A DNA stretch of 62,934 nt from assembly GCA_021732995.1 (NCBI GenBank), contig JAKFWA010000049.1:37497-100430 (forward strand), read 5' to 3'. The notes beneath the pieces are model-generated. The model made no database searches and was not told where the DNA came from. It saw only the letters and a program-made list of their open reading frames with translations. Below, piece after piece: positions 1-62,934 of the stretch (within the stretch, counting starts at the first letter, position 1; each line of letters opens with the position of its first letter). This DNA comes from Planctomycetaceae bacterium. Lineage in GTDB: Bacteria > Planctomycetota > Planctomycetia > Planctomycetales > Planctomycetaceae. A program made the translations under genes and the position numbers.

Positions 1-1227
1 CGTGGCCGCGTCTGGATGCGACGGCGGCGCACTTATGGCGCTCGATACGGGCTTGGCATGTCGCATCTGCGAGTCGTTCAGTTGCAACGGGGCCGTTCGC
101 GAAGCTGGCCTGCCGAATGATTCATTCTCTGGCAACTTGATGAAACCGCCCGAGCCGTCATCCGGCATGTCAAGCGTCGCGATTTGCTCGCTCTCCGTGT
201 CGTCCAACTCCAAACCTTGCAATGCCACGAGCAGATGACGCATGGACGGAAAGCGATCATCTTTCGACTTCGCCATCATCCGGTGCAGGATCTCCTCAAG
301 TTCCGAGGGGGCCTGCGGCAGGACACTGCGAACGCTGGGAATCTGCTGTTCACGGTGAGCCAGCAGACGCCGCATGATCGTGTCTTCGCGGTAGGGTGGA
401 TTGCCGCTTAACAGGAACCACAGCGTGCAACCCAGCGAATAAATATCCGCGCGATGATCCGCCGACTTCGCATCCAGCGCCTGTTCGGGAGCCATGTAGT
501 CGATGGTGCCCATCACGCTGCCGGTGTTGGTCAGGTCGGCATGTGCACCACCCGCCAGCGAATCTCCGGGCGCAGGTCGCATGCGTGCCAGGCCCATATC
601 GAGAATTCGCACAACGCCCTGCTTATCGAGCAGCAGGTTCCCCGGCTTGATGTCGCGGTGCACGATGCCTTGATCATGCGCAAACGCCAGCCCTTCGGCG
701 GCCTGCGAGATGATGTTGACCGCCTGTGAAATCGTCACCGGACCATTGGCTTTGACGAAGTGCGACAGGTCCTGTCCATCCACATACTGCATGACGAGGT
801 AGCAACTGCCGTCAGTGTGCTCACCGGCATCATACGCCGTCACAATGTTCTGATGGTTGAGCTGAGCGGCCGCTTCGACCTCACGCTCGAAGCGTCGTTT
901 CGCATCGTCCGCCGCAGTCAGTTCTTTCAACAGGAACTTGATCGCGACGTCGCGTTTCATGCGTCGATGTCGAGCTTTGAGCACGTACCCCATGCCGCCG
1001 CGACCAAGGGAACTCTGGACAATGTAATCCCCGATGATCAGCGGGATGCGTTCGTCATTAGCGATCACTTGAGCTTGAAACTCAGTCAGCAGATTCCGAC
1101 TGATAAGTTCCTTCGCGGCTGCCTGCGCCGTTGGCAGACCCAGCAATGCATCCATGAGTTCTGGAGGTTGCGACGCGAGTAATCCTGACTCTCTCAGTCG
1201 CGTCACAAAATCACGGGTACTGATCAC
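1..1227 (-). CDS. Ser/Thr protein kinase, second tandem copy (3' part beyond left edge)
   Basis: The minus strand reads open from a GTG near 1227 (or 1239) to the window edge, about 410 codons. It encodes a Hanks-type kinase domain with a glycine loop (GRGGMG), VAIK lysine, HRDIKPGN catalytic loop, DMG in place of DFG, and MAPEQ. Every stretch I compared is identical to the first part of the kinase gene at 1353-6635, offset by 5408 bases, and the plus-strand reading frames in both copies translate identically. GGAG six bases before the GTG at 1227 favours that start. The transmembrane and sensor domains, if present, lie outside the window, so it is unknown whether this is a full paralogue or a truncated copy. 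It sits 125 bases downstream of the first kinase, in the same direction. It could also be an assembly artefact. Confidence 0.85.
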   Translation of the reverse strand, partial: MISTRDFVTRLRESGLLASQPPELMDALLGLPTAQAAAKELISRNLLTEFQAQVIANDERIPLIIGDYIVQSSLGRGGMGYVLKARHRRMKRDVAIKFLLKELTAADDAKRRFEREVEAAAQLNHQNIVTAYDAGEHTDGSCYLVMQYVDGQDLSHFVKANGPVTISQAVNIISQAAEGLAFAHDQGIVHRDIKPGNLLLDKQGVVRILDMGLARMRPAPGDSLAGGAHADLTNTGSVMGTIDYMAPEQALDAKSADHRADIYSLGCTLWFLLSGNPPYREDTIMRRLLAHREQQIPSVRSVLPQAPSELEEILHRMMAKSKDDRFPSMRHLLVALQGLELDDTESEQIATLDMPDDGSGGFIKLPENESFGRPASRTAPLQLNDSQMRHAKPVSSAISAPPSHPDAAT

Positions 1228-1273
1228 CTTGGGCTCCACCTGCCGGTAAGTCGATTAAGCGGGAGAAAGACTA
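1..1273. repeat. Long direct repeat, left copy (partner 5409-6681)
   Basis: Bases 1-1273 match 5409-6681 at a constant offset of 5408, with no difference in the stretches I compared. The match covers the kinase coding start and 34-46 bases upstream of it. Beyond 1273 a diverged match of about 29 bases continues (roughly 23 of 29 identical, ending in AACTGAAGAGGCT in both copies), after which the sequences are unrelated. The left end is beyond the window. Confidence 0.95.
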
Positions 1274-1352
1274 TGCGACGGAGGCCCGCAACTGAAGAGG
1301 CTGATCGCGAGGAGCGAACTCGTTGTGTCTACCAGCGCTGGGAATCATGACC

Positions 1353-4300
1353 TCAATAGATCGGACGAACTCGGGCGTTTCGAAACTCCACGCGGTTCGG
1401 GTAGAGCTGCAAGCCGATACGGCCTGATGGACGCAGGTCGGAGAGAGTGTGATCGAGCACAGCGACATCATTGATGCTCAGCCGCAACTGCTGACCTTTC
1501 AGGTGGACTCGAACGCGATGCCATTGGTCAGCGGGAACCTTGGGAGTTGGGTTAGGTGCCACCACTCCGAACACACTGCCGCTCCGACGGTTGGCTGGCA
1601 CCGAGGCGAACATGGGGTGCTCATCGTCGAGTAGTTGGATCTCTCGAAACTGACTGCCATCGACACCCCCTTCAGGCCACGCACGTAAGAAGATGCCGCT
1701 GTTGCTCCCGGGGCTGAGCTTGTATTCCAGTTCCAACTCGAAATCGCCGAACTGGCGTTCGGACATCAGCCAGCCGCTGCCTGCATTCGTTGAGGTTCTT
1801 CCGACTAACGCGTTCTGCTCAATGGACCAGCCTTTGGCGCCCATCACTTCCCAACCAGCAAGGTCCTTACCGTTGAAGAGTTCTGACCATGCCGTTTCCG
1901 AGGATTGAACGGGTTCGAAGGTCAGTCGATGAATGGTGAAATCGCCTTGCGCTCCCAAGAAGAATCGCGGCGGACCTTTGTCATCCCACTTCACATTCAG
2001 CGAGAGTTTTTCGTGCGAGCCTACCCAATTGATGAGTTGCTTGCCGTCGCGTTCGACTCGAATGCCGGTCTTACGAACTTGGACGAGCACATCCGCAGCC
2101 ACGTCTGGTTTCAGTGGCTCATTGGGTACTGCAGTGCCGTTATCAAGCGGGCCTTTGCCATCGATCTGTTCCAATCCCCACAAGCCTCCACGTGACTTGA
2201 AACCATCCATGACCAAACCGACGCGTCGTCCTCCGGTGACCATGACGAGCATCAATGCATTGTCTCGTGGTGACGCTCGCTGAACTTTCATGCGGATGTC
2301 GTATTCGTTCGGTGCGTTCTCAATCGGCAAATACAGGCGACGATCTCCTTCGCCCGGACCGGCGATCGTCTGCAAAGTGCCATTCGACATCTTCCACGAA
2401 CTGCCGATCCCATCCCGGGCGGTGTCAATCTTCTGAAGCAGATCGGTACCTGTCCTGTCAGGGGCTTGGTACTCGACCTTTTGAATCAAGACTCCCTTGA
2501 GCGCCACCAGCGCGAAGTTCCCCTCGGTCAGCGAAGCCTCCTTCACGGTCGCAACCACCGAACCGTTGAGCGTTGCCGTGAGCGTGTCACCGACAATGCG
2601 AAATTCGAGCGTCCGCTGCGCGTCTCTCGGAATGCTCGCAGGGATCGGCTCCTTGACAAGAACCTTGGGCATGCCGGCTCGAATCATGGTGATGCTGATC
2701 TGTGTGCCGTGGTCTTCGGCCACGTACAGGTCGCGCTTGCCGTTGGTTGTGCGGTCGCAGGCGTTGATCTGAACTCCTTTTGAGTCGCGCCGCAGATACG
2801 TCAGCCGCACGGCTCCGTCGCGCGTCTTGCCGCGGATCACCTCTTGACCGCTGATGGTGTTGACGGTGGTGATGGCCTCCCCTTCTTGCTGCCAGCCTTG
2901 TCGGCCATCGAAGTGGGATAAGAATTTCCCCTGTTTCAATTTCGGTCCCAGCCAATCGGTCCACTGCGAAGTGGCTCCGCCGGCGCCCACGTCACTGTTG
3001 AGCTTCCCCGCGCCGCTGACTTCGCGAACCGTGACCGTGTGGAACAGGGCACCGCGATCGTTGGCGGCGAGGCCCAAGTGGAGCGTGTCGCGCAGGGCGT
3101 TGCGAGGAAGGACGTCAAGGCGTTGGAAGTCGCCGCTCCACTCGACGAGCAGTTCGTCGTCCAGGAACGCGCGGAGCTTCCCTTTGCGGACCTCCACGCG
3201 CGAGCGATAACGTTTGCCAGGCTCCAGCAGGTTGGGACGCATGATGCTGGCGTCCTTGCGATTGACCAGATTCATTCCGTCGAGCGTTTCGAACCCGGCT
3301 TTGACACCGTCCTTCAGAGCAAAGTTGAGCACCCAGGCGAAGGAGCGAGACTGAGCGGACAGGAGTTGCTCGACGGTCCCGTTGCCATTCCCCCCAGTGA
3401 ACTCGATCTCAAAGTCGTATTCTTCGGGCGGTTGATACGGCCACTGAAGCCGCGGCACGTTGCTGGTACTTCCGGCCTGCTTCACTTTGAGGCTATTGGT
3501 CTCGAGTGTCCATTCCCCTGCGAGAGCATCCCGCTTCACATCGACGAGCGCGAGCAAATCGACCAAGCGGCCGGGTGCGGCAGTCGGCACGCTGGCAGAA
3601 CTTGCGGCACCGTCCCATTCGATCGAGCAGTTGGGCAGAGCCTGTTGCAACTTGGCGATGCCGGCGGCCGTGACCTTCGTTCCCTGGAGTTGCAGAATTC
3701 TGAGATTGCGCAACTCGCCGAGTGGTGCCAGAGCCGTATCGTCCAGCAAGGGGTTATTCATCAGGTTGAGCGTTCCGGCTTGCGGCATCGACTTGGCGAG
3801 GATGGCACATTGCTCGGGCCTCAATTGCGCCCCGGCCAGGTACAGCTTCGTCGTGTTGTTCAGCCGAGCCAATGCGGTCACTTGTTCGTCGCTGAGTGGT
3901 TGGCCGCCGCAACTGACCCGTTCCAACTTTGGCAGCCGTGCCAGCATGGCAATGCCGGCCGGCGTCGGGTAGGCGTTGTCGATTCCCAAGAATTCCAAAT
4001 GCTTCAACTCGCGCAACGGAACGAGATCGGCATTCTCGCCAGGCAGCGGCCTCTTGAATTTGATGAGCCGCACTTCGAGGTCGCCTTCTGGCAGATCATT
4101 CACGTTGGCAATCCAGGGCTGTCTGCCGCTCAGAGTCACTTCTCCTCCCTGAGTGATGACCCATTCTGCGGCGCGACGATCGGGGCTGATCTTCTTTGCC
4201 GCCGGCGTCGCTTGGGCGCCAAGTTCACGCACGACTCGGAAGCCGATCGTGTAATGAAAGATGTTCTCAGTCCTGCCTGAGCGATACGCACTTCTCAAGA

Positions 4301-6635
4301 AAGAGTTGTAGTCCCAGTTGCCGCCCCGCAGGACGTAGTCGGTCCCCGTCTCCGGCCCGACGGGATCGGACTGCGGACTCAGCGCGTACCACTTTTCGTC
4401 GAAGCGATCCTGACACCACTCCGACAGATTGCCGTGCATATCGAACAGGCCGAACGGATTCGGCCGCTTGAGCGCCACCGGATGCGCTTTGACGTCCGAG
4501 TTGCGGATCGACCACTCGTGCGAATCGAGCAACTGATCGCCGCTGTAATAGGCGGTCGTGGTGCCGGCCCGGCAGGCGTATTCCCATTCGGCGTCGGTGG
4601 GCAGGCGATAGGTCGCTTGCTCCTGCTCGGAGAGCCAGCGGCAGTACGCGCCCGCATCAGCCCAAGTGACGGCTGCGGCGGGCGACTCATCGGTGACTGC
4701 ATACCCCGGTTTCAGATATGTCCATGACTTTGCATCCGTCGCGAGTTGTTTTTCGGCAACGGTCTGATACTGGGTTGCTTTCGCGAACTTCCGAAACTGA
4801 CCGATGGTGACTTCCGTCGCACCTATCCAAAACGGCTTCGAGAGTACCACACGATGCTGCGGCTGCTCAGCCTTCTTCATGCGATCGGCGAACTCTTGTC
4901 CGTGAGCCGCCGCGACTTCTTTCACCGCTCCCGCGATCTGCTCATCGCTGCTGCCCATTAGGAACTCGCCGGGCGGGATGAGGATCATCTTCGCGCCGAC
5001 ACTGTTGACTGTCTCGACCTGCACGCCGAGATGCCTGGCCCACGCTTCTTGATGCGCTTGTGCGTGTGCCGCATCGAAGGGAGCCACCGGCGTGGGGATT
5101 GGAACGTTCGGCTCTGTTGCCGGAATAGGCTCTGTTGCCGGAATATCCGGCGCGGGCTTCACTGCGGCGACTTTTGCGGGATCAGATTCCGGATCCGTCG
5201 GCTTGCCACCGCGAAACGCGAAGGCCGCGATGACGGCCAGCAGCAGACTGCCAATTGCCAGCATGGCCAGCTTGTGGCGTGAGGCTGGTGCCGAGCTGGT
5301 GGTGGAGCCATGTTCCACAGACTTGATCGGAGCGGACGTGATCTGACTCTGGTCCGCTTGAAACGTCACTGTGGCGTCAGATGCTGCGGATGGCTCAGAC
5401 GCAACGAACGTGGCCGCGTCTGGATGCGACGGCGGCGCACTTATGGCGCTCGATACGGGCTTGGCATGTCGCATCTGCGAGTCGTTCAGTTGCAACGGGG
5501 CCGTTCGCGAAGCTGGCCTGCCGAATGATTCATTCTCTGGCAACTTGATGAAACCGCCCGAGCCGTCATCCGGCATGTCAAGCGTCGCGATTTGCTCGCT
5601 CTCCGTGTCGTCCAACTCCAAACCTTGCAATGCCACGAGCAGATGACGCATGGACGGAAAGCGATCATCTTTCGACTTCGCCATCATCCGGTGCAGGATC
5701 TCCTCAAGTTCCGAGGGGGCCTGCGGCAGGACACTGCGAACGCTGGGAATCTGCTGTTCACGGTGAGCCAGCAGACGCCGCATGATCGTGTCTTCGCGGT
5801 AGGGTGGATTGCCGCTTAACAGGAACCACAGCGTGCAACCCAGCGAATAAATATCCGCGCGATGATCCGCCGACTTCGCATCCAGCGCCTGTTCGGGAGC
5901 CATGTAGTCGATGGTGCCCATCACGCTGCCGGTGTTGGTCAGGTCGGCATGTGCACCACCCGCCAGCGAATCTCCGGGCGCAGGTCGCATGCGTGCCAGG
6001 CCCATATCGAGAATTCGCACAACGCCCTGCTTATCGAGCAGCAGGTTCCCCGGCTTGATGTCGCGGTGCACGATGCCTTGATCATGCGCAAACGCCAGCC
6101 CTTCGGCGGCCTGCGAGATGATGTTGACCGCCTGTGAAATCGTCACCGGACCATTGGCTTTGACGAAGTGCGACAGGTCCTGTCCATCCACATACTGCAT
6201 GACGAGGTAGCAACTGCCGTCAGTGTGCTCACCGGCATCATACGCCGTCACAATGTTCTGATGGTTGAGCTGAGCGGCCGCTTCGACCTCACGCTCGAAG
6301 CGTCGTTTCGCATCGTCCGCCGCAGTCAGTTCTTTCAACAGGAACTTGATCGCGACGTCGCGTTTCATGCGTCGATGTCGAGCTTTGAGCACGTACCCCA
6401 TGCCGCCGCGACCAAGGGAACTCTGGACAATGTAATCCCCGATGATCAGCGGGATGCGTTCGTCATTAGCGATCACTTGAGCTTGAAACTCAGTCAGCAG
6501 ATTCCGACTGATAAGTTCCTTCGCGGCTGCCTGCGCCGTTGGCAGACCCAGCAATGCATCCATGAGTTCTGGAGGTTGCGACGCGAGTAATCCTGACTCT
6601 CTCAGTCGCGTCACAAAATCACGGGTACTGATCAC
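1353..6635 (-). CDS. Multidomain Ser/Thr kinase with FGE-sulfatase, LRR and DUF1080 domains
   Basis: A giant membrane kinase of about 1760 residues. From the N-terminus: a short helical region; a Hanks kinase domain (about 65-340) with GRGGMG, VAIK, HRDIKPGN, DMG and MAPEQ; a low-complexity linker; one transmembrane helix (about 455-475); a formylglycine-generating-enzyme/SUMF1-like domain (about 545-805, MILIPPGEFLMG to GFRVVREL); a few leucine-rich repeats (about 850-990); jelly-roll-like segments; and a C-terminal DUF1080/3-keto-disaccharide-hydrolase-like domain (from ELFNGKDLAGW). The kinase should be cytoplasmic and the remainder outside the membrane. The architecture is familiar in planctomycetes. 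The frame is also open from GTG 6647, but GGAG lies six bases before GTG 6635, so I prefer 6635. The ligand and substrate cannot be read from sequence. Confidence 0.9.
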   Translation of the reverse strand: MISTRDFVTRLRESGLLASQPPELMDALLGLPTAQAAAKELISRNLLTEFQAQVIANDERIPLIIGDYIVQSSLGRGGMGYVLKARHRRMKRDVAIKFLLKELTAADDAKRRFEREVEAAAQLNHQNIVTAYDAGEHTDGSCYLVMQYVDGQDLSHFVKANGPVTISQAVNIISQAAEGLAFAHDQGIVHRDIKPGNLLLDKQGVVRILDMGLARMRPAPGDSLAGGAHADLTNTGSVMGTIDYMAPEQALDAKSADHRADIYSLGCTLWFLLSGNPPYREDTIMRRLLAHREQQIPSVRSVLPQAPSELEEILHRMMAKSKDDRFPSMRHLLVALQGLELDDTESEQIATLDMPDDGSGGFIKLPENESFGRPASRTAPLQLNDSQMRHAKPVSSAISAPPSHPDAATFVASEPSAASDATVTFQADQSQITSAPIKSVEHGSTTSSAPASRHKLAMLAIGSLLLAVIAAFAFRGGKPTDPESDPAKVAAVKPAPDIPATEPIPATEPNVPIPTPVAPFDAAHAQAHQEAWARHLGVQVETVNSVGAKMILIPPGEFLMGSSDEQIAGAVKEVAAAHGQEFADRMKKAEQPQHRVVLSKPFWIGATEVTIGQFRKFAKATQYQTVAEKQLATDAKSWTYLKPGYAVTDESPAAAVTWADAGAYCRWLSEQEQATYRLPTDAEWEYACRAGTTTAYYSGDQLLDSHEWSIRNSDVKAHPVALKRPNPFGLFDMHGNLSEWCQDRFDEKWYALSPQSDPVGPETGTDYVLRGGNWDYNSFLRSAYRSGRTENIFHYTIGFRVVRELGAQATPAAKKISPDRRAAEWVITQGGEVTLSGRQPWIANVNDLPEGDLEVRLIKFKRPLPGENADLVPLRELKHLEFLGIDNAYPTPAGIAMLARLPKLERVSCGGQPLSDEQVTALARLNNTTKLYLAGAQLRPEQCAILAKSMPQAGTLNLMNNPLLDDTALAPLGELRNLRILQLQGTKVTAAGIAKLQQALPNCSIEWDGAASSASVPTAAPGRLVDLLALVDVKRDALAGEWTLETNSLKVKQAGSTSNVPRLQWPYQPPEEYDFEIEFTGGNGNGTVEQLLSAQSRSFAWVLNFALKDGVKAGFETLDGMNLVNRKDASIMRPNLLEPGKRYRSRVEVRKGKLRAFLDDELLVEWSGDFQRLDVLPRNALRDTLHLGLAANDRGALFHTVTVREVSGAGKLNSDVGAGGATSQWTDWLGPKLKQGKFLSHFDGRQGWQQEGEAITTVNTISGQEVIRGKTRDGAVRLTYLRRDSKGVQINACDRTTNGKRDLYVAEDHGTQISITMIRAGMPKVLVKEPIPASIPRDAQRTLEFRIVGDTLTATLNGSVVATVKEASLTEGNFALVALKGVLIQKVEYQAPDRTGTDLLQKIDTARDGIGSSWKMSNGTLQTIAGPGEGDRRLYLPIENAPNEYDIRMKVQRASPRDNALMLVMVTGGRRVGLVMDGFKSRGGLWGLEQIDGKGPLDNGTAVPNEPLKPDVAADVLVQVRKTGIRVERDGKQLINWVGSHEKLSLNVKWDDKGPPRFFLGAQGDFTIHRLTFEPVQSSETAWSELFNGKDLAGWEVMGAKGWSIEQNALVGRTSTNAGSGWLMSERQFGDFELELEYKLSPGSNSGIFLRAWPEGGVDGSQFREIQLLDDEHPMFASVPANRRSGSVFGVVAPNPTPKVPADQWHRVRVHLKGQQLRLSINDVAVLDHTLSDLRPSGRIGLQLYPNRVEFRNARVRPIY

Positions 6636-6681
6636 CTTGGGCTCCACCTGCCGGTAAGTCGATTAAGCGGGAGAAAGACTA
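5409..6681. repeat. Long direct repeat, right copy (partner 1-1273)
   Basis: This is the right-hand copy of the long direct repeat. It holds the 5' end of the complete multidomain kinase gene, through the kinase domain and into the linker before the transmembrane helix. Its left boundary is not defined, because the partner is cut by the window edge. Confidence 0.95.
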
Positions 6682-6766
6682 CGCTACGGTGACCAGCAAC
6701 TGAAGAGGCTAGCTATCGATTTGCCGAGTTCCAGCCGGTGGCGCAGGGTGGAATGCGTCTGGTTCC

Positions 6767-9466
6767 TCAGGAGACGAATTCGAGGTGCTTCTCGTTCTCG
6801 AACTCGGCGAGTTCTTCGCCCAGTCTGGCCTGAATGGTCGCTTGAGCGGACTCGGAGTTGATCTTTCGACCGGCGTTGTCAGTGACGTAGAAGACGTCGA
6901 CCACTTGATCGAAGTGGGTGGCGATTTTGGCGAGGTCAACCGACAGCCCGAGTTGGAACAGTGTCCGGGCGATGGTGTAGAGCAGGCCAGGGCGGTCGTG
7001 AGCGAATGCAGACACGACCGTGCAACGGTCTGACGTGTCATTGTCGATCAGCACGCGCGTTTCGAGGTGCATGATCGGAGCCTTCGCTCCCGGCATGACA
7101 AACCGCTTGTGACGTCGAAACAACTGCTCAACCGTAATCCGCTTTGTCAGCACTTCGCGGATGGCATTGCCGACTTCCTGAATGCGATGCGGCGGAACTT
7201 CATTTGAGTAGTCGTTGTCGATCACATGAAAGACGTCGACGACGATGCCACCGCGTGTGGTGGTGATCTCGGCGCCCAGAATGTTGAGGTGCTTGGCGGT
7301 CAACACGCCCGCAATCATGTGGAAGCAGCCGGCCGAATGCTGGCCATCCAGCATGATGCGGTACTCAACGCTGCGCGAGGTTGGGTCGTAGTGCCCATGC
7401 ACGAGGATTTCACCCGGCTTCAGGTTGCGGATGATGTCGATGTCCGCCGCGATGCGGGCCGGGGGTGTCGTCGTGAGGTAGTAAGACGGGAAGGCATGCA
7501 ATTGCTCATCAACCCACGCCTGCGTGTTGTCTGAGTGGTCGGGCGGTTCGAGCGGTACGATCGATTTGAAGACGTGCTCGCTTACCTGCCGCAACCGTTC
7601 TTCCTCGTGGAACTTTGGATGATGGCCGCTGAGGATGTAGTTCAGGCCTGTGTGGAACTCGCTGAGCAGATCAGATTTCCATTGCGTCCAGACTCCCGGA
7701 CCAACGCCGCTGACATCTGCCGCCGTCAACAGGTACAGCAAGTTGAGTCGCTCGGGAGTGCCCAGCTTGTGGCTGAACGTCACCAGGATACGCGGGTCGG
7801 TGATGTCATGTCGGAAGGCGAGATCGGCCATTTCCAGATGGCGATGAATCAGGAAGCTGACGGTATCCGCCTGAGACTGTGACAGACGCAGCCGTCCGCA
7901 AACGTCGAACGCCAGCCGCCGGCCGACTTCGCAATGGTCTTCCTTGTGTCCCTTGCCGACATCGTGCAGCAGCAGCGTCAGATGGAGCAGGGGCTTGATC
8001 TTGAGCGCCCGATAGACAGCACCCATCGGGGTATCGTCGTTCGCGAAGCTCTCACAAATGGCGAGGCAGCGCAGCGTGTGCTCATCCACCGTGAAGTGGT
8101 GATACTGATTGAACTGCAGCAGGCAGCGGACGCGCTTCCATTCGGGAATGATCAGTTCCAGCACGTTGGTGTCGTGCATGCTGCGGATGATTTCGGCCAT
8201 CTTGCCGCTGGCGCCCAGAATCTCCATGAAGAATCGCGCGGCTTCGGGCGAAGGTCCGGGCCGCAACGTCAACGCTCGTGCCTTGATGGCGTCCAGCAAC
8301 CGCGGTGAAAGGTTCACTCGGTACATCGCGGCCGAATGATAGATGCGTACGATGTCGTCGAGCGTCGCACAAGACCGGGTCAAGTGGCTGGCGCGTACAT
8401 CCAGTTCATCTCCCGACAGCAGGAAGTGATCGTTCACCCGCCGCGTCAATGCCAGTCTCTCCAGCCATTCGCCGAGTGAGCGTCTGCGATTACGTGCCAC
8501 AAAGCGGCTGGAGATTTCCGCGATTGCACTGGAGTGAATAAAGTAGTCTTGCATCAAACATTCAACAGGACGTTGCGCTTCAGTGGCCTCAATGCCCCGC
8601 GCGGTCGCGATGCGCAATTGCTCGTCTTTCGACAGCAGGTCATTCGCCTTGTTGGCATGAAAGTGCATGTCGATGCGGATTCTGGTCAGGAACTCGATCG
8701 CGGCTTTCAGCCGTTGCGCATCATCGGGCGTCAGTGCTTCCTGGTCGCGCAGATCGCTGATGGAGGTGGATTCGTAGAAGGCGTAACCCAGCCACGTGAT
8801 GAGATGTACGTCACGCAGGCCGCCTAGTGATTTCTTGACGTCTGGTTCCAACTGCTGGCCGGATGCCCCGTTCTCGTGACGTTCTTCAGCACGTCCTTCG
8901 ACGCAGTCCTTCGTGAACTGCCGCAGTCTCCGGCGAACGACGCGCTGTTTGAAACGTGATGTCAATTGTCTGGTGAGAGCTTCATCACCCCACAGCCAGC
9001 GACAAGTGACGAGCGCGGAGGCGAGGTGCGGATCGCCGATGGCCTGAGTCAGCGTTTCTTGCACTGTGTGCACGCGCTGACCCAGCTTGATCCCCGCGTC
9101 CCACAAGTCCGGGACGATGCGCCGCGAGAAGCGGTTCATCAGGTCACTGATCTGAGGACGATACACAAACAATAGATCGAGGTCCGAATACGGAGCCACC
9201 TCGCCGCGACCAGAGCCGCCGACAGCGATCATGGCCGAGTGCTGCTCAATCGATTGCCGCTCAGCCGGAGGAAGTTCGCTCAGAATCTCCTTAATGATGC
9301 CGACAACGAACTCGTCCATCTCCTCGGAGAGTTTGGACGCGACCTGGGTTCCGAGCACTCCCGGTTGCGTGAACAGTCTGCGAGCCTGTTCGCGGATGTC
9401 GTGCAGCATGCCGCGCCGCCGCTGGATCCGTTCGGCTGGAGTTTCGGAGTCAGATGGTTCTGGCAT
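6767..9466 (-). CDS. glnD: [Protein-PII] uridylyltransferase/uridylyl-removing enzyme
   Basis: GlnD uridylylates PII when glutamine is low and deuridylylates it when glutamine is high. Visible parts of the roughly 899-residue protein are: a nucleotidyltransferase motif GGSGRGE followed by YSDLDLL (about 83-99); the central GlnD signature KKSLGGLRDVH; an HD hydrolase domain with LLHDVGKGHKEDH; and two C-terminal ACT domains (one near HSAGCFHMIAGVL, one near AHDRPGLLYTIARTL). Length and order match the family. The frame continues upstream to 9529, but that would place the start inside the T-tract of an intrinsic terminator. I therefore use ATG 9466 (MPEPSDSETP), although its ribosome site is weak. 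It is the last gene of the nitrogen block, next to its likely substrates. Confidence 0.95.
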   Translation of the reverse strand: MPEPSDSETPAERIQRRRGMLHDIREQARRLFTQPGVLGTQVASKLSEEMDEFVVGIIKEILSELPPAERQSIEQHSAMIAVGGSGRGEVAPYSDLDLLFVYRPQISDLMNRFSRRIVPDLWDAGIKLGQRVHTVQETLTQAIGDPHLASALVTCRWLWGDEALTRQLTSRFKQRVVRRRLRQFTKDCVEGRAEERHENGASGQQLEPDVKKSLGGLRDVHLITWLGYAFYESTSISDLRDQEALTPDDAQRLKAAIEFLTRIRIDMHFHANKANDLLSKDEQLRIATARGIEATEAQRPVECLMQDYFIHSSAIAEISSRFVARNRRRSLGEWLERLALTRRVNDHFLLSGDELDVRASHLTRSCATLDDIVRIYHSAAMYRVNLSPRLLDAIKARALTLRPGPSPEAARFFMEILGASGKMAEIIRSMHDTNVLELIIPEWKRVRCLLQFNQYHHFTVDEHTLRCLAICESFANDDTPMGAVYRALKIKPLLHLTLLLHDVGKGHKEDHCEVGRRLAFDVCGRLRLSQSQADTVSFLIHRHLEMADLAFRHDITDPRILVTFSHKLGTPERLNLLYLLTAADVSGVGPGVWTQWKSDLLSEFHTGLNYILSGHHPKFHEEERLRQVSEHVFKSIVPLEPPDHSDNTQAWVDEQLHAFPSYYLTTTPPARIAADIDIIRNLKPGEILVHGHYDPTSRSVEYRIMLDGQHSAGCFHMIAGVLTAKHLNILGAEITTTRGGIVVDVFHVIDNDYSNEVPPHRIQEVGNAIREVLTKRITVEQLFRRHKRFVMPGAKAPIMHLETRVLIDNDTSDRCTVVSAFAHDRPGLLYTIARTLFQLGLSVDLAKIATHFDQVVDVFYVTDNAGRKINSESAQATIQARLGEELAEFENEKHLEFVS

Positions 9467-9520
9467 GAAACGCTCTCTGCGAGTCGCGGGCTCCGTTGGC
9501 CGAAATCCGCGTCGACTCTG

Positions 9521-9560
9521 AAAACACAAAAACGCAGGCGAGGTTCAATGCTCGCCTGCG
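9521..9560 (-). terminator. Intrinsic terminator after PII gene
   Basis: A perfect 10-bp stem (CGCAGGCGAG at 9533-9542 with CTCGCCTGCG at 9551-9560, 8-base loop) is followed on the minus strand by TTTTTGTGTTTT. It should end transcription of the PII gene at 9635-9973 before glnD. Confidence 0.85.
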
Positions 9561-9634
9561 AATTGAAGATCCTTCATCGGCTTGAACGCGCTCGCACTAA
9601 AATTCGTGCGACTCGTTCACAGCAGTCCTCGAAA

Positions 9635-9979
<345 letters not shown>

Positions 9980-10041
9980 TCATCCTCGGCATTCTGATCT
10001 GCGGGAGAAAGCAGTCCGATACGTGACTGCCCCTGGACTTA

Positions 10042-10596
<555 letters not shown>

Positions 10597-12027
10597 TTAC
10601 AGGAAGATGTAACCTTCTTCGCCGTGTTGAGTCACGTCGAGGCCTTGGACTTCTTCATCCTGGCTCACACGCAATCCAACGATTGCGTCGACCAGCTTCA
10701 GCAGAATGAAGCTTCCCACGAGAGCGAACACCAGACTGGCAGCACAAACTACGAGTTGGTTGATCAACTGCTGTGAGTTGCCTTCGAGCAAGCCACCCTT
10801 GCCGTCGCCTGCGATCGACGCCGTCGAGAACACACCGGTCAGAATCGCTCCCAGCGTACCGCCGACACCGTGGACACCGAAGGCATCCAGCGAGTCGTCG
10901 TAACCCATCTTGTTCTTCAGCACCGTGCAGGCAAGGTAGCAGACGATACCAGCAGCCAGCCCGAGGATCATTGCCGAGGTGGGAGTTACGTAGCCAGCGG
11001 CTGGAGTGATGCAGACCAGACCGGCGACGCAACCAGAGCAAGCACCGAGGATGCTCGGCTTGCCACGGATAACCCATTCAATACCGGCCCAAGCCAGGGT
11101 TCCCACCGCGGCGGCCAGATGCGTGGCAACAAACGCGGAGACCGCCTGACCGTTCGCAGCACCAGCGGAGCCGGCGTTGAAGCCGAACCAGCCAACCCAC
11201 AGCATCGTCGCACCGATGAAGGTGTACGTCAGATTGTGCGGTGGCATGGGTTCTTTGCCGAACCCAACACGCTTACCAATCACAATCGCACACAGCAGAG
11301 CAGACACGCCTGAGATGAGGTGCACAACCGTGCCGCCAGCGAAGTCCAGAGACTTGAACGGGGCACTGGTGTTGAAGTGATTCGCCCAGCCGTCTCCGCC
11401 CCAGACCCAATGTGCCACTGGACAGTAAATCAGAACTCCCCACAGAGCACTGAAGAGCACCATCGCGCTGAACTTCATTCGTTCAGCGAATGCCCCGCAA
11501 ATCAGTCCCGGAGTGATGATGAAGAACATCATCTGGTAGATCATGTAGAGCAGGTCCGGAATGGTGTAGTTGTGGAAACCGTTCAGCTTCTCCCCGCTGA
11601 CTGCTATGCCATTCAGCATGACCTTGCCGAAGCCGCCGACGAAGCCTCCCGCGATGCCGGTGTCAAAGACAAAACTGTAACCGATCACCACCCACAGCAC
11701 AGACATCAGGCCCATCAGGATGATGCACTGCATCATGACGCCCAGAATGTTCTTCTTGCGGACCAGGCCGCCGTAGAAAAGGGCCAAACCAGGCGCGGTC
11801 ATCATCAGAACGAGAGCCGTCGAGACGAGCATCCAGGCGGTGTCGCCTGTATCGACGACCATGGCTGGAGCCGGAGCTGGTTCCGCAGGCTTGGCTTCAG
11901 GGGCCTTTTCCGTTGCGGTTGCTTGTGTCGGATCTGCGGCAGGTTCTTGAGAGAATGCGAGCGTGGGCAGCAGGCTGATACCAGCCCATATGCTAAGCAT
12001 AAACAGTAGCTTCTTAATTGTCTGCAT
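10597..12027 (-). CDS. amtB: Ammonium transporter (copy 1)
   Basis: An Amt/Mep/Rh-family ammonium channel of 476 residues. The N-terminus looks like a cleavable signal (KKLLFMLSIWAGISLLPTLAFS) followed by an Ala/Pro/Glu-rich periplasmic segment, then 11 expected membrane helices. The twin-histidine pore residues are present: one in VAHWVWGG, the other in FGVHGVGG. The C-terminal cytoplasmic tail (LRVSQDEEVQGLDVTQHGEEGY) carries the conserved element that contacts PII/GlnK. AAGGAA is well placed before ATG 12027. A terminator follows the gene. It appears to be its own transcription unit. Confidence 0.95.
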   Translation of the reverse strand: MQTIKKLLFMLSIWAGISLLPTLAFSQEPAADPTQATATEKAPEAKPAEPAPAPAMVVDTGDTAWMLVSTALVLMMTAPGLALFYGGLVRKKNILGVMMQCIILMGLMSVLWVVIGYSFVFDTGIAGGFVGGFGKVMLNGIAVSGEKLNGFHNYTIPDLLYMIYQMMFFIITPGLICGAFAERMKFSAMVLFSALWGVLIYCPVAHWVWGGDGWANHFNTSAPFKSLDFAGGTVVHLISGVSALLCAIVIGKRVGFGKEPMPPHNLTYTFIGATMLWVGWFGFNAGSAGAANGQAVSAFVATHLAAAVGTLAWAGIEWVIRGKPSILGACSGCVAGLVCITPAAGYVTPTSAMILGLAAGIVCYLACTVLKNKMGYDDSLDAFGVHGVGGTLGAILTGVFSTASIAGDGKGGLLEGNSQQLINQLVVCAASLVFALVGSFILLKLVDAIVGLRVSQDEEVQGLDVTQHGEEGYIFL

Positions 12028-12140
12028 TGCGATTCCTTGAGCGCGTGGGACTAAAACTGTGAGTTAAGTTTGTTAGAGGGCAGTTAATTCGTCAGTCGGT
12101 ATCTGGAGTCCAGGCAACGCTCCTTTCCAGTTGTGAACTG

Positions 12141-12200
12141 AAAAAAAACGACGGGCCTGAAAGTGACTGTCCAGAACTAACCAGTCACTTCCAGACACGC
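12141..12200 (-). terminator. Terminator after PII copy 3
   Basis: AAGTGACTG at 12161-12169 pairs with CAGTCACTT at 12182-12190, and the stem extends imperfectly on both sides. On the minus strand a run of eight T (12141-12148) follows about 12 bases after the stem. It should end the amtB-PII transcript. Confidence 0.7.
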
Positions 12201-12231
12201 CGAGTTGTGGCACGAAAACAACAACGGATTG

Positions 12232-12588
<357 letters not shown>

Positions 12589-12615
12589 TTACCGCCTGAG
12601 TTGAATGGTTTGGGA

Positions 12616-14112
12616 TTAAGTCTGCTCGACCACGAAGCCATGGTAAGCCGTGTTTCCGTGCTCGCCATGATCGAGACCACCGATTTGTTCCTCATCAGAA
12701 ACTCGCAGCCCCATGACTGCCTTGATGGCGATCCAGCAGATCGAAGAGACGATCAGGCAGTAGACAGCAGTCGCACCGATGCCAGTCAACTGGCGAATCA
12801 GTTGTTCCATGCCGCCGTAGATGAGACCTGGCTTGCAAACCGCGTCAGTGAGAGCGTGCTTCGCAATAACTTCCGGGCTGGCAAACAAGCCGACGCAGAG
12901 CGTTCCGAAGACACCGCACACCAGATGCACCGAAGTGGCACCCACTGGATCGTCGATCTTGATTTTGTCGAAGAACATCACAGCGAACACCACGATCACG
13001 CCAGCAATCGTTCCGATGACCGCAGCCATTGCCGGGGTCACAACGAAGCAGCTCGAAGTGATGCCAACCAAACCTGCGAGGCAGCCGTTCAGAGTCATGC
13101 CAATGTCTGGCTTGCCGAGAACAATCCACGCCGTCGCGGTGGCAGACAATGTTGCCATAGCAGCGGCAAGATTTGTGGTCAGGGCGATGTCGGCGATGCC
13201 GTTCGGATCGGCCGCCATCGTCGAACCGGGATTAAAGCCGAACCAGCCGAGCCACAGAACCAGACAGCCGATAAAGGCCGCCATCATGCTGTGGCCAGGG
13301 ATTGCGTTGACCTTGCCGTCAGCGCTGTACTTTCCGATACGCGGCCCGAGGATAATGATGCCAGTCAAGGCGCACCAGCCGCCGATCGAGTGGACTTGAG
13401 TGCAGCCGGCAAAGTCATGGAAGCCCATCGCCTGCAACCAGCCGCCGCCCCATACCCAGTGCCCAACGACTGGATAGATGAAGACCGAGATCAGCAAGCT
13501 GAAGACAATGAAGGACAGGTACTTGATGCGTTCTGCGACCGCGCCGGAAACGATGGTCGCTGCAGTTCCAGCGAACACGAGCTGGAAGAAGAACTTGGCG
13601 GCCAGTGGAACTCCCGTCCAGTTCAGGGCACCGTAGGCGCCTTTGTAAGCGTCGAGAGTGGCTGGGCTATTGTCCTCGCCAGAAGCGAAGAACAAACCTT
13701 CAGTGCCCAGGTAGGGTGATCCGTTGCCGAACATGAAGCCGAAGCCGAGCAGCCAGTAGCCGAATGTGGACACCGCGAAGACGATGAAGTTCTTCGACAG
13801 AATGTTCACACAGTTCTTCTGACGGCACATACCAGCTTCTACGCAACCGAAACCCAGGTTCATGAAGAACACCAGGAAGCCAGCGACCATCACCCACATG
13901 GTATCGAGGGCGATCTTCAGGTCCGCCGTCGAAGGACCTGCGGGTGCGGCAGCGGCTGCTGTTGGCGGAGCAGCCTCGGCAGCGGCTGCTGTGGGCGCAG
14001 CGGCTTCGGGCGGTGCCGCCTCTTGAGCGAACGCGAAGTCGCTCAAAAATGCAATCGACGCGAGAGCCATCAGCAGCACGAGAGCGCGCCATGGCCTGAG
14101 ATGACTGAGCAT
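12616..14112 (-). CDS. amtB: Ammonium transporter (copy 2)
   Basis: A second Amt-family channel, 498 residues. It has a signal-like N-terminus (WRALVLLMALASIAFLSDFAFA) followed by an Ala/Pro-rich stretch with repeated AAAPTAAAAEAAPP-like units, then the Amt core. The pore histidines appear in VVGHWVWGGG and TSVHLVCG. The sequence differs enough from copy 1 to be a different Amt subgroup rather than a recent duplicate. A very strong ribosome site, GAGGAGG, precedes ATG 14112. It is first in the amtB-PII transcription unit, with a consensus sigma-54 site 169 bases upstream. Confidence 0.95.
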   Translation of the reverse strand: MLSHLRPWRALVLLMALASIAFLSDFAFAQEAAPPEAAAPTAAAAEAAPPTAAAAAPAGPSTADLKIALDTMWVMVAGFLVFFMNLGFGCVEAGMCRQKNCVNILSKNFIVFAVSTFGYWLLGFGFMFGNGSPYLGTEGLFFASGEDNSPATLDAYKGAYGALNWTGVPLAAKFFFQLVFAGTAATIVSGAVAERIKYLSFIVFSLLISVFIYPVVGHWVWGGGWLQAMGFHDFAGCTQVHSIGGWCALTGIIILGPRIGKYSADGKVNAIPGHSMMAAFIGCLVLWLGWFGFNPGSTMAADPNGIADIALTTNLAAAMATLSATATAWIVLGKPDIGMTLNGCLAGLVGITSSCFVVTPAMAAVIGTIAGVIVVFAVMFFDKIKIDDPVGATSVHLVCGVFGTLCVGLFASPEVIAKHALTDAVCKPGLIYGGMEQLIRQLTGIGATAVYCLIVSSICWIAIKAVMGLRVSDEEQIGGLDHGEHGNTAYHGFVVEQT

Positions 14113-14280
14113 TGTTTCCTCCTCTAGTGAAGCATTGGTGAGGGACTTGCGGAACTCACGGCTGCAAGGAGAGGCATTGAGACCTGCCGGCGCCGACCTG
14201 TCTCAGTACCACTGCTGGTGCCGAGTAGCGCGAGCTTGGCAACCCTCAATGGGGCCAAGATTTCGCCGTTGCACTAAAAG

Positions 14281-14295
14281 GCAAAGTGTGTGCCA
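14281..14295 (-). promoter_or_regulatory. Sigma-54 (RpoN) -24/-12 promoter for amtB
   Basis: On the minus strand the sequence reads CTGGCAC-ACACT-TTGC, an exact match to the TGGCAC-N5-TTGC core with correct GG-N10-GC spacing. It points toward amtB (start 14112), giving a leader of about 155 bases. RpoN control of amtB-glnK is the norm in many bacteria. I did not find a clear NtrC-type enhancer. Confidence 0.75.
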
Positions 14296-15244
14296 GCATG
14301 CGCTGCCGAAAGGCGTGGCAGATCCGTTGCATCACTCCGGATGGATGTCATTCGCCGAGTGTTTTCCGAAAAACTAGCGGAAACTTGATGAAACCCTGAT
14401 TTCCGGATGGCTCTCTGCAAAACACAGTTTGGAAGTTGGACTGCCTGCTTAATCAACGTGCATGCCGCGCAGGTGAGCAGCAGTCGCCTGCGGAGCGATT
14501 TGGCATCGATTTCTGCTTGATTGTTTTCAAGTCTGCCAGAAATTGTTGAGATCGACCGGAGCGCTCATCCGGGAAACGCGTACCGCTCGCCTTGTCGATC
14601 AGCATTGAAGCCGATGCCTCGCCGTCTATCCCGTCAAGAGGGGAAGTCCCGTAATGTGGGATGCGGAGCCTCGTCGTGGTTGCTCGCCGTGGTTCCACAC
14701 GCTCGCAAATCTCATCTGTCAACACGCCGTTCGTTAACAATTTCTTGACAGCGGGCTCCGGCTGCCGGGTGTGTCGGCGACGCCGATGCGAGCGGCTGTT
14801 CCTGAGTTTCACACGACTTGCGACGAGACGGAAAAACCATCCCGCGGAATGCCTGCGAAATGGTTTGACGGCAAGTCGGGCAGGGCTAAATTGCCGCCCG
14901 CTGAGTAAGTGACGCCAGTCGGTAAGTGGTGGGCTAAACCCCGATCGTAGCGCGGGCATTTGAGCGGGTCATCGGTGGTTGATCTGCAGGAATTTTCGTG
15001 TTTTCGATGTGCTGCGAGCCGGCGTCGTCTTGGATATTTCCTCGACGTTTCGCATCTTTTCAACCTACGCTGCTCTCACCGGTAACGGAGTACCTTTCCG
15101 TCGCAACCGTGTCGCTGTTGGACTCGTGATTCGTGGTGGTTTCACGCTGTCGACAGTGTCGCGCTGCCGGGTGAGTTGAGCGCCAGAATGGACATTCCTC
15201 TGGCGAATGGATGGTAGGGAAGGTGTGCGCATAAGGGGCGCAAG
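14296..15244. other. Non-coding region between amtB and dnaA
   Basis: About 950 bases upstream of both divergent genes. Short open frames on both strands show no family resemblance. I searched for TTATNCACA DnaA boxes on both strands and found none, so there is no support for an origin here. The region should hold enhancer sites for the sigma-54 promoter and the dnaA promoter, but I cannot place either. Confidence 0.5.
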
Positions 15245-16708
15245 ATGCAACCCGGGACAACGGCGGTGGTGCAGCCTGAATCCTGCGCGGATCATCGAGA
15301 TTGCTTTACGAACCAGTTACGCGATGTGATTGGTTTGAAGAGCTTTCAACATTGGTTTCAGGGCCGGACTTCGATCTCCATCGAGCGGGATGTGGTCCGT
15401 ATTTTGGTCGCCAGCCAATTCCAGTTAGCCTGGATGCAGCGGCGTTTCGTCCGTGAGCTGACGTCTTGTGCGCAAGCCGTTCTCGGCAGCGGCGCGTCCC
15501 TCGCCTGGGACGTGGCTGAGACCGAAGCTGAGCCTGCCGCTAACGCCAGTCCGGCTGTAGTGAAAGCAGACGCTGCGCCCGCAGTGATTGCTGCCGAGCC
15601 GCCGCGTGCTGCGGTTGTATCCGCAACCGTCATTTCGGAGCGGAGTCAAACCGCACCGCGTGAGGGGCGTCGCTTCGCCACGCTGGACGAGTTTGTTGTC
15701 GGACGCTGCAACGAACTGGCCGTTACGGCTGCGCGGCATGTTTGCGAAGCTCCGGGTGCCGTCGCGTGCAACCCGTTGTATCTGCATGGCTCGGTCGGCA
15801 CGGGCAAGACGCATCTGGCTGAAGGCGTCTACAAGGGCATTCGACGGCTCTATGCCGATCGCCAAGTGCTGTTCATGACCGCCGAATCCTTCGCGAATCA
15901 GTTCACTCACGCGCTCAGGACTCACGCGCTGCCCGGTTTCCGTCAACGTTTCCGTCATGTTGATGTGCTCATTATTGACGACGTTGACTTTCTGGACGGA
16001 AAACGCGGTATTCAGGAAGAGTTCCTGCACACGTTTCAGCAACTGGTCAGTCACGGCAAGCAGGTTGTGCTGACGGCGAATTCACATCCGCGGTTGCTCA
16101 GCCAGATGAGCCATGAACTTACCAGCCGGTTCTTGTCCGGCATGGTTTGCCGCGTGGAAGCTCCGGACCTGGAGACTCGTCGCAAGATTGCTCTGGCGAA
16201 AAGTCAGGAGTTGGGAACCGCAGTCGTCGACGAGGTTCTGGATCTGGTGGCCCGTCGTTTCACGAACAACGTGCGGGAGATCGAAGGGGCTCTGAACTCG
16301 ATCCATACTTGGTATCGGATGACCAACAAACGTGTGTCTTTGGCGACAGCCAAACACGTTTTGTCGGATCTGGAACGTGACTGTGTGCGTGTGGTCAAGC
16401 TGACTGACGTGGAATCCGTCGTGGCCGAGTTGTTCGGCCTACCCGCGGAAGAGCTGCGATCGGATTGCCGCACTCGGACGATCAGCCAGCCTCGCATGCT
16501 GGCGATGTACCTGGCCCGCAAGCACACTCAGGCGGCGTACAAGGAAATCGGGGAGCACTTCGGCGGCCGCAATCACAGCACCGTGATGTCAGCCGAGCGA
16601 AAGATCGAATCCTGGCTGCGATCGGATCCCGATCTGCGCATCGGCGGGAAGGCATGGCGCTTGAGCGATGTTCTTGAGCAACTCGAGCGGCAGTTGCAGG
16701 CCAGTTGA
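15245..16708 (+). CDS. dnaA: Chromosomal replication initiator DnaA
   Basis: A 487-residue DnaA. Domain I lies at about 15-80, followed by an Ala/Pro-rich linker (about 90-140) and the AAA+ domain (about 145-365) with Walker A GSVGTGKT (182-189), Walker B VLIIDDVDF (241-249, where most DnaAs have DDIQF), the initiator-specific segment ESFANQFTHALR, and the box arginine in ELTSRF. Domain IV ends in GGRNHSTVMSAERK, the signature helix that reads the DnaA box. AAGGGG precedes the ATG. Unlike many genomes there is no dnaN, recF, gyrB, rpmH or DnaA-box cluster beside it. A role in replication initiation follows from the family; a regulatory paralogue is possible. Confidence 0.93.
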   Translation: MQPGTTAVVQPESCADHRDCFTNQLRDVIGLKSFQHWFQGRTSISIERDVVRILVASQFQLAWMQRRFVRELTSCAQAVLGSGASLAWDVAETEAEPAANASPAVVKADAAPAVIAAEPPRAAVVSATVISERSQTAPREGRRFATLDEFVVGRCNELAVTAARHVCEAPGAVACNPLYLHGSVGTGKTHLAEGVYKGIRRLYADRQVLFMTAESFANQFTHALRTHALPGFRQRFRHVDVLIIDDVDFLDGKRGIQEEFLHTFQQLVSHGKQVVLTANSHPRLLSQMSHELTSRFLSGMVCRVEAPDLETRRKIALAKSQELGTAVVDEVLDLVARRFTNNVREIEGALNSIHTWYRMTNKRVSLATAKHVLSDLERDCVRVVKLTDVESVVAELFGLPAEELRSDCRTRTISQPRMLAMYLARKHTQAAYKEIGEHFGGRNHSTVMSAERKIESWLRSDPDLRIGGKAWRLSDVLEQLERQLQAS

Positions 16709-16719
16709 GCCACATTCCG

Positions 16720-16753
16720 AGACTTCCGAAGCCATGAGGGACTTCGGAAGTCT
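16720..16753. terminator. Hairpin between convergent genes
   Basis: AGACTTCCGAAG (16720-16731) and CTTCGGAAGTCT (16742-16753) form a perfect 12-bp stem with a 10-base loop, between the ends of dnaA and the PQQ-repeat gene. There is no strong T-run on either side, so termination efficiency is uncertain. Confidence 0.6.
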
Positions 16754-16781
16754 GTTGCCTCCAGAGGTCAGAGATCGGCGC

Positions 16782-18062
16782 TTACTGCTTATTCCGGATG
16801 GCCCACAGCCCATCGTAGGAACGCAGGTAGATTGTGCCATTGGAGATCGCGGGCGATGACGAGATCGCGTCGCCAACCTCGTTCTCTGCAACGACGGCGA
16901 ACTCTTTGCCTGCTTTCAGAACCGTGACCTTGCCGTCGCGAGCGGTGAGGTAGATGTGGCCATCAGCATAGATTGGCGATGCGCGGTGGCGTTGCCGGTG
17001 CGTGCGCTGGAAGTAGTGCTGCTCGCCGGACTGCTTATCGAGGCAGTAGATGTTGCCGTCCTGCATGCACAGATAGACGAAGTCGCCGACTACTAGAGGT
17101 GAAGGCACATCGGGAGTTTTGGCATGAGTCCAGACCCGGGCGTCATTCGGGATGTCGCCCTGTCCGTCAGGTCGGATCGCGACGCAGGGGCCTCCCTTCG
17201 CGGTCGGCACAATAATGAGGCCGTCCGTGCAAGCCGGGGATGCGACGAAACGCAAAGTATTGTCGTACTTCTCTTTAACGTTCAGATTCCCGAGCCGCCA
17301 GATCTCGTTGCCGTTCGCCGGATCGTGGGCGATGGTGTAGTCGGCTCCGTGAGTCAGGAGCAGCTTGCGTCCGCCGTAGTCGTACATCATCGGAGATGCG
17401 TACGAGTGCTTGTTCTCGTCGACCGCGTCGGTAGCGCGGACTTGCTTCCAGAGTTCCTTGCCCGTGGCGGCGTCCAGGCACACAACGAGGCCGCGGCTAG
17501 GCTCCTTACCCCACTTGCCGTGAATCAACTGCAGGTAGAGCTTGTCTTCATCCAGAATCGGAGTTGAAGTCATGCCGAACTGGATGTCGAACTTGCCGTA
17601 GCGATCCTCCAGGTTCAGCTTCCAAATCTCCTTGCCGGCGACCGTGTGGCACGTCAGTTGTCCGTTGGCCAACATGGCCCACACGAACTTGCCGTCAGTG
17701 ACCGGTGAGTTCGAGGCCGAGTTGCCCTCGTCGCCCCGGACATCCTTGTTGCCGGAACCAATGACTTCTCGCCAGCGCTGCTTGCCGTCCGTTCCGTAGC
17801 ACAGCAGTACCAGTTCTGCGCCGTCGGCAGAGGTCAGGAAAATGTTGTCTCCCCAGACGACGGGAGAAGCTCCCGCCGGTCCAGGTAGCTTGGTATGCCA
17901 AGCCACGTTCTCTGTGGCACTCCACTTCACCGGAACGCTCTTCTCGCCGCTGATGCCGTTGTTTCGCGGGCCACGCCAGTTCGGCCAGTTCTCCGCCGAG
18001 CAGGTCGACGCAACACCAAGAACAACTCCTAAGGCAGACAGCCAGCGACTCGCGAGCAACAT
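16782..18062 (-). CDS. PQQ-like beta-propeller repeat protein, secreted
   Basis: 426 residues with an N-terminal signal peptide (RWLSALGVVLGVASTCSA, cleavage near AEN). The mature part starts NWPNWRGPRNNG, typical of planctomycete PQQ-repeat (BamB-like) proteins. Blade motifs recur: LLCYGTDGKQRWRE, TCHTVAGKEIWK, VCLDAATGKELWK, IAHDPANGNEIWR and YCLDKQSGEQHY. A propeller of about eight blades is expected. No catalytic site of a quinoprotein dehydrogenase is apparent, so a structural or binding role is more likely than an oxidoreductase. CGAGG precedes ATG 18062. It faces away from the respiratory operon. Confidence 0.85.
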   Translation of the reverse strand: MLLASRWLSALGVVLGVASTCSAENWPNWRGPRNNGISGEKSVPVKWSATENVAWHTKLPGPAGASPVVWGDNIFLTSADGAELVLLCYGTDGKQRWREVIGSGNKDVRGDEGNSASNSPVTDGKFVWAMLANGQLTCHTVAGKEIWKLNLEDRYGKFDIQFGMTSTPILDEDKLYLQLIHGKWGKEPSRGLVVCLDAATGKELWKQVRATDAVDENKHSYASPMMYDYGGRKLLLTHGADYTIAHDPANGNEIWRLGNLNVKEKYDNTLRFVASPACTDGLIIVPTAKGGPCVAIRPDGQGDIPNDARVWTHAKTPDVPSPLVVGDFVYLCMQDGNIYCLDKQSGEQHYFQRTHRQRHRASPIYADGHIYLTARDGKVTVLKAGKEFAVVAENEVGDAISSSPAISNGTIYLRSYDGLWAIRNKQ

Positions 18063-18395
18063 GGGAACCTCGTTGATGGAGTGATGATGAACGAGAACTT
18101 AAATCTAACGAATGCAGAAGATGACGAGTGACTGCGAGCAACTCAATCTGAAGCCTCGACATGAGTTGTGCGGGCCGCTGCAGACACGTCCGCGACGCTT
18201 CGAAAGACTTGAATGAGGTTGCTGACATTCCGCTTTCTGAGAAATCTCAAGCCCCCTTACGTGCATCGATTGCCATTCTGGCGGGACCCAACAAGAATCG
18301 CCACGATCTCGGCTGAGTGGACTCAGCGGAGGTTAGATTCCGTCAGGAATCTGAGACTTATATGGCATTCAATGCTACCTTGACGTGCGGGGATC
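18063..18395. promoter_or_regulatory. Divergent upstream region of the respiratory operon
   Basis: A 333-base region between the PQQ gene and the Rieske gene. It contains two neighbouring small inverted repeats: CTGAGT (18313-18318) with ACTCAG (18321-18326), and AGATTCC (18335-18341) with GGAATCT (18346-18352). They lie 44-83 bases before the Rieske ATG and could be operators or leader structures. A loose promoter-like pair (TTGCCA and AAGAAT) occurs near 18267-18296; I do not trust it. Confidence 0.35.
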
Positions 18396-19439
18396 ATGGC
18401 CAAGAAATTGTCGACGGAAGAGATCCTCAAGATGGCTCGCAAGCAGGACACGTCCGGAGCGGCTGGTTCTGCGCCGCCCGCGCCTGCCAGTGCCGAGCCA
18501 CCTGCCGCTGCCGCCAGTGCTGAGCCCGCCGCGGAAGCTCCCGCTGCTGCTCCTAAGCCCGCCGCAGCCCCGAAGAGTACGTCTGATATTCTCGCTGCGG
18601 CTCGCGCCCAGAAAGCTGGCGGTGCACCTGCTGCCGCTCCTAAATCAACGTCTGATATTCTCGCTGCTGCTCGTGCTCAAAAAGCTGGTGGAGCGCCCGC
18701 TCCTGCTGGTGATGCGCCGGCAGCGGCTGCTCCTGCTGCGGCCAAGGTTGCCGCGAAGGCGGATGCGGCTCCCGGAAACGCTCCTTCCGTGAAGGAGATG
18801 CTGGAGCAGATGAAAACCGGGGCCAAGCCGGAACCGGCCGCTGCTCCTCAATTGCGTCTGCCGACGAAGCCGGCGGCCAAACCGGCAGTGGTCAATCAAG
18901 GTCGTCGCGGAGTCTTGCTGGCGGCGGCGAATGGTCTGATCAGTCTGGTGGCGACTCCGTTTGCTCTGGCTTGGACAACGCTGGCAACGACAACTGCGGC
19001 TTGGGTTCTGGCGGTTGCTCGCTTCATGTTCCCGAACGTGCTGGTTGAGCCGCCAACGCGCTTCAAGATTGGTCCCCCATCGGATTATCCGCCGGGAACT
19101 GTTTCCACTAAGTGGACTGCTTTGCGCGGTATCTGGGTGGTGCATACCGATCAGTATCAAGGCAAGGATTCAATTTACGCTTTGGCAACCGTCTGCACGC
19201 ATCTGGGATGTACGCCGAGCTGGCTGGACGGCGAGCAGAAGTTTAAGTGTCCGTGTCACGGATCGGGTTTTTACATCACGGGTATTAACTTTGAAGGTCC
19301 TGCTCCTCGACCGCTCGAACGAGTGGGCTTGAAGTTGTCCGCGGATGGCATGCTCGAAGTTGATAAGAGCGTTAAGTTTCAGGAAGAAAAAGGGCAGTGG
19401 CAGGACGGCAAGTCGTTTGTGGACGCCTCGCTGGTCTGA
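18396..19439 (+). CDS. Rieske iron-sulfur protein of a cytochrome bc complex
   Basis: 347 residues. The C-terminal Rieske fold carries both cluster-binding boxes, CTHLGC and CPCHGSG (about 265-292), so a [2Fe-2S] cluster with two Cys and two His ligands is expected. A transmembrane helix lies at about 168-205. Before it is an unusual Ala/Pro-rich cytoplasmic extension of about 165 residues. This contains two exact-like 23-residue repeats (KSTSDILAAARAQ...) and two weaker relatives at STEEILKMARKQ and SVKEMLEQMK. First gene of the bc-oxidase cluster; GGGG precedes the ATG. It transfers electrons from quinol to the cytochrome c partner. Confidence 0.95.
   Translation: MAKKLSTEEILKMARKQDTSGAAGSAPPAPASAEPPAAAASAEPAAEAPAAAPKPAAAPKSTSDILAAARAQKAGGAPAAAPKSTSDILAAARAQKAGGAPAPAGDAPAAAAPAAAKVAAKADAAPGNAPSVKEMLEQMKTGAKPEPAAAPQLRLPTKPAAKPAVVNQGRRGVLLAAANGLISLVATPFALAWTTLATTTAAWVLAVARFMFPNVLVEPPTRFKIGPPSDYPPGTVSTKWTALRGIWVVHTDQYQGKDSIYALATVCTHLGCTPSWLDGEQKFKCPCHGSGFYITGINFEGPAPRPLERVGLKLSADGMLEVDKSVKFQEEKGQWQDGKSFVDASLV
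18573..18710 (+). repeat. Tandem 69-base coding repeat in the Rieske gene
   Basis: Two consecutive 69-base units (18573-18641 and 18642-18710) encode near-identical 23-residue blocks beginning KSTSDILAAARAQKAGGAP. The DNA copies differ mostly at third codon positions, so the peptide is under constraint or the duplication is old. Confidence 0.85.
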
Positions 19440-19501
19440 ACGCATTTGGCTGTTGGAAGCTGCTGAATCCCCTCAAATTGGAATAAGAGTCTGAGGAAGC
19501 A

Positions 19502-20275
19502 ATGTCTGTCGGCGATTACATTCGCGAGTCCCAGATTTGGAAAAGCGTTTTTCGTCATCCTGCACCGTATGACCGGCGTAACCGTGTCGTGGTGATGCTG
19601 ACGAACTTCTTCCTGCACTTGCACCCGGTATCGGTCAAGCAGGAAGGTATTGCGCTTTCTTATACTTGGTGTATGGGTGGTATTACGTTCTTCCTGTTTC
19701 TGGTGGAAGCGATTACCGGCGTCTTGCTGATGTTCTACTATCGTCCGACTCTGGAATGGGCGTTTAACGACATTCAGGCTCTACGCGACGTCAATACACT
19801 AGGTGTGATGCGCGAAGTGCATCGCTGGGGTGCTCACGCGATGGTGATCACCGTCTGGCTGCACATGTATCGAGTGTTTCTGACGGGTAGTTACAAGCCG
19901 CCGCGGGAATTCAACTGGGTGGTCGGTGTTATTCTGCTCAAGCTGACCCTGTTGCTCTCGTTCACCGGTTACCTGCTCCCGTGGGATCAGTTGGCGATCT
20001 GGGCTATTACCGTTGGTTCGAACATGGCTCGTGCGACGCCGGTTCTGGGACACGAAGGCCCCGGCTTCCAGTTGCTCAATATTGGTGGTTACGACCTGAT
20101 CACGAATGCCAGTGACGCCCGTTTTCTACTGCTGGGTAGCAAATTCGTGGGTGAGGAAACCTTGAACCGTTTCTACATCCTGCATTGTGTGGCCATTCCT
20201 CTGGTGGTGGCTGGTTTGATTGCGATTCACTTCTGGCGTGTCCGTAAAGACGGCGGAATTAGTCAGCCGCTGTAA
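19502..20275 (+). CDS. Cytochrome b, N-terminal (b6-like) subunit
   Basis: 257 residues with four membrane helices, corresponding to cytochrome b6 or the N-terminal half of cytochrome b. The bis-histidine haem ligands are at the b6-type spacing: His107 (VHRWG) and His121 (WLHMYRVF), 14 apart; His228 (YILHCV) and His243 (AIHFW), 15 apart. The motif YLLPWDQL matches the family. GAGGAAG precedes the ATG. It is followed by a separate C-terminal cytochrome b gene, so cytochrome b is split here. Confidence 0.95.
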   Translation: MSVGDYIRESQIWKSVFRHPAPYDRRNRVVVMLTNFFLHLHPVSVKQEGIALSYTWCMGGITFFLFLVEAITGVLLMFYYRPTLEWAFNDIQALRDVNTLGVMREVHRWGAHAMVITVWLHMYRVFLTGSYKPPREFNWVVGVILLKLTLLLSFTGYLLPWDQLAIWAITVGSNMARATPVLGHEGPGFQLLNIGGYDLITNASDARFLLLGSKFVGEETLNRFYILHCVAIPLVVAGLIAIHFWRVRKDGGISQPL

Positions 20276-20320
20276 GTTCGGCGAACGTTGATGGTGCCTT
20301 GTTCTTGATTTTCAGGATGA

Positions 20321-21703
20321 ATGTCGTCCATGCCTCTTGATCCTCACCCCAATCTGACTCCCGCAGTGATATTCGGCCTGGGCTGGCTCTATTTGATCCA
20401 GTTCTTGATGAATCTGGCTTGGACTGTCCGGAGTCTGAAGAGGGACGGTCACCATCCGCTGCCAGCGCTGTTTGGTGGTGGCAATGTTCCTGTTGCGTCT
20501 TGGTGGGGCCTGTACACGTCGCTGCTTGGAATGGTCGCGTTTGCCCACTTGACGGGCTCATCCACGCCTGAGAACTTCGTTATCGGCATGCCTGAGTTCA
20601 TCAAGCCGGGTATCGACTGGGTGGTGGCGAGTGCCGTTCGCTACTTCAGTGTGTCGATGCTGGCGTACGTGGGCGTAATCTGGTTCCGCCGCGTTCTGGC
20701 GACGCCAACCGCAGGTTGGTTGATGCTGAATGGTGCGACGTTGTTCCTTACGTTGAGTATGGCTGACTACGACTTCCGCCAGATTGTCGGTAAGCCGGAC
20801 AACGTGCCGATTGTGGCGATGTTGTTCATCGTTGGTTTCTTCACCTGGTTGGCCTTCAGTCGCGCCAACGACAACGACAAGCGTATCGCAGAAGGTCGTC
20901 CGCTTCGTGAAGCCGAAGGCAATGAGAAGGTGCTGACCTGGCCGGATCTGGTGTATACCGAACTGGTCTGCATGATCGCTCTGACGGCTTTCCTGTTTGT
21001 CTGGGGCGTGTGCCTGCAAGCTCCGCTGGAAGAGCCTGCTTCATCTGTGAAGACTCCGAACCCGTCGAAGGCTCCGTGGTACTTCCTCGGTCTGCAGGAA
21101 ATGCTGGTTTACTACGATCCGTGGTTGGCCGGCGTGGTGTTCCCGAGCGTGATCCTGGGCGGTTTGATGGCGTTGCCGTACATTGACTTCAACAAGAAGG
21201 GCAACGGCTACTACACGTTCAACGAACGTAAGTTCTCGATCAGCGTGTTCATGTTTGGCTTCCTGCCCCTGTGGGTGGGAATGATCATCCTCGGCACGTT
21301 CCTGCGAGGTCCGAACTGGAACATGTTCGGCATCTACGAGTACTGGGACGTGCACAAACTCGAAGCATTGAACAACGTCGACCTGTCGGAGTACTTCTGG
21401 TACAGCCTGAATATGGTTCGCCCGATGCCCACTCCGGATATGAGTTTGGGTGAGCAGGCCATAACGATTCTTAAGCGGGAATGGCTGGGAATTGTGCTGA
21501 CGTTGGGTTACTTGGTCATTGCCCCGTCGATTATGGCGGCGACCATCTTCCGTAACTTCGCTCTGCGTATGGGATTCATCCGGTATATGGTCTTCGCCAA
21601 TCTCGTACTGATGATGGCGGCCTTGCCGATCAAGATGGTTCTGCGTTGGGCGTTTAACTTGAAATATATCATTGGTATTCCCGAGTGGTTCTTGAACGTC
21701 TGA
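20321..21703 (+). CDS. Cytochrome b, C-terminal (subunit IV-like) subunit, enlarged
   Basis: 460 residues, far longer than subunit IV/PetD (about 160). The recognisable core is in the middle (about 205-270): TWPDLVYTEL, then APLEEPASSVKTPNPSKAPWYFLGLQEML, equivalent to the PEWY-type quinol-oxidation loop region, with the Glu of PEWY changed (APWY). About 200 residues with several extra hydrophobic helices precede it, and further helices follow. The ribosome site AGGA favours ATG 20321; a second Met is at 20330. The extra helices may dock the octahaem subunit encoded next. Fold and complex assignment are firm; the role of the extensions is inference. Confidence 0.9.
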   Translation: MSSMPLDPHPNLTPAVIFGLGWLYLIQFLMNLAWTVRSLKRDGHHPLPALFGGGNVPVASWWGLYTSLLGMVAFAHLTGSSTPENFVIGMPEFIKPGIDWVVASAVRYFSVSMLAYVGVIWFRRVLATPTAGWLMLNGATLFLTLSMADYDFRQIVGKPDNVPIVAMLFIVGFFTWLAFSRANDNDKRIAEGRPLREAEGNEKVLTWPDLVYTELVCMIALTAFLFVWGVCLQAPLEEPASSVKTPNPSKAPWYFLGLQEMLVYYDPWLAGVVFPSVILGGLMALPYIDFNKKGNGYYTFNERKFSISVFMFGFLPLWVGMIILGTFLRGPNWNMFGIYEYWDVHKLEALNNVDLSEYFWYSLNMVRPMPTPDMSLGEQAITILKREWLGIVLTLGYLVIAPSIMAATIFRNFALRMGFIRYMVFANLVLMMAALPIKMVLRWAFNLKYIIGIPEWFLNV

Positions 21704-21769
21704 TGCAGACGTTGATGAGCTTCAGGAATCTGGTTGTGACGATCGGTCTCAGGTCCGAGTCTGGAAGAC

Positions 21770-24700
21770 ATGCCTGCTAACGAACAATACAAATACAATT
21801 TGAAGAAGATGCACGTCATCTTCTGCGCGTCGGTACTGGCGTTTGCCGGTGCAACGATTTTTATGTTGTACCGTGATCACGACGACGAGTGGCGCGACTA
21901 CCAACGCAACTTCCTCAAGATCGAAGCGACCTTGCTGGAGCGCGAACGCGCGGCTGTTCTGACTGCAGCAGGCGGTGCCGAGGGGTATCAGAAGACCGTT
22001 GACGATTTGAACGCCAAGGTTGCTGTCCTGGATGAGAAGCTGGGACAGGGCAATGCTGATTTCCAAGAGAAGAGCACCAAAGTTGCTGATCTGCAGCGTG
22101 AGTTCTTGCTGAAGGGACGTGAGGTTCGCTTCAAACGCGCGGATCGTGACGTGGCACGTGCGAATCTGGACTTGGGAATTCGCGACGCGGTTTCGGAAGA
22201 CCAGATTGCCTCGCTGAAGGCGAAGTTCGACGAGTGGCAGGGCGTTGTTGAGAAGCTTGAGACCGAATGGGAAGTCATCAACACGAACCTCAAGAACGCA
22301 CAAGGCGATCTGGCGAAGGTCACTGCCGAGCGCGATGATCTGAAGGATCAACGTAAGAAGGCCGGCGTTGAACTGACACGTATCAATGATGCGTTGACCG
22401 AGATTGCTCCTGATGGTGGGCTGCGCAAGTTCAAGCGAACGATTATGGAGTGGCCGATCATTGACGGCTTCCACTCGCACTTGGTCGTTAAGCAGGACTG
22501 GTTACCCGACCTCAAGGTGAAACTGGGTATGACCAGTACGGCGCGATTTGATCGCTGCCGCACCTGTCACTTGGGTATCGATCGCTTTGGCAACGGCAAT
22601 GTTGCCACCTTCCCGCACGGGAAAGAGTCCGAGGGTAAGTATTCGCATCCCTATGCGAGCCATCCCCGACCCGATGTTTACCTGACGGCGACGAGTCCGC
22701 ACCCGATGGCGAGCTTCGGTTGCACCATTTGTCACGATGGCGCTGGTTCGGCGACGAGCTTCCATAATGCTCAGCACGGACCGAACGATCCCCATGAGGA
22801 TCACAAGTGGAACAAGGAATATGGCTACTTCCACAATCACTTCTGGGAGTATCCGATGCTTCCAGAGCGGCTGCGTGAATCCAGTTGTATCAAGTGTCAC
22901 CATGAAGTTGTTGAACTGGGCGTGAACCCGACCTACGGCGCGACGGCTCCGAAGGCCTACCAAGGCTGGGAGATCGTCAGCAAGTTTGGTTGCTTCGGTT
23001 GCCATGAAATCAACGGCTTTGAAGGCAAGAACCGGATCGGTCCCGATTTGCGATTGGAACCGACCGCTGAAGAAGAACCAAAGTTTGCGGCGGATCCGAA
23101 CCTGGTTCGCGGCAAGATGCGCAAGGTTGGTCCGAGCCTGCAGCACGTCGCGCAGAAGACCAGCGCCGAATGGATCAGCTACTGGACCGAAGAGCCGAAG
23201 CGCTTCCGTCCCGAAACCCGTATGCCGCAGTTTTTCGGTCTGACGAATCTCGAAGATCATGTCGGCAAGCAACTGTCGGCTGTGGAGATCGCAGGTATCG
23301 GGGCGTTCCTGACAAAGCAAAGCACGGATGTTGAGTTGCTCAAGCCGGAAGCGGGTTATCAGCCCAATGCCGAACGCGGCAAAGTGGCGTTCGGTCAACG
23401 TGGTTGCTTGGCCTGTCACAGTCACGACGCTGAGGAGTTCAAGGCCAGTAAGGCTGACTTCGGTCCGAACCTGACGAATGTCAGCCACAAGCTGGCCGCA
23501 GGCGATAAGGGTTTCGCTTGGCTCTATACTTGGATTCGCGATCCGCAGAAGCATCACCCGCGTTCCAAGATGCCCAATCTGTTCCTCGAACCGATTAAGT
23601 CTGCGGAAGGCGCGATTGAAGCCGATCCAGCAGCCGACATTGCCGCGTACCTGCTGTCGGGTGGCCCCAAGGATTACCCGAAGCGCGATTTTGATGCGGA
23701 AGCTCTTAAGGAGCTTCTGAAGGTCAATCTGGCTGGCAAGGCTTTGACGACGGCTCAGTACGAAGGCTTCATGACGAGCCGCAAGTTCCCGATTCCGAAG
23801 GCTCAACTGAAGGGTGACGAAATCGAACTCGTCTACGAGGGCGAAGGCGCTCCGAACGACGAGCAGTGGAACGGGATGCTGTTGAACTACGTGGGACGCC
23901 GAGCGGTGTCGCGTTATGGCTGCTACGGCTGTCACGACATCAATGGTTACGGTTCCGGTCGACCGATCGGTACTGGGCTCGCTGACTGGGGCCGTAAGGA
24001 CACTGGTCGTCTGGCGCTGGAGCACATCGCTGAGTTCCTGCATCATCACGGCGAGGCTGACGGTTCCAGCACGTCGAAGTACATCGCTGACTCCATGAAG
24101 AACGCGGCATCGGATTCGTTCGATTCGCCTGAAGCGAAGGAGAACGGGCTGCGACGAGCCTTCTTCTACGAGAGCCTCGAACATCACGGACGTCCCGGTT
24201 TCATCTTCCAGAAGCTCCGCGATCCGCGCAGCTATGACTACAAGAAGGTCGAAACGAAGAAGTACAACGAACGCCTGGTGATGCCGAAGTTCCCGTTCAC
24301 CGACGATCAGATCGAAGCTGTGGCGACCTTCGTGCTGGGACTGGTCTCTGACCCGCCCGCCAGCAAGTATCTCTACAAGCCGGATCAACGGCTGACGGAC
24401 CGCAACCAGGGCGAGATCCTGCTGCGAAAGTACAACTGCGTCAGCTGTCACATGACAGACCTGCATAAGTTCGAGTATGGGGTCGAAGAAGGAGAACTGG
24501 CGGCGTCTGAACTGGCGCCGACTGAGCATCCTGAGGGCATGGATGCGTTGCTGTCATGGCGACCGCCTCGTCCGGCGATCACTGGACGGACCCATAAATT
24601 CGGCGACAAGACTCTCCCGACAGTGGAAATGCGCGGCATTCCATTGCTGTATCCCAATCCGGAAGACGAACCCGAGGATCGCATCTATACCGTCGACACT

Positions 24701-25591
24701 TGGGAACCGGCGACGCTGCATACAGCGGCTGAAGTCGAGGCCCTTCAGAGGAAGAACCAGAAGATCGATCAGGTTATTCTGCCCGGTTCACGTCTGGTGG
24801 TGAATGCTTCCAAGCTGGTTCATCATCAGCCTGCTTCCAGCGGTCACTTCGCGGAGTGGCTGGTTGATAGTCTGGCTGCGAGTCGGACGCAGGGTAACAA
24901 GTATGCCGCATGGCAGATGGTGCCTCCGCCGCTGTTCCGTGAAGGGCAGAAGGTGCAGACACCCTGGCTGTACCGCTTCCTCAAGGAGCCGGAACAGATC
25001 CGCTACACTGTCGCGCTGCGAATGCCGCGCTTCAATATGAGTGACGAAGAAGCTCAGACTCTGGCGAACTATTTCGCCGCTATTGATGGGGCGCCTTATC
25101 CCTATCAGGAGATTCAGCAAGCCGAGCCTGAGCATGTGGCAGCGGCGCAGGTGAAGTTCGAGGAAGAACACAAGGCGCGAGCAGAGAAGACCAGTTACAC
25201 CGATGAGTCTTGGAACATGTTGACGGCGGACAACACTCTCTGCATTAAGTGCCATGCCGTCGGCGGTCGTCCTTTCACGGCACGTCCGAATGATCCGAAC
25301 GTGACACGCGGGCCGAATCTGGAGCGGGTGGCACAGCGTCTCCGTCCTGACTGGGTCAACGTGTGGTTGCACAAGCCGCAGTGGATCACGCCGTACACCG
25401 GCATGCCGCTGCCTTTCCCGCGAGGGAAGGAAGACTACAAACCACTCTTTGATGGCAATCCGGTCCATCAGACGGCGGGTGTGCGTGACGCGCTGTTCAA
25501 CTACTACCACCTGTTGGAACGAAAGCCAAAGGCACCAACCGACGTTGTCGCAGTGCCGCCGCAAGCCGCTCCAGCAGCGCCGAATAACTAA
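21770..25591 (+). CDS. Membrane-anchored octahaem cytochrome c with coiled coil
   Basis: 1273 residues. An N-terminal transmembrane anchor (about 14-34) is followed by a long charged coiled-coil-like region (about 45-215), then eight CXXCH sites: CRTCH 263, CTICH 318, CIKCH 373, CFGCH 408, CLACH 546, CYGCH 718, CVSCH 890 and CIKCH 1158. Several are followed by MPxF/MPxL stretches of the kind that supply a distal Met ligand in class I cytochrome c. The gene lies where cytochrome c1 or f would be, directly after split cytochrome b, and no other c1/f gene is present. It is probably the c-subunit of the complex and may also relay electrons to the oxidase. Confidence 0.9.
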   Translation: MPANEQYKYNLKKMHVIFCASVLAFAGATIFMLYRDHDDEWRDYQRNFLKIEATLLERERAAVLTAAGGAEGYQKTVDDLNAKVAVLDEKLGQGNADFQEKSTKVADLQREFLLKGREVRFKRADRDVARANLDLGIRDAVSEDQIASLKAKFDEWQGVVEKLETEWEVINTNLKNAQGDLAKVTAERDDLKDQRKKAGVELTRINDALTEIAPDGGLRKFKRTIMEWPIIDGFHSHLVVKQDWLPDLKVKLGMTSTARFDRCRTCHLGIDRFGNGNVATFPHGKESEGKYSHPYASHPRPDVYLTATSPHPMASFGCTICHDGAGSATSFHNAQHGPNDPHEDHKWNKEYGYFHNHFWEYPMLPERLRESSCIKCHHEVVELGVNPTYGATAPKAYQGWEIVSKFGCFGCHEINGFEGKNRIGPDLRLEPTAEEEPKFAADPNLVRGKMRKVGPSLQHVAQKTSAEWISYWTEEPKRFRPETRMPQFFGLTNLEDHVGKQLSAVEIAGIGAFLTKQSTDVELLKPEAGYQPNAERGKVAFGQRGCLACHSHDAEEFKASKADFGPNLTNVSHKLAAGDKGFAWLYTWIRDPQKHHPRSKMPNLFLEPIKSAEGAIEADPAADIAAYLLSGGPKDYPKRDFDAEALKELLKVNLAGKALTTAQYEGFMTSRKFPIPKAQLKGDEIELVYEGEGAPNDEQWNGMLLNYVGRRAVSRYGCYGCHDINGYGSGRPIGTGLADWGRKDTGRLALEHIAEFLHHHGEADGSSTSKYIADSMKNAASDSFDSPEAKENGLRRAFFYESLEHHGRPGFIFQKLRDPRSYDYKKVETKKYNERLVMPKFPFTDDQIEAVATFVLGLVSDPPASKYLYKPDQRLTDRNQGEILLRKYNCVSCHMTDLHKFEYGVEEGELAASELAPTEHPEGMDALLSWRPPRPAITGRTHKFGDKTLPTVEMRGIPLLYPNPEDEPEDRIYTVDTWEPATLHTAAEVEALQRKNQKIDQVILPGSRLVVNASKLVHHQPASSGHFAEWLVDSLAASRTQGNKYAAWQMVPPPLFREGQKVQTPWLYRFLKEPEQIRYTVALRMPRFNMSDEEAQTLANYFAAIDGAPYPYQEIQQAEPEHVAAAQVKFEEEHKARAEKTSYTDESWNMLTADNTLCIKCHAVGGRPFTARPNDPNVTRGPNLERVAQRLRPDWVNVWLHKPQWITPYTGMPLPFPRGKEDYKPLFDGNPVHQTAGVRDALFNYYHLLERKPKAPTDVVAVPPQAAPAAPNN

Positions 25592-25605
25592 GTGAGCTTT
25601 TCAGC

Positions 25606-26472
25606 ATGAAACTTACGACTTCAGTCCGTTCTCTTGTTCTCCTGTCGGCGACTGGATTGGTCGCTGGCTGCGGAGACTTTGATATTAACAAAGTCGATCC
25701 TGGTGGTGGCGCATCGTCGAAGTCCGTCGTGACTGTTCGCGCCAGTGCGGGGACCAAGGCGGAAGCGTCCGCAGGTGAGAACAACGCGACAGCTACGGCT
25801 GCGTCTTCCGAACCCGGAGTCCTCAAGGGGTCGGTGTCTTTGGACGGGCCCGCTCCAAAGATCTCGCCGCTCGTGGCTGCGGGGCAGGCAAAAGCAGACC
25901 CCTCGGTGTGTGCCAAGAGCGAAGATATTCCGGATGAGAGCTTTGTGGTCGGAGCCAGTGGCGGAATTGCTAATGTCTTTATCTACCTGGACAAGGCGCC
26001 CGCCGGCTATGTCGCTGACGTGGCTGCGAAGCCTGCGTTGGATCAGAAGCTGTGCATCTTCCGCCCGCACGCACTCCTGGTGCCAGTAGGTGCCGAGTTC
26101 GCGCTCAAGAATTCCGACACAGTTCCGCATAACGTGGGCACCAATCCGCAGAAGAATGCACCTGAGAACAATAACATGACTCCCGGGTCATCGATGAATC
26201 TCAAGTTCAAACGTGCTGAGAAGGAGCCATTTGATTCCCGGTGCGCGATTCATCCCTGGATGAAGTTTTATACGCTGGTGCTGGACCATCCGCTGGCGGC
26301 TGTCACGGATGCGGAAGGCAAGTTTGAGATTGCCAACGTACCGGCGGGTAAGCACAAGTTTCGCGTCTGGCACGAAACCAAAAAGCAGCTCGAAACTGTG
26401 ACTGTGGATATCAAAGGCGGTCAGACGACCGAGTTACCGTTGAAATACAACGCTGCAAAATTCGGCTTGTAG
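25606..26472 (+). CDS. Cupredoxin-like lipoprotein
   Basis: 288 residues with a lipobox LVAGC near residue 24, so probably a lipoprotein. The middle carries a plausible type-1 copper site: His in VPHNVGTN, then Cys, His and Met in CAIHPWM. The C-terminal part (TDAEGKFEIANVPAGKHKFRVWHE) looks like a carboxypeptidase-regulatory-like beta-sandwich. The family resembles planctomycete plastocyanin/methylamine-utilisation-type proteins. It is 14 bases after the octahaem gene and before a dihaem cytochrome, so an electron-carrier role between bc complex and oxidase is reasonable, but copper binding is inferred from motif alone. Confidence 0.7.
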   Translation: MKLTTSVRSLVLLSATGLVAGCGDFDINKVDPGGGASSKSVVTVRASAGTKAEASAGENNATATAASSEPGVLKGSVSLDGPAPKISPLVAAGQAKADPSVCAKSEDIPDESFVVGASGGIANVFIYLDKAPAGYVADVAAKPALDQKLCIFRPHALLVPVGAEFALKNSDTVPHNVGTNPQKNAPENNNMTPGSSMNLKFKRAEKEPFDSRCAIHPWMKFYTLVLDHPLAAVTDAEGKFEIANVPAGKHKFRVWHETKKQLETVTVDIKGGQTTELPLKYNAAKFGL

Positions 26473-26514
26473 TGTTATTCAATATCTTGTTTGCCTTCTC
26501 AGAGAGAATGCCCC

Positions 26515-27879
26515 GTGAAATCGTTTCGTCGTCTTGCGACTTGCATCGCGCTGGTGATCGCCGCCGGTTGTCAGTCCGAGCGCGCGCCGCAGTTTGCAAG
26601 TAGTCAGCAAACACAGGGCCTGGTCAAGGTTGCGCAGGATGCAGTCAATGCTGAGCTAGAGGCGGGCTTTGGTAGTCCGAGTCAACTCGCGGCGTGGACC
26701 GCGTTGCCCGTTGATTTTGGGACGTTCTCAGGCACGGTGACCCAGGTGAACGGTTCAACTTTGGGGTTGGAACTGGTTCCTGAATCTCCTCTGGCATTTA
26801 AGAGGCGTGCGGGTCTCCTGCGTGGCTCTGCCGTTCTGGTTGCGTCTGGTGCCAACCCCGCTGGTGTATTGCGTGCCGAGTCTTACAACGTCGATGGCAA
26901 GACCCTTTCTGTTATCGGCGACAAGGGAGCTGCGGTTTCGGACGTTGCCAAAGTTGGCGACAAAGTCACGGTCGTTGGTGACACGCTTCAATATGGTCGC
27001 GACTTGTATCTTCGACACTGTGTGCATTGTCACGGAGTGAGTGGTGACGGTAACGGTCCCACTGCCAAGTATTTCGCGATCAAACCTCGAGACTACCGTC
27101 GCGGTATCTTCAAGTTCACATCGACCAAGCCGACTGTGCGAGCGTCGCATGATGACTTGTTCCGCATCGTGAAGCTGGGTATTCCCGGGACTTACATGCC
27201 TTCGTTCATGCTGTTGGCGGACGAAGAAGTTAAGGCGATGGTGGAATACATCCGCTGGCTGGCGATGCGCGGCGAGATGGAAGGCAAGCTGGTTGTTGAA
27301 ATGAATAACGACTTCTCACAGAAGGCGGCCAAAGATCGAGCGATCGCTGAAGTCAACCAGGAGTTTGAAAACTTCCGAAAGACCGAACTGGCAGGCAAAG
27401 TTGAAGGCGCTGTCGGTGAATTGAAGGAAGACTGGGAAGCTTCGGACGCCGAGGACAATCTGGTGGTGCCGGGTGCCGAGCGGGTGGCCTCAACTGCGGA
27501 ATCGATTGAGCGCGGCCGGAAACTCTTTCTGGGTGACAAGGGCAAATGCTTCTCTTGTCATGGCGAAAAGGGCCGTGGTAACGGGGCGTCTACCGAAGAT
27601 TTTAATGACATCCCCGGTGGAGAGCCGGGCAAGAAGTCGGACGTCCCAGGTCTGTTCGATGTCTGGGGCAATATCGTCAAGCCACGCGATCTGACATCCG
27701 GCATTTACCGCGGTGGACGTCGGCCAGTTGATATCTACCGTCGTATTTCGGCCGGTATCAAGGGTACCCCGATGCAGGCCTTTGGAACGACACTGAAAGA
27801 CGATGAGATCTGGGATTTGACAAACTATGTGATGAGCCTGCCCTTCGAGAAGAAGCCGAAGAGCGAAGCCAAGCATTAA
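26515..27879 (+). CDS. Dihaem cytochrome c lipoprotein
   Basis: About 454 residues from GTG 26515. An earlier in-frame TTG (26491) is less likely because AGAGAGAA sits just upstream of the GTG and the signal then starts cleanly (VKSFRRLATCIALVIAAGC) with a lipobox. Two class I cytochrome c domains follow: CVHCHGVSGDGNGP (near 168) and CFSCHGEKGRGNG (near 346), each with a later Met-containing segment (GTYMPSF; GTPMQAF). About 120 residues precede the first haem without recognised family. Probably the periplasmic electron carrier feeding the CuA site of the oxidase encoded next. Confidence 0.88.
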   Translation: MKSFRRLATCIALVIAAGCQSERAPQFASSQQTQGLVKVAQDAVNAELEAGFGSPSQLAAWTALPVDFGTFSGTVTQVNGSTLGLELVPESPLAFKRRAGLLRGSAVLVASGANPAGVLRAESYNVDGKTLSVIGDKGAAVSDVAKVGDKVTVVGDTLQYGRDLYLRHCVHCHGVSGDGNGPTAKYFAIKPRDYRRGIFKFTSTKPTVRASHDDLFRIVKLGIPGTYMPSFMLLADEEVKAMVEYIRWLAMRGEMEGKLVVEMNNDFSQKAAKDRAIAEVNQEFENFRKTELAGKVEGAVGELKEDWEASDAEDNLVVPGAERVASTAESIERGRKLFLGDKGKCFSCHGEKGRGNGASTEDFNDIPGGEPGKKSDVPGLFDVWGNIVKPRDLTSGIYRGGRRPVDIYRRISAGIKGTPMQAFGTTLKDDEIWDLTNYVMSLPFEKKPKSEAKH

Positions 27880-27933
27880 CGAAATAGATGACGCACGCTG
27901 TTCCAGGTTTGTTGGCGGTGTCTGGAGTATAGA

Positions 27934-28746
27934 GTGAATAAATTCTGGCCGTTCTTCTTTATGTTTTGGCCCTTTGTGGCGGTGGTGCTGTTTTTCATAG
28001 CGCCCTCCATGGGCTGGTGGTTTCCGTCTGAAGCGTTCAGTCCGCTGGGCGTGCAGATCGATAACCTGTTTTATCTGATTCTGGTCATCGTCAGTGTTAC
28101 GTTTGTTGGCACCCACATCGGTCTGGGCTACGCCTTGTGGAAGGGCGTGGATAACAAAGCCGAGAAGGGCTGGTTCAGCCACGGTAGTCACAGTCTGGAA
28201 GTGCTCTGGTCGATCGCTCCCGCTGGCATTCTGATGTTTATCAGTCTCTACCAGTTGGATGTGTGGCGCACGTACCGTGTAAAGAGTGCTTACCCAAAGG
28301 ATTTGTACGGCGTGGCTGAAGTCACGGCTCGTCAGTTCGAGTGGCGTATTCGTTACCCGGCTCCGGGTAAGAAGCTGCAGCCTACTCCGCAACCCGACGA
28401 TCTCTACACCGTCAATGACTTGCATGTGCCAGTCAACCAGCCTGTCTTGATTCGGCTGCGAAGCATGGACGTGCAACACTCGTTCTTCGTACCAGCTCTG
28501 CGTGTGAAACAAGACGCGGTCCCAGGTACTGTGATCCCGGTCTGGTTCGAAGCCTCCAAAGAGGGCGGCTTCGATCTGACCTGCGCTGAGCTGTGCGGCT
28601 GGGGTCACTACAAGATGCGCGGTCGAGTGTTTGCTGAGCGAAAAACGGAGTTCGAGAAGTACTTGAACACGCTGAAGGCCGAGCAAGGCTTCGACGGCGT
28701 GAACAAGCCGAGTGAGTCCGGTGCCGAAATTGCTAAGACAGAATAG
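27934..28746 (+). CDS. coxB: Cytochrome c oxidase subunit II
   Basis: 270 residues with two N-terminal membrane helices and a cupredoxin domain. The binuclear CuA site is complete: CAELCGWGHYKM supplies two Cys, His and Met, and the upstream His is in DVQHSFF. There is no fused cytochrome c domain, unlike caa3 subunit II; the preceding dihaem protein may take that role. The start is GTG 27934 with GGAG seven bases upstream. Coupled by 12 bases to coxA. Confidence 0.96.
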   Translation: MNKFWPFFFMFWPFVAVVLFFIAPSMGWWFPSEAFSPLGVQIDNLFYLILVIVSVTFVGTHIGLGYALWKGVDNKAEKGWFSHGSHSLEVLWSIAPAGILMFISLYQLDVWRTYRVKSAYPKDLYGVAEVTARQFEWRIRYPAPGKKLQPTPQPDDLYTVNDLHVPVNQPVLIRLRSMDVQHSFFVPALRVKQDAVPGTVIPVWFEASKEGGFDLTCAELCGWGHYKMRGRVFAERKTEFEKYLNTLKAEQGFDGVNKPSESGAEIAKTE

Positions 28747-28758
28747 TGAGGGCGTTCC

Positions 28759-30591
28759 GTGAGTGCTGTTCATCCTACAGTGGGTTTGTCCGACCATGGT
28801 CACGGACACGCTGGCCACCACGAGATCGGCTTCGTTGGTAAGTATATCTTTTCCAAAGACCATAAGGTCATCGGGATTCAGTTTCTTATTACGACGCTGC
28901 TGATGTTGATGGTCGGCGGGGCTCTGGCCCTGGGAGTCCGCTTCCAGCTGGCTTGGCCTTGGCGAGCGATGCCGCTGGTATCGCAATTGACCGGGGGACT
29001 TTTTGCCGCCGAAGGCGGTCAGATCTCTCCCGAGTTCTACACCATGCTTTTCACGATGCATGCGTCGGTGATGATCTTCCTGGTCATCATTCCGATCCTC
29101 GCAGGTGCGTTCGGCAACTTCCTGATTCCGCTCATGATCGGGGCGGACGATATGGCGTTTCCGACTCTGAATATGCTGAGCTACTGGTTCATGTGGCCAG
29201 CCATTGCCTGCTTCGGTATGAGCTTTACGGTGAATGGCTTGAACGCTGCTCCAGCTAACGGCTGGACTGCATACCCAGTTCTATCGGCGGTTGTTCAGGC
29301 TGCTCCAGGCGCGGGTGACGCTCAAACGTGGTGGTTGTTTGGTCTGACGCTGGTAGGTGTGTCGTCGATGATGGGTTCCGTCAATTACATGACGACTATC
29401 ATCAATATGCGTGCTCCGGGCATGACGTTGTTCCGTATGCCTCTGACGATCTGGAGTATGTTCATCACCGCGATTCTGCAGGCTTTTGCTCTTCCCGTTT
29501 TGACTGCCGCGGGCTTCATGCTGGTGGCGGAACGGACGCTTGGCTTCAAGTTCTTCGTGCCGGGCAACCTGTTGATTAACGATGCTCCTGCTACGGTTGG
29601 TGGTGGGCAGCCTTTGCTGTGGCAGCACTTGTTCTGGTTCTACTCGCACCCGGCTGTGTACATCATGCTGCTGCCGGCGATGGGTATGGTTTCGGACATG
29701 CTGGCTGCCCAAGTGCGTAAGCCAATCTTCGGGTACAAGCCGATGGTGTACTCGATGGCTGCGATCGCAGGACTGGGATTCATCGTGTGGGGGCACCACA
29801 TGTTTACCAGCGGTATGAATCCGGCTCTTGGCATGACGTTCATGATCTCAACGATGATGATTGCACTTCCGTCTGCGGTGAAGGTCTTCAACTGGATCGG
29901 AACGATCTGGGGTGGCAAGGTTCAGTTCAACACGGTGACTTTGAACTGTGTTGCCTTCGTGTCCATGTTCATTGTCGGTGGATTGAGCGGCATCTTCATG
30001 GCTGCCGTGCCTGTCGACATCTACTTCCACGACACGTACTTCATCGTTGCTCACTTCCATTATGTTTTGTTTGGTGCGACGTTGTTCGGCTGCTTCGGAG
30101 CGATCCAGTTCTGGTACCCGAAGATGTTCGGCCGGATGATGAGTGAGCGCCTCGGTAAGCTGCACTTTCTGCTGTCGTTCATTGGGTTCAACGGGACGTT
30201 TTTCCCGATGCACTTGCTGGGAATTGCAGGTTTCCCGCGACGCTACGCTGATCCATATATCCACCCATATATGGAGCACCTCATGCCGATCAATCGCTTC
30301 ATTACCCTGTGTGCGATTCTGATGGGTATTGCTCAGTTCATTCTGTTATTCAACTTCGCTTTTAGCTTCTTCGCTGGTAAGAAGGCTGGACGCAATCCTT
30401 GGAACGCGAACGGCCTTGAGTGGTCCGCTCCGTCACCCCCAGGACATGGTAACTTTGATGTCCCGCCGGTTTGCTACCGCGGTCCTTATGAGTATTCGTC
30501 ACCCTTGTCTGAGGGCACGGATTTCCTGATGCAGACAGATCCGCTCCGTCATACTGGCGGCGTGGGGAATGCTGGCGATGGTCACCACTAA
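28759..30591 (+). CDS. coxA: Cytochrome c oxidase subunit I (A2-type haem-copper oxidase)
   Basis: 610 residues, 12 or more helices. Haem and copper ligands are visible: FTMHASVM (low-spin haem), FYSHPAVYIM (CuB His and the crosslinking Tyr), WGHHMFTSG (two CuB His), and AHFHYVLFG (haem His). The helix VI motif is YSHPAVY without the Glu of GHPEVY, which marks the A2 (YS) subfamily of proton-pumping oxidases. D- and K-channel regions resemble type A (GAFGNFLIPLMIGADDMAFP; STMMIALPSAVK). GTG 28759 is the start. A His-rich N-terminus (DHGHGHAGHH) may bind metal. It overlaps the next gene by 23 bases or fewer. Confidence 0.97.
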   Translation: MSAVHPTVGLSDHGHGHAGHHEIGFVGKYIFSKDHKVIGIQFLITTLLMLMVGGALALGVRFQLAWPWRAMPLVSQLTGGLFAAEGGQISPEFYTMLFTMHASVMIFLVIIPILAGAFGNFLIPLMIGADDMAFPTLNMLSYWFMWPAIACFGMSFTVNGLNAAPANGWTAYPVLSAVVQAAPGAGDAQTWWLFGLTLVGVSSMMGSVNYMTTIINMRAPGMTLFRMPLTIWSMFITAILQAFALPVLTAAGFMLVAERTLGFKFFVPGNLLINDAPATVGGGQPLLWQHLFWFYSHPAVYIMLLPAMGMVSDMLAAQVRKPIFGYKPMVYSMAAIAGLGFIVWGHHMFTSGMNPALGMTFMISTMMIALPSAVKVFNWIGTIWGGKVQFNTVTLNCVAFVSMFIVGGLSGIFMAAVPVDIYFHDTYFIVAHFHYVLFGATLFGCFGAIQFWYPKMFGRMMSERLGKLHFLLSFIGFNGTFFPMHLLGIAGFPRRYADPYIHPYMEHLMPINRFITLCAILMGIAQFILLFNFAFSFFAGKKAGRNPWNANGLEWSAPSPPGHGNFDVPPVCYRGPYEYSSPLSEGTDFLMQTDPLRHTGGVGNAGDGHH

Positions 30592-31564
30592 GCACTCATC
30601 AGGAACGGATGCCGACTCCAGCTTGCGTTCACTGAGGACAGTGCACTTGCTGGCGGTTGTCGCGTTGGTGTTGTCTTTGGTGCCGATTTGCCTCGGTTCA
30701 CTTGTGACAACGCTGGGTGCGGGCATGGCGTTTCTGGATTGGCCGACGTCGGACGGTCAGGGAATGCTGGCCTATTCGTGGCTGCAATCGTCTGGTGACA
30801 AGTTCGTTGAGCATGGTCATCGACTGGCTGGTTTATTGATTGGGTTCGTCTCGCTGGCATTGTTTGGAACTGCGTGGTGCTTGCGAGTCGCACGTTCGGT
30901 TCGGATGTGCTGTCTGGTTGTCTTGTTGGGTGTTGTGTTTCAGGGCGTTCTGGGCGGCTTGCGAGTTCGCCTGGATCGGCAAGTGGTCGCTCTGGGACAT
31001 AGCGTATTTGGTTGTTTTGTATTTACGGCATTGTGGTTCACTGCCAGCGTGACCAGACCTCGAAAGATCGAGGCCGAAAAGGTCTCGTCGCAGTCGAGTT
31101 GGTTGCAGGTCTGGGCGGCCATTTTGCCAGTGGTTTGTGTAGCACAGTACATTGTTGGCGCTTTTATCCGGCACTTGGGAGAGTATTTGCATCTCCACTT
31201 GGCGGGGGCGATCAGTGTTGTCGCTGTGGCAACGGCGGCGACGATTGTCGCGTATCGAGTTTCGACGACGACCGGTCGTCGGATCGTCCGGTCGGTGATG
31301 GTCTTCGTCGGATTGCAGATTGGTTTGGGAGTTGTGGTCTGGTTGCAAAAGTTTGGGTTCGCGCCGTTGGGGTGGGTGGCTGAGTATCACTCGGTGGCAC
31401 AAATCGCGTCGCGATCTGCTCATACGGTGATTGGCATGTGTGTTGTTGCTTCGGCGGTGAATTGGTCTGCATCCGTGTTCCGGGTCAGCAACTGGGTTTC
31501 CCAGATGGCTGTCGGTGAGATTGGTGCGGGTAAGTCGCAGTCGTTCCGTTCTGCGTTGTCCTGA
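30569..31564 (+). CDS. ctaA: Haem A synthase (COX15/CtaA family)
   Basis: About 331 residues with eight predicted helices. It oxidises the C8 methyl of haem O to give haem A for the oxidase. Conserved histidines appear in VEHGHRLAG, in LHLHLAGA and in SAHTVIGM, as in the family. The reading frame overlaps the end of coxA; ATG 30569 opens the frame, but ATG 30578 has GGGGA at a better distance (9 bases) and may be the true start. Either way translation is likely coupled to coxA. Confidence 0.92.
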   Translation: MLAMVTTKHSSGTDADSSLRSLRTVHLLAVVALVLSLVPICLGSLVTTLGAGMAFLDWPTSDGQGMLAYSWLQSSGDKFVEHGHRLAGLLIGFVSLALFGTAWCLRVARSVRMCCLVVLLGVVFQGVLGGLRVRLDRQVVALGHSVFGCFVFTALWFTASVTRPRKIEAEKVSSQSSWLQVWAAILPVVCVAQYIVGAFIRHLGEYLHLHLAGAISVVAVATAATIVAYRVSTTTGRRIVRSVMVFVGLQIGLGVVVWLQKFGFAPLGWVAEYHSVAQIASRSAHTVIGMCVVASAVNWSASVFRVSNWVSQMAVGEIGAGKSQSFRSALS

Positions 31565-31575
31565 GGAATTCTGTT

Positions 31576-32511
31576 GTGAATGTTGCGAGTGCCACTACGA
31601 CGACTGAAAACAATGCGGGTGCATTGGATGTGGTGGCGCGCCTGTCTGATTACTGGCTGCTTGCCAAACCGAGAATCGCGGTAATGGCAATGTTTACTGT
31701 CGCCATCGGTTACGCGCTGGGGTTCCAGCAGACGACGGGCGGTGCGTTTCAAATCGCGGCGCTGGCGAATGCCTGCTTCGGGATCTTCTGCGTGGCTGTG
31801 TCATGCAGCTTTCTGAATCAGTGGCTGGAGCAGGACGTTGACCGCCGTATGAATCGCACGTGTCAGCGGCCATTGGCGGCTCGTCGTGTTTCATCTGGTG
31901 AAGTGCTGGCAATCGGTGTTGCGGCGGCGGTGTTGGGCATTGCCTGGCTCGTCACGCAGGTCAATCTGCTGACAGGTCTGGTATCGGTCACCGCACTCCT
32001 GAGCTATGTCGCTCTTTATACGCCGCTGAAGCGGGTGTCGTTCTTGTGTACTCAGATTGGTGCGTTGGCGGGAGCTTTGCCGCCGGTGCTGGGATGGTGT
32101 GCTGCTGGCGCTCAGCTTGATAGTGGGGCACTGGCTCTGTTCCTGCTGTTGTTCTGCTGGCAGTTTCCGCACTTTCTGGCGATCGCAACGATCTACCGTG
32201 CTGACTATGAGCACGCCGGATTGAAGATGCTGCCGGTGATGCCAGGCGGGATTAGCTGTGCGGGCTTGGTGAGTGTGGCTTATGCCGCCGCGTTGCTACC
32301 GGTCAGTTTTCTGGCTTACGGTTGTGGCGTTGGTGGTTACGTGTATTTGAGTCTGGTGCTGCTGGGAGGCTTGGCTTACCTCGCGGCATCAGTTCGCTTC
32401 TGGTTGTGTGATTCGGTTGTTCGAGCCCGGCAGCTTGTGCTGTGCTCGTTGATTTACTTGCCCGTCGTCTTGGTCGGGATGGTTGTTGATCAGTTTTGCA
32501 TTATTCGCTGA
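31576..32511 (+). CDS. ctaB: Haem O synthase (protohaem IX farnesyltransferase)
   Basis: 311 residues, UbiA-type prenyltransferase fold with about nine helices. The first Asp-rich site is in [15 protein letters not shown] and the second region is [15 protein letters not shown], both typical of COX10/CtaB. It adds a farnesyl group to haem B, giving the substrate of CtaA. Start GTG 31576 with GAGGA upstream, 11 bases after ctaA. Confidence 0.95.
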
Positions 32512-32564
32512 CTTGTTGTTGTTACGCTCCGTCTTCGAATGTGCTGTTTGAGGTGGGAATTACG

Positions 32565-33563
32565 ATGTCGCATTCCGGTACAGTTGCCGCTCAGCCGCCT
32601 GTGAAAATGGGTTTGGCGATTCCCAATTCGAAGCTGTGCATGTGGCTGTTTCTCGGCACGGAAATCATGTTTTTCACGGCGTTCATCGGGACCTATCTCG
32701 TGTTGAGATTGGGGTCTCCGGGATGGCCGAGCGATGTCGCCGACACGCATATCAATGTCCGGGCCGGCGGTGTTAACACCTTTGTGCTGATTTTTTCCAG
32801 CTATCTGGTTGTGCTGGCGCATGAGTCCATGCTGAAGCATCAGTTTCAGAAGGCTTGGAAGCTGATGTGTGCCGTGTTGTTCTTCGGCGTGGTGTTCCTC
32901 GGCATCAAGTCGATGGAGTACAAAGGCAAGTTTGATCACGACATTGTCCCCGGTCACATCGCGGAGAATGATGCGCAAGCACTGCAGAAGCTCGTTAACG
33001 AGTTTTCGAAGTCTCGCGACGCGATGACAAACGCTCTGATTACGGATGATCCGAAGTCAGAGAAGAAGCTGTCTCCAGCCCAGAAGCTGGTTGGATTGCC
33101 TCAGTTGATTTCTTCGGAGAGTGATACGACGAAGAAGGATGCATTGAAAGCATTGGGGGAGCTACGAGACGCAACCGCTCAACTCAAGGAGGGCGTTCGG
33201 AAAGATACCCTTGTGTTGCACACGGGCACCGATCACGAAGTGAATCCCGACATTACCACAAAGCTGGAGAAGTTCCGAACGAACGAGCATACGGCTCGTT
33301 ACTTCACGGCTCATGATCCGCACCCGATGGTTTACGGCAACGTGTTCGCTTCGGTCTATTTCCTGATGACTGGGTTCCACGCGATTCACGTGATCGTGGG
33401 CATGATCCTGTGGATCTTCCCCATTCTGAGAGGCGCGAAGCTGGATGCGTCCTACACGGACTGGGTCGAGAATAGCGGCCTGTATTGGCATTTCGTGGAC
33501 TTGGTCTGGATCTTCCTGTTCCCGTTGATCTACATCGTTGAGTTTGGTTCGCACGCAGTTTGA
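32565..33563 (+). CDS. coxC: Cytochrome c oxidase subunit III with a large insertion
   Basis: About 332 residues from ATG 32565, chosen because GAGGTGGGAA lies just upstream and the earlier frame (from 32496) would overlap ctaB. Core motifs are normal: [44 protein letters not shown], and [17 protein letters not shown]. Between the helix ending near SMEYK (about 119) and the helix starting near HPMVYG (about 253) is a charged, helix-prone insertion about 100 residues longer than the usual loop. The insertion is on the soluble side and could contact partner proteins; that is inference. Confidence 0.94.
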
Positions 33564-33605
33564 TGATCGTCAGGGACAACGAACGTCAGTCGTCAGGGTA
33601 ATACT

Positions 33606-33989
33606 ATGAGTCATGAAGAGCATGCCGATCACGGCCACCTATATCGGTTCATCTTTGGTTTGCTGTGTGTGTTCACGGCAGTGTCATGGCTGGCTGATGA
33701 ATGCAAGGAATATATCCCCGGCGTTTGGCTGCTGCCGATCATCGTGCTGGGCGTGGCTGTCATGAAGGCGCTGTGCGTCCTGTTGATCTTCATGCACATC
33801 AAGTTTGAGCGTGCCTGGAAGTACGTGTTGCTGGCTCCGACAACGATTCTGGCGATTGGGTTGCCACTGGCTCTGTTGCCAGATGTGGGTGTGCACTACT
33901 ACCACATGGACGTTCCACAGGATCCGATTTCAGATCAGGCCTTCGAGGATCTGGAACCGACGAGCGATGCCGGGCATTCGTCGCACTAA
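33606..33989 (+). CDS. coxD: Cytochrome c oxidase subunit IV (bacterial type)
   Basis: 127 residues with three hydrophobic helices and the motif FMHIKFERAWKY, typical of the small subunit IV of bacterial oxidases. The N-terminus is His-rich (SHEEHADHGH), as in coxA here. Last gene before the strong terminator at 34016-34048. Confidence 0.9.
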   Translation: MSHEEHADHGHLYRFIFGLLCVFTAVSWLADECKEYIPGVWLLPIIVLGVAVMKALCVLLIFMHIKFERAWKYVLLAPTTILAIGLPLALLPDVGVHYYHMDVPQDPISDQAFEDLEPTSDAGHSSH

Positions 33990-34015
33990 TCGCGCGTTTG
34001 ATATTTGAGTCATCC

Positions 34016-34048
34016 AAGCCCGACCTCGCTCGTTGAGGTCGGGCTTTT
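34016..34048 (+). terminator. Strong intrinsic terminator of the bc-oxidase operon
   Basis: AAGCCCGACCTC (34016-34027) and GAGGTCGGGCTT (34035-34046) form a perfect 12-bp stem with a 7-base loop, ending in TTTT. It closes the Rieske-to-coxD run and rules out the upstream TTG (34033) as the start of the next gene. Confidence 0.92.
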
Positions 34049-34065
34049 GTCATTCAGGTGCTGAA

Positions 34066-34995
34066 GTGGAAGACCTTGTCTTTGACGTCCAGTCTGTTTC
34101 GCACCGTTATGGGCAGGCAGTCGCGTTGGACGAGGTCTCGTTTCAGGTGCCGCGCGGCAGCATGTTCGGCTTCCTCGGGCCTAACGGCAGCGGTAAGTCG
34201 ACGCTGTTCGGTGTGCTTAGTTCGCTGCTTCCTGTGCAGTCTGGCGCTGTGCGTGCGCTGGGTATCGATCTGTCCGGTAACCTGCTGGAGTACCGGCGTC
34301 AGATTGGAGTGGCCTTTCAGAGTCCCAGCCTGGATCGACGTCTCACGGTGATGGAGAATCTCGTCTGTCACGGGCAGTTGTTCGGCCTAAGTGGTCCTTC
34401 GCTCAAGAGTCGTATCAAAGAATTGTGCGAGCGTTTTCGCGTGTGGGATCGGGCTGCCGATCGAGTAGAGGTGCTTTCGGGGGGACTTCGCCGACGCGTG
34501 GAACTGGCCAAGTGTCTGATCCATCGGCCGCAGGTGCTCCTGTTGGACGAGCCTTCGTCGGGACTTGATCCCGGAGCGCGGCGGGAGTTTTGGGATTCTG
34601 TGGAAGAACTGCGTCAGCAGGACGGCATCACCGTTGTCGTGGCCACGCACCTGATGGACGAGGCGGAGCGTTGCGACCGGCTGGTGTTGCTCAATCGCGG
34701 GAAGGTCGCGGCGGACGATCGGGCTCAGGTGCTGAAGCAGAAGATCTCCGGCGAGACGCTGACGATTCAGGCCGATCGCTTGGACGAGCTGAAACGCAAG
34801 CTTTCGAGTGATCTGGGGCTTGAGTGCCATCGTCACGGCGACGCCTTGCGTTTGCACTGCAGCGATGGGCATCAACTGCTGGCCCAGATCATGGATCGGT
34901 ATCGAGCGGACGTGCGGAGTATCTCGCTCAGTGCGCCGACGTTGGAGGATGTGTACTTCGCAGTGACCGGGCAGGATTTTTCTGACGTGAAGTGA
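34066..34995 (+). CDS. ABC transporter ATP-binding protein
   Basis: About 309 residues from GTG 34066 (AGG upstream; earlier codons lie in the terminator). Walker A GPNGSGKST, Q-loop AFQSPSLD, signature LSGGLRRRVE, Walker B VLLLDEPSSG and H-loop VATHLMDEA are all present. It resembles the NatA/CcmA-like DRA family of drug/lipid exporters. The partner permease follows at 35038. The position between oxidase genes and SCO1 suggests a part in oxidase assembly or metal/haem handling, but the family alone does not show the substrate. Confidence 0.93.
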   Translation: MEDLVFDVQSVSHRYGQAVALDEVSFQVPRGSMFGFLGPNGSGKSTLFGVLSSLLPVQSGAVRALGIDLSGNLLEYRRQIGVAFQSPSLDRRLTVMENLVCHGQLFGLSGPSLKSRIKELCERFRVWDRAADRVEVLSGGLRRRVELAKCLIHRPQVLLLDEPSSGLDPGARREFWDSVEELRQQDGITVVVATHLMDEAERCDRLVLLNRGKVAADDRAQVLKQKISGETLTIQADRLDELKRKLSSDLGLECHRHGDALRLHCSDGHQLLAQIMDRYRADVRSISLSAPTLEDVYFAVTGQDFSDVK

Positions 34996-35037
34996 TTCAC
35001 GTTGTACTGAGAACGGCACAACGCAGCGGGAGTTGTA

Positions 35038-35901
35038 ATGTCATCGAGTGGATTGGGAGCACGTTGCTTCGCCGTATGGGCGCTGGGTCGACGAGAGATC
35101 GTTCGATTCACGCGTCAGCGGTCGCGTTTTATCGGCGCGCTGGCTCAACCACTGCTGTTCTGGGTTTTGTTTGGAGCCGGTTTACACGGCTCGTTTCGGG
35201 CCCCCGACTGGGCGGCTCAGACGATGAGCTATCAGGAGTATTTTTTCCCCGGCATTGCCGTCCTGATCCTGTTGTTCACGGCAATCTTCTCGTCGATTTC
35301 GATCATTGAAGATCGGCATGAGGGCTTTTTGCAGGGGGTTCTGGTTGCTCCGGTTTCGAAGCTGGAACTCGTTTTAGGAAAGGTTCTGGGAGGAACCCTA
35401 CTGGCGGTGCTGCAGGCAGTGTTGTTCCTGATCGTGGGCGGAGTGATGTCCGGAATCGGTCTGGCGCCCGCGATGGGGATTCAGGTCTCCGTCGTTTCGG
35501 CGGTGGAACTGGTGTTGTTCATGAGTGTGATCGCTCTGGGGCTGGCCGGGCTGGGTTTCATGATTGCCTGGTGGTTCGATTCGGTGCAGGGATTTCACGC
35601 GATCATGAGCGTCGTGCTGATGCCGATGTGGCTGCTGTCAGGGGCATTTTTCCCAGGAGACGGAGTGGGCTGGTTGTCGTGGATCGTGCGTCTAAATCCG
35701 CTAACCTATGGGGTCGCTGGAATTCGGTGGCTGCTTTACGCCGAGGGCTCTGCTCCGCTTAAGGTCGTGGCCAGTTCAAGCCAGCCTGCATTTCCCACAT
35801 GTATCGCCGTCACACTGCTGTTTGCAGTGATTACTGTTCTGGGTGGTCAGTTCGTTGCTTCGCGAACAGCTCGGCCCCGTAAGATCAAAACTTCAAAGTA
35901 G
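35038..35901 (+). CDS. ABC-2 type permease
   Basis: 287 residues with about six membrane helices, ABC-2 fold: an N-terminal helix pair, EYFFPGIAVLILLFTAIFSS, and the C-terminal family motif PLTYGVAGIRWLL. It pairs with the ATPase 42 bases upstream. It is followed by SCO1 after only 6 bases, so these genes are cotranscribed. Substrate unknown. Confidence 0.92.
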   Translation: MSSSGLGARCFAVWALGRREIVRFTRQRSRFIGALAQPLLFWVLFGAGLHGSFRAPDWAAQTMSYQEYFFPGIAVLILLFTAIFSSISIIEDRHEGFLQGVLVAPVSKLELVLGKVLGGTLLAVLQAVLFLIVGGVMSGIGLAPAMGIQVSVVSAVELVLFMSVIALGLAGLGFMIAWWFDSVQGFHAIMSVVLMPMWLLSGAFFPGDGVGWLSWIVRLNPLTYGVAGIRWLLYAEGSAPLKVVASSSQPAFPTCIAVTLLFAVITVLGGQFVASRTARPRKIKTSK

Positions 35902-35907
35902 TAACTC

Positions 35908-36669
35908 ATGTCTGATGACCATGAACCAACCAGCCGACGGCGCATGCGCCCGTTTGTCTTTTTGATCGGGTCTGGCTTATGGATCGCTGTCTTCGTGGTG
36001 CTGTTTATCGCCATGCGGCAGCGGAGCGTTCTGGAAGCCGGGGCACAGGGGGACGCGGCGACGCTTCAGAAGGCTGATGATCCCGTGGTTGTCCCGCAGC
36101 TTGCTAAGGTTGAATGGCCGGTTCGCGATGTGCCTGAGTTCTCATTGACCAATCAGGACAGCGCGACAGTTTCTAAAGAGACTCTAGCTGGCCGGCCGTG
36201 GGTGGCGGCGTTTGTGTTCACTCGTTGTGCTGGTTCCTGTCCGAAGGTGATGGGGCAATTGAAAGTGCTGCAGAATCGGCTCAAAGAACTGCCGGTGATG
36301 TTCGTAGCCTTCAGTGTGCAGCCTGAGAACGATACGCCGGAAGTGCTTCAGACCTACGCGAAGGGGTTGGGGGTCGACTCAAGGAAGTGGCACTTCCTGA
36401 CAGGAGACAAGGACGAGATTCACGGCCTGATTCGAAATGGGTTCTATCAGTATGTGGCTCCCGCGCGGCAGGCTGTGCCGGAGCCGGGTTGGGAAGTCGA
36501 GCACACGAATAATGTCTGCCTGGTTGATCAGCAGGGCCGTGTGGTTGGGAGTTTTGATTCACTCAAGGATGAGGAGATCGCGAAGCTCCGAAAGGAAGTC
36601 GATCGGCTGCTTCGCAACGAAGATCCTCAGGAAGCCGCAAAACCTGTCACCAAAGACGAGGCCAAGTAG
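35908..36669 (+). CDS. SCO1/SenC copper chaperone for the CuA site
   Basis: 253 residues with an N-terminal membrane anchor (about 15-36) and a thioredoxin-like domain facing the periplasm. The copper ligands are both present: CAGSCP (Cys-x3-Cys-Pro) and the distant His in EVEHTNNVCLVD. The protein should deliver copper to, or reduce the cysteines of, the CuA site in CoxB. It sits in the expected neighbourhood downstream of the oxidase genes. Confidence 0.95.
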   Translation: MSDDHEPTSRRRMRPFVFLIGSGLWIAVFVVLFIAMRQRSVLEAGAQGDAATLQKADDPVVVPQLAKVEWPVRDVPEFSLTNQDSATVSKETLAGRPWVAAFVFTRCAGSCPKVMGQLKVLQNRLKELPVMFVAFSVQPENDTPEVLQTYAKGLGVDSRKWHFLTGDKDEIHGLIRNGFYQYVAPARQAVPEPGWEVEHTNNVCLVDQQGRVVGSFDSLKDEEIAKLRKEVDRLLRNEDPQEAAKPVTKDEAK

Positions 36670-36716
36670 CACTGAGGTGTTGAGTCGGATCGTGTGGATT
36701 CAATTGAGGAACGAGT

Positions 36717-37169
36717 GTGGAACTTCCTGGTTGGTGTAAGGCGCTGCCTGCGGTGAACGCGTCACTGAACTTTCTGGCGACGGTGTTGCTGGTTGTTGGC
36801 TGGCGGTTGATTAAGGCGGGGCGCCGAGATGCGCATCGCAATGTGATGTTGAGCGCGTTTGGCGTTTCGATTGCGTTTCTGGGCTGTTACGTGGTCTATC
36901 ATGCGGGGCTGAGCTACTACACCGGGACTCATGGCAAGGCGTTTGAAGGGCAGGGGATTGCCCGACCGATCTACTTCGCCATCCTGATCAGTCATGTGCT
37001 GCTGGCGATTGTCGTGCCGGTGCTAGCCATCGTGACGATTCGTCGAGGGTTGCGGGCAGAATGGGCTGCCCATCGAAGAATTGCGAAGATTACATTTCCG
37101 ATCTGGCTGTATGTGTCGGTGACAGGCGTTGTGATTTACGGAATGCTGTACCATTGGCCGGCGGGTTAG
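36717..37169 (+). CDS. DUF420 membrane protein (CtaM-like)
   Basis: 150 residues with four helices and the DUF420 pattern, including NVMLSAFGVSIAFL, VVYHAG, YFAILISHVLLAIVVP, AHRRIAKITFPIWLYVSVTGVVIY. Bacillus CtaM (YozB), a DUF420 protein, is needed to make haem-A oxidases active, and this gene sits next to SCO1 in an oxidase cluster, so the same role is likely. Start GTG 36717. Confidence 0.85.
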   Translation: MELPGWCKALPAVNASLNFLATVLLVVGWRLIKAGRRDAHRNVMLSAFGVSIAFLGCYVVYHAGLSYYTGTHGKAFEGQGIARPIYFAILISHVLLAIVVPVLAIVTIRRGLRAEWAAHRRIAKITFPIWLYVSVTGVVIYGMLYHWPAG

Positions 37170-37219
37170 ATTCTGATTCCGACGCTAAGTCGGGCTTGCT
37201 GAAAGTTGCGGAGGTTACT

Positions 37220-37486
37220 GTGAGTCGTTGGTTGAGTCTGTTGGTTGTGGCGCTGCTGCTCTGCGGGGCCGTCGGCGATCTGGGAATGTCGCCAGCGAAC
37301 GCTTGTCCGATGTGCAAGGCGGCGCTGGAAGAAGACGACATGAAGCCGATGGCTTATCAGACGAGCATCCTGTTTATGCTCAGTATGCCCATGGCCATCT
37401 TTGGTACCATTGGGTTGGTGTTGGTTCGCGTCAACCGCAACGAAACACTTGCTCTGCAGGCGACCGCACTTTTGGCTGAGGGTTAA
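37220..37486 (+). CDS. Small membrane protein with CPMC motif
   Basis: 88 residues from GTG 37220, which has GGAGG five bases upstream; longer in-frame starts overlap the DUF420 gene. An N-terminal signal or anchor (RWLSLLVVALLLCGAVG) is followed by NACPMCKAALEEDD and a second helix (ILFMLSMPMAIFGTIGLVLV). The Cys-Pro-x-Cys faces the periplasm in this model and could bind copper or act as a redox pair, fitting the SCO1/CtaM neighbourhood. I know no named function. Confidence 0.75.
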   Translation: MSRWLSLLVVALLLCGAVGDLGMSPANACPMCKAALEEDDMKPMAYQTSILFMLSMPMAIFGTIGLVLVRVNRNETLALQATALLAEG

Positions 37487-37487
37487 G

Positions 37488-37871
37488 TTGGACGAGCAGC
37501 CCGGAGCGGACCCTCAAGCGGCCGCAGATCAAAGTCGTCAGCAGCGAATACTCGCTCAATTGGGCTGGTGGCGATGGCCGGAAGTTGGGTTGTTTCTGGT
37601 GCTCAGCCTGGCTGATATCGCGTTGACGTACGTGCTCATTGGCTATCACGGACACATTGAAGCAAACCCGGTCGCCGGCTTCTTTGTGGACGGTTGGGGA
37701 TTGAAAGGTTTGGCCGGTTTCAAGTTCGCGATGCTCGCCGTGATCCTGGGATTGGTGCACGCGATTTATGCGAAGCGTCCGATGGCGGCCCGTCGCGTTG
37801 CTCAGTGGGCAGTTCTGGTGTCAGGAATCGTGGTGGTCTACAGCGTGGTCTTGCTTGCGAGGCCTCAATAG
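37488..37871 (+). CDS. DUF5658-like small membrane protein
   Basis: About 127 residues from TTG 37488 with GAGGG just upstream, one base after the previous stop codon. Three helices and the motif LADIALTYVLIGYHGHIEANPVAGFF, of the DUF5658 type. Function unknown. Translationally coupled to the CPMC protein, and the last gene of the oxidase-maturation run. Confidence 0.75.
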   Translation: MDEQPGADPQAAADQSRQQRILAQLGWWRWPEVGLFLVLSLADIALTYVLIGYHGHIEANPVAGFFVDGWGLKGLAGFKFAMLAVILGLVHAIYAKRPMAARRVAQWAVLVSGIVVVYSVVLLARPQ

Positions 37872-37894
37872 CGGCGGGTTCTCAGTTTCTTTGA

Positions 37895-40267
37895 ATGCTT
37901 TGCGATATGACGACGGAGCCTCAATCATCATCGCCTCGAACGGAGTCGCCGAAGTGGTTTGATCGAGCGATCGAGATTGCCGTGCGCTGGCCCGGGTTGC
38001 TGTTGTGCCTCGCGATTGGTTTGACGTTGCTGGCGTGGCCCCTGTCTTCCCGGCTGAAGTTCGATCAGTCGATCGAGTCTCTGTACGCCGATCTGGATCC
38101 GCATCTGGTGGATTTCATCTCCAGTCGGAGGGTTTTCGGCGGCGACGAGTTTGTGATTGTCGCCTATCGCGAGTCGGATCTTTTCGAAGCTGAGTCGAAC
38201 GCGCTGAGTGAGGATGCTGAGAAGAGGATTGAGTCACTTGCCAGCAAGCTGAACGAGGTGCCGGGCGTAATTGCCGATAGCACTCAGAGTCTCGCGCAGG
38301 CGTTGAAGTTTCCATACCAGCGGAAACGTGTGCGGGAACTGGCTGTTGGCACGTTGCTCAGCGGTGACGGTAGCACCACTGCGGTGATGTTTCGGTTATC
38401 GCGTGAGAGCAATTCGCCGATTTCGCGCGGCGAGACCATTGCCCGGATTCGTCAGGTGGCTGCTGATCACGATCCACCGGCGATGGTGGTGGGCGAGCCG
38501 GTGCAGATTCACGACATGTTTCGCTACGTCGAAGAGGACGGCCGCAAGCTGTTCGTGGTTTCAATTGGCTTGTTGGCCGTCGTGTTGCTCATTCTGCTGA
38601 GGCAGATCCGTTGGGTGTTGCTGCCAGTGGCGGTGGTCCTGGCAAGCATTGTCTGGACCGAAGCGATTCTGGTGCTCAGCCAGATGCGGTTGAGCATGGT
38701 CAGTTCCATGCTGAACTCGCTGATCACGATCATCGGTGTGGCGACCAGCCTGCACGTATCGCTGCATTTCAGGGATCTGCATCGCGAACTGCCGACGGAT
38801 CAGGCTTTGCGTCGGGCGATCGGCGAACTCGCGTCCCCCGTCTGGTGGGCGGTGGCGACTACTGCGTTTGGCTTCGGCGTGTTGCTGTCGAGCCATATTA
38901 ATCCCGTTGCGAGCTTTGGCTTGATGATGGCGATTGGTTCGCTGGTGGTCCTGGTTGCAGTGTGCCTGCTTGTGCCGGGGTTCGCTCTGCTGGGCCAACT
39001 GAAACCGGAACCGCCGTCGAATCGGACTGACCTGCGCGTCGCGGCTGGACTAGCTCGGATCACGCAGAGCGTGGAACGGCATCCGCGACAGGTGCTCGCG
39101 ATGTCTCTGGCCATCGTGGGGCTCGCGAGTTGTGGTTTCCTGTGGCTGCGAGTCGAAACGGACTTCAGTCGAAACTTCCGCAGGGACAGTCTGATCGTAA
39201 AGTCGTTGGAGTTCTTCGAAGGGCGACTCGGTGGGGCGGGCTCTTGGGAGATCAATTTTCCTGCGCCAGCGGAACTAACGGATGAGTACTTGACGAAGGT
39301 CCGTGAGTTCGCGGCTCGTCTGGATAAAGAGTTCGGTACCTCCGGCGACATGAATGATATGTCGGAAGACCAGCGCGCCGAACGCGTGGCAGGTCGGTTA
39401 TCGAAGGTGACCGCTTTGACGGACGGCCTGGATCTCATTCCAGACCAAATCGTGTTTAAGCTGAGTCTCGAGAATCGCATGGGAATACTCAGTAAATTCC
39501 AGCAGGAGTTTGTCAGCAGCCTTTACAATCCCGAAGCGGGTCGCATGCGCCTGGTGTTGCGGGCCTATGAGCGGCAACCATCTGATTCCAAACTAAAACT
39601 CATCGCGGATGTGGAACGACTGGCTCGCGAGACATTTCCGGAAGCGGAATCCGCGCCGCTGCCTGAGTCCGAACATCGGCTGACGAAGGCGTCTTCGACC
39701 GGGTTGTTTGTGTTGCTGGCGTTCCTGATTGAGAGCCTGATGAGCGATCAATGGACCAGCTTCACGCTCTCGACGATCGGAATCACCGCGATGATGTGGC
39801 TGGCGTTTCGCAGCCTCCCATTGGGGCTGATTTCGCTGGTGCCCAATCTGCTGCCGAACGTAATTGTCGTCGGCCTGATGGGCTGGCTGGGGCTGCCGAT
39901 CAATATCGCGACAGCGATGATTTCGTGCGTCTCGATGGGGCTGACTGTTGATTCGAGCATCATCTACATCGATTGTTATCAGAAGGCGCGAGCGCGCGGG
40001 CTCGGTGTGTATCCGGCGCTGCACGAAACTCATAAGCACGTCGGCAAGGCGCTGGTCTATACCAACATCGCCCTGATGGCCGGTTTCAGCGTGCTGGCGC
40101 TTTCCCACTTCATCCCGCTGGTCTACTTCGGCCTGCTGGTGAGCCTCGCGATGCTGGGCGGCCTGATCGGCAACCTGGTCTTTCTGCCGTTGTTGATCGG
40201 CTGGTGGGATTCGCGCAGCGAGCGGTCAACCACAGCGGACTCGGCGCCCTTGACTGCATCCAGTTGA
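37895..40267 (+). CDS. RND/MMPL-family transporter
   Basis: 790 residues with two repeats of one plus five helices, each preceded by a large periplasmic loop. Helix-rich sterol-sensing/RND segments are at about 225-370 (LFVVSIGLLAVVLLILLRQ; SLITIIGVATSLHVSLHFRD) and 600-775 (IGITAMMWLAFRSLPLGL; CVSMGLTVDSSIIYIDCYQ). The DSSIIYI-type aspartate region fits proton-coupled transport. Likely an exporter of lipids or other hydrophobic molecules; no substrate visible. ATG 37895 is used; ATG 37907 is possible. Confidence 0.85.
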   Translation: MLCDMTTEPQSSSPRTESPKWFDRAIEIAVRWPGLLLCLAIGLTLLAWPLSSRLKFDQSIESLYADLDPHLVDFISSRRVFGGDEFVIVAYRESDLFEAESNALSEDAEKRIESLASKLNEVPGVIADSTQSLAQALKFPYQRKRVRELAVGTLLSGDGSTTAVMFRLSRESNSPISRGETIARIRQVAADHDPPAMVVGEPVQIHDMFRYVEEDGRKLFVVSIGLLAVVLLILLRQIRWVLLPVAVVLASIVWTEAILVLSQMRLSMVSSMLNSLITIIGVATSLHVSLHFRDLHRELPTDQALRRAIGELASPVWWAVATTAFGFGVLLSSHINPVASFGLMMAIGSLVVLVAVCLLVPGFALLGQLKPEPPSNRTDLRVAAGLARITQSVERHPRQVLAMSLAIVGLASCGFLWLRVETDFSRNFRRDSLIVKSLEFFEGRLGGAGSWEINFPAPAELTDEYLTKVREFAARLDKEFGTSGDMNDMSEDQRAERVAGRLSKVTALTDGLDLIPDQIVFKLSLENRMGILSKFQQEFVSSLYNPEAGRMRLVLRAYERQPSDSKLKLIADVERLARETFPEAESAPLPESEHRLTKASSTGLFVLLAFLIESLMSDQWTSFTLSTIGITAMMWLAFRSLPLGLISLVPNLLPNVIVVGLMGWLGLPINIATAMISCVSMGLTVDSSIIYIDCYQKARARGLGVYPALHETHKHVGKALVYTNIALMAGFSVLALSHFIPLVYFGLLVSLAMLGGLIGNLVFLPLLIGWWDSRSERSTTADSAPLTASS

Positions 40268-40467
40268 GCTGCGAGGCCTGGCCGATGAGGCCGCCACATT
40301 ACGGTCAACTGCCTCAGAATCCTCACAACCGCACCAAGCTGACAAAGGGGTATTGTCCCCGCAGCTTTCTTGGTCGTTCTGACACGTTGAGTTGGTGAGC
40401 GTGACCTAGGCTGTCGATAGAGAACACACCGCCTGATGTTCCCGCCTTGAGTCCGGAGCGCTGACTT
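40268..40467. other. Intergenic stem-loop region after the RND gene
   Basis: No gene seen. A stem-loop at about 40336-40367 combines AAGCTG/CAGCTT with an inner GGGG/CCCC stem and is followed by a U-rich stretch, a possible terminator. A wider pairing CAGTTGA (40261) with TCAACTG (40305-40311) encloses a GGCC-rich hairpin just after the stop codon. Confidence 0.45.
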
Positions 40468-40662
40468 ATGAACTCATCTGCCGTCACGACAGAGTTGAGC
40501 ATCTCCTTCGTTTCATGGATCAATGACCAGCTTCGTGAGGAAGTTGAATCTCGCCAGCATGCAGTGAAGCTGGCTCAAAATGACTCCGCGTTTCGCAAGT
40601 TCGTCGTGGCTGGTGTGGCCAGCATCTGCGTGCTATTGGTGAATCTCTATATTCAGTCGTAG
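40468..40662 (+). CDS. Small tail-anchored protein, hypothetical
   Basis: 64 residues: a charged helical N-terminal half (WINDQLREEVESRQHAVKL) and a C-terminal membrane helix (FVVAGVASICVLLVNLYI). GGAG lies upstream of ATG 40468. The amphipathic-plus-anchor layout supports a real gene, but no family was recognised. Confidence 0.5.
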   Translation: MNSSAVTTELSISFVSWINDQLREEVESRQHAVKLAQNDSAFRKFVVAGVASICVLLVNLYIQS

Positions 40663-40713
40663 TGACTGAGGCACTGATTCCCGCGTCGAGCCTTCGACGG
40701 CACCGATCTGGCT

Positions 40714-41397
40714 GTGATGCAGAGAGCACCCGAGGTGATGGCCGACCACATTCGTCGCACGGCTGAGCATGTCCGTCAGCGCATGGGACAAGACTCGTCG
40801 GGGCACGACTGGTGGCACATCGAACGCGTCTGGCAGACGGCCGTTGAACTGGCCGATGCTGAGAACGCGAATCGTTATGTCGTTGAACTTGCAGCGCTGT
40901 TGCACGACATCGCTGACTGGAAGTTCGCGGATGGCGATGAGCAGGCCGGACCCCAAGCGGCTCGGATCTGGCTGAGTTCCCTTGGCGTGGATGCTGCGAC
41001 CGTTGAGCACGTGTGCGAGATCATCGCCACGTTGTCCTTCAAAGGCGCGGGTGTGCGGACGCCGATGCGGACGGTCGAAGGTGCCGTCGTTCAAGATGCC
41101 GACCGGCTGGACGCCATTGGTGCCGTCGGGATTGCTCGTTGCTTTGCCTACGGTGGTGCGAAGCAACGCGCGATGGTTGATCCTGAGCAATTGCCAGAGA
41201 TGCATCAGAGTTTTGCGGCCTACAAGAAGAATTCAGGGCCGTCGATCAATCACTTCTACGAAAAGTTGCTGCTGCTCCGCGATCGTATGAATACGGCCAG
41301 CGCGAAACGCATGGCTGATGAGCGGCATCGATTCATGGAAGCGTTTCTGGCTCAGTTCTTCCGCGAGTGTCGCTCGGAGCCGCCGGTCAGCGGTTGA
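40714..41397 (+). CDS. HD-domain phosphohydrolase
   Basis: About 227 residues. The HD metal-binding set is present: GHDWWHIERVW, LLHDIADWK, and QDADRLDAIGA (H...HD...D). Such YpgQ/YedJ-like HD hydrolases cleave nucleotide or other phosphate esters. The start is unsettled: GTG 40714, ATG 40717, or ATG 40738 with GAGG close upstream. The 3' end overlaps the convergent CPBP gene by 11 bases. Confidence 0.88.
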   Translation: MMQRAPEVMADHIRRTAEHVRQRMGQDSSGHDWWHIERVWQTAVELADAENANRYVVELAALLHDIADWKFADGDEQAGPQAARIWLSSLGVDAATVEHVCEIIATLSFKGAGVRTPMRTVEGAVVQDADRLDAIGAVGIARCFAYGGAKQRAMVDPEQLPEMHQSFAAYKKNSGPSINHFYEKLLLLRDRMNTASAKRMADERHRFMEAFLAQFFRECRSEPPVSG

Positions 41398-42568
41398 GCA
41401 TCTGGACGATCTCCACCACGAGCAGGCCGGAAAACAGGAAACCAAGCCCCGCCGCAGCGATGTAGCTCTGATTGGTGAGGCCCGCGTCTTCGGCAGGTTC
41501 GAGAACAAACTCTTGATCGGACGAGGTCGTCGACGCGGAAGCCGGGGTTTCGACCTGCACGCGATTCTTCCACATGGCCGTCACGGTCAGGAGAGTGAGG
41601 CCGAGGCTGACGAAGGTTACCCAGGGCGAGGTTTTCATCGCCTCTTCTGCCGCCGGACCTTCCAGGTTTCGCGAGAACGCCAGCATCACTGCCGCGAAGC
41701 TGTTGTTGATCAGATGGACGAGCACCGGAGCGAGGAAGCTGCCTGATGAGAGGTAGGCGATGTGGATGTAGATCCCCATCGGGATCACTGCCAGCGCGTG
41801 GGCGGGGTGGACGTGGATCAGTCCAAAGAGAATCGACGTGACGATGACTCCGAACACGACGCCGTAGCGTTTGGTGAGTCCCCGTCCGATGACGCCGCGG
41901 AAGATGATTTCTTCGCTGAGTGCGGGAGCCAGTGCGATGACGAGCACCATGCCGAACAGTGTGGTGGAGTCGCTGAGCTGTTTCACCAGGTCGTTGGTGT
42001 CGCCGAAGCTGAATCGCTGCAGCAGCGGATAGTCGGTGGCGAGAGCCCTCCAGAGTTCCGTCAGCCATTCATGCAGGCCGCCGCAGAAGATCGCCAGAGG
42101 CAGCGCGCCGGTGACGATCAGCAGCAACTGCCGTCCGGGAATCGGGGCGATGGACAGCGCCTTCAGAGGGCGAGGGCAGAGGCGGAGCAAGGCTGCGCCG
42201 ACTGCGATGGTGACGAAGATCGCCATCTCAACCGCGACGATTTCAAAGCCGTACTTCTCAACCGTGCTTTGAAAGAAGAGATCCCATTGCACGCGGTTGA
42301 CCGGCTTCTGTCCGGTCTGAATGATATTCCAGGCGATCAGGGCGAAAACACCGGTGATGGCTCCGATGCCGTGTACCACTAGCACGCCCAGAAACCAGAA
42401 CAGCGACTCGATGACGCCTGGACCGACGACGGACGGTTCAGCAGACGTGGCGGCTGGCACTTGTGGCGAGCCGGCAGAAGCGAGGGGAAAAACTGCGGCG
42501 TCGGTCACAGTGGGCGGCAGAGCGTCTTGTCCTCCCGGATTTACCTGGGCGAATGCTTCGTCCGACAT
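41387..42568 (-). CDS. CPBP-family intramembrane metalloprotease
   Basis: 393 residues, about eight helices. The CPBP/Abi (CAAX protease-like) motifs are present: SEEIIFRGVI (Glu-Glu-x3-Arg), FGLIHVHP (His) and HLINNSF (second His). The N-terminal 50 residues are Pro/Ala-rich and probably cytoplasmic; a C-terminal segment (about 345-370) is charged, followed by a last helix. Substrate unknown. It is divergent from the kinase at 42826. Confidence 0.88.
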   Translation of the reverse strand: MSDEAFAQVNPGGQDALPPTVTDAAVFPLASAGSPQVPAATSAEPSVVGPGVIESLFWFLGVLVVHGIGAITGVFALIAWNIIQTGQKPVNRVQWDLFFQSTVEKYGFEIVAVEMAIFVTIAVGAALLRLCPRPLKALSIAPIPGRQLLLIVTGALPLAIFCGGLHEWLTELWRALATDYPLLQRFSFGDTNDLVKQLSDSTTLFGMVLVIALAPALSEEIIFRGVIGRGLTKRYGVVFGVIVTSILFGLIHVHPAHALAVIPMGIYIHIAYLSSGSFLAPVLVHLINNSFAAVMLAFSRNLEGPAAEEAMKTSPWVTFVSLGLTLLTVTAMWKNRVQVETPASASTTSSDQEFVLEPAEDAGLTNQSYIAAAGLGFLFSGLLVVEIVQMLNR

Positions 42569-42825
42569 AACTCGCTGACTCCCCCTTAAGCAGCCTGCTG
42601 ATGTGGTGGCTACTCTGAACTGCGATACGATGTGTTGTCAGAGGTGCTCTGGCGGTTGGGGCTCGAAACGTCGAACCCCGCGTTGAATCCAACGATTCGC
42701 CAGTTCGTGCCGGGATGAGACGAATCGACCTGGCCCGGCTGGATGTGCACATCGAGTATGACTGTCGTGACTTTCGACCTTGCCGCAAGCAAATTGTTTC
42801 GAAACTTCAGTTGAGGAAAATCCTC
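42569..42825. other. Divergent promoter region, CPBP protease and kinase
   Basis: 257 bases between two divergent genes; no coding region supported. The longer kinase frame (from 42715) lies here but lacks a ribosome site, whereas TTGAGGAAAA sits just before GTG 42826. I see no clear operator or hairpin. Confidence 0.4.
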
Positions 42826-44268
42826 GTGAGCGTTCCCCAAATTGATCTGTCCTCGACGTGGGACCTGTACTGCATGGGCTGCAACGCCTGGTACGGAGAC
42901 ACGGTCAGATCCGGCCGTTGTCCGAAGTGCGGTGGCGGTCTGGCGAGGAGCGATGCGGCGACGACCGATACCGTGATGTTGTCTGAAGACCTCAACCAGA
43001 TGGCCCGCGAACATTCGAAAGCGGGTTTCGATTCAGATCCTTTGGTCGGTCGGCAGTTGCATGTCTACCAATGCATGTCATTGATTGGCAGCGGCGCGAT
43101 GGGACGTGTCTATCTGGCCACTCATAACGACCTGCAACGTCATTGCGCGTTGAAGATTCTGTCACCGAAGCGGGGATCTTGCGGTGATGAGTATGTCACC
43201 CGATTTATGGAGGAGGGCCGGGCGGCCGCGGCTCTGGTGCATCCGAACGTGGTGACGGTGCACGCGGTCGGTCAGGTGGCTGGCACGCACTTTCTGGAGA
43301 TGGAGTTCATCTCGGGACGTTCCCTGCAGCAGTTGATTCGTGACGAAGGGCCACTTCCGGTGAATCGCGCTCTGACGCTGGCGATGATGGTTGCCGACGG
43401 ACTGGCCGCAGCGCATCGCGCGGGCATCGTGCATCGCGACGTGAAGCCCGACAACGTATTGATGACGCGTGACGGTCGCGCGAAGATCGGCGATTTCGGG
43501 TTGGCGAAGCAGATTCTGAACTCGCGCGGAATCCCGGTTCAGGACGGCATCTGCGGTACTCCGAATTATATGGCGCCTGAACTCTTTCAGGGGCAATCGG
43601 CGACAACCGCGAGCGACGTCTACGCGCTCGGAGTTTGCCTGTTCCAGTTATTGACGGGAGCTTTGCCGCATCGGTCGGTGTCCCTGGCGGACCTGCAGTG
43701 GAAGGTGCGATCCGAGCCGTTGCCGAACGTGCGCGCTATTTGCCCGGAAGTTTCGCTGGAGGTTGCTTCTTGCGTTGCGCAGATGACCGAGCCAACGCCC
43801 TCCAATCGACCTCAGGATGCGATCGCGGCAACTCAGTTGCTGCATGCGGTGTTGGGACACGAACGCGATCTGGAATCGCTGCTGGTGGAGGCCTTTCGCA
43901 ATGAACCGACTGTTACCTGGACTCACCAGGGTGAGCTGTATCGTCTGCAACGGCTGCTGCCGAGTGGGCGCAAGCAGGTCGTCTTTCTGGAACCCAGCGA
44001 TCACGACGTCGACGAGCGGTTGCTGCTGTTGTATTCGACATGCTGCCCGGCTCAGCCGAGCTTCTACGAGCAGGCGCTGAAGGACAACTCCATGATGTTG
44101 CATGGCAGCCTGGCCTTGCGCGAGGTTGAGGGGCAACTGCAGTTTGTGGTCATCGATACGTATCCGCGATGTACCGTCGATCCCGAGGAAATCCGTCGGA
44201 CCGTTCTTGAGATCGCGATGCAAGCGGATCGTGTGGAGCACCATCTGACAGGGCAGGACCATAACTAG
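42826..44268 (+). CDS. Ser/Thr kinase with zinc ribbon and YbjN-like tail
   Basis: About 480 residues from GTG 42826. A zinc ribbon (CMGCNAWYGD... RCPKCGGG, four Cys at 16, 19, 32 and 35) comes first. A Hanks kinase domain follows (about 75-345) with IGSGAMGRVYLA, CALKIL, HRDVKPDN, DFGLAK and MAPELF. The last 120 residues (VTWTHQGELYRLQRLL ... EIAMQADRVEHHL) resemble the YbjN / type-III-chaperone-like fold. No transmembrane helix is seen, so this kinase is probably cytoplasmic. The zinc-ribbon/kinase/YbjN order is unusual. Confidence 0.85.
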   Translation: MSVPQIDLSSTWDLYCMGCNAWYGDTVRSGRCPKCGGGLARSDAATTDTVMLSEDLNQMAREHSKAGFDSDPLVGRQLHVYQCMSLIGSGAMGRVYLATHNDLQRHCALKILSPKRGSCGDEYVTRFMEEGRAAAALVHPNVVTVHAVGQVAGTHFLEMEFISGRSLQQLIRDEGPLPVNRALTLAMMVADGLAAAHRAGIVHRDVKPDNVLMTRDGRAKIGDFGLAKQILNSRGIPVQDGICGTPNYMAPELFQGQSATTASDVYALGVCLFQLLTGALPHRSVSLADLQWKVRSEPLPNVRAICPEVSLEVASCVAQMTEPTPSNRPQDAIAATQLLHAVLGHERDLESLLVEAFRNEPTVTWTHQGELYRLQRLLPSGRKQVVFLEPSDHDVDERLLLLYSTCCPAQPSFYEQALKDNSMMLHGSLALREVEGQLQFVVIDTYPRCTVDPEEIRRTVLEIAMQADRVEHHLTGQDHN

Positions 44269-44354
44269 GAATGAGCGTGCGGGATTCAACAGCAGGTTCG
44301 GAGCCGCTGTCGTAGCGAAGAAAATCGACTTCAGAGAACTCAAGACGACGAACA

Positions 44355-45344
44355 ATGAAGATCACAATTCTGGGTGGCGGCGCGATGGGGACAGGTCTGG
44401 CCGTTCTGGCTGCGGATCGTCCCGGGCGCGACATCACCTTGTGGGCTCGCAATGCCGAGTTCGCTCAGGCGATGCGGGAGACACGCGAGAACGTGCGACT
44501 GTTGCCGGGCATCAAGATCCCGGAGTCCGTGACTGTCTCGGCGGATATCACGTCCGCAGTTGCTGATGCTGATCTGATTGTGGCGGCGATTCCAACGGCT
44601 TATCTGCGCGATGCGCTGGCAGCATCGGCCGCGTGCGTTGGTCCTGATCGAGTCGTTGTCAGTGTCATCAAGGGCATCGAGAACACGACGTTTCAGCGGC
44701 CGAGTCAGATCATCTCGGAAGTGCTGCAGACCGACCGCGTGGTGGTGCTCGGCGGTCCCAGCCATTCAGAAGAGTTCGCTCGACGCAAGCCTGCCAGTGT
44801 GGTGGCTGCGGCTTCTCAGTTGGAGTTGGCTCAGCAGGTTCAAGAGGTCTTCAGCACGGAGCGGTTCCGGATCTATACCAACTCCGACGTGATCGGCGTG
44901 GAACTGGGAGGAGCATTGAAGAATGTGCTCTCCATCGCTGTTGGCATTTGTGATGGCTTGGGATTCGGAGACAACGCGAAGGCGGCGTTGATGACTCGAG
45001 GGCTTGTCGAGATGACCCGCTTCGGGACAACGCTCGGGGCTGATCCCAATACGCTCTTTGGTCTCGCTGGCCTGGGTGACCTGATCACCACTTGCGTCAG
45101 CCACTTCAGCCGCAACCGACACGTGGGTGAACGACTCGGCCGGGGCGAATCACTGGACCAGATCCTGAATTCCATGAATGCCGTGGCGGAAGGCGTGCGG
45201 ACGACTCGTAGCGTGCACGATCTGGCGCTCAAGCACAGCATCGATATGCCCATCACACGCGAAGTGCATGCCGTGCTGTTCGAGGGCAAGGCGCCTGCCG
45301 CCGCGACCGATTCACTGATGTGCCGTCCCCCTCGCAAGGAGTAG
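44355..45344 (+). CDS. gpsA: Glycerol-3-phosphate dehydrogenase [NAD(P)+]
   Basis: 329 residues. GpsA reduces dihydroxyacetone phosphate to sn-glycerol 3-phosphate for phospholipid synthesis. The Rossmann motif GGGAMGTGLA is at the N-terminus; the substrate-binding motifs VIKGIE, GGPSHSEEFA, the catalytic Lys in GGALKNVLSIA, and GLAGLGDLITTC with FSRNRHVGERL are all present. Length is normal. Confidence 0.97.
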   Translation: MKITILGGGAMGTGLAVLAADRPGRDITLWARNAEFAQAMRETRENVRLLPGIKIPESVTVSADITSAVADADLIVAAIPTAYLRDALAASAACVGPDRVVVSVIKGIENTTFQRPSQIISEVLQTDRVVVLGGPSHSEEFARRKPASVVAAASQLELAQQVQEVFSTERFRIYTNSDVIGVELGGALKNVLSIAVGICDGLGFGDNAKAALMTRGLVEMTRFGTTLGADPNTLFGLAGLGDLITTCVSHFSRNRHVGERLGRGESLDQILNSMNAVAEGVRTTRSVHDLALKHSIDMPITREVHAVLFEGKAPAAATDSLMCRPPRKE

Positions 45345-45373
45345 AGGCGACGGCTGCGGCTACAGAAAAGAAA

Positions 45374-45402
45374 AGAGCCTGTCTCCGCGAGAAACAGGCT
45401 CT
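45374..45402. terminator. Hairpin terminator between gpsA and the pil-like operon
   Basis: AGAGCCTGT (45374-45382) and ACAGGCTCT (45394-45402) form a 9-bp stem. On the minus strand it is followed by TTTTCTTTTC, so it mainly ends the minus-strand operon; it may also serve gpsA. Confidence 0.75.
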
Positions 45403-45429
45403 AGAACGCAGGTTGGTCGCAATGGCGGG

Positions 45430-45530
45430 CTACTTGCCACCACCATGGCCGCCGCCTGGTTGGCCGCCAGCCTTGCTTCCCGGCTGGGCTGCTCCACCAC
45501 CGTGGCCGCCGCCCGGTTGGCCTCCCGGTG
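45430..45530 (-). repeat. GGQPGGGHGGG coding repeats
   Basis: Two near-identical short units encode GGQPGGGHGGG at the extreme C-terminus (about 45433-45466 and 45493-45526), separated by AAQPGSKA. The spaced His in Gly-rich context recalls metal-binding repeats, without proof. Confidence 0.6.
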
Positions 45531-47754
45531 GCCGCATTCCCGGAGGCGACATGCCTGGCGCCGACATTCCCGGAGCGCCACCAGCGCCGTATGCGGAACC
45601 GTACATTCCAGCCCCACCCTTCTTTGTCATGCTGCGGCGCTTCATCTGTCCGCCTTCCATGCCTGGTGGCATCATGGCACCCTCGGCGCCTGGCATCGGG
45701 CCAATGAGACCTTCCAAGCCCATCGGGCTATTGGCTGCAGCCGCAGAGTTCTGGCGGTAGTCCTTGAAGTTTTCTTCCTGAGTTTTGATCTGGTTATCCG
45801 CTCTCGTGTGAGCGGCCTTCTGTGAATGGTTGTCAAGCTCTACCACCTCACCATAGCGGTTCACGACGACCGCTTGATCCAAACGCGTGGTGATCTTCTT
45901 GTTGGGCAGATCCAGATCAGGAAAATCCAACGGGTTAATTACTGCTTGCGAAGAAATATCGATCACGATATTCGGGGTGACGTACTCGATCTGTTCCTTG
46001 GCGTAGGTCATCTGGGCAGGTTTCAGTACGTCTGCCTCAATGCCTGACTTCTTGTTGTTGGCATTCCTGACGCCAGTTGCTTCGTCGATCATGTAAGCCG
46101 CAATCTGCTCGCCACGTCCGCGCTTGTGGTCACCCTTGAACTGGGCCTTAACGAGACTGCCGGTTTCGGTCATCCATTGGAAAGCGTCAAACTCGGCAGT
46201 GGTGTTGGCGACGTTGTTGGGACTCGGATTCACCTTGGCGAGGAAGACTTGCATGTCATCTTCAATCGCGATTGGCGCGGTTGGATCCGACCAGTCGGAA
46301 TAGCGGAACTCGCCAGCGGCTGATTCTGGTTGCTTCAGTTCGCTGGTGTCCCTCTGGAACAAAGGATTCTTGAAGACCAGACGCACGCGATAGCGATACG
46401 CGTTGCCCGGGACGACATCGAAGTCCAGGTAGCGGAACAGCAGCATGTCGGGAACTTGCACCAGCGGATTACGGCCGCCCATGTTCGCCATTCCCGGTGG
46501 TACCATGCCGGGCTGCATCCCTGGTGGAGTCATACCGCTGCCGCCCGCCAACTCCTGCTGATACTGCATGTTGGCCTGATCGTACATCTGCATCATGTTG
46601 GCATCGCCGGATTGAATCTGCCGTTGATACCCCGAGATGTCGTGTTGAATGCTGCCGAATCCGCCGGGAGCGGGAGCCATCTTCTTCATGCGTTCGGCGA
46701 CTTCGATCGCCGCGCGGTTCTTGGCTTCCTGGCGCGCGGCTTCTTCATCAGTCAGCAATCGCTTGATTTGCGGATGGGAGGCCAGTCGCTTCCAGTCGCT
46801 GGTGACACGCATCGGCAGCGGCATCGTGAAGACTGCGTCGCGGTATTTCTGATCGACGAGGTCATAATCGAACTGAGCCCTCGAAAGCACATCGATCGCG
46901 GTCTTGATATCGACCTTCTCCCACTTTCCGGCCCAAGGGTTCGCACCCGCGACAGCCGTTTGACGCTCCAGTTCAAAATCCTGGAACCTGACAAACTCCA
47001 GGGCTTGTTCGGGAGATTCCAGACGCATTGCCGTGCGGATGGCGGCGAGTTGCTCCTTCATCGGGAAAACGGCGCGAACAGCCGCGAAGCGATAGCCCTT
47101 CGCGTTGTTTGTCGCCGCCGCCATCGTGCCACCCTCCGGGTTGTAACCTGGCATGGGAGTGCCGCTGGGGCTCAATGAAGTCACAGGCATTGGCATCGGG
47201 CCTCCGATTATCCCTTGTCCGGCGGCTGGCTGACGCGGCTTCTCGACGCCCTCGTCTTCGGCCGTTGCGTTGCCTGTTCGTGGAGCGTCATCTGCTCTTG
47301 CTACTTCAACATCCATTGCCGCTCCGGCTGGTTGATCTGCTTCAAGCTGCAGCAGGACGCGCGAACCGTCCGCAATGAGCTGCTCGAACCTCAGATACTT
47401 CGGCTCAGATAACGGCTCTTTCGGAGTCCAGATGCGCGGATAGAAGGGCGTTGGAATCTGGTAGTTGGTGCTCGCCGGAATGCCATCCAGCACGCCCGAG
47501 ACAACGTCTCCCAGGTCGCGAGCCACGAACTCCGACTTGCGCTCTTCCGGCCAGCGTCCGTTCTGGAATTGAGTTTTCCCTTGAGTCACCTTCTTCATGA
47601 ACTCATCGGGCTCTGTCTTGTAGGTCCCCCAACTCGTCTTCGCCAACGCGAGAAGTGCACACAGGCTGATGACGCCCAGGCCCATCTTCTCGCAGTTGTT
47701 GATGAAGAACTCTTTCCAGTTCATTCCTTTGAGCTTTGCACCAAGATTCGCCAT
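45430..47754 (-). CDS. Membrane-anchored protein with Gly/Pro/His repeat tail (pil-like operon gene 3)
   Basis: 774 residues, no recognised family. One N-terminal helix (about 25-42) follows a short cytoplasmic start (KGMNWKEFFINNCEK). The middle holds several beta-rich soluble stretches (VPGNAYRYRVRLVFKNP; PNIVIDISSQAVINP) that could be periplasmic domains. Low-complexity linkers are rich in Met, Pro and Gly (PPGMQPGMVPPGM), and the C-terminus has PPGM repeats and two GGQPGGGHGGG blocks. AGGAG precedes ATG 47754. It is third in a minus-strand operon behind a PilM-PilN fusion, so a PilO/PilP-like structural role is possible, but sequence does not prove it. Confidence 0.75.
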   Translation of the reverse strand: MANLGAKLKGMNWKEFFINNCEKMGLGVISLCALLALAKTSWGTYKTEPDEFMKKVTQGKTQFQNGRWPEERKSEFVARDLGDVVSGVLDGIPASTNYQIPTPFYPRIWTPKEPLSEPKYLRFEQLIADGSRVLLQLEADQPAGAAMDVEVARADDAPRTGNATAEDEGVEKPRQPAAGQGIIGGPMPMPVTSLSPSGTPMPGYNPEGGTMAAATNNAKGYRFAAVRAVFPMKEQLAAIRTAMRLESPEQALEFVRFQDFELERQTAVAGANPWAGKWEKVDIKTAIDVLSRAQFDYDLVDQKYRDAVFTMPLPMRVTSDWKRLASHPQIKRLLTDEEAARQEAKNRAAIEVAERMKKMAPAPGGFGSIQHDISGYQRQIQSGDANMMQMYDQANMQYQQELAGGSGMTPPGMQPGMVPPGMANMGGRNPLVQVPDMLLFRYLDFDVVPGNAYRYRVRLVFKNPLFQRDTSELKQPESAAGEFRYSDWSDPTAPIAIEDDMQVFLAKVNPSPNNVANTTAEFDAFQWMTETGSLVKAQFKGDHKRGRGEQIAAYMIDEATGVRNANNKKSGIEADVLKPAQMTYAKEQIEYVTPNIVIDISSQAVINPLDFPDLDLPNKKITTRLDQAVVVNRYGEVVELDNHSQKAAHTRADNQIKTQEENFKDYRQNSAAAANSPMGLEGLIGPMPGAEGAMMPPGMEGGQMKRRSMTKKGGAGMYGSAYGAGGAPGMSAPGMSPPGMRPPGGQPGGGHGGGAAQPGSKAGGQPGGGHGGGK

Positions 47755-47871
47755 GACAGAACTCCTTAAAGTGAGGCCTGAGGTTGGCCATTAAACTGCA
47801 TTTACGAGGAGATGTAAGCGACTGTTTGTATCAAGCGACGCAACGCAGATTTTGAATCTGCTGGAGCGGTG

Positions 47872-49548
47872 TCAGGGTTTCTCTGCCGGAGCTGGTGTGG
47901 TGGCAGGTGCCGGGCTCGCAGCGGGAGCGGGCTCCTTTGCGGGCGCTTCCGTTGCCGCCGGTTCCGTCTTGGTTGGTTCGGTTTTTTCTCCGGCGGGTGC
48001 CGGGGTGGTCGCGGCTGGTGTTTCTGTCGCCGGAGTAACAGCCGGAACCGCAGGTGCGGCGCCGTTTGCTGGTTCGGTGGCCGCCGGTGCTGCTGCGTCA
48101 GCGGTCGCTGGTGCTGCAGGTGTTGCTCCGTTGGCTGGAGGTGTCTGGCCATCGGCTGCTGGGGCGGGGGCGGGCAGGTCCGGCTTGTTGTAAATGTAGA
48201 TCTCACCCACAACGGTCAGCGCGACCAGTTCTGCCGGGTCAATGCTGATCGCTTCAGTTGGTGAACCAGGCGTTCCCGAAGCTCCTGGTGTGCCGAATCC
48301 CAAAGAGGGGTCGAGTACGGGATCGCTCACTCCGCCCGTTGCCGAAAGACCAACTTCAGGCATCGGGAAAGCACCACCGATCACTGGCCCTGATGAACCA
48401 GGGAAAGGCGACGTGCTTCCCGGAGAATCGAACATACCAGGCAGTCCACCAGCAGCTCCCTTAGTCAATCCGGGATTCAAGGAGACCATTTCAACTCGCA
48501 TGATCTCGACCGGATAGACACAGTTCATCAGCTCGCGAACCACTTCGAGGGCTCGTCGTTGCACGCAGATCACAGAGATCTGGAATCCGCGCGTCCGGAA
48601 CGCTGGCACGCTCTTGACGTATCGGCCTGCGTTGGCGTCGCCAGGGGTACCGGGCGTTGCCGTCGGCATGGGCATCGGCATGCTCATGGGGCCCATTTGC
48701 CCTGGCGCTCCAGCTACGGGAGTGACCACATATTCTTCGGCGATATTGAACTGAGACGTCAGGGTGGCTGCTGTTCTCGGGCCTCCGGACATCACCATGC
48801 CGGGCATTGCACCCTCGCCCGTTGCACTGGCGCCTGTGGCCGCCGCCGCACTGGCGACTTCGTTGTCTGCTACGCGTTTGCCACCAAAGATGTCGATGAC
48901 ATCAATGCGTTTGATGTCGGAATCATTCATGGACGTCGCGCTGCTGTTGACTCGTTCCAGCGCGGACAGCAGTTGCTCCAGCAGCCACAGGTCTTCCTGG
49001 GCGTTCCAGATTTCCGCGAAGGTTGGTGGCAGGCCTTCCCACTTGAGAGCGGGCACGCGGGGCAGCTTGACCAGAGGGAAATCCACCTTCTTGGGACGCT
49101 TGGGGTCCGTGCGGTCATCGCGCGGATAGACGATCTGCCAGACCTTGTAGACCGCAGGATCGTAGTCGTCCTTGTAGATGTCCGGGACTCGTTCACGAAC
49201 AGTTGGATCAGCCGGCTCGCCGCGATACGGGCAGTCCTTTAATAACGGAGCAACGTTCGGCGGCCAGACTCGCGTTCCGGTCTGAGCATCCCAGAGTCGC
49301 TTCAGCGACAGTTGGTTCTTGGTCTTCCGGATCGCGACCTGATCTTCGGCGTTCTTGATCCAGTCGGCATTCGCGACTGCGCTGCCATTGAGATCGGTCT
49401 TGAAGGATGTGTCCAGCTCCTTCCAGCGCTTGTCGATTTCGGCCAGCAACGTGCCGGTCGTCATCCACCAGGCGATTGGCGGCAACAGCAGCGCGAAACC
49501 CAATAGAATCCAAAACCTGTGGACAATGAGTGGCTTGAGTTTGTCCAT
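47872..49548 (-). CDS. Membrane protein with Pro/Ala-rich tail (pil-like operon gene 2)
   Basis: 558 residues. One N-terminal helix (FWILLGFALLLPPIAWWMTTG) near residue 13, then a soluble region containing a helical part and an alpha/beta stretch with RGFQISVICVQRRALEVVRELMNCVYPVEIMRVEMVSL, reminiscent of the ferredoxin-like domain of PilO/GspM. The last 120 residues are almost entirely Ala/Pro/Thr/Glu. GGGAG precedes ATG 49548. Placed between PilM-PilN and the His/Gly-tail protein, it may be the PilO-like member; that is inference from order and topology. Confidence 0.72.
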   Translation of the reverse strand: MDKLKPLIVHRFWILLGFALLLPPIAWWMTTGTLLAEIDKRWKELDTSFKTDLNGSAVANADWIKNAEDQVAIRKTKNQLSLKRLWDAQTGTRVWPPNVAPLLKDCPYRGEPADPTVRERVPDIYKDDYDPAVYKVWQIVYPRDDRTDPKRPKKVDFPLVKLPRVPALKWEGLPPTFAEIWNAQEDLWLLEQLLSALERVNSSATSMNDSDIKRIDVIDIFGGKRVADNEVASAAAATGASATGEGAMPGMVMSGGPRTAATLTSQFNIAEEYVVTPVAGAPGQMGPMSMPMPMPTATPGTPGDANAGRYVKSVPAFRTRGFQISVICVQRRALEVVRELMNCVYPVEIMRVEMVSLNPGLTKGAAGGLPGMFDSPGSTSPFPGSSGPVIGGAFPMPEVGLSATGGVSDPVLDPSLGFGTPGASGTPGSPTEAISIDPAELVALTVVGEIYIYNKPDLPAPAPAADGQTPPANGATPAAPATADAAAPAATEPANGAAPAVPAVTPATETPAATTPAPAGEKTEPTKTEPAATEAPAKEPAPAASPAPATTPAPAEKP

Positions 49549-49652
49549 ACCGTGTCTCCCGAATCCTGGGAAATGAGCTATTTCAGAGGGCGCTCTGAAT
49601 CAAGGGTGTGTAAGAAAACAAAGTAACGCTGCTGACAGTTCTTCTTTGCTGA

Positions 49653-52058
49653 CTATTTTCCAAGCGTGGGCGGCTCGGTTTGAGCGGCCGGGGCCGCTGG
49701 ATTTGCCGGAGGGGTCGTTGCCGGTTGCACGGCAGGCACTCCGTTCGGCTGCGCAGGCGGGGCCGTTGTGCCCGGGTTTGGAACTGCGGTTGCCGGTTGT
49801 CCGTTAACGGGCGGTGTCGTTGCCGGGGCCGTTGGTGTTACGGGTGCAACCGCGCCGGGCATCGGAGTTGGCATCGGCGTGACGGGAGCTGCCGGAGTGC
49901 CGTTCGCCGGTGGCGTCGCCACTGCCGGGGTCCCCACTTGCGCGGCGGGGTCAGTGGTTCCTGCCGGTGGCGTCAGCGGCGTGCGTTTCTTGACCGGAGT
50001 CGGCTTCCAGGCGAATTGAACTTCGAACTTCAGGCGGTTGATGGCAACGGGTTCGTTACCTGTCTTGGTCTTCGGATCCTGATTGCCTTGCCCTGCGCCC
50101 GTGACCATGGGAACTGGTGGCCTGAAGCCGCCTCCGGAGAGCATCGGATTGTTGTTGGAGCCAGCGGTTGTCTTTGGGAGGCCATTTGGAAACCAGTCGA
50201 CCTTATCCTGGATACGCGAGCCAATGACTGGGTGCGAGATTCCCAGGAGTCCTACCGCGACAGGATCGCCGCCACTGCCTTCGGATCGATGCACGGGTTT
50301 GCGAAGATTCGTAATCAGCGTGTCGCGCACGAAGCCGGGACCGCCCTTAGTGGCTTCATTCTCGGGATAGAAGAAGTGCTCGGCGGTCAGTGTGATCACA
50401 TAACCTGGGCCAGTTGGAGGTGCTACCGCTGCCGCTGCGGGAGCTGCTGGTGGCGGAGTTGTTGCACCGGGAGCTGCTGCTGGCGCGGCGGGGGTTTCTG
50501 ACAGGTCGTTCCTGCTGGCCGCCGGCAGCGCGTCGAACCAGGTCTTCAGGTCCGCGTACCGCTTCATCTTCACGGCCTTGATGCGCAGCACCGGAATCTT
50601 GCGGATGTCTTTCTCATCGAGCTGATTCGCAACGGGACGCGGCAGGCACTCGTTGACCGCTCGCAGCATTTCCGGCCAGAGTTCGCGAGTATCAACGTAG
50701 GTGACGAGACCCTCGCCCTCCTCGACCAGCTTGCCGTGTTCGGTCTTCGTGCCGTCGTACTTGCTCTGGCTTGCGCCGAACTCGCCCTTCAGGTCGGACA
50801 CGGCCTTTTCAGCGTTGCCGTACTTGTCCTTGCTGACGGACTTGTAGACGTTCGCATAACCGGCGGTGGACAAGGCCAGACCAGCCAGCAGAACGGCCGA
50901 TGTGGTTGTCGCCCACGGCTTCTTGCGACGAATACGTCGAGCGCGAGCGATCTCGGGCGGCAGCAGCGTGGTATGGATCTTGGTCAGCTTCAGAGTCTGC
51001 AGCGCCAGTCCATAAGGCACGACGAACGACAGGATGTTTTCCTGGAAGACCGGCGCATTCAGCACCGCATCGCCGATGACGGCCTTGAAGGTTTCAACGC
51101 GCTCGACTTCATACTGCAGGTTCTGTTGCAGGAACTTTTGCAGACCAGCCAATTTGAACCCGTTGCCGACGCCGATGACTTTCGTGATCTTCGAATCGCG
51201 ATTCACGCTGGAGAAGTAACCGATCGAACGCTGAATTTCGGCGACGTAATCATTGAAGACCGGACGCAGAGCCTGGAACACAGCTCGCGGGTCTGGTGAC
51301 TTCGTGGCGTTGCACTTCAGGTGTTCAGCCTTGGCGAAGGTGAGCTTCATTTCCTTCAGCAGCGCTCGCGTGAAGTGGTTGCCGCCCACAGGTACGTTGC
51401 GAATCCAGATCTTCTCACCGTTGGTGATCAGCAGCGTGGTGTTGTCGGTGCCCATGTCGAGCACCACATTGAAGCCGTCCAGCGTGGTCTCGTCTGCGCC
51501 GAGGCGGACTCCGTATTGGTCGTAGCACAGGAAGTTATAGAGCGCGAGCGGAGCGATCTGGACGAGTTCAACCTCGACCTTGGCTTCTTCGAACGGCTTC
51601 ATCGCTTCGGCAACTTGTTCGCGCTTCATGGCGAACAAGCCCACTTCCGCACCGAGCATGAAGCCAGATTCCTCAATACCGCCGCCCAGTGTCTGGAAGT
51701 CCCACACGACGTCTTCGAGCGCGAAGGGAATCTGCTGCCGGGCTTCGTACTTAACGACGTCCGCAACCTTGCTGCTCTCGACGGGCGGAAGTTGAATGAA
51801 GCGGGCCAAAGCGGTGTTGCCGGGCAAACTGATTGAGATCAGGTCACCTTTGATTTCGTTGCGTGACAGGAAGGTCTGCAACGCCTGACGGATCAAGTCT
51901 TTCGGCACGGCATCCGGTTGGGAGAGAATCTTCGGATGCGGGATGTAGTCGTAGGCCACCACCAGCGCCTGCTGGGCAGACTCGGCATACTTAAGGCGAA
52001 CAGCCTTCAACCCGTACTGCCCGATGTCGATACCCCAAACAGCCTTGTTCTCTGCCAT
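49653..52058 (-). CDS. pilM: PilM-PilN-like fusion protein
   Basis: About 801 residues from ATG 52058 (AGGAG upstream; the frame reaches 52085 but that start lacks a site). The N-terminal 350 residues are an actin-like PilM ATPase: WGIDIGQYGLKAV (phosphate 1), LPPVE, VVLDMGTDNTTLLI (phosphate 2) and VIGVGNGFKLAGLQKFL. A transmembrane helix at about 375-395 (TTTSAVLLAGLALSTAGYA) and a coiled coil follow, as in PilN, then a ferredoxin-like part. The final 250 residues are Pro/Ala-rich. It should sit at the inner membrane as an assembly platform. No PilB, PilC or PilQ is in the window. Confidence 0.9.
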   Translation of the reverse strand: MAENKAVWGIDIGQYGLKAVRLKYAESAQQALVVAYDYIPHPKILSQPDAVPKDLIRQALQTFLSRNEIKGDLISISLPGNTALARFIQLPPVESSKVADVVKYEARQQIPFALEDVVWDFQTLGGGIEESGFMLGAEVGLFAMKREQVAEAMKPFEEAKVEVELVQIAPLALYNFLCYDQYGVRLGADETTLDGFNVVLDMGTDNTTLLITNGEKIWIRNVPVGGNHFTRALLKEMKLTFAKAEHLKCNATKSPDPRAVFQALRPVFNDYVAEIQRSIGYFSSVNRDSKITKVIGVGNGFKLAGLQKFLQQNLQYEVERVETFKAVIGDAVLNAPVFQENILSFVVPYGLALQTLKLTKIHTTLLPPEIARARRIRRKKPWATTTSAVLLAGLALSTAGYANVYKSVSKDKYGNAEKAVSDLKGEFGASQSKYDGTKTEHGKLVEEGEGLVTYVDTRELWPEMLRAVNECLPRPVANQLDEKDIRKIPVLRIKAVKMKRYADLKTWFDALPAASRNDLSETPAAPAAAPGATTPPPAAPAAAAVAPPTGPGYVITLTAEHFFYPENEATKGGPGFVRDTLITNLRKPVHRSEGSGGDPVAVGLLGISHPVIGSRIQDKVDWFPNGLPKTTAGSNNNPMLSGGGFRPPVPMVTGAGQGNQDPKTKTGNEPVAINRLKFEVQFAWKPTPVKKRTPLTPPAGTTDPAAQVGTPAVATPPANGTPAAPVTPMPTPMPGAVAPVTPTAPATTPPVNGQPATAVPNPGTTAPPAQPNGVPAVQPATTPPANPAAPAAQTEPPTLGK

Positions 52059-52919
52059 GGTCGACTCCTGGATGCAGAACGACACTGACGTGTTTACGTC
52101 AGAGCCGTCCGATACCTATGCGGATCTGTGTTTTCGAAATGATGCTGCGACAACTCCACTCGATGGCCGAAGACGGGGCCAGATGTGCCTTTGGGAAAAG
52201 ATTGTCGATTGAGTGGAATTTTCAAAAGTGATGCTATCACGCGACTTTAGCGACGAGCAAAAGGAAAGGAAACTACGTCAGAATCGAAGACTAGCTTCTC
52301 AACGACCTGCCCGATTCTACCGCCTGTAACGTCACTCGATCAGTCGACAATCCTGCCTATCCTGCCTTCGAAATCCCGAAGAAACAGCGGGAACTTTCCC
52401 GGCTACCGCCGCGTCTCAGTACTGCGAAAGCTGATTTGCTTCGCAACGAGCAGTTCATCACGACTTAAGCTCTCGTTGTTAAGCTGCTGCGACTCACGCC
52501 TAAACGCCTTGGTTTTGTGTGCTTGTGGACCTCCTGAGTGAGTGGCCGAACACGCATTCTGCGCAGCATGCGCAGGCGTGTGTCAGCTACTGTCCGTAGA
52601 GCGATTGAATCACTCCTTGTGCCGGGACAAGTCGATCCTTCCGAAGAAACTTCGGAGCGTTGACGGACTTGTCCCTGAGCTTTGGAAGTTGGAGCGCGCT
52701 CCGATTCCGAGAGTTCCCGGGAAATTTCAAATTCCCAAAAAAGTCGGAAACTGATTTTGGAACTCCGCAGCTAGAGCCTCGGCGAGCCCACTGAAAGTAA
52801 GACTTGCCAGTGGTTTACGATCATTAGGTCCATGTGTCTTCCGATTGCTGCGGACGACAATAGACTCCGTTCTGGCGGCACCTGCTGCCATGATTCCGTG
52901 AGTTTCACCTTGGGACGCC
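52059..52919. other. Non-coding region with nested inverted repeat
   Basis: About 860 bases upstream of both the pil-like operon and the GH38-like gene. No convincing gene. Contains an outer inverted repeat GGGACAAGTC (52624-52633) with GACTTGTCCC (52666-52675) enclosing a hairpin TCCGAAG-AAA-CTTCGGA (52640-52656). A further small repeat, GGGAAATTT/AAATTCCC, is followed by six A near 52718-52742. These could be a structured RNA, an operator, or remnants. Confidence 0.45.
52624..52675. repeat. Nested inverted repeat (possible structured RNA)
   Basis: A perfect 10-bp outer stem surrounds an inner perfect 7-bp stem with a 3-base loop. There is no T-tract, so it is not a standard terminator. It lies about 245 bases before the GH38-like gene. 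Confidence 0.6.
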
Positions 52920-55898
52920 ATGATGAGCATTGAGGAAGTTCTGGTCCTCGTTCCGTCGCACAGCATTGAAGACTTTCCGACCGATCTGGCCGAGAAGCCG
53001 GCGTTGAGCCTGTTGAACAGCTTTGCTGTGGCGTTTCATCCCCGCTTGTTGGCGGCGTCGGGAAAGCTGCCCGGCTGGCGACGTGCGGAAGACGCCCCGG
53101 AGGATTGCGCGGGCCGGATCTTCTTCATTCCGCTGCCGAGCGATGCCGTGGTTCCCGGCGGTTGGAAAGACAAAGCTCGCGAACAAGGGGCGACGGTCGT
53201 CAGCGGTCTGGAAGATCGCGCGAAGATGACGGCCGCAGCGATTGCCAATTTGCCAGCAGTGACTACGGCTCCGCCAAATGAAACTGCGAGCGGCGATGAT
53301 GGAGCGCTTCAACCGAACACAGAACCAGTTGAACTCGATGCGGATCTGGTTGCCGACTTTCACGCGCTGGGCACGTGCTGGCTGCTGCTTGAACTGCTGA
53401 CACGCCATATGCACCACTTCAGCAGCTACGACGAAACATTTCTGAGCAAGACATCCGTCGAGGCGGCTTATGCCGCCATCGAGGGTAAGACGGACTATGC
53501 CAAGGACCGGCTGCGAGCGTGCTTCGATCTCATGGCCGAGGCTCGCGAACGCTTCTATCCCGTCGATTGCTACCTGATCGAACTTTGTCTGCTGACGCCC
53601 GATCAAGCCAAAGAGTCGCTGAAAGACCTGTTGCGCGGAACGCTGCCGGTGAATTACTTGCTGAAAGGTGAGGACGCCGAGCAGATCGTGGCCGCGCAAC
53701 CCGAATTGCAGACACTGCTCAAAGAAGCCTGGGCTCGCGGTGCGGCGGATATAGTCGGTGGCGATCATCGCGAAGTCGCCAGCCCGCTGGTGCCGCTCGA
53801 ATCAACGCTGCATGACTTGGAGAAAGGTCGCGAGACGTTCCGACGGCTATTTGATCGGGTGCCAACAACCTGGGCGCGGCGACGATATGGATTGTCAACG
53901 CTAATACCGCAGATCTTGCAGAAGTATGGGTATCATTCCGGACTGCATGTCTTGTTAGACGACGGTATCTACCCGGATCGCGAGCAGAGTAAATTGCGCT
54001 GGGATGGGTGTGATAGCAGTTCGGTGGATGCTTATACGCGCATTCCACTGGCTGCTGACTCGGCAACGACATATTTGCGTCTCCCGCAGCGTATGGCCGA
54101 GACCATGCAGAGCGATCAAGTCGCGGCGCTCGTGTTGGCGAGATGGCCGGACGTGAAATGTCCGCTGGTGGATGATCTGCGGCGAATTCAGAAATACGCG
54201 CCGGTTCTAGGGCGAGCGGTCACGTTCGACGAGTACTTCCAGCACTCCAGCTCAACAGGCGGTTGGGGGCTGGACGACAAGAATTATCTCGCCCCGTTCT
54301 TGACGCAGGCTGTTGCCAGACGCGAGGAAAGACCGCTCAGTCGTTATGTGCAACATACGAGTAATTGTGCTCGGTATGAAGTGGCTGAATGGCAAGCCCA
54401 TGTGACTCAGGCTTTATACAGTCGTGCGATTGATGGCGAAGCGGCTTTTCAGCGTCGGGACAAGCTGGAAGCTGCTGGGCCCGATACTTACGGCATCGAC
54501 CGAACTGATGGTGCTACCGCACGTCAAGCGGCTGAGGAAATGCTCGCTGAGTATCAATCCAGGGCATCTTCTTCGGTCAGTAAACTCATACTTTCTGGCG
54601 CCGGAACAGAACGCGGATTTCTGGTGACGAACCCTTTGTCGTTTCCACGCCGTGTCGTTGTTGAACTTCCTGAATCCGGTGGGCCGCCGAAGGTGGACGG
54701 GCCGGTTAAGTCCGTGCAGTTCGACGGCACTCGCAAGCTGGTGATGGTAGACGTTCCCCCTGCGGGCTTTGCCTGGTTCGCTGATGGGCAGGGAGGAGCT
54801 ACTACAAAACCGCAGGCTGGCTCTCCGCTGGCGAATGGATTGATGCTGCAGAACGAGCTATTCGAAGTGCAGCTCAGCGACGTGACCGGCGGCCTGCAGC
54901 GGCTCAAGCATCATGGCCGGCATCCCAATCGTTTGAGCCAGCAACTGGCGTTCCGTTTCCCTCGCGAGAAGGTCTTCAAGCGTGGATCTGGCGACGATGC
55001 GGAAGAGATCAAGACCTGGTATTCGGAGATGCGTTATCGGTCCTCGCGCGTGACGAGCAGCGGGCCGCTGCTGGGCGAGATCGTGACCGCAGGCGACATC
55101 GTCGATCCGTCCGATGGGTCGAAGCTGGCCGATTTCGAGCAAACCTTCCGCGTTTGGCTGGGGCGTCCACTGCTGGAAATCGAGATTTCGATCAATCCGT
55201 TGAAGATGCCTGAAGGTGATCCGTGGAGCAACTATTTTGGATCCCGCTTCGCATGGCATGACAGCGGAGCGGCGTTCTCCGGATCGCTGTACGGGGTTGC
55301 TCAACCGCTGAAGATGGAACGTATTGAGAGCCTGGATTTCCTGGAGATCGCCAGCGACGCCGAACGCACCACGATTGTGCCGTGTGGCCTGCCGTTCCAT
55401 CGCAAGACGGGCATGCGGATGGTCGATTCGCTGCTGATCGTGGATGGCGAATCCGAGCGCAAGTTCCGGTTTGTGATCGCTCTCGACCAGAACTTCGCGG
55501 GAGAACTGACTCGCGATGTCACGTCTCCGGTTAGAGCAATCAGCACAACATCCGGGCCGCCGCGTTCGGGACCGACGGGCTGGTTCTATAAAATCGATAC
55601 CCGTCTCGTGCAGGTCACGAAGCTGATGCCTTTGATGGTGGAACCCGTCGAACGCACCAGCGATTGGGAACAACCTGAACCCGAGGTTCAGTCGCTCGGC
55701 AAGGGCTTTGCGCTGCGAATGCAGGAGACCGAAGGGCGTTACGAAAGCGTCTATCTGGAGCTGTTCCGCAGACCATCATCGGCTCGAGTTCGTGATGGTC
55801 GCGGTCGCACCATCAGCGATCTGCCGCCCAGCGGAGATGGCTTGCGCATCGAATTCAGCCCGTTCGCGATTATTGATGTCGAAGTGAAGTTCGACTGA
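52920..55898 (+). CDS. GH38 mannosidase-like protein, probably altered active site
   Basis: 992 residues, only distantly recognisable. The central region WARRRYGLSTLIPQILQKYG followed by FLAW-like KLRWDGCDSSSVDAY resembles GH38 alpha-mannosidases, where WxxDxFGHSxxxPQIL precedes a W-x-G-x-D segment. The C-terminal half is beta-rich (LQNELFEVQLSDVTGG; LPFHRKTGMRMVDSL), matching the mannosidase sandwich domains. At the position of the catalytic nucleophile Asp in GH38 this protein has Arg. So it may be inactive or have a different reaction. No signal peptide seen. The match is by eye and weak; treat the function as unknown. Confidence 0.5.
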   Translation: MMSIEEVLVLVPSHSIEDFPTDLAEKPALSLLNSFAVAFHPRLLAASGKLPGWRRAEDAPEDCAGRIFFIPLPSDAVVPGGWKDKAREQGATVVSGLEDRAKMTAAAIANLPAVTTAPPNETASGDDGALQPNTEPVELDADLVADFHALGTCWLLLELLTRHMHHFSSYDETFLSKTSVEAAYAAIEGKTDYAKDRLRACFDLMAEARERFYPVDCYLIELCLLTPDQAKESLKDLLRGTLPVNYLLKGEDAEQIVAAQPELQTLLKEAWARGAADIVGGDHREVASPLVPLESTLHDLEKGRETFRRLFDRVPTTWARRRYGLSTLIPQILQKYGYHSGLHVLLDDGIYPDREQSKLRWDGCDSSSVDAYTRIPLAADSATTYLRLPQRMAETMQSDQVAALVLARWPDVKCPLVDDLRRIQKYAPVLGRAVTFDEYFQHSSSTGGWGLDDKNYLAPFLTQAVARREERPLSRYVQHTSNCARYEVAEWQAHVTQALYSRAIDGEAAFQRRDKLEAAGPDTYGIDRTDGATARQAAEEMLAEYQSRASSSVSKLILSGAGTERGFLVTNPLSFPRRVVVELPESGGPPKVDGPVKSVQFDGTRKLVMVDVPPAGFAWFADGQGGATTKPQAGSPLANGLMLQNELFEVQLSDVTGGLQRLKHHGRHPNRLSQQLAFRFPREKVFKRGSGDDAEEIKTWYSEMRYRSSRVTSSGPLLGEIVTAGDIVDPSDGSKLADFEQTFRVWLGRPLLEIEISINPLKMPEGDPWSNYFGSRFAWHDSGAAFSGSLYGVAQPLKMERIESLDFLEIASDAERTTIVPCGLPFHRKTGMRMVDSLLIVDGESERKFRFVIALDQNFAGELTRDVTSPVRAISTTSGPPRSGPTGWFYKIDTRLVQVTKLMPLMVEPVERTSDWEQPEPEVQSLGKGFALRMQETEGRYESVYLELFRRPSSARVRDGRGRTISDLPPSGDGLRIEFSPFAIIDVEVKFD

Positions 55899-55903
55899 CC
55901 TGC

Positions 55904-55934
55904 GCGGCGGGCGAGAGCATGTTATGTCCGCCGC
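55904..55934. terminator. Hairpin between convergent genes
   Basis: GCGGCGG (55904-55910) pairs with CCGCCGC (55928-55934), 17-base loop, in the 38-base gap between the GH38-like gene and the MFS gene. Likely a bidirectional terminator, without a T-run. Confidence 0.45.
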
Positions 55935-55936
55935 CT

Positions 55937-57205
55937 TCAGTCTTTCTTGTAGTCTCGAAGCTGCGGCGCAAAGACGGCGGTGAAAGCGACTACCCCCAGG
56001 GTGCCAATGCCACCACTGACAACGGCCGCGACCGGACCGAAGAACTCGGCGACCAGCCCGGACTCAAAGCCTCCCAGTTCGTTCGATGCGCCGATGAACA
56101 GGCTATTGACTGAAGAGACTCTGCCTCGCAGTTCGTTGGGGGTGAGACGCTGTACCAGTGTGTGGCGAATCACGACGCTCACATTGTCAAAGACGCCGGT
56201 GAGGAACAGCATTAGGGTGGCCACCCACATCGAAGTCGCCAGGCCAAAGCCGATCGTCGCGAAACCAAAACCGACGACGGACCAGAGCAGTACCCGGCCT
56301 GAATGTTCGAACTTCGGAATGTGGGCAATCGCCAGTCCCATCAGGCACGCACCGGCAGCAGGAGCCAGACGCATGATGCCTAGGCCCGATGCGCCGCATT
56401 TCAAGATGTCGTCCGCGAAGACCGGTAACAACGCAGTTGCTCCGCCGAGAAGCACGGCGAACATGTCTAATGCGATCGCGGCCAGGATGGTCTGTCGCTG
56501 CCAAAGAAACTTGAAGCCCGCAAGCAAATCTTGCAGCGTGGCGCGGTTACTGGCTCCCGTCGAGAGCAACGCTTGAGGGTGCTGCTTGACGACGGAGATC
56601 GCTCCCACAAACACCATCGCGCAAGCGAAATCCAACAGGTAGACCAGAGACGGCTGGTCGTGCCACGCCAGAAATGCTCCACCGGCAGCGGGTCCGAGAA
56701 TGCACGCGAGATGAAAGCCCGTTGTGTTCCAGGTGACCGCGTTCGAGAACTCTTCGGCGGGGACAATGTTGGGGACCAGAGACGTCTTGGCCGGTTGCTG
56801 GAAGGCCTTGCACGCGCCCGTGATCAGCAGGCACAGATACATCCAGCGGTAGTCGAGCTTCCAATGTGAGATCGCCGCCAAGCCCAACGATGAGCACGCA
56901 ATCAACGACGCCGTAATCCTAACGATTGTCTGCCGATTGAAGCGGTCGGCGACGTGTCCTGTAACGAGGGCTAAACACAAGACGGGCAGGAACTGAACCA
57001 AGCCCACGAATCCGAGGACCAGCTTCGAATCTGTGCGCTGATACAACTCCCAGCCGACTGCTGTGGACTGCATCTGAACGCCGAAGACCGAGGTTACGTT
57101 CCCGAGGAAGAACGCGCGATAGCTAGGGATGCGAAACGCGGAATAAGGATCATGTGGAACCTCCGGCGGCGGTTGCTCGCTGGCGGGTTCAGTCGGTTCA
57201 CTCAT
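55937..57205 (-). CDS. MFS exporter (EntS-like)
   Basis: 422 residues, twelve predicted helices, with a Pro/Glu-rich N-terminus (SEPTEPASEQPPPEVPHDPYSAF). The MFS loop 2-3 motif GHVADRFNRQ is present, and PNELRGRVSSVNSL matches the MFS_3 (enterobactin exporter-type) subgroup. The start ATG overlaps the stop of the upstream kinase gene by four bases, so translation is coupled. Position behind a lipid/polyketide synthase suggests it exports the product or an intermediate; that is inference. Confidence 0.9.
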   Translation of the reverse strand: MSEPTEPASEQPPPEVPHDPYSAFRIPSYRAFFLGNVTSVFGVQMQSTAVGWELYQRTDSKLVLGFVGLVQFLPVLCLALVTGHVADRFNRQTIVRITASLIACSSLGLAAISHWKLDYRWMYLCLLITGACKAFQQPAKTSLVPNIVPAEEFSNAVTWNTTGFHLACILGPAAGGAFLAWHDQPSLVYLLDFACAMVFVGAISVVKQHPQALLSTGASNRATLQDLLAGFKFLWQRQTILAAIALDMFAVLLGGATALLPVFADDILKCGASGLGIMRLAPAAGACLMGLAIAHIPKFEHSGRVLLWSVVGFGFATIGFGLATSMWVATLMLFLTGVFDNVSVVIRHTLVQRLTPNELRGRVSSVNSLFIGASNELGGFESGLVAEFFGPVAAVVSGGIGTLGVVAFTAVFAPQLRDYKKD

Positions 57206-58302
57206 GATGTGCTCGTCGTCGAATCAGTGCTCACAGACTCGCGCAGCAGAGTGAGCAGACGGTCAAACGCCTCAGACAATGTGGTTTCTGGATCCTGCAG
57301 TAGTTCGTGTGTGAAGCGTTGCACGAGATCCGTTTGCCACGGTTCGGTCAGATAATCGACGCGGCTCTTGCCCGCGACTCGCGCGAGCATGCACGCGGCG
57401 AGATGCTGCACGCATTGCGACTCAAAGTTCGGACTGCGATCCAGATCTACCGCCCACGCGGGAAACTGGTTCTGACCATACAGCCCGCTGAAGTAGTTCG
57501 AGCAGAACTCTTCGGACAGTTTGATGAACTCGGCGGCACGTGTGGCATGCTTCACGGTCTTGAGCAAGAGATGCGACAGGAAGAAACCGATGTCGAAACC
57601 TGGATCTCCGTAGTGAGCGGTTTCGAAGTCGACAACGACCGGTCCGTACGAGGTCAGCAAAATGTTCTTGGGGCTGAAGTCCGCCAGCACGAGGCAATCG
57701 CGGCGCTCCATCGTGCCTGCAATGAGCTTCTGTAATGACTCGCTGACGGCAGCATCGTGCTGAGCCACGTAGCGATAGAACGGGTCCAGTCGGAGTTCAT
57801 CGAAGACCTCACGGTCGGCGAATCGAGTTGCCAGGTCTTCGTTACGACTGGAATCGCGGTGCGCTTGCGCCAGCCATGCTCCCAGCGTTTTGGCGATCTC
57901 AATATCGACGTGGCTGGCCAGTAGTTCCGCTTTCCAGACCTTATGGTCGGCCTCAATCGCCTCCATGCCGAAGAGGTAGTTCGTGCGATCCTCGAACAGC
58001 ACGCGTGGCACAGTTCCGGCAGCGGTCAGCGTTTCCAAGGCGCGCAGGGTATCGACTTCGCGCCACACGCGTTCCAGGCGGCTGAACCAGTCAATCTGGG
58101 TGCGCAACTGCTTGCGAGACTGCTTGACGACAAAGCTCACCGCAGGCGTGTCGACTCGCAGAACGAGGTTGGAAACTCCCCAGGCGAGAGCACTCGCTTT
58201 CGACTTTGCCATCGCGGTGAAGTTCAGGCCCAGCTCTGTCCAGGCGTCTTTGCCGGGACCTCGAAAGTAGTCCCAGATCGTCCGTTCGTTGACTTCAAAC
58301 AT
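57202..58302 (-). CDS. APH/choline-kinase-fold phosphotransferase
   Basis: 366 residues with the aminoglycoside phosphotransferase fold. The catalytic loop is LVLADFSPKNILL (Asp and Asn kept; the usual His before Gly-Asp is absent), and the metal-binding loop is VVVDFETAHYGDPGFDIGFFLSHL. The N-terminal lobe Lys is probably in SFVVKQSR. Related enzymes phosphorylate small molecules such as choline, ethanolamine or methylthioribose. It lies 50 bases after the PfaC-like gene, in the same direction, and overlaps the MFS gene. A role in building a lipid head group or tailoring a product is plausible, not shown. Confidence 0.85.
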   Translation of the reverse strand: MFEVNERTIWDYFRGPGKDAWTELGLNFTAMAKSKASALAWGVSNLVLRVDTPAVSFVVKQSRKQLRTQIDWFSRLERVWREVDTLRALETLTAAGTVPRVLFEDRTNYLFGMEAIEADHKVWKAELLASHVDIEIAKTLGAWLAQAHRDSSRNEDLATRFADREVFDELRLDPFYRYVAQHDAAVSESLQKLIAGTMERRDCLVLADFSPKNILLTSYGPVVVDFETAHYGDPGFDIGFFLSHLLLKTVKHATRAAEFIKLSEEFCSNYFSGLYGQNQFPAWAVDLDRSPNFESQCVQHLAACMLARVAGKSRVDYLTEPWQTDLVQRFTHELLQDPETTLSEAFDRLLTLLRESVSTDSTTSTS

Positions 58303-58352
58303 AAGGGTTCCGTCCGCTGAGCTGGTTCGTTCCGTAGAGAATCAGACCGGCG

Positions 58353-61300
58353 CTAAGTCGTTGCGTCCGTCACGATGATCTGACTCGTGGTGGCTTGCAG
58401 CGAAACATGCCCGCGACGTTCCGGATTCGCGAGCAGCCAGCCCGTATTCGTTTCCGGATCGAAGTGCACGGCCGAGGGATGAACTTCAAACCGTCGAGCG
58501 ATGTGCTCCATGCCCGCGATCCGCGGTGCCAGTTCCTGAGTCGGGCCGCTGATGCCGTACAGGCTCTCCAGAGCGCCCGGCAACCAGGCCATCAGCCGCA
58601 CATCGGCCATGTTCAGGACAGACGCATCTGCTTCGCGCTGCGAGAGGCTCATGCCCGGTACGAACTTTTTCTCGACCGCGAAGTCGTGCATCTGCCGCAT
58701 GGAGCCTCGACCAAATGGTCCGAGTGGCAGCAGCTTTTCGGTGAGCTGGAAGCGAGCCCACAACTGCGGCATCTTTGAACTGTCGAGCGTCGAAAGTTCG
58801 AAGCCAAAGGACACAAGTCCTTTCAACACATTCGCGTTCCGGATGCGGACTTCGGAGCGAATGATGCCGGATCGCGGCGTCGGTCCGAACAACTCGAGCT
58901 TTACCAGTTCATAGGGCAGGGCGGTGGTACCGGGTGGCACGGCCGGAGCCCAGCGTTTCAGGTCGCCGTGAGGAACCGCATGCAACGCTGCATCGAGTAA
59001 CGCGGGATGCAGCAAGCCAATCGGCACTGCGCCGGCACCAGCATCGAGTTCTGCGTTTGCGCCGGTGGCGCCGAGCCACACGGTCTTCGCCAGATGGAAA
59101 GCCGGGCCGTGAGCGACCATCGGAGTTTCATCAGCTCGACCAGCCTCGGTGCTGCTGAGATAGGGCGAGCGAATCTTTGCGGGACTCAAGAGTCGCGACA
59201 GAGTTGACGAGCAGCGAGTAAACGACTTCGCCAGCATCACGTGCCCGCTCGCGATCGTTTGACGGTCTGCCTTGAGCGTCACCTCAACGACCGTATTCTG
59301 GCGGTTGTCGGGTTGCAGAGTGGTTGTGATCTCCAGCTCGCGCGGACGATCACAGGTGAGCCACGTTTGGGCTTTTAAGCGTTCGATCCCAACAACACTC
59401 CAGAGGGCGTTCTTGGTTGTCGCCACCAGGTGCTGTCGCGCGGCGTTGGCCAGCATGTCGGCCATGCACATCATCGGCAGCGTCGGTGCCGTGAACGTCG
59501 GGCGATGATGGTTGATCCAGACTTCCACATCGGGATCGAATGTGCGAACGACGGTGCGGACGTTGGGATCAGCCGAAGGCAGTGCAACGAAAGCTCCTGC
59601 GGATGGTTGCACTGGCTCGAACGCCGTAGGCATTGGCTGAGGAATAGGCGCCGCAGCTAACGGTTCATCGGCTGATTCCTCGTCGGCATAGACGCTGTCC
59701 GACTCGGTCTCCGCCAGAGGTTCCTCGCGATCTTCGAGAGCCTCTTCGCTACTCAGGCTTTGTGACTCGCTGGAGTTTGCAAGCTCCTCGTCGAGTTCGG
59801 CGTCAGCGTCGTCTGGATCCTCATCGGATTCTGTCGCGTCGTGGAGCAGTGCTTCGAGGTCGCCTTCGTCGGTTGTTGTGGCTTGATGCTCGGTGATTTC
59901 GTCCTGCTCAGCTTCGTGCGATTGCCGCTCTGCGAGGTCGTCTTTCAGCAGATCTTCCAGATCGCCGGCCGTGTTGGTCACCTGCTGCTCATCAAAGGAC
60001 TCGCCGTGGTCGCTGCCGGGGGGCAGTTCCGCGAGGCTATCAGCGGCGAATGCTTCCCCGACTTCTTCGAGGTCGTCCTCGTCGTCGAAGTCGTCGTCCT
60101 CGTAATCATCCAGCGACTCGGCGACTTCGTCATCGAACTCTTCGGCTTCGCGCGCCGCGGCTTCATCAATCAGGCCTTCCAGCTCGTCCAGTACGTCGGA
60201 GAGATCAAAGTCGTCGTTTTCTTCGGGCGTTTCCGCGACCTCCGCAGGTACGGACTCTGTGGCAACAGGGGGCTCGATGGGCAAACTCTGCGGCGCGGGT
60301 GGCGCTTGAGTCGTCGCTTGAGGTTGCTGAGTCGCCGCGACGAGCGCTTCGAGGACCTGGTCCGCTGCAGCGTAGACCGTTTGCGGCTTGGTTACGCTTG
60401 GATCTTTGGCGCCGAGCCGCGCTGTCGGATCGAGGCCCTTCACCAGAATCGGAGTTGCATTGCGAGCCAGCATCCGGCTGCGCAGCGAATTCATTTTCGG
60501 CTGGGCTTCTTGAGTTGCTTCAGTTGCAGCGTCGTCTATCGGTGGCTGTGCCGATGGCTTTGGCGCCGCTGGTTGGACCTGAGCGATCGCGCTCGCAGGT
60601 ACGGGAGCAGCCGTCGCGGCAATTGGCGCTGGCTGCGGCTTCACTGGAGCTTCTGCTTTCGGTGCAGGTTTCACGGGAGTCGGTGTGGTCACCGCCGCTG
60701 CTGGTGTGAGTGGCTTTACGGGTGCTGGTGCGGCTGCGGGTTTGATTGCCGCTGACTGCACGGCTTGCGGAGCAGTCGCCCGCGCCGGTGCGGTGCTGGG
60801 CTCAGGCTTCGGAGCCGCAACGCTGGGAGCGGTCACGGAGGTGGAAGGCGCCACTGCGGCTGGACGCTCCTGCAGAACGGGCTTTGCGGCAGACTCCTTA
60901 CGGGGATGGGGCTGACTGTCTCCGACGATCCGCATGCCGATGCGGGAGATGAGGTAGATGCACAGTCCGTCGCACCACAAGCGGGCTTCGGCAAAGGCCG
61001 TCACGCTGCGGTCGGCGCGTTGCAATTCCAGAATGTCCAACGTGAGGGTCACGCGCTTGTTCTTCGGCCCCACTTGTCCGCGATAGGTCCAGACCGATTC
61101 CTCGTTGGTCGCGATGGCTTCGAAGCGCGGATTGTTCAAGCCGCGATCCAGCCCGCCGAGTTGCATCGCTGCCTGCAGCAGGTTCAGCATGCCTTGCACG
61201 CCGAGCGACCCAGCCTGCACGGCGTCTGAATAGAAGTGTGCCTTGAAGTACCAGGCTGCTGGATCGACATCTTGCTCAGAGCGGATGCGTCCCAGGCCAG

Positions 61301-62934
61301 CCTTGCCGCCGTTGGGCCACCAGCCGGTGATGCGGTCAAACAGCCGCAGCATGTTGTTCGGTAGACGCAATCCGGGTTGCTGAGCTCCATCCGCTTTCAG
61401 GATGCGAGCGATGGTCGCCGAGGCTTCAGCATTCGCCGGCGCGGGATCCGTGAGCATCGCGCGTTCGGTATCCGTGGCACCGACGCCGACCTGCTGTGAC
61501 AGCGCGGCCTTGGTGAAGAACCCGAACGATGTCGTGACAACGGCGAGTCGCTGCGCGCCGATGAACGCTTCCACGGCAAAGAACACAATCGAGGTGTCGC
61601 CTACCGTTGAACAACGCGTCAGCTTGGCTTCGACGCGAATCGTGCCCGAGTTCGGCAGGATCTCGGCGAAGACAGTGGCCTTGCCATCGAGGTTGCGGAA
61701 GAACAGGTCCTCCTTGGCTCGCGTTGTGATGCCAGTCAGAGTCGCCAGCCACCCGCAAGGTTGGAGGCAGATTTCCTGTAGAACACTGAACGGCATCGTC
61801 GGCGTGCCGTGCTCGGCAAAGTACCACGCGTCTGGTGGAACGTCGTATTCGACCAGCACCGAGAAGCCGGCTTTAGCGACGGCACGTTGAGCGTCCATTC
61901 GCAGGATGCGGCTCATGAAGTGATACGGCGGTCCCGGCAAGCGCGGCGCGCGACGGGCACCATCGAACATGTGGTACATCGCACCGAAGGCATCAGAAGG
62001 ACGCCCCCACGCGCACGCCATCAGAGCGGGATAGTCGCCTCGGACATCATCCACCCAGACCGCTTCTTTTTCAGGCGCTTGAGGAGCGGAAAGGATCTGT
62101 TGAGCGAGCTGCTGCGCGTCCTCGGTCTCGGCAGACAGTCGGGCCAGAGTTCCTTCTTTGCCTGATGCGAAGCGATCCAGTCCCGGCTGTTGCACGAACT
62201 CGGGTGGCAAGCTGGAGATTGGCCAATCTGGGTTCAGGCGCAGTCCCATGCGGCGACAATGGAAGGCTTTCACCCCATCCACTGAGCACAACAAGTCGGC
62301 GAAGACCGTCGGCTCAGGGCCTTCAAAGACTTCTTCAACCAAGACTTCAAAGATGAGTTCGCGGGACTTCGGTGTGACCTGACCGCGGCACCGCATCAGG
62401 TAGGGCTGCTCAGCGACCGGCTCAAAACGCCAGCCGTCGCGGTCGAGCGTGTACCCCAGCGCCGTCAGATAAAAGGCCATCGTCTGCAGGCAGCCTTCGA
62501 ACATCAAGGTGCCTGGCATGCACGGGTCGTTGAAGAAGTGACCGGGGAAATACCAGTCGTCGGCGTGAATGACCTTGCGAGCCTTCAAGTACCCGCCCCA
62601 GCCTTGACGACCGCTGTCTGCGTTGGCCGGGCTGCTTTGCGAGGCTCCGTTTTGAGGAGCTTCAAACGCCAGGATCTCATCAAAGAATCGCAGCTTCTCC
62701 GATCCAATACGCGGCGTGCGGACGTGCGTGTCGGCGTAGAAGAACTCAGGGCCGAAGCATTCCTTCAGGCGACCTTCAAAGAACGCCGAGACTTGGTCGG
62801 AGCTGAAGGACTTCAAACGCGTAATCGCGGTGGGTGCATCCAGCCGCGGTTGAGGAACTCGTTCGCCGGTAGCTGGGTCCCAGATCACACCGTCGGAATG
62901 ATCGAGTTCGTGGTCGGTGAAGAAGCCCGCTTGA
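58353..62934 (-). CDS. PfaC-like multi-dehydratase synthase (N-terminus beyond right edge)
   Basis: The frame is open to the window edge, so the N-terminal part is missing (about 1527 residues visible). In order: a FabA-like hot-dog dehydratase with GHFFNDPCMPGTLMFEG and the trailing LLCSVDGVKAFHCRRMGLRL; a second hot-dog with WYFAEHGTPTMPFSVLQE; a third with WYFKAHFYSDAVQAGSLGVQG; a Pro/Ala linker; a long Asp/Glu-rich segment; and a PKS-type double hot-dog dehydratase with His in INHHRPTFTAPTLP and Asp in LLHPALLDAALH. The family is that of PfaC in polyunsaturated fatty acid and related secondary-lipid synthases. Ketosynthase domains would be expected further right. The third hot-dog has VQAG where active domains have xxPG. 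Confidence 0.85.
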   Translation of the reverse strand, partial: QAGFFTDHELDHSDGVIWDPATGERVPQPRLDAPTAITRLKSFSSDQVSAFFEGRLKECFGPEFFYADTHVRTPRIGSEKLRFFDEILAFEAPQNGASQSSPANADSGRQGWGGYLKARKVIHADDWYFPGHFFNDPCMPGTLMFEGCLQTMAFYLTALGYTLDRDGWRFEPVAEQPYLMRCRGQVTPKSRELIFEVLVEEVFEGPEPTVFADLLCSVDGVKAFHCRRMGLRLNPDWPISSLPPEFVQQPGLDRFASGKEGTLARLSAETEDAQQLAQQILSAPQAPEKEAVWVDDVRGDYPALMACAWGRPSDAFGAMYHMFDGARRAPRLPGPPYHFMSRILRMDAQRAVAKAGFSVLVEYDVPPDAWYFAEHGTPTMPFSVLQEICLQPCGWLATLTGITTRAKEDLFFRNLDGKATVFAEILPNSGTIRVEAKLTRCSTVGDTSIVFFAVEAFIGAQRLAVVTTSFGFFTKAALSQQVGVGATDTERAMLTDPAPANAEASATIARILKADGAQQPGLRLPNNMLRLFDRITGWWPNGGKAGLGRIRSEQDVDPAAWYFKAHFYSDAVQAGSLGVQGMLNLLQAAMQLGGLDRGLNNPRFEAIATNEESVWTYRGQVGPKNKRVTLTLDILELQRADRSVTAFAEARLWCDGLCIYLISRIGMRIVGDSQPHPRKESAAKPVLQERPAAVAPSTSVTAPSVAAPKPEPSTAPARATAPQAVQSAAIKPAAAPAPVKPLTPAAAVTTPTPVKPAPKAEAPVKPQPAPIAATAAPVPASAIAQVQPAAPKPSAQPPIDDAATEATQEAQPKMNSLRSRMLARNATPILVKGLDPTARLGAKDPSVTKPQTVYAAADQVLEALVAATQQPQATTQAPPAPQSLPIEPPVATESVPAEVAETPEENDDFDLSDVLDELEGLIDEAAAREAEEFDDEVAESLDDYEDDDFDDEDDLEEVGEAFAADSLAELPPGSDHGESFDEQQVTNTAGDLEDLLKDDLAERQSHEAEQDEITEHQATTTDEGDLEALLHDATESDEDPDDADAELDEELANSSESQSLSSEEALEDREEPLAETESDSVYADEESADEPLAAAPIPQPMPTAFEPVQPSAGAFVALPSADPNVRTVVRTFDPDVEVWINHHRPTFTAPTLPMMCMADMLANAARQHLVATTKNALWSVVGIERLKAQTWLTCDRPRELEITTTLQPDNRQNTVVEVTLKADRQTIASGHVMLAKSFTRCSSTLSRLLSPAKIRSPYLSSTEAGRADETPMVAHGPAFHLAKTVWLGATGANAELDAGAGAVPIGLLHPALLDAALHAVPHGDLKRWAPAVPPGTTALPYELVKLELFGPTPRSGIIRSEVRIRNANVLKGLVSFGFELSTLDSSKMPQLWARFQLTEKLLPLGPFGRGSMRQMHDFAVEKKFVPGMSLSQREADASVLNMADVRLMAWLPGALESLYGISGPTQELAPRIAGMEHIARRFEVHPSAVHFDPETNTGWLLANPERRGHVSLQATTSQIIVTDATT

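Follow-up and report, generated by a model that had tools for sequence, protein, structure and literature searches.

A split b6-type cytochrome b, an octahaem cytochrome c and an aa3-type oxidase in one planctomycete gene run: a probable variant of the Rieske/cytochrome b complex

The gene run and its smaller subunits

The stretch of DNA analysed here, which we refer to as the window, comprises 62,934 nucleotides of a single contig (JAKFWA010000049.1) from a Planctomycetaceae bacterium. Between positions 18396 and 27879 the open reading frame list, Pfam matches and a count of CXXCH motifs place genes for a Rieske protein, a split b6-type cytochrome b, a subunit-IV-like protein, an octahaem cytochrome c and two lipoproteins, one of the blue-copper type and one dihaem, with an aa3-type oxidase operon directly downstream of the last of these. 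The reading frames and coordinates in this region are those given in an initial annotation, and the features are as follows.

18396..19439, + strand: Rieske [2Fe-2S] protein, 347 aa (PF00355, 36.6 bits; motifs CTHLGC and CPCHGSGF)
18396..18902, + strand: Ala/Pro-rich N-terminal tail of the Rieske protein with the repeated motif (P)KSTxDILAxARxQ, ahead of the membrane segment
19502..20275, + strand: b6-type cytochrome b, 257 aa (PF00033, 147 bits)
20321..21703, + strand: subunit-IV-like protein of 460 aa with about 8 hydropathy-predicted membrane segments (PF00032, 23.3 bits)
21770..25591, + strand: octahaem cytochrome c, 1273 aa, very probable c-subunit (8 CXXCH; 8 invariant His/Met outside CXXCH; adjoins the subunit IV, cytochrome b and Rieske genes in relatives)
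21800..21880, + strand: its membrane anchor, helix aa 11-37 (AlphaFold2; hydropathy aa 16-34)
21887..22447, + strand: its helical hairpin, aa 40-226, turn near aa 139-142 (AlphaFold2; the coiled coil of the initial annotation)
22556..22570, + strand: haem 1 CXXCH (aa 263)
22721..22735, + strand: haem 2 CXXCH (aa 318)
22886..22900, + strand: haem 3 CXXCH (aa 373)
22991..23005, + strand: haem 4 CXXCH (aa 408)
23405..23419, + strand: haem 5 CXXCH (aa 546)
23921..23935, + strand: haem 6 CXXCH (aa 718)
24437..24451, + strand: haem 7 CXXCH (aa 890)
25241..25255, + strand: haem 8 CXXCH (aa 1158)
25606..26472, + strand: cupredoxin-like protein, 288 aa, type-1 copper ligand set, C-terminal CarboxypepD_reg-like domain (lipobox-like LVAGC by eye)
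26491..27879, + strand: dihaem cytochrome c, listed as 462 aa (2 CXXCH; PF00034; lipobox-like IAAGC by eye)
27934..28746, + strand: CoxB, subunit II of the cytochrome oxidase, lacking a haem c domain (PF00116, PF02790; 0 CXXCH)
28759..30591, + strand: cytochrome oxidase subunit I, CoxA (PF00115, 491 bits)
30569-31564, 31576-32511, 32496-33563 and 33606-33989, + strand: ctaA, ctaB, coxC and coxD-like, named by eye

The last four genes (30569..33989) are found in the same order in relatives. The cluster-binding motifs of the Rieske protein, whose closest PDB match is 9rk3, are well kept among relatives (CTHLGC in 36/36, CPCHGSGF in 33/36), and the repeated motif of its tail occurs in 51 of the 60 complete tails of relatives as against one of 6000 shuffled tails.

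The five best PDB matches of the cytochrome b are all b6 chains. Residues H39, C57, H107, H121, H243, R248 and K249 are conserved in 38/38 sequences and H228 in 37/38; we take H107, H121, H228 and H243 to be the ligands of the two b haems and C57 to mark the position of haem c(n), while H39 and R248-K249 form a predicted site for a further, interface haem. The subunit-IV-like protein matches Cytochrom_B_C just above the cut-off of 20.7 bits, and its Qo-region motif reads KAPWYFLGLQE in place of PEWY, with KAPWYF present in 38/38. The complex thus resembles cytochrome b6f of cyanobacteria and chloroplasts in the division of its cytochrome b between b6 and subunit IV, its predicted pair of b haems and its putative haem c(n) cysteine, but differs in the Qo motif and in having an octahaem cytochrome c and no cytochrome f. 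Alignments of b6 chains to the window cytochrome b begin only at residue 53-54, after H39.

As the initial annotation had it, the octahaem gene is followed by a cupredoxin-like and a dihaem lipoprotein. The former carries the type-1 copper ligand set H, C-x2-H-x2-M, with all its Pfam domain scores below their cut-offs (Copper-bind at 14.2 bits, and likewise CarboxypepD_reg-like); the latter has two CXXCH sites, a likelier GTG start at 26515 and is probably the oxidase-side donor.

The octahaem cytochrome

The protein that follows the split cytochrome b was described as having 1273 residues, one anchor and eight CXXCH sites, and all of this holds: hydropathy finds a single hydrophobic segment (aa 16-34), and the motif count is exactly eight, where shuffles of the same protein average 0.006. 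Class-I cytochrome c matches in Pfam are obtained for both this protein and the dihaem protein. The number of sites is a stable feature of the family, with exactly eight CXXCH in 39/39 loci picked from a survey of the phylum and in 65 of the 66 complete reading frames of relatives from a named contig collection. Across 40 sequences the invariant His and Met residues outside these motifs are exactly H298, H311, H336, M485, M601, M838, M1085 and M1212, and the same three His and five Met, equal in number to the haems, are kept in 66/66 closer sequences, a set chosen for having eight CXXCH.

All eight haems therefore appear six-coordinate, an assignment of distal ligands that rests on conservation, and with eight invariant candidates for the sixth ligand there is no evident open haem site. 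This suggests that the protein would act as an electron conductor or store and not as a catalyst. It also bears on whether the protein might share no more than the operon and serve as an enzyme or as an outlet that carries electrons outward, for metal or nitrogen-oxide reduction. Such a role has a parallel in Geobacter, where multihaem proteins lie beside a b6-type cytochrome b in the ext genes (PMC5877670), but we regard it as highly improbable given the invariant ligand candidates, the single membrane anchor, the linkage, within its own class, to genes of an aa3 oxidase, and hydroxylamine oxidoreductase (HAO) chains that match only at E 0.056 and weaker. With no HAO family found in Pfam either, an HAO-type octahaem oxidoreductase was rejected.

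The best sequence matches in the PDB are weak coiled-coil, HAO and cytochrome chains. With both models of the protein as queries, Foldseek gave nothing under E 0.001 and hence no solved structure related to the octahaem body; its best matches, all weaker than this, were coiled coils of the Smc type and single c-type cytochrome folds, SoxX among them. AlphaFold2 confidence is low around haems 1-2 when the body is modelled, and around haems 2-4 in the model of the N-terminal part.

The N-terminal region had been read as a 170-residue coiled coil, of which the long helices stand and the straight rod does not. Residues 3-213 contain no proline, SMC is matched weakly (aa 34-212 at 25.4 bits), the coiled coil of p85 likewise (E 0.003), and AlphaFold2 places helices at 40-66, 69-92, 96-138, 143-184 and 186-212, with block means of 93-97 over aa 101-190. 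A crude Fourier test, however, gave no heptad signal (0.60 at a period of 3.5, 0.96 at 3.6), and the modelled helices fold back as a hairpin, the second arm of which returns ahead of haem 1; Foldseek matches the hairpin chiefly to coiled-coil proteins and helical proteins of the BAR type, in no case with an E-value under 0.001. In the published model of the homologous complex of Kuenenia (PMC12954380), long helices are wrapped around the Rieske protein. Taken together, the hairpin and this arrangement make it unlikely that the region is a spacer holding the haem wire away from the membrane, as had been proposed; most likely it grips the complex close to the Rieske protein.

Co-inheritance and known relatives

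Like the gene set, haem sites and ligands, co-inheritance can be read from the sequences. The phylum survey covered 392 genomes, taken to be planctomycetes from the titles of the named-collection loci described below, with at most two candidates scored per genome and cut-offs chosen after the tables were seen; octahaem protein and b6-type cytochrome b occur together in 145, one alone in 8 and 6, and neither in 233. A set of 21 genomes in which no strong octahaem match was obtained has no split b6-type cytochrome b, and at 13 of 14 loci taken from them the Rieske, cytochrome b, subunit IV and octahaem genes are all gone while dihaem-coxB-coxA is kept. A complex III can thus enter or leave an oxidase operon as one block.

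Gene order tells a similar story. The order Rieske-cytochrome b-subunit IV-octahaem is kept in 36 of the 39 picked loci and in 64 of 80 loci from the named collection, where a profile search gave at least 591 candidate stretches, at least 522 of them confirmed, and the 80 kept bear planctomycete or unassigned 'bacterium' titles. In the other 16, the subunit IV gene overlaps the next gene (L100, L118) or the locus lacks upstream DNA or is cut short. Among the relatives with the operon is Pan216 (L121), which has a complete genome. A search of the contig collection with a single octahaem protein returned no match, and the plasmid collection likewise gave none. There are exceptions: three genomes of one family (G056, G141 and G171) have roughly 10-13 kb between cytochrome b and the octahaem match, G020 has its cytochrome b on the opposite strand at a distance of about 11 kb, and in G044 and G214 it lies 3-4 kb downstream; in L076 (genome G110, of the same family as G056) the Rieske gene directly precedes the octahaem gene and cytochrome b is on another contig, and in L073 none of the three partners lies within 2.9 kb upstream.

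Together with the largely conserved gene order, co-occurrence and loss as a four-gene unit make it very probable that the octahaem protein serves as c-subunit, which supports its proposed replacement of c1 or f; co-occurrence and block loss also rule out a chance neighbourhood. The organism's own genome agrees with the claim that neither c1 nor f is present. It gave no match to Apocytochr_F_N (PF16639), and its sole Cytochrom_C1 match (24.5 bits, cut-off 22.8) spans 32 of 219 positions (2-33) in a 1335-aa frame and is taken not to be a c1; a canonical c1 or f elsewhere in the genome, and with it a bc1 complex, were accordingly set aside. Alternative complex III was also rejected, since Rieske and cytochrome b are present and the one NrfD-family gene lies elsewhere (contig C51). 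The same genome also encodes another Rieske/cytochrome b, to which a dihaem c domain is fused, and has three COX1-family genes besides coxA, so that with these and the NrfD gene the partner in vivo could differ.

The complex belongs to a kind of machine already known, of which it is an unusual form, and has relatives in ammonium- and nitrite-oxidising bacteria. Kustd1480-1485 of Kuenenia stuttgartiensis (R/b-2; our locus L072) is a homologue: the Rieske of L072 is identical to PDB 9rk3 over 117 residues, and the His62, Arg266 and Lys267 of its cytochrome b carry the numbers named in PMC12954380. The two share the Rieske protein, the b6-like cytochrome b with a haem c(n) cysteine, the subunit-IV-like protein and an octahaem cytochrome, homologous in sequence, haem sites and ligands, with one anchor and, by the same source (PMC12954380), long helices. 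They differ in the lengths of subunit IV (460 aa in the window, 277 in Kuenenia) and octahaem protein (1273 against 948), and only the window has the Rieske tail and the run into copper, dihaem and aa3 oxidase genes. Kuenenia, in turn, has an NAD(P) oxidoreductase gene (Pyr_redox_2 and Fer4) between cytochrome b and subunit IV, for which there is no room in the window (20275 to 20321); among the picked loci a gene of that size occurs at this place only in L071 and L072.

For Nitrospina gracilis a b6-type bc operon with an 'atypical octaheme cytochrome c' has been reported, with the same structure in Kuenenia and Methylomirabilis oxyfera (PMC3578206); by its description the operon resembles ours in the Rieske protein, split b6-type cytochrome b and octahaem neighbour, but the passages on it mention no oxidase-linked operon. 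The ExtP and ExtQ proteins of Geobacter ExtO-ExtP-ExtQ are the nearest NCBIfam models for cytochrome b and subunit IV, both under their cut-offs, and the ext genes also include Rieske and multihaem genes; as far as PMC5877670 describes them, however, the cytochromes have 12, 10, 5 and 4 haems and come with a porin, and there is no anchored octahaem protein. For aerobic planctomycetes a literature search of titles and the starts of abstracts found no prior description, and novelty is not claimed. What is added here is the oxidase-linked variant without the NAD(P) reductase, its ligand set and the repeated Rieske-tail motif. An anammox complex that is still poorly understood is thereby connected with a phylum-wide family whose partner, in one class, is an ordinary oxygen-reducing oxidase.

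A proposed electron route and its alternatives

We consider it very likely that the run encodes a b6-type Rieske/cytochrome b complex with an octahaem c-subunit, which oxidises quinol in the manner of a bc complex and supplies the aa3-type oxidase with electrons. We infer its assembly, the direction of flow and the order of carriers as follows. Quinol, presumably menaquinol, would be oxidised at the Qo site, one electron passing to the b haems and haem c(n) and the other to the Rieske cluster and on to the octahaem protein, along its haems; a periplasmic lipoprotein carrier, blue-copper and/or dihaem, would then deliver it to CuA of the oxidase.

The initial annotation went further and envisaged a direct bc-to-oxidase supercomplex. 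In such an assembly the octahaem protein would dock on CoxB, with the dihaem lipoprotein perhaps bridging the two, and no mobile carrier would be needed. Gene order does favour coupling, as the run reaches coxA in 56/80 named-collection loci (the other 24 have less than 4.5 kb downstream), both small carriers look by eye like lipoproteins and not free proteins, and oxidase subunit II lacks a haem c of its own. The modules are nevertheless separable: anammox loci and several others have the bc block but no oxidase genes, and in 20 of 21 genomes lacking the bc block the dihaem gene adjoins coxA as a dihaem-oxidase block. An obligate form is thus unlikely, and the supercomplex as such is possible but rather doubtful. 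Actinobacterial bcc-aa3 is an obligate supercomplex of complexes III and IV, with a dihaem QcrC and without free cytochrome c; in the window's family, by contrast, the modules come apart in evolution.

The Kuenenia homologue has been proposed to make NAD(P)H and not to pump protons, its AlphaFold3-predicted interface haem serving the NAD(P) reductase, and its Rieske protein has a potential of +335 mV (PMC12954380). A similar bifurcation here, with low-potential reduction in place of a proton-pumping bc complex and the octahaem branch taking the high-potential electrons, would draw on that homology and potential and on the 38/38 conservation of the interface residues, but appears very unlikely with the oxidoreductase gene missing from the window operon. 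Since those residues are invariant though most operons lack the reductase, the haem, if it exists, may serve something other than NAD(P)H formation. Its existence and role, and the purpose of eight haems on the positive side, become testable in easier organisms.

Returning to the bc-type reading, a fuller version, which we hold to be unlikely in this form and offer tentatively, is a modular complex III: a four-gene cassette set on a stand-alone dihaem-aa3 operon, with a facultative supercomplex, a hairpin clamping the Rieske protein, a wire of three bis-His and five His/Met haems, and an extra b haem at the dimer interface joining the monomers.

Gene content and conserved sites of the bc–oxidase run

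The genes considered here are arranged in the window as follows:

18396-27879, + strand: gene run for a Rieske protein (347 aa), a b6-type cytochrome b (257 aa), a subunit-IV-like protein (460 aa), an octahaem cytochrome c (1273 aa), a cupredoxin-like protein and a dihaem cytochrome
18396-18902, + strand: N-terminal tail of the Rieske protein
21770-25591, + strand: octahaem protein

The initial annotation described this gene set accurately, its coordinates, gene order, eight CXXCH sites and one anchor all being borne out. The octahaem protein has exactly eight CXXCH motifs, a number far from chance (mean of 0.006 in shuffles of the same protein), and a single N-terminal membrane segment. The cupredoxin-like protein and the dihaem cytochrome have lipobox-like starts, as judged by eye, and 3′ of the dihaem gene lie coxB, coxA, ctaA, ctaB, coxC and a coxD-like gene, the last four being named from their own sequence and from gene order in relatives. 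In the electron path that we propose, quinol would be oxidised by the b6-type complex and electrons would exit through the octahaem protein, passing via one or more lipoprotein carriers to CuA and then to oxygen. Menaquinone, generally the quinone of planctomycetes, would fill that role here. Upstream of the operon, a 487-aa ORF (15245-16708) resembles a DnaA-type initiator by eye.

The window cytochrome b retains the four histidines and the cysteine that we take to be the sites of the b haems and of haem c(n), respectively. Across homologues, subunit IV has KAPWYF at the PEWY place (38/38) and the Rieske protein has CTHLGC (36/36) and CPCHGSGF (33/36). The copper protein has the ligand set H + C-x2-H-x2-M, with the His, Cys and Met found in 41, 42 and 41 of 42 homologues, three of which have a Cys–His spacing one residue longer. 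The Rieske tail is long and Ala/Pro-rich with a repeated motif, PKSTxDILAxARxQ, present in one to four copies in 51 of 60 complete tails from a second, named collection of relatives and in 1 of 6000 shuffled tails. It has no other match in the window's own genome (E up to 1), and is missing from loci L055-L078, which are more distant, even where they have long tails. The repeat would be a candidate docking motif, presumably on the cytoplasmic side.

Genomic association of the octahaem protein with cytochrome b

The proposal in the initial annotation that the octahaem protein serves as the c-subunit of the complex is well supported, by co-occurrence and by joint loss with cytochrome b. Among 392 genomes of the phylum, 145 have both proteins, 8 and 6 have a single one and 233 have neither (E up to 1e-80 for cytochrome b and 1e-12 for the octahaem protein); with looser cut-offs (1e-40 and 1e-3) the counts are 159 for both and 4 and 61 for one. 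The octahaem search matched 220 of the 392 genomes at E up to 0.001, with at most two candidates scored per genome and with weak matches that include ordinary cytochrome c domains.

A survey of gene order in planctomycetes found the Rieske, cytochrome b and subunit IV genes directly upstream of the octahaem gene in 36 of 39 loci picked from these genomes, with some exceptions. In L061 subunit IV and cytochrome b are in place and the available DNA ends upstream of them, in L076 (genome G110) the Rieske gene is immediately 5′ and cytochrome b is on another contig, and in L073 none of the three is found in the 2.9 kb upstream. In the family of L076, cytochrome b lies ~10-13 kb from the octahaem match in G056, G141 and G171; in G020 it is on the opposite strand ~11 kb away, whereas G044 and G214 have it 3-4 kb downstream of the octahaem match. 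The operon is rearranged in G056, G141, G171, G020 and G110, since their b6-type cytochrome b is some 10 kb or more away or on another contig. These exceptions do not shift the odds, because the argument rests on co-occurrence and on joint loss.

Loss was followed in 21 survey genomes of the same class that have no strong octahaem match. The split b6 type was not found among the cytochrome b frames reported for them, all of at least 476 aa. The dihaem gene adjoins coxA in 20 of the 21 (the exception being G274), and this coxA is 61-76% identical to that of the window. Of 14 loci examined from these genomes, 13 had dihaem–coxB–coxA intact and lacked the whole set of octahaem, Rieske, cytochrome b and subunit IV genes, with the cupredoxin gene retained in 4 of 14; for one of the 14, L185, the upstream DNA covers only ~2 kb. 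Conversely, oxidase genes are lacking from the examined flank of the four-gene block in anammox loci and several others. As the four genes are lost jointly and the oxidase block is separable from them, they act as a single unit. The dihaem protein, whose gene stays with coxA where the bc block is gone, belongs to the oxidase side. The bc block runs into coxA in 56 of 80 named loci (the best 80 of at least 522), the other 24 having <4.5 kb downstream. The direct bc–oxidase supercomplex envisaged earlier is thus possible, judging from gene order, but would not be obligate.

Candidate haem ligands and predicted helical hairpin of the octahaem protein

All 39 homologues in the picked loci have exactly eight CXXCH motifs, in proteins of 937 to 1704 aa. 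The named collection comprises the best 80 loci of at least 522 confirmed relatives (at least 591 candidates), and 65 of the 66 complete ORFs among those 80 have eight; the exception, L135, has seven and is on a 4.7-kb contig with another octahaem fragment after the ORF. Of the 69 His and Met residues of the window protein, those invariant in 40 sequences from the phylum, anammox included, are the CXXCH histidines and H298, H311, H336, M485, M601, M838, M1085 and M1212 only. The latter eight equal the haems in number and are candidates for their distal ligands. H267, of haem 1, is absent from this list solely owing to the misaligned L056, in which haem 1 is at aa 120. The eight candidates are also kept in all of 66 more closely related sequences, which were chosen for having eight CXXCH and among which further residues are invariant too, such as H357 (66/66). 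Conservation and spacing suggest three bis-His and five His/Met haems as a candidate coordination. One homologue (L058:6445-10029) has a match to the helix-turn-helix model HTH_3 at aa 1007-1053 (29.5 bits), which is odd for a periplasmic cytochrome.

The coiled coil had been viewed as a spacer, a reading that the structure models do not support. An AlphaFold2 model of residues 1-470 (44 sequences; mean pLDDT 71.8, pTM 0.54) has an anchor helix at 11-37 and helices at 40-66, 69-92, 96-138, 143-184 and 186-212; over aa 101-180 the block means are 96-97. A predicted turn at 139-142 would fold the helices back into two arms, so that the chain has returned by the time it reaches haem 1 and the beta hairpin (242-263) ahead of it. 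The helices are more likely to serve as a clamp or docking arm than as a spacer. With haem 1 at aa 120, L056 has no room for this hairpin. A PDZ domain lies between haems 1 and 2 in L056, and likewise in L052 and L054, all from other families. Residues 225-1273, which hold the haems, are modelled as a single body (pTM 0.81, mean pLDDT 79.5), for which single cytochrome c folds are the best Foldseek matches; confidence is low at haems 1-2 in this model and at haems 2-4 in the N-part model.

Comparison with Kuenenia and Nitrospina

The principle of an octahaem cytochrome with a b6-type complex has been in print since 2013: PMC3578206 describes a Nitrospina b6-type operon adjoined by an atypical octahaem cytochrome, and reports that Kuenenia and Methylomirabilis share this operon structure. 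For Kuenenia, PMC12954380 describes a b6-like complex in which cytochrome f is replaced by a hexa- or octahaem cytochrome and which includes an NAD(P) oxidoreductase. What is added here is the oxidase-linked variant, and we make no claim to be the first to note it. Locus L072 is either Kustd1480-1485 of Kuenenia itself or nearly identical to it: the Rieske protein is identical to PDB 9rk3 over 117/117 residues, and the cytochrome b has the His62, Arg266 and Lys267 named for Kustd1481 in PMC12954380. The octahaem protein of L072 has eight CXXCH motifs and can be aligned with that of the window. L072 also has an NAD(P) oxidoreductase-type gene (Pyr_redox_2, Fer4), which is absent from the window operon.

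An interface haem, modelled with AlphaFold3, is drawn in PMC12954380 as a route to NAD(P). The corresponding window residues, H39 (Kuenenia His62) and R248-K249 (Arg266, Lys267), do not vary among the 38 cytochromes b compared, although of the picked loci compared only L071 and L072 have a gene of reductase size separating the cytochrome b gene from that of subunit IV. Since the R-K pair also occurs in ordinary b6, the residue that would be informative is H39. Such conservation in operons without a reductase bears on the anammox NAD(P) proposal: the site may be structural, or its haem may serve something other than NAD(P)H.

Five public MAG contigs titled Candidatus Kuenenia stuttgartiensis (L087, L100, L119, L134 and L151) have a window-type operon, with oxidase genes in L087, L100, L134 and L151; these titles are probably wrong, as the contigs are unlike L072, whose Rieske protein is that of the Kuenenia crystal structure. 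On another contig of the window's own genome (C41), locus L001 encodes a Rieske protein and a 646-aa cytochrome b that has a fused dihaem c domain, a layout resembling that given for Kuste3096-3097 in PMC12954380. This genome therefore has at least two Rieske/cytochrome b complexes, together with one NrfD-family gene and four COX1-family genes.
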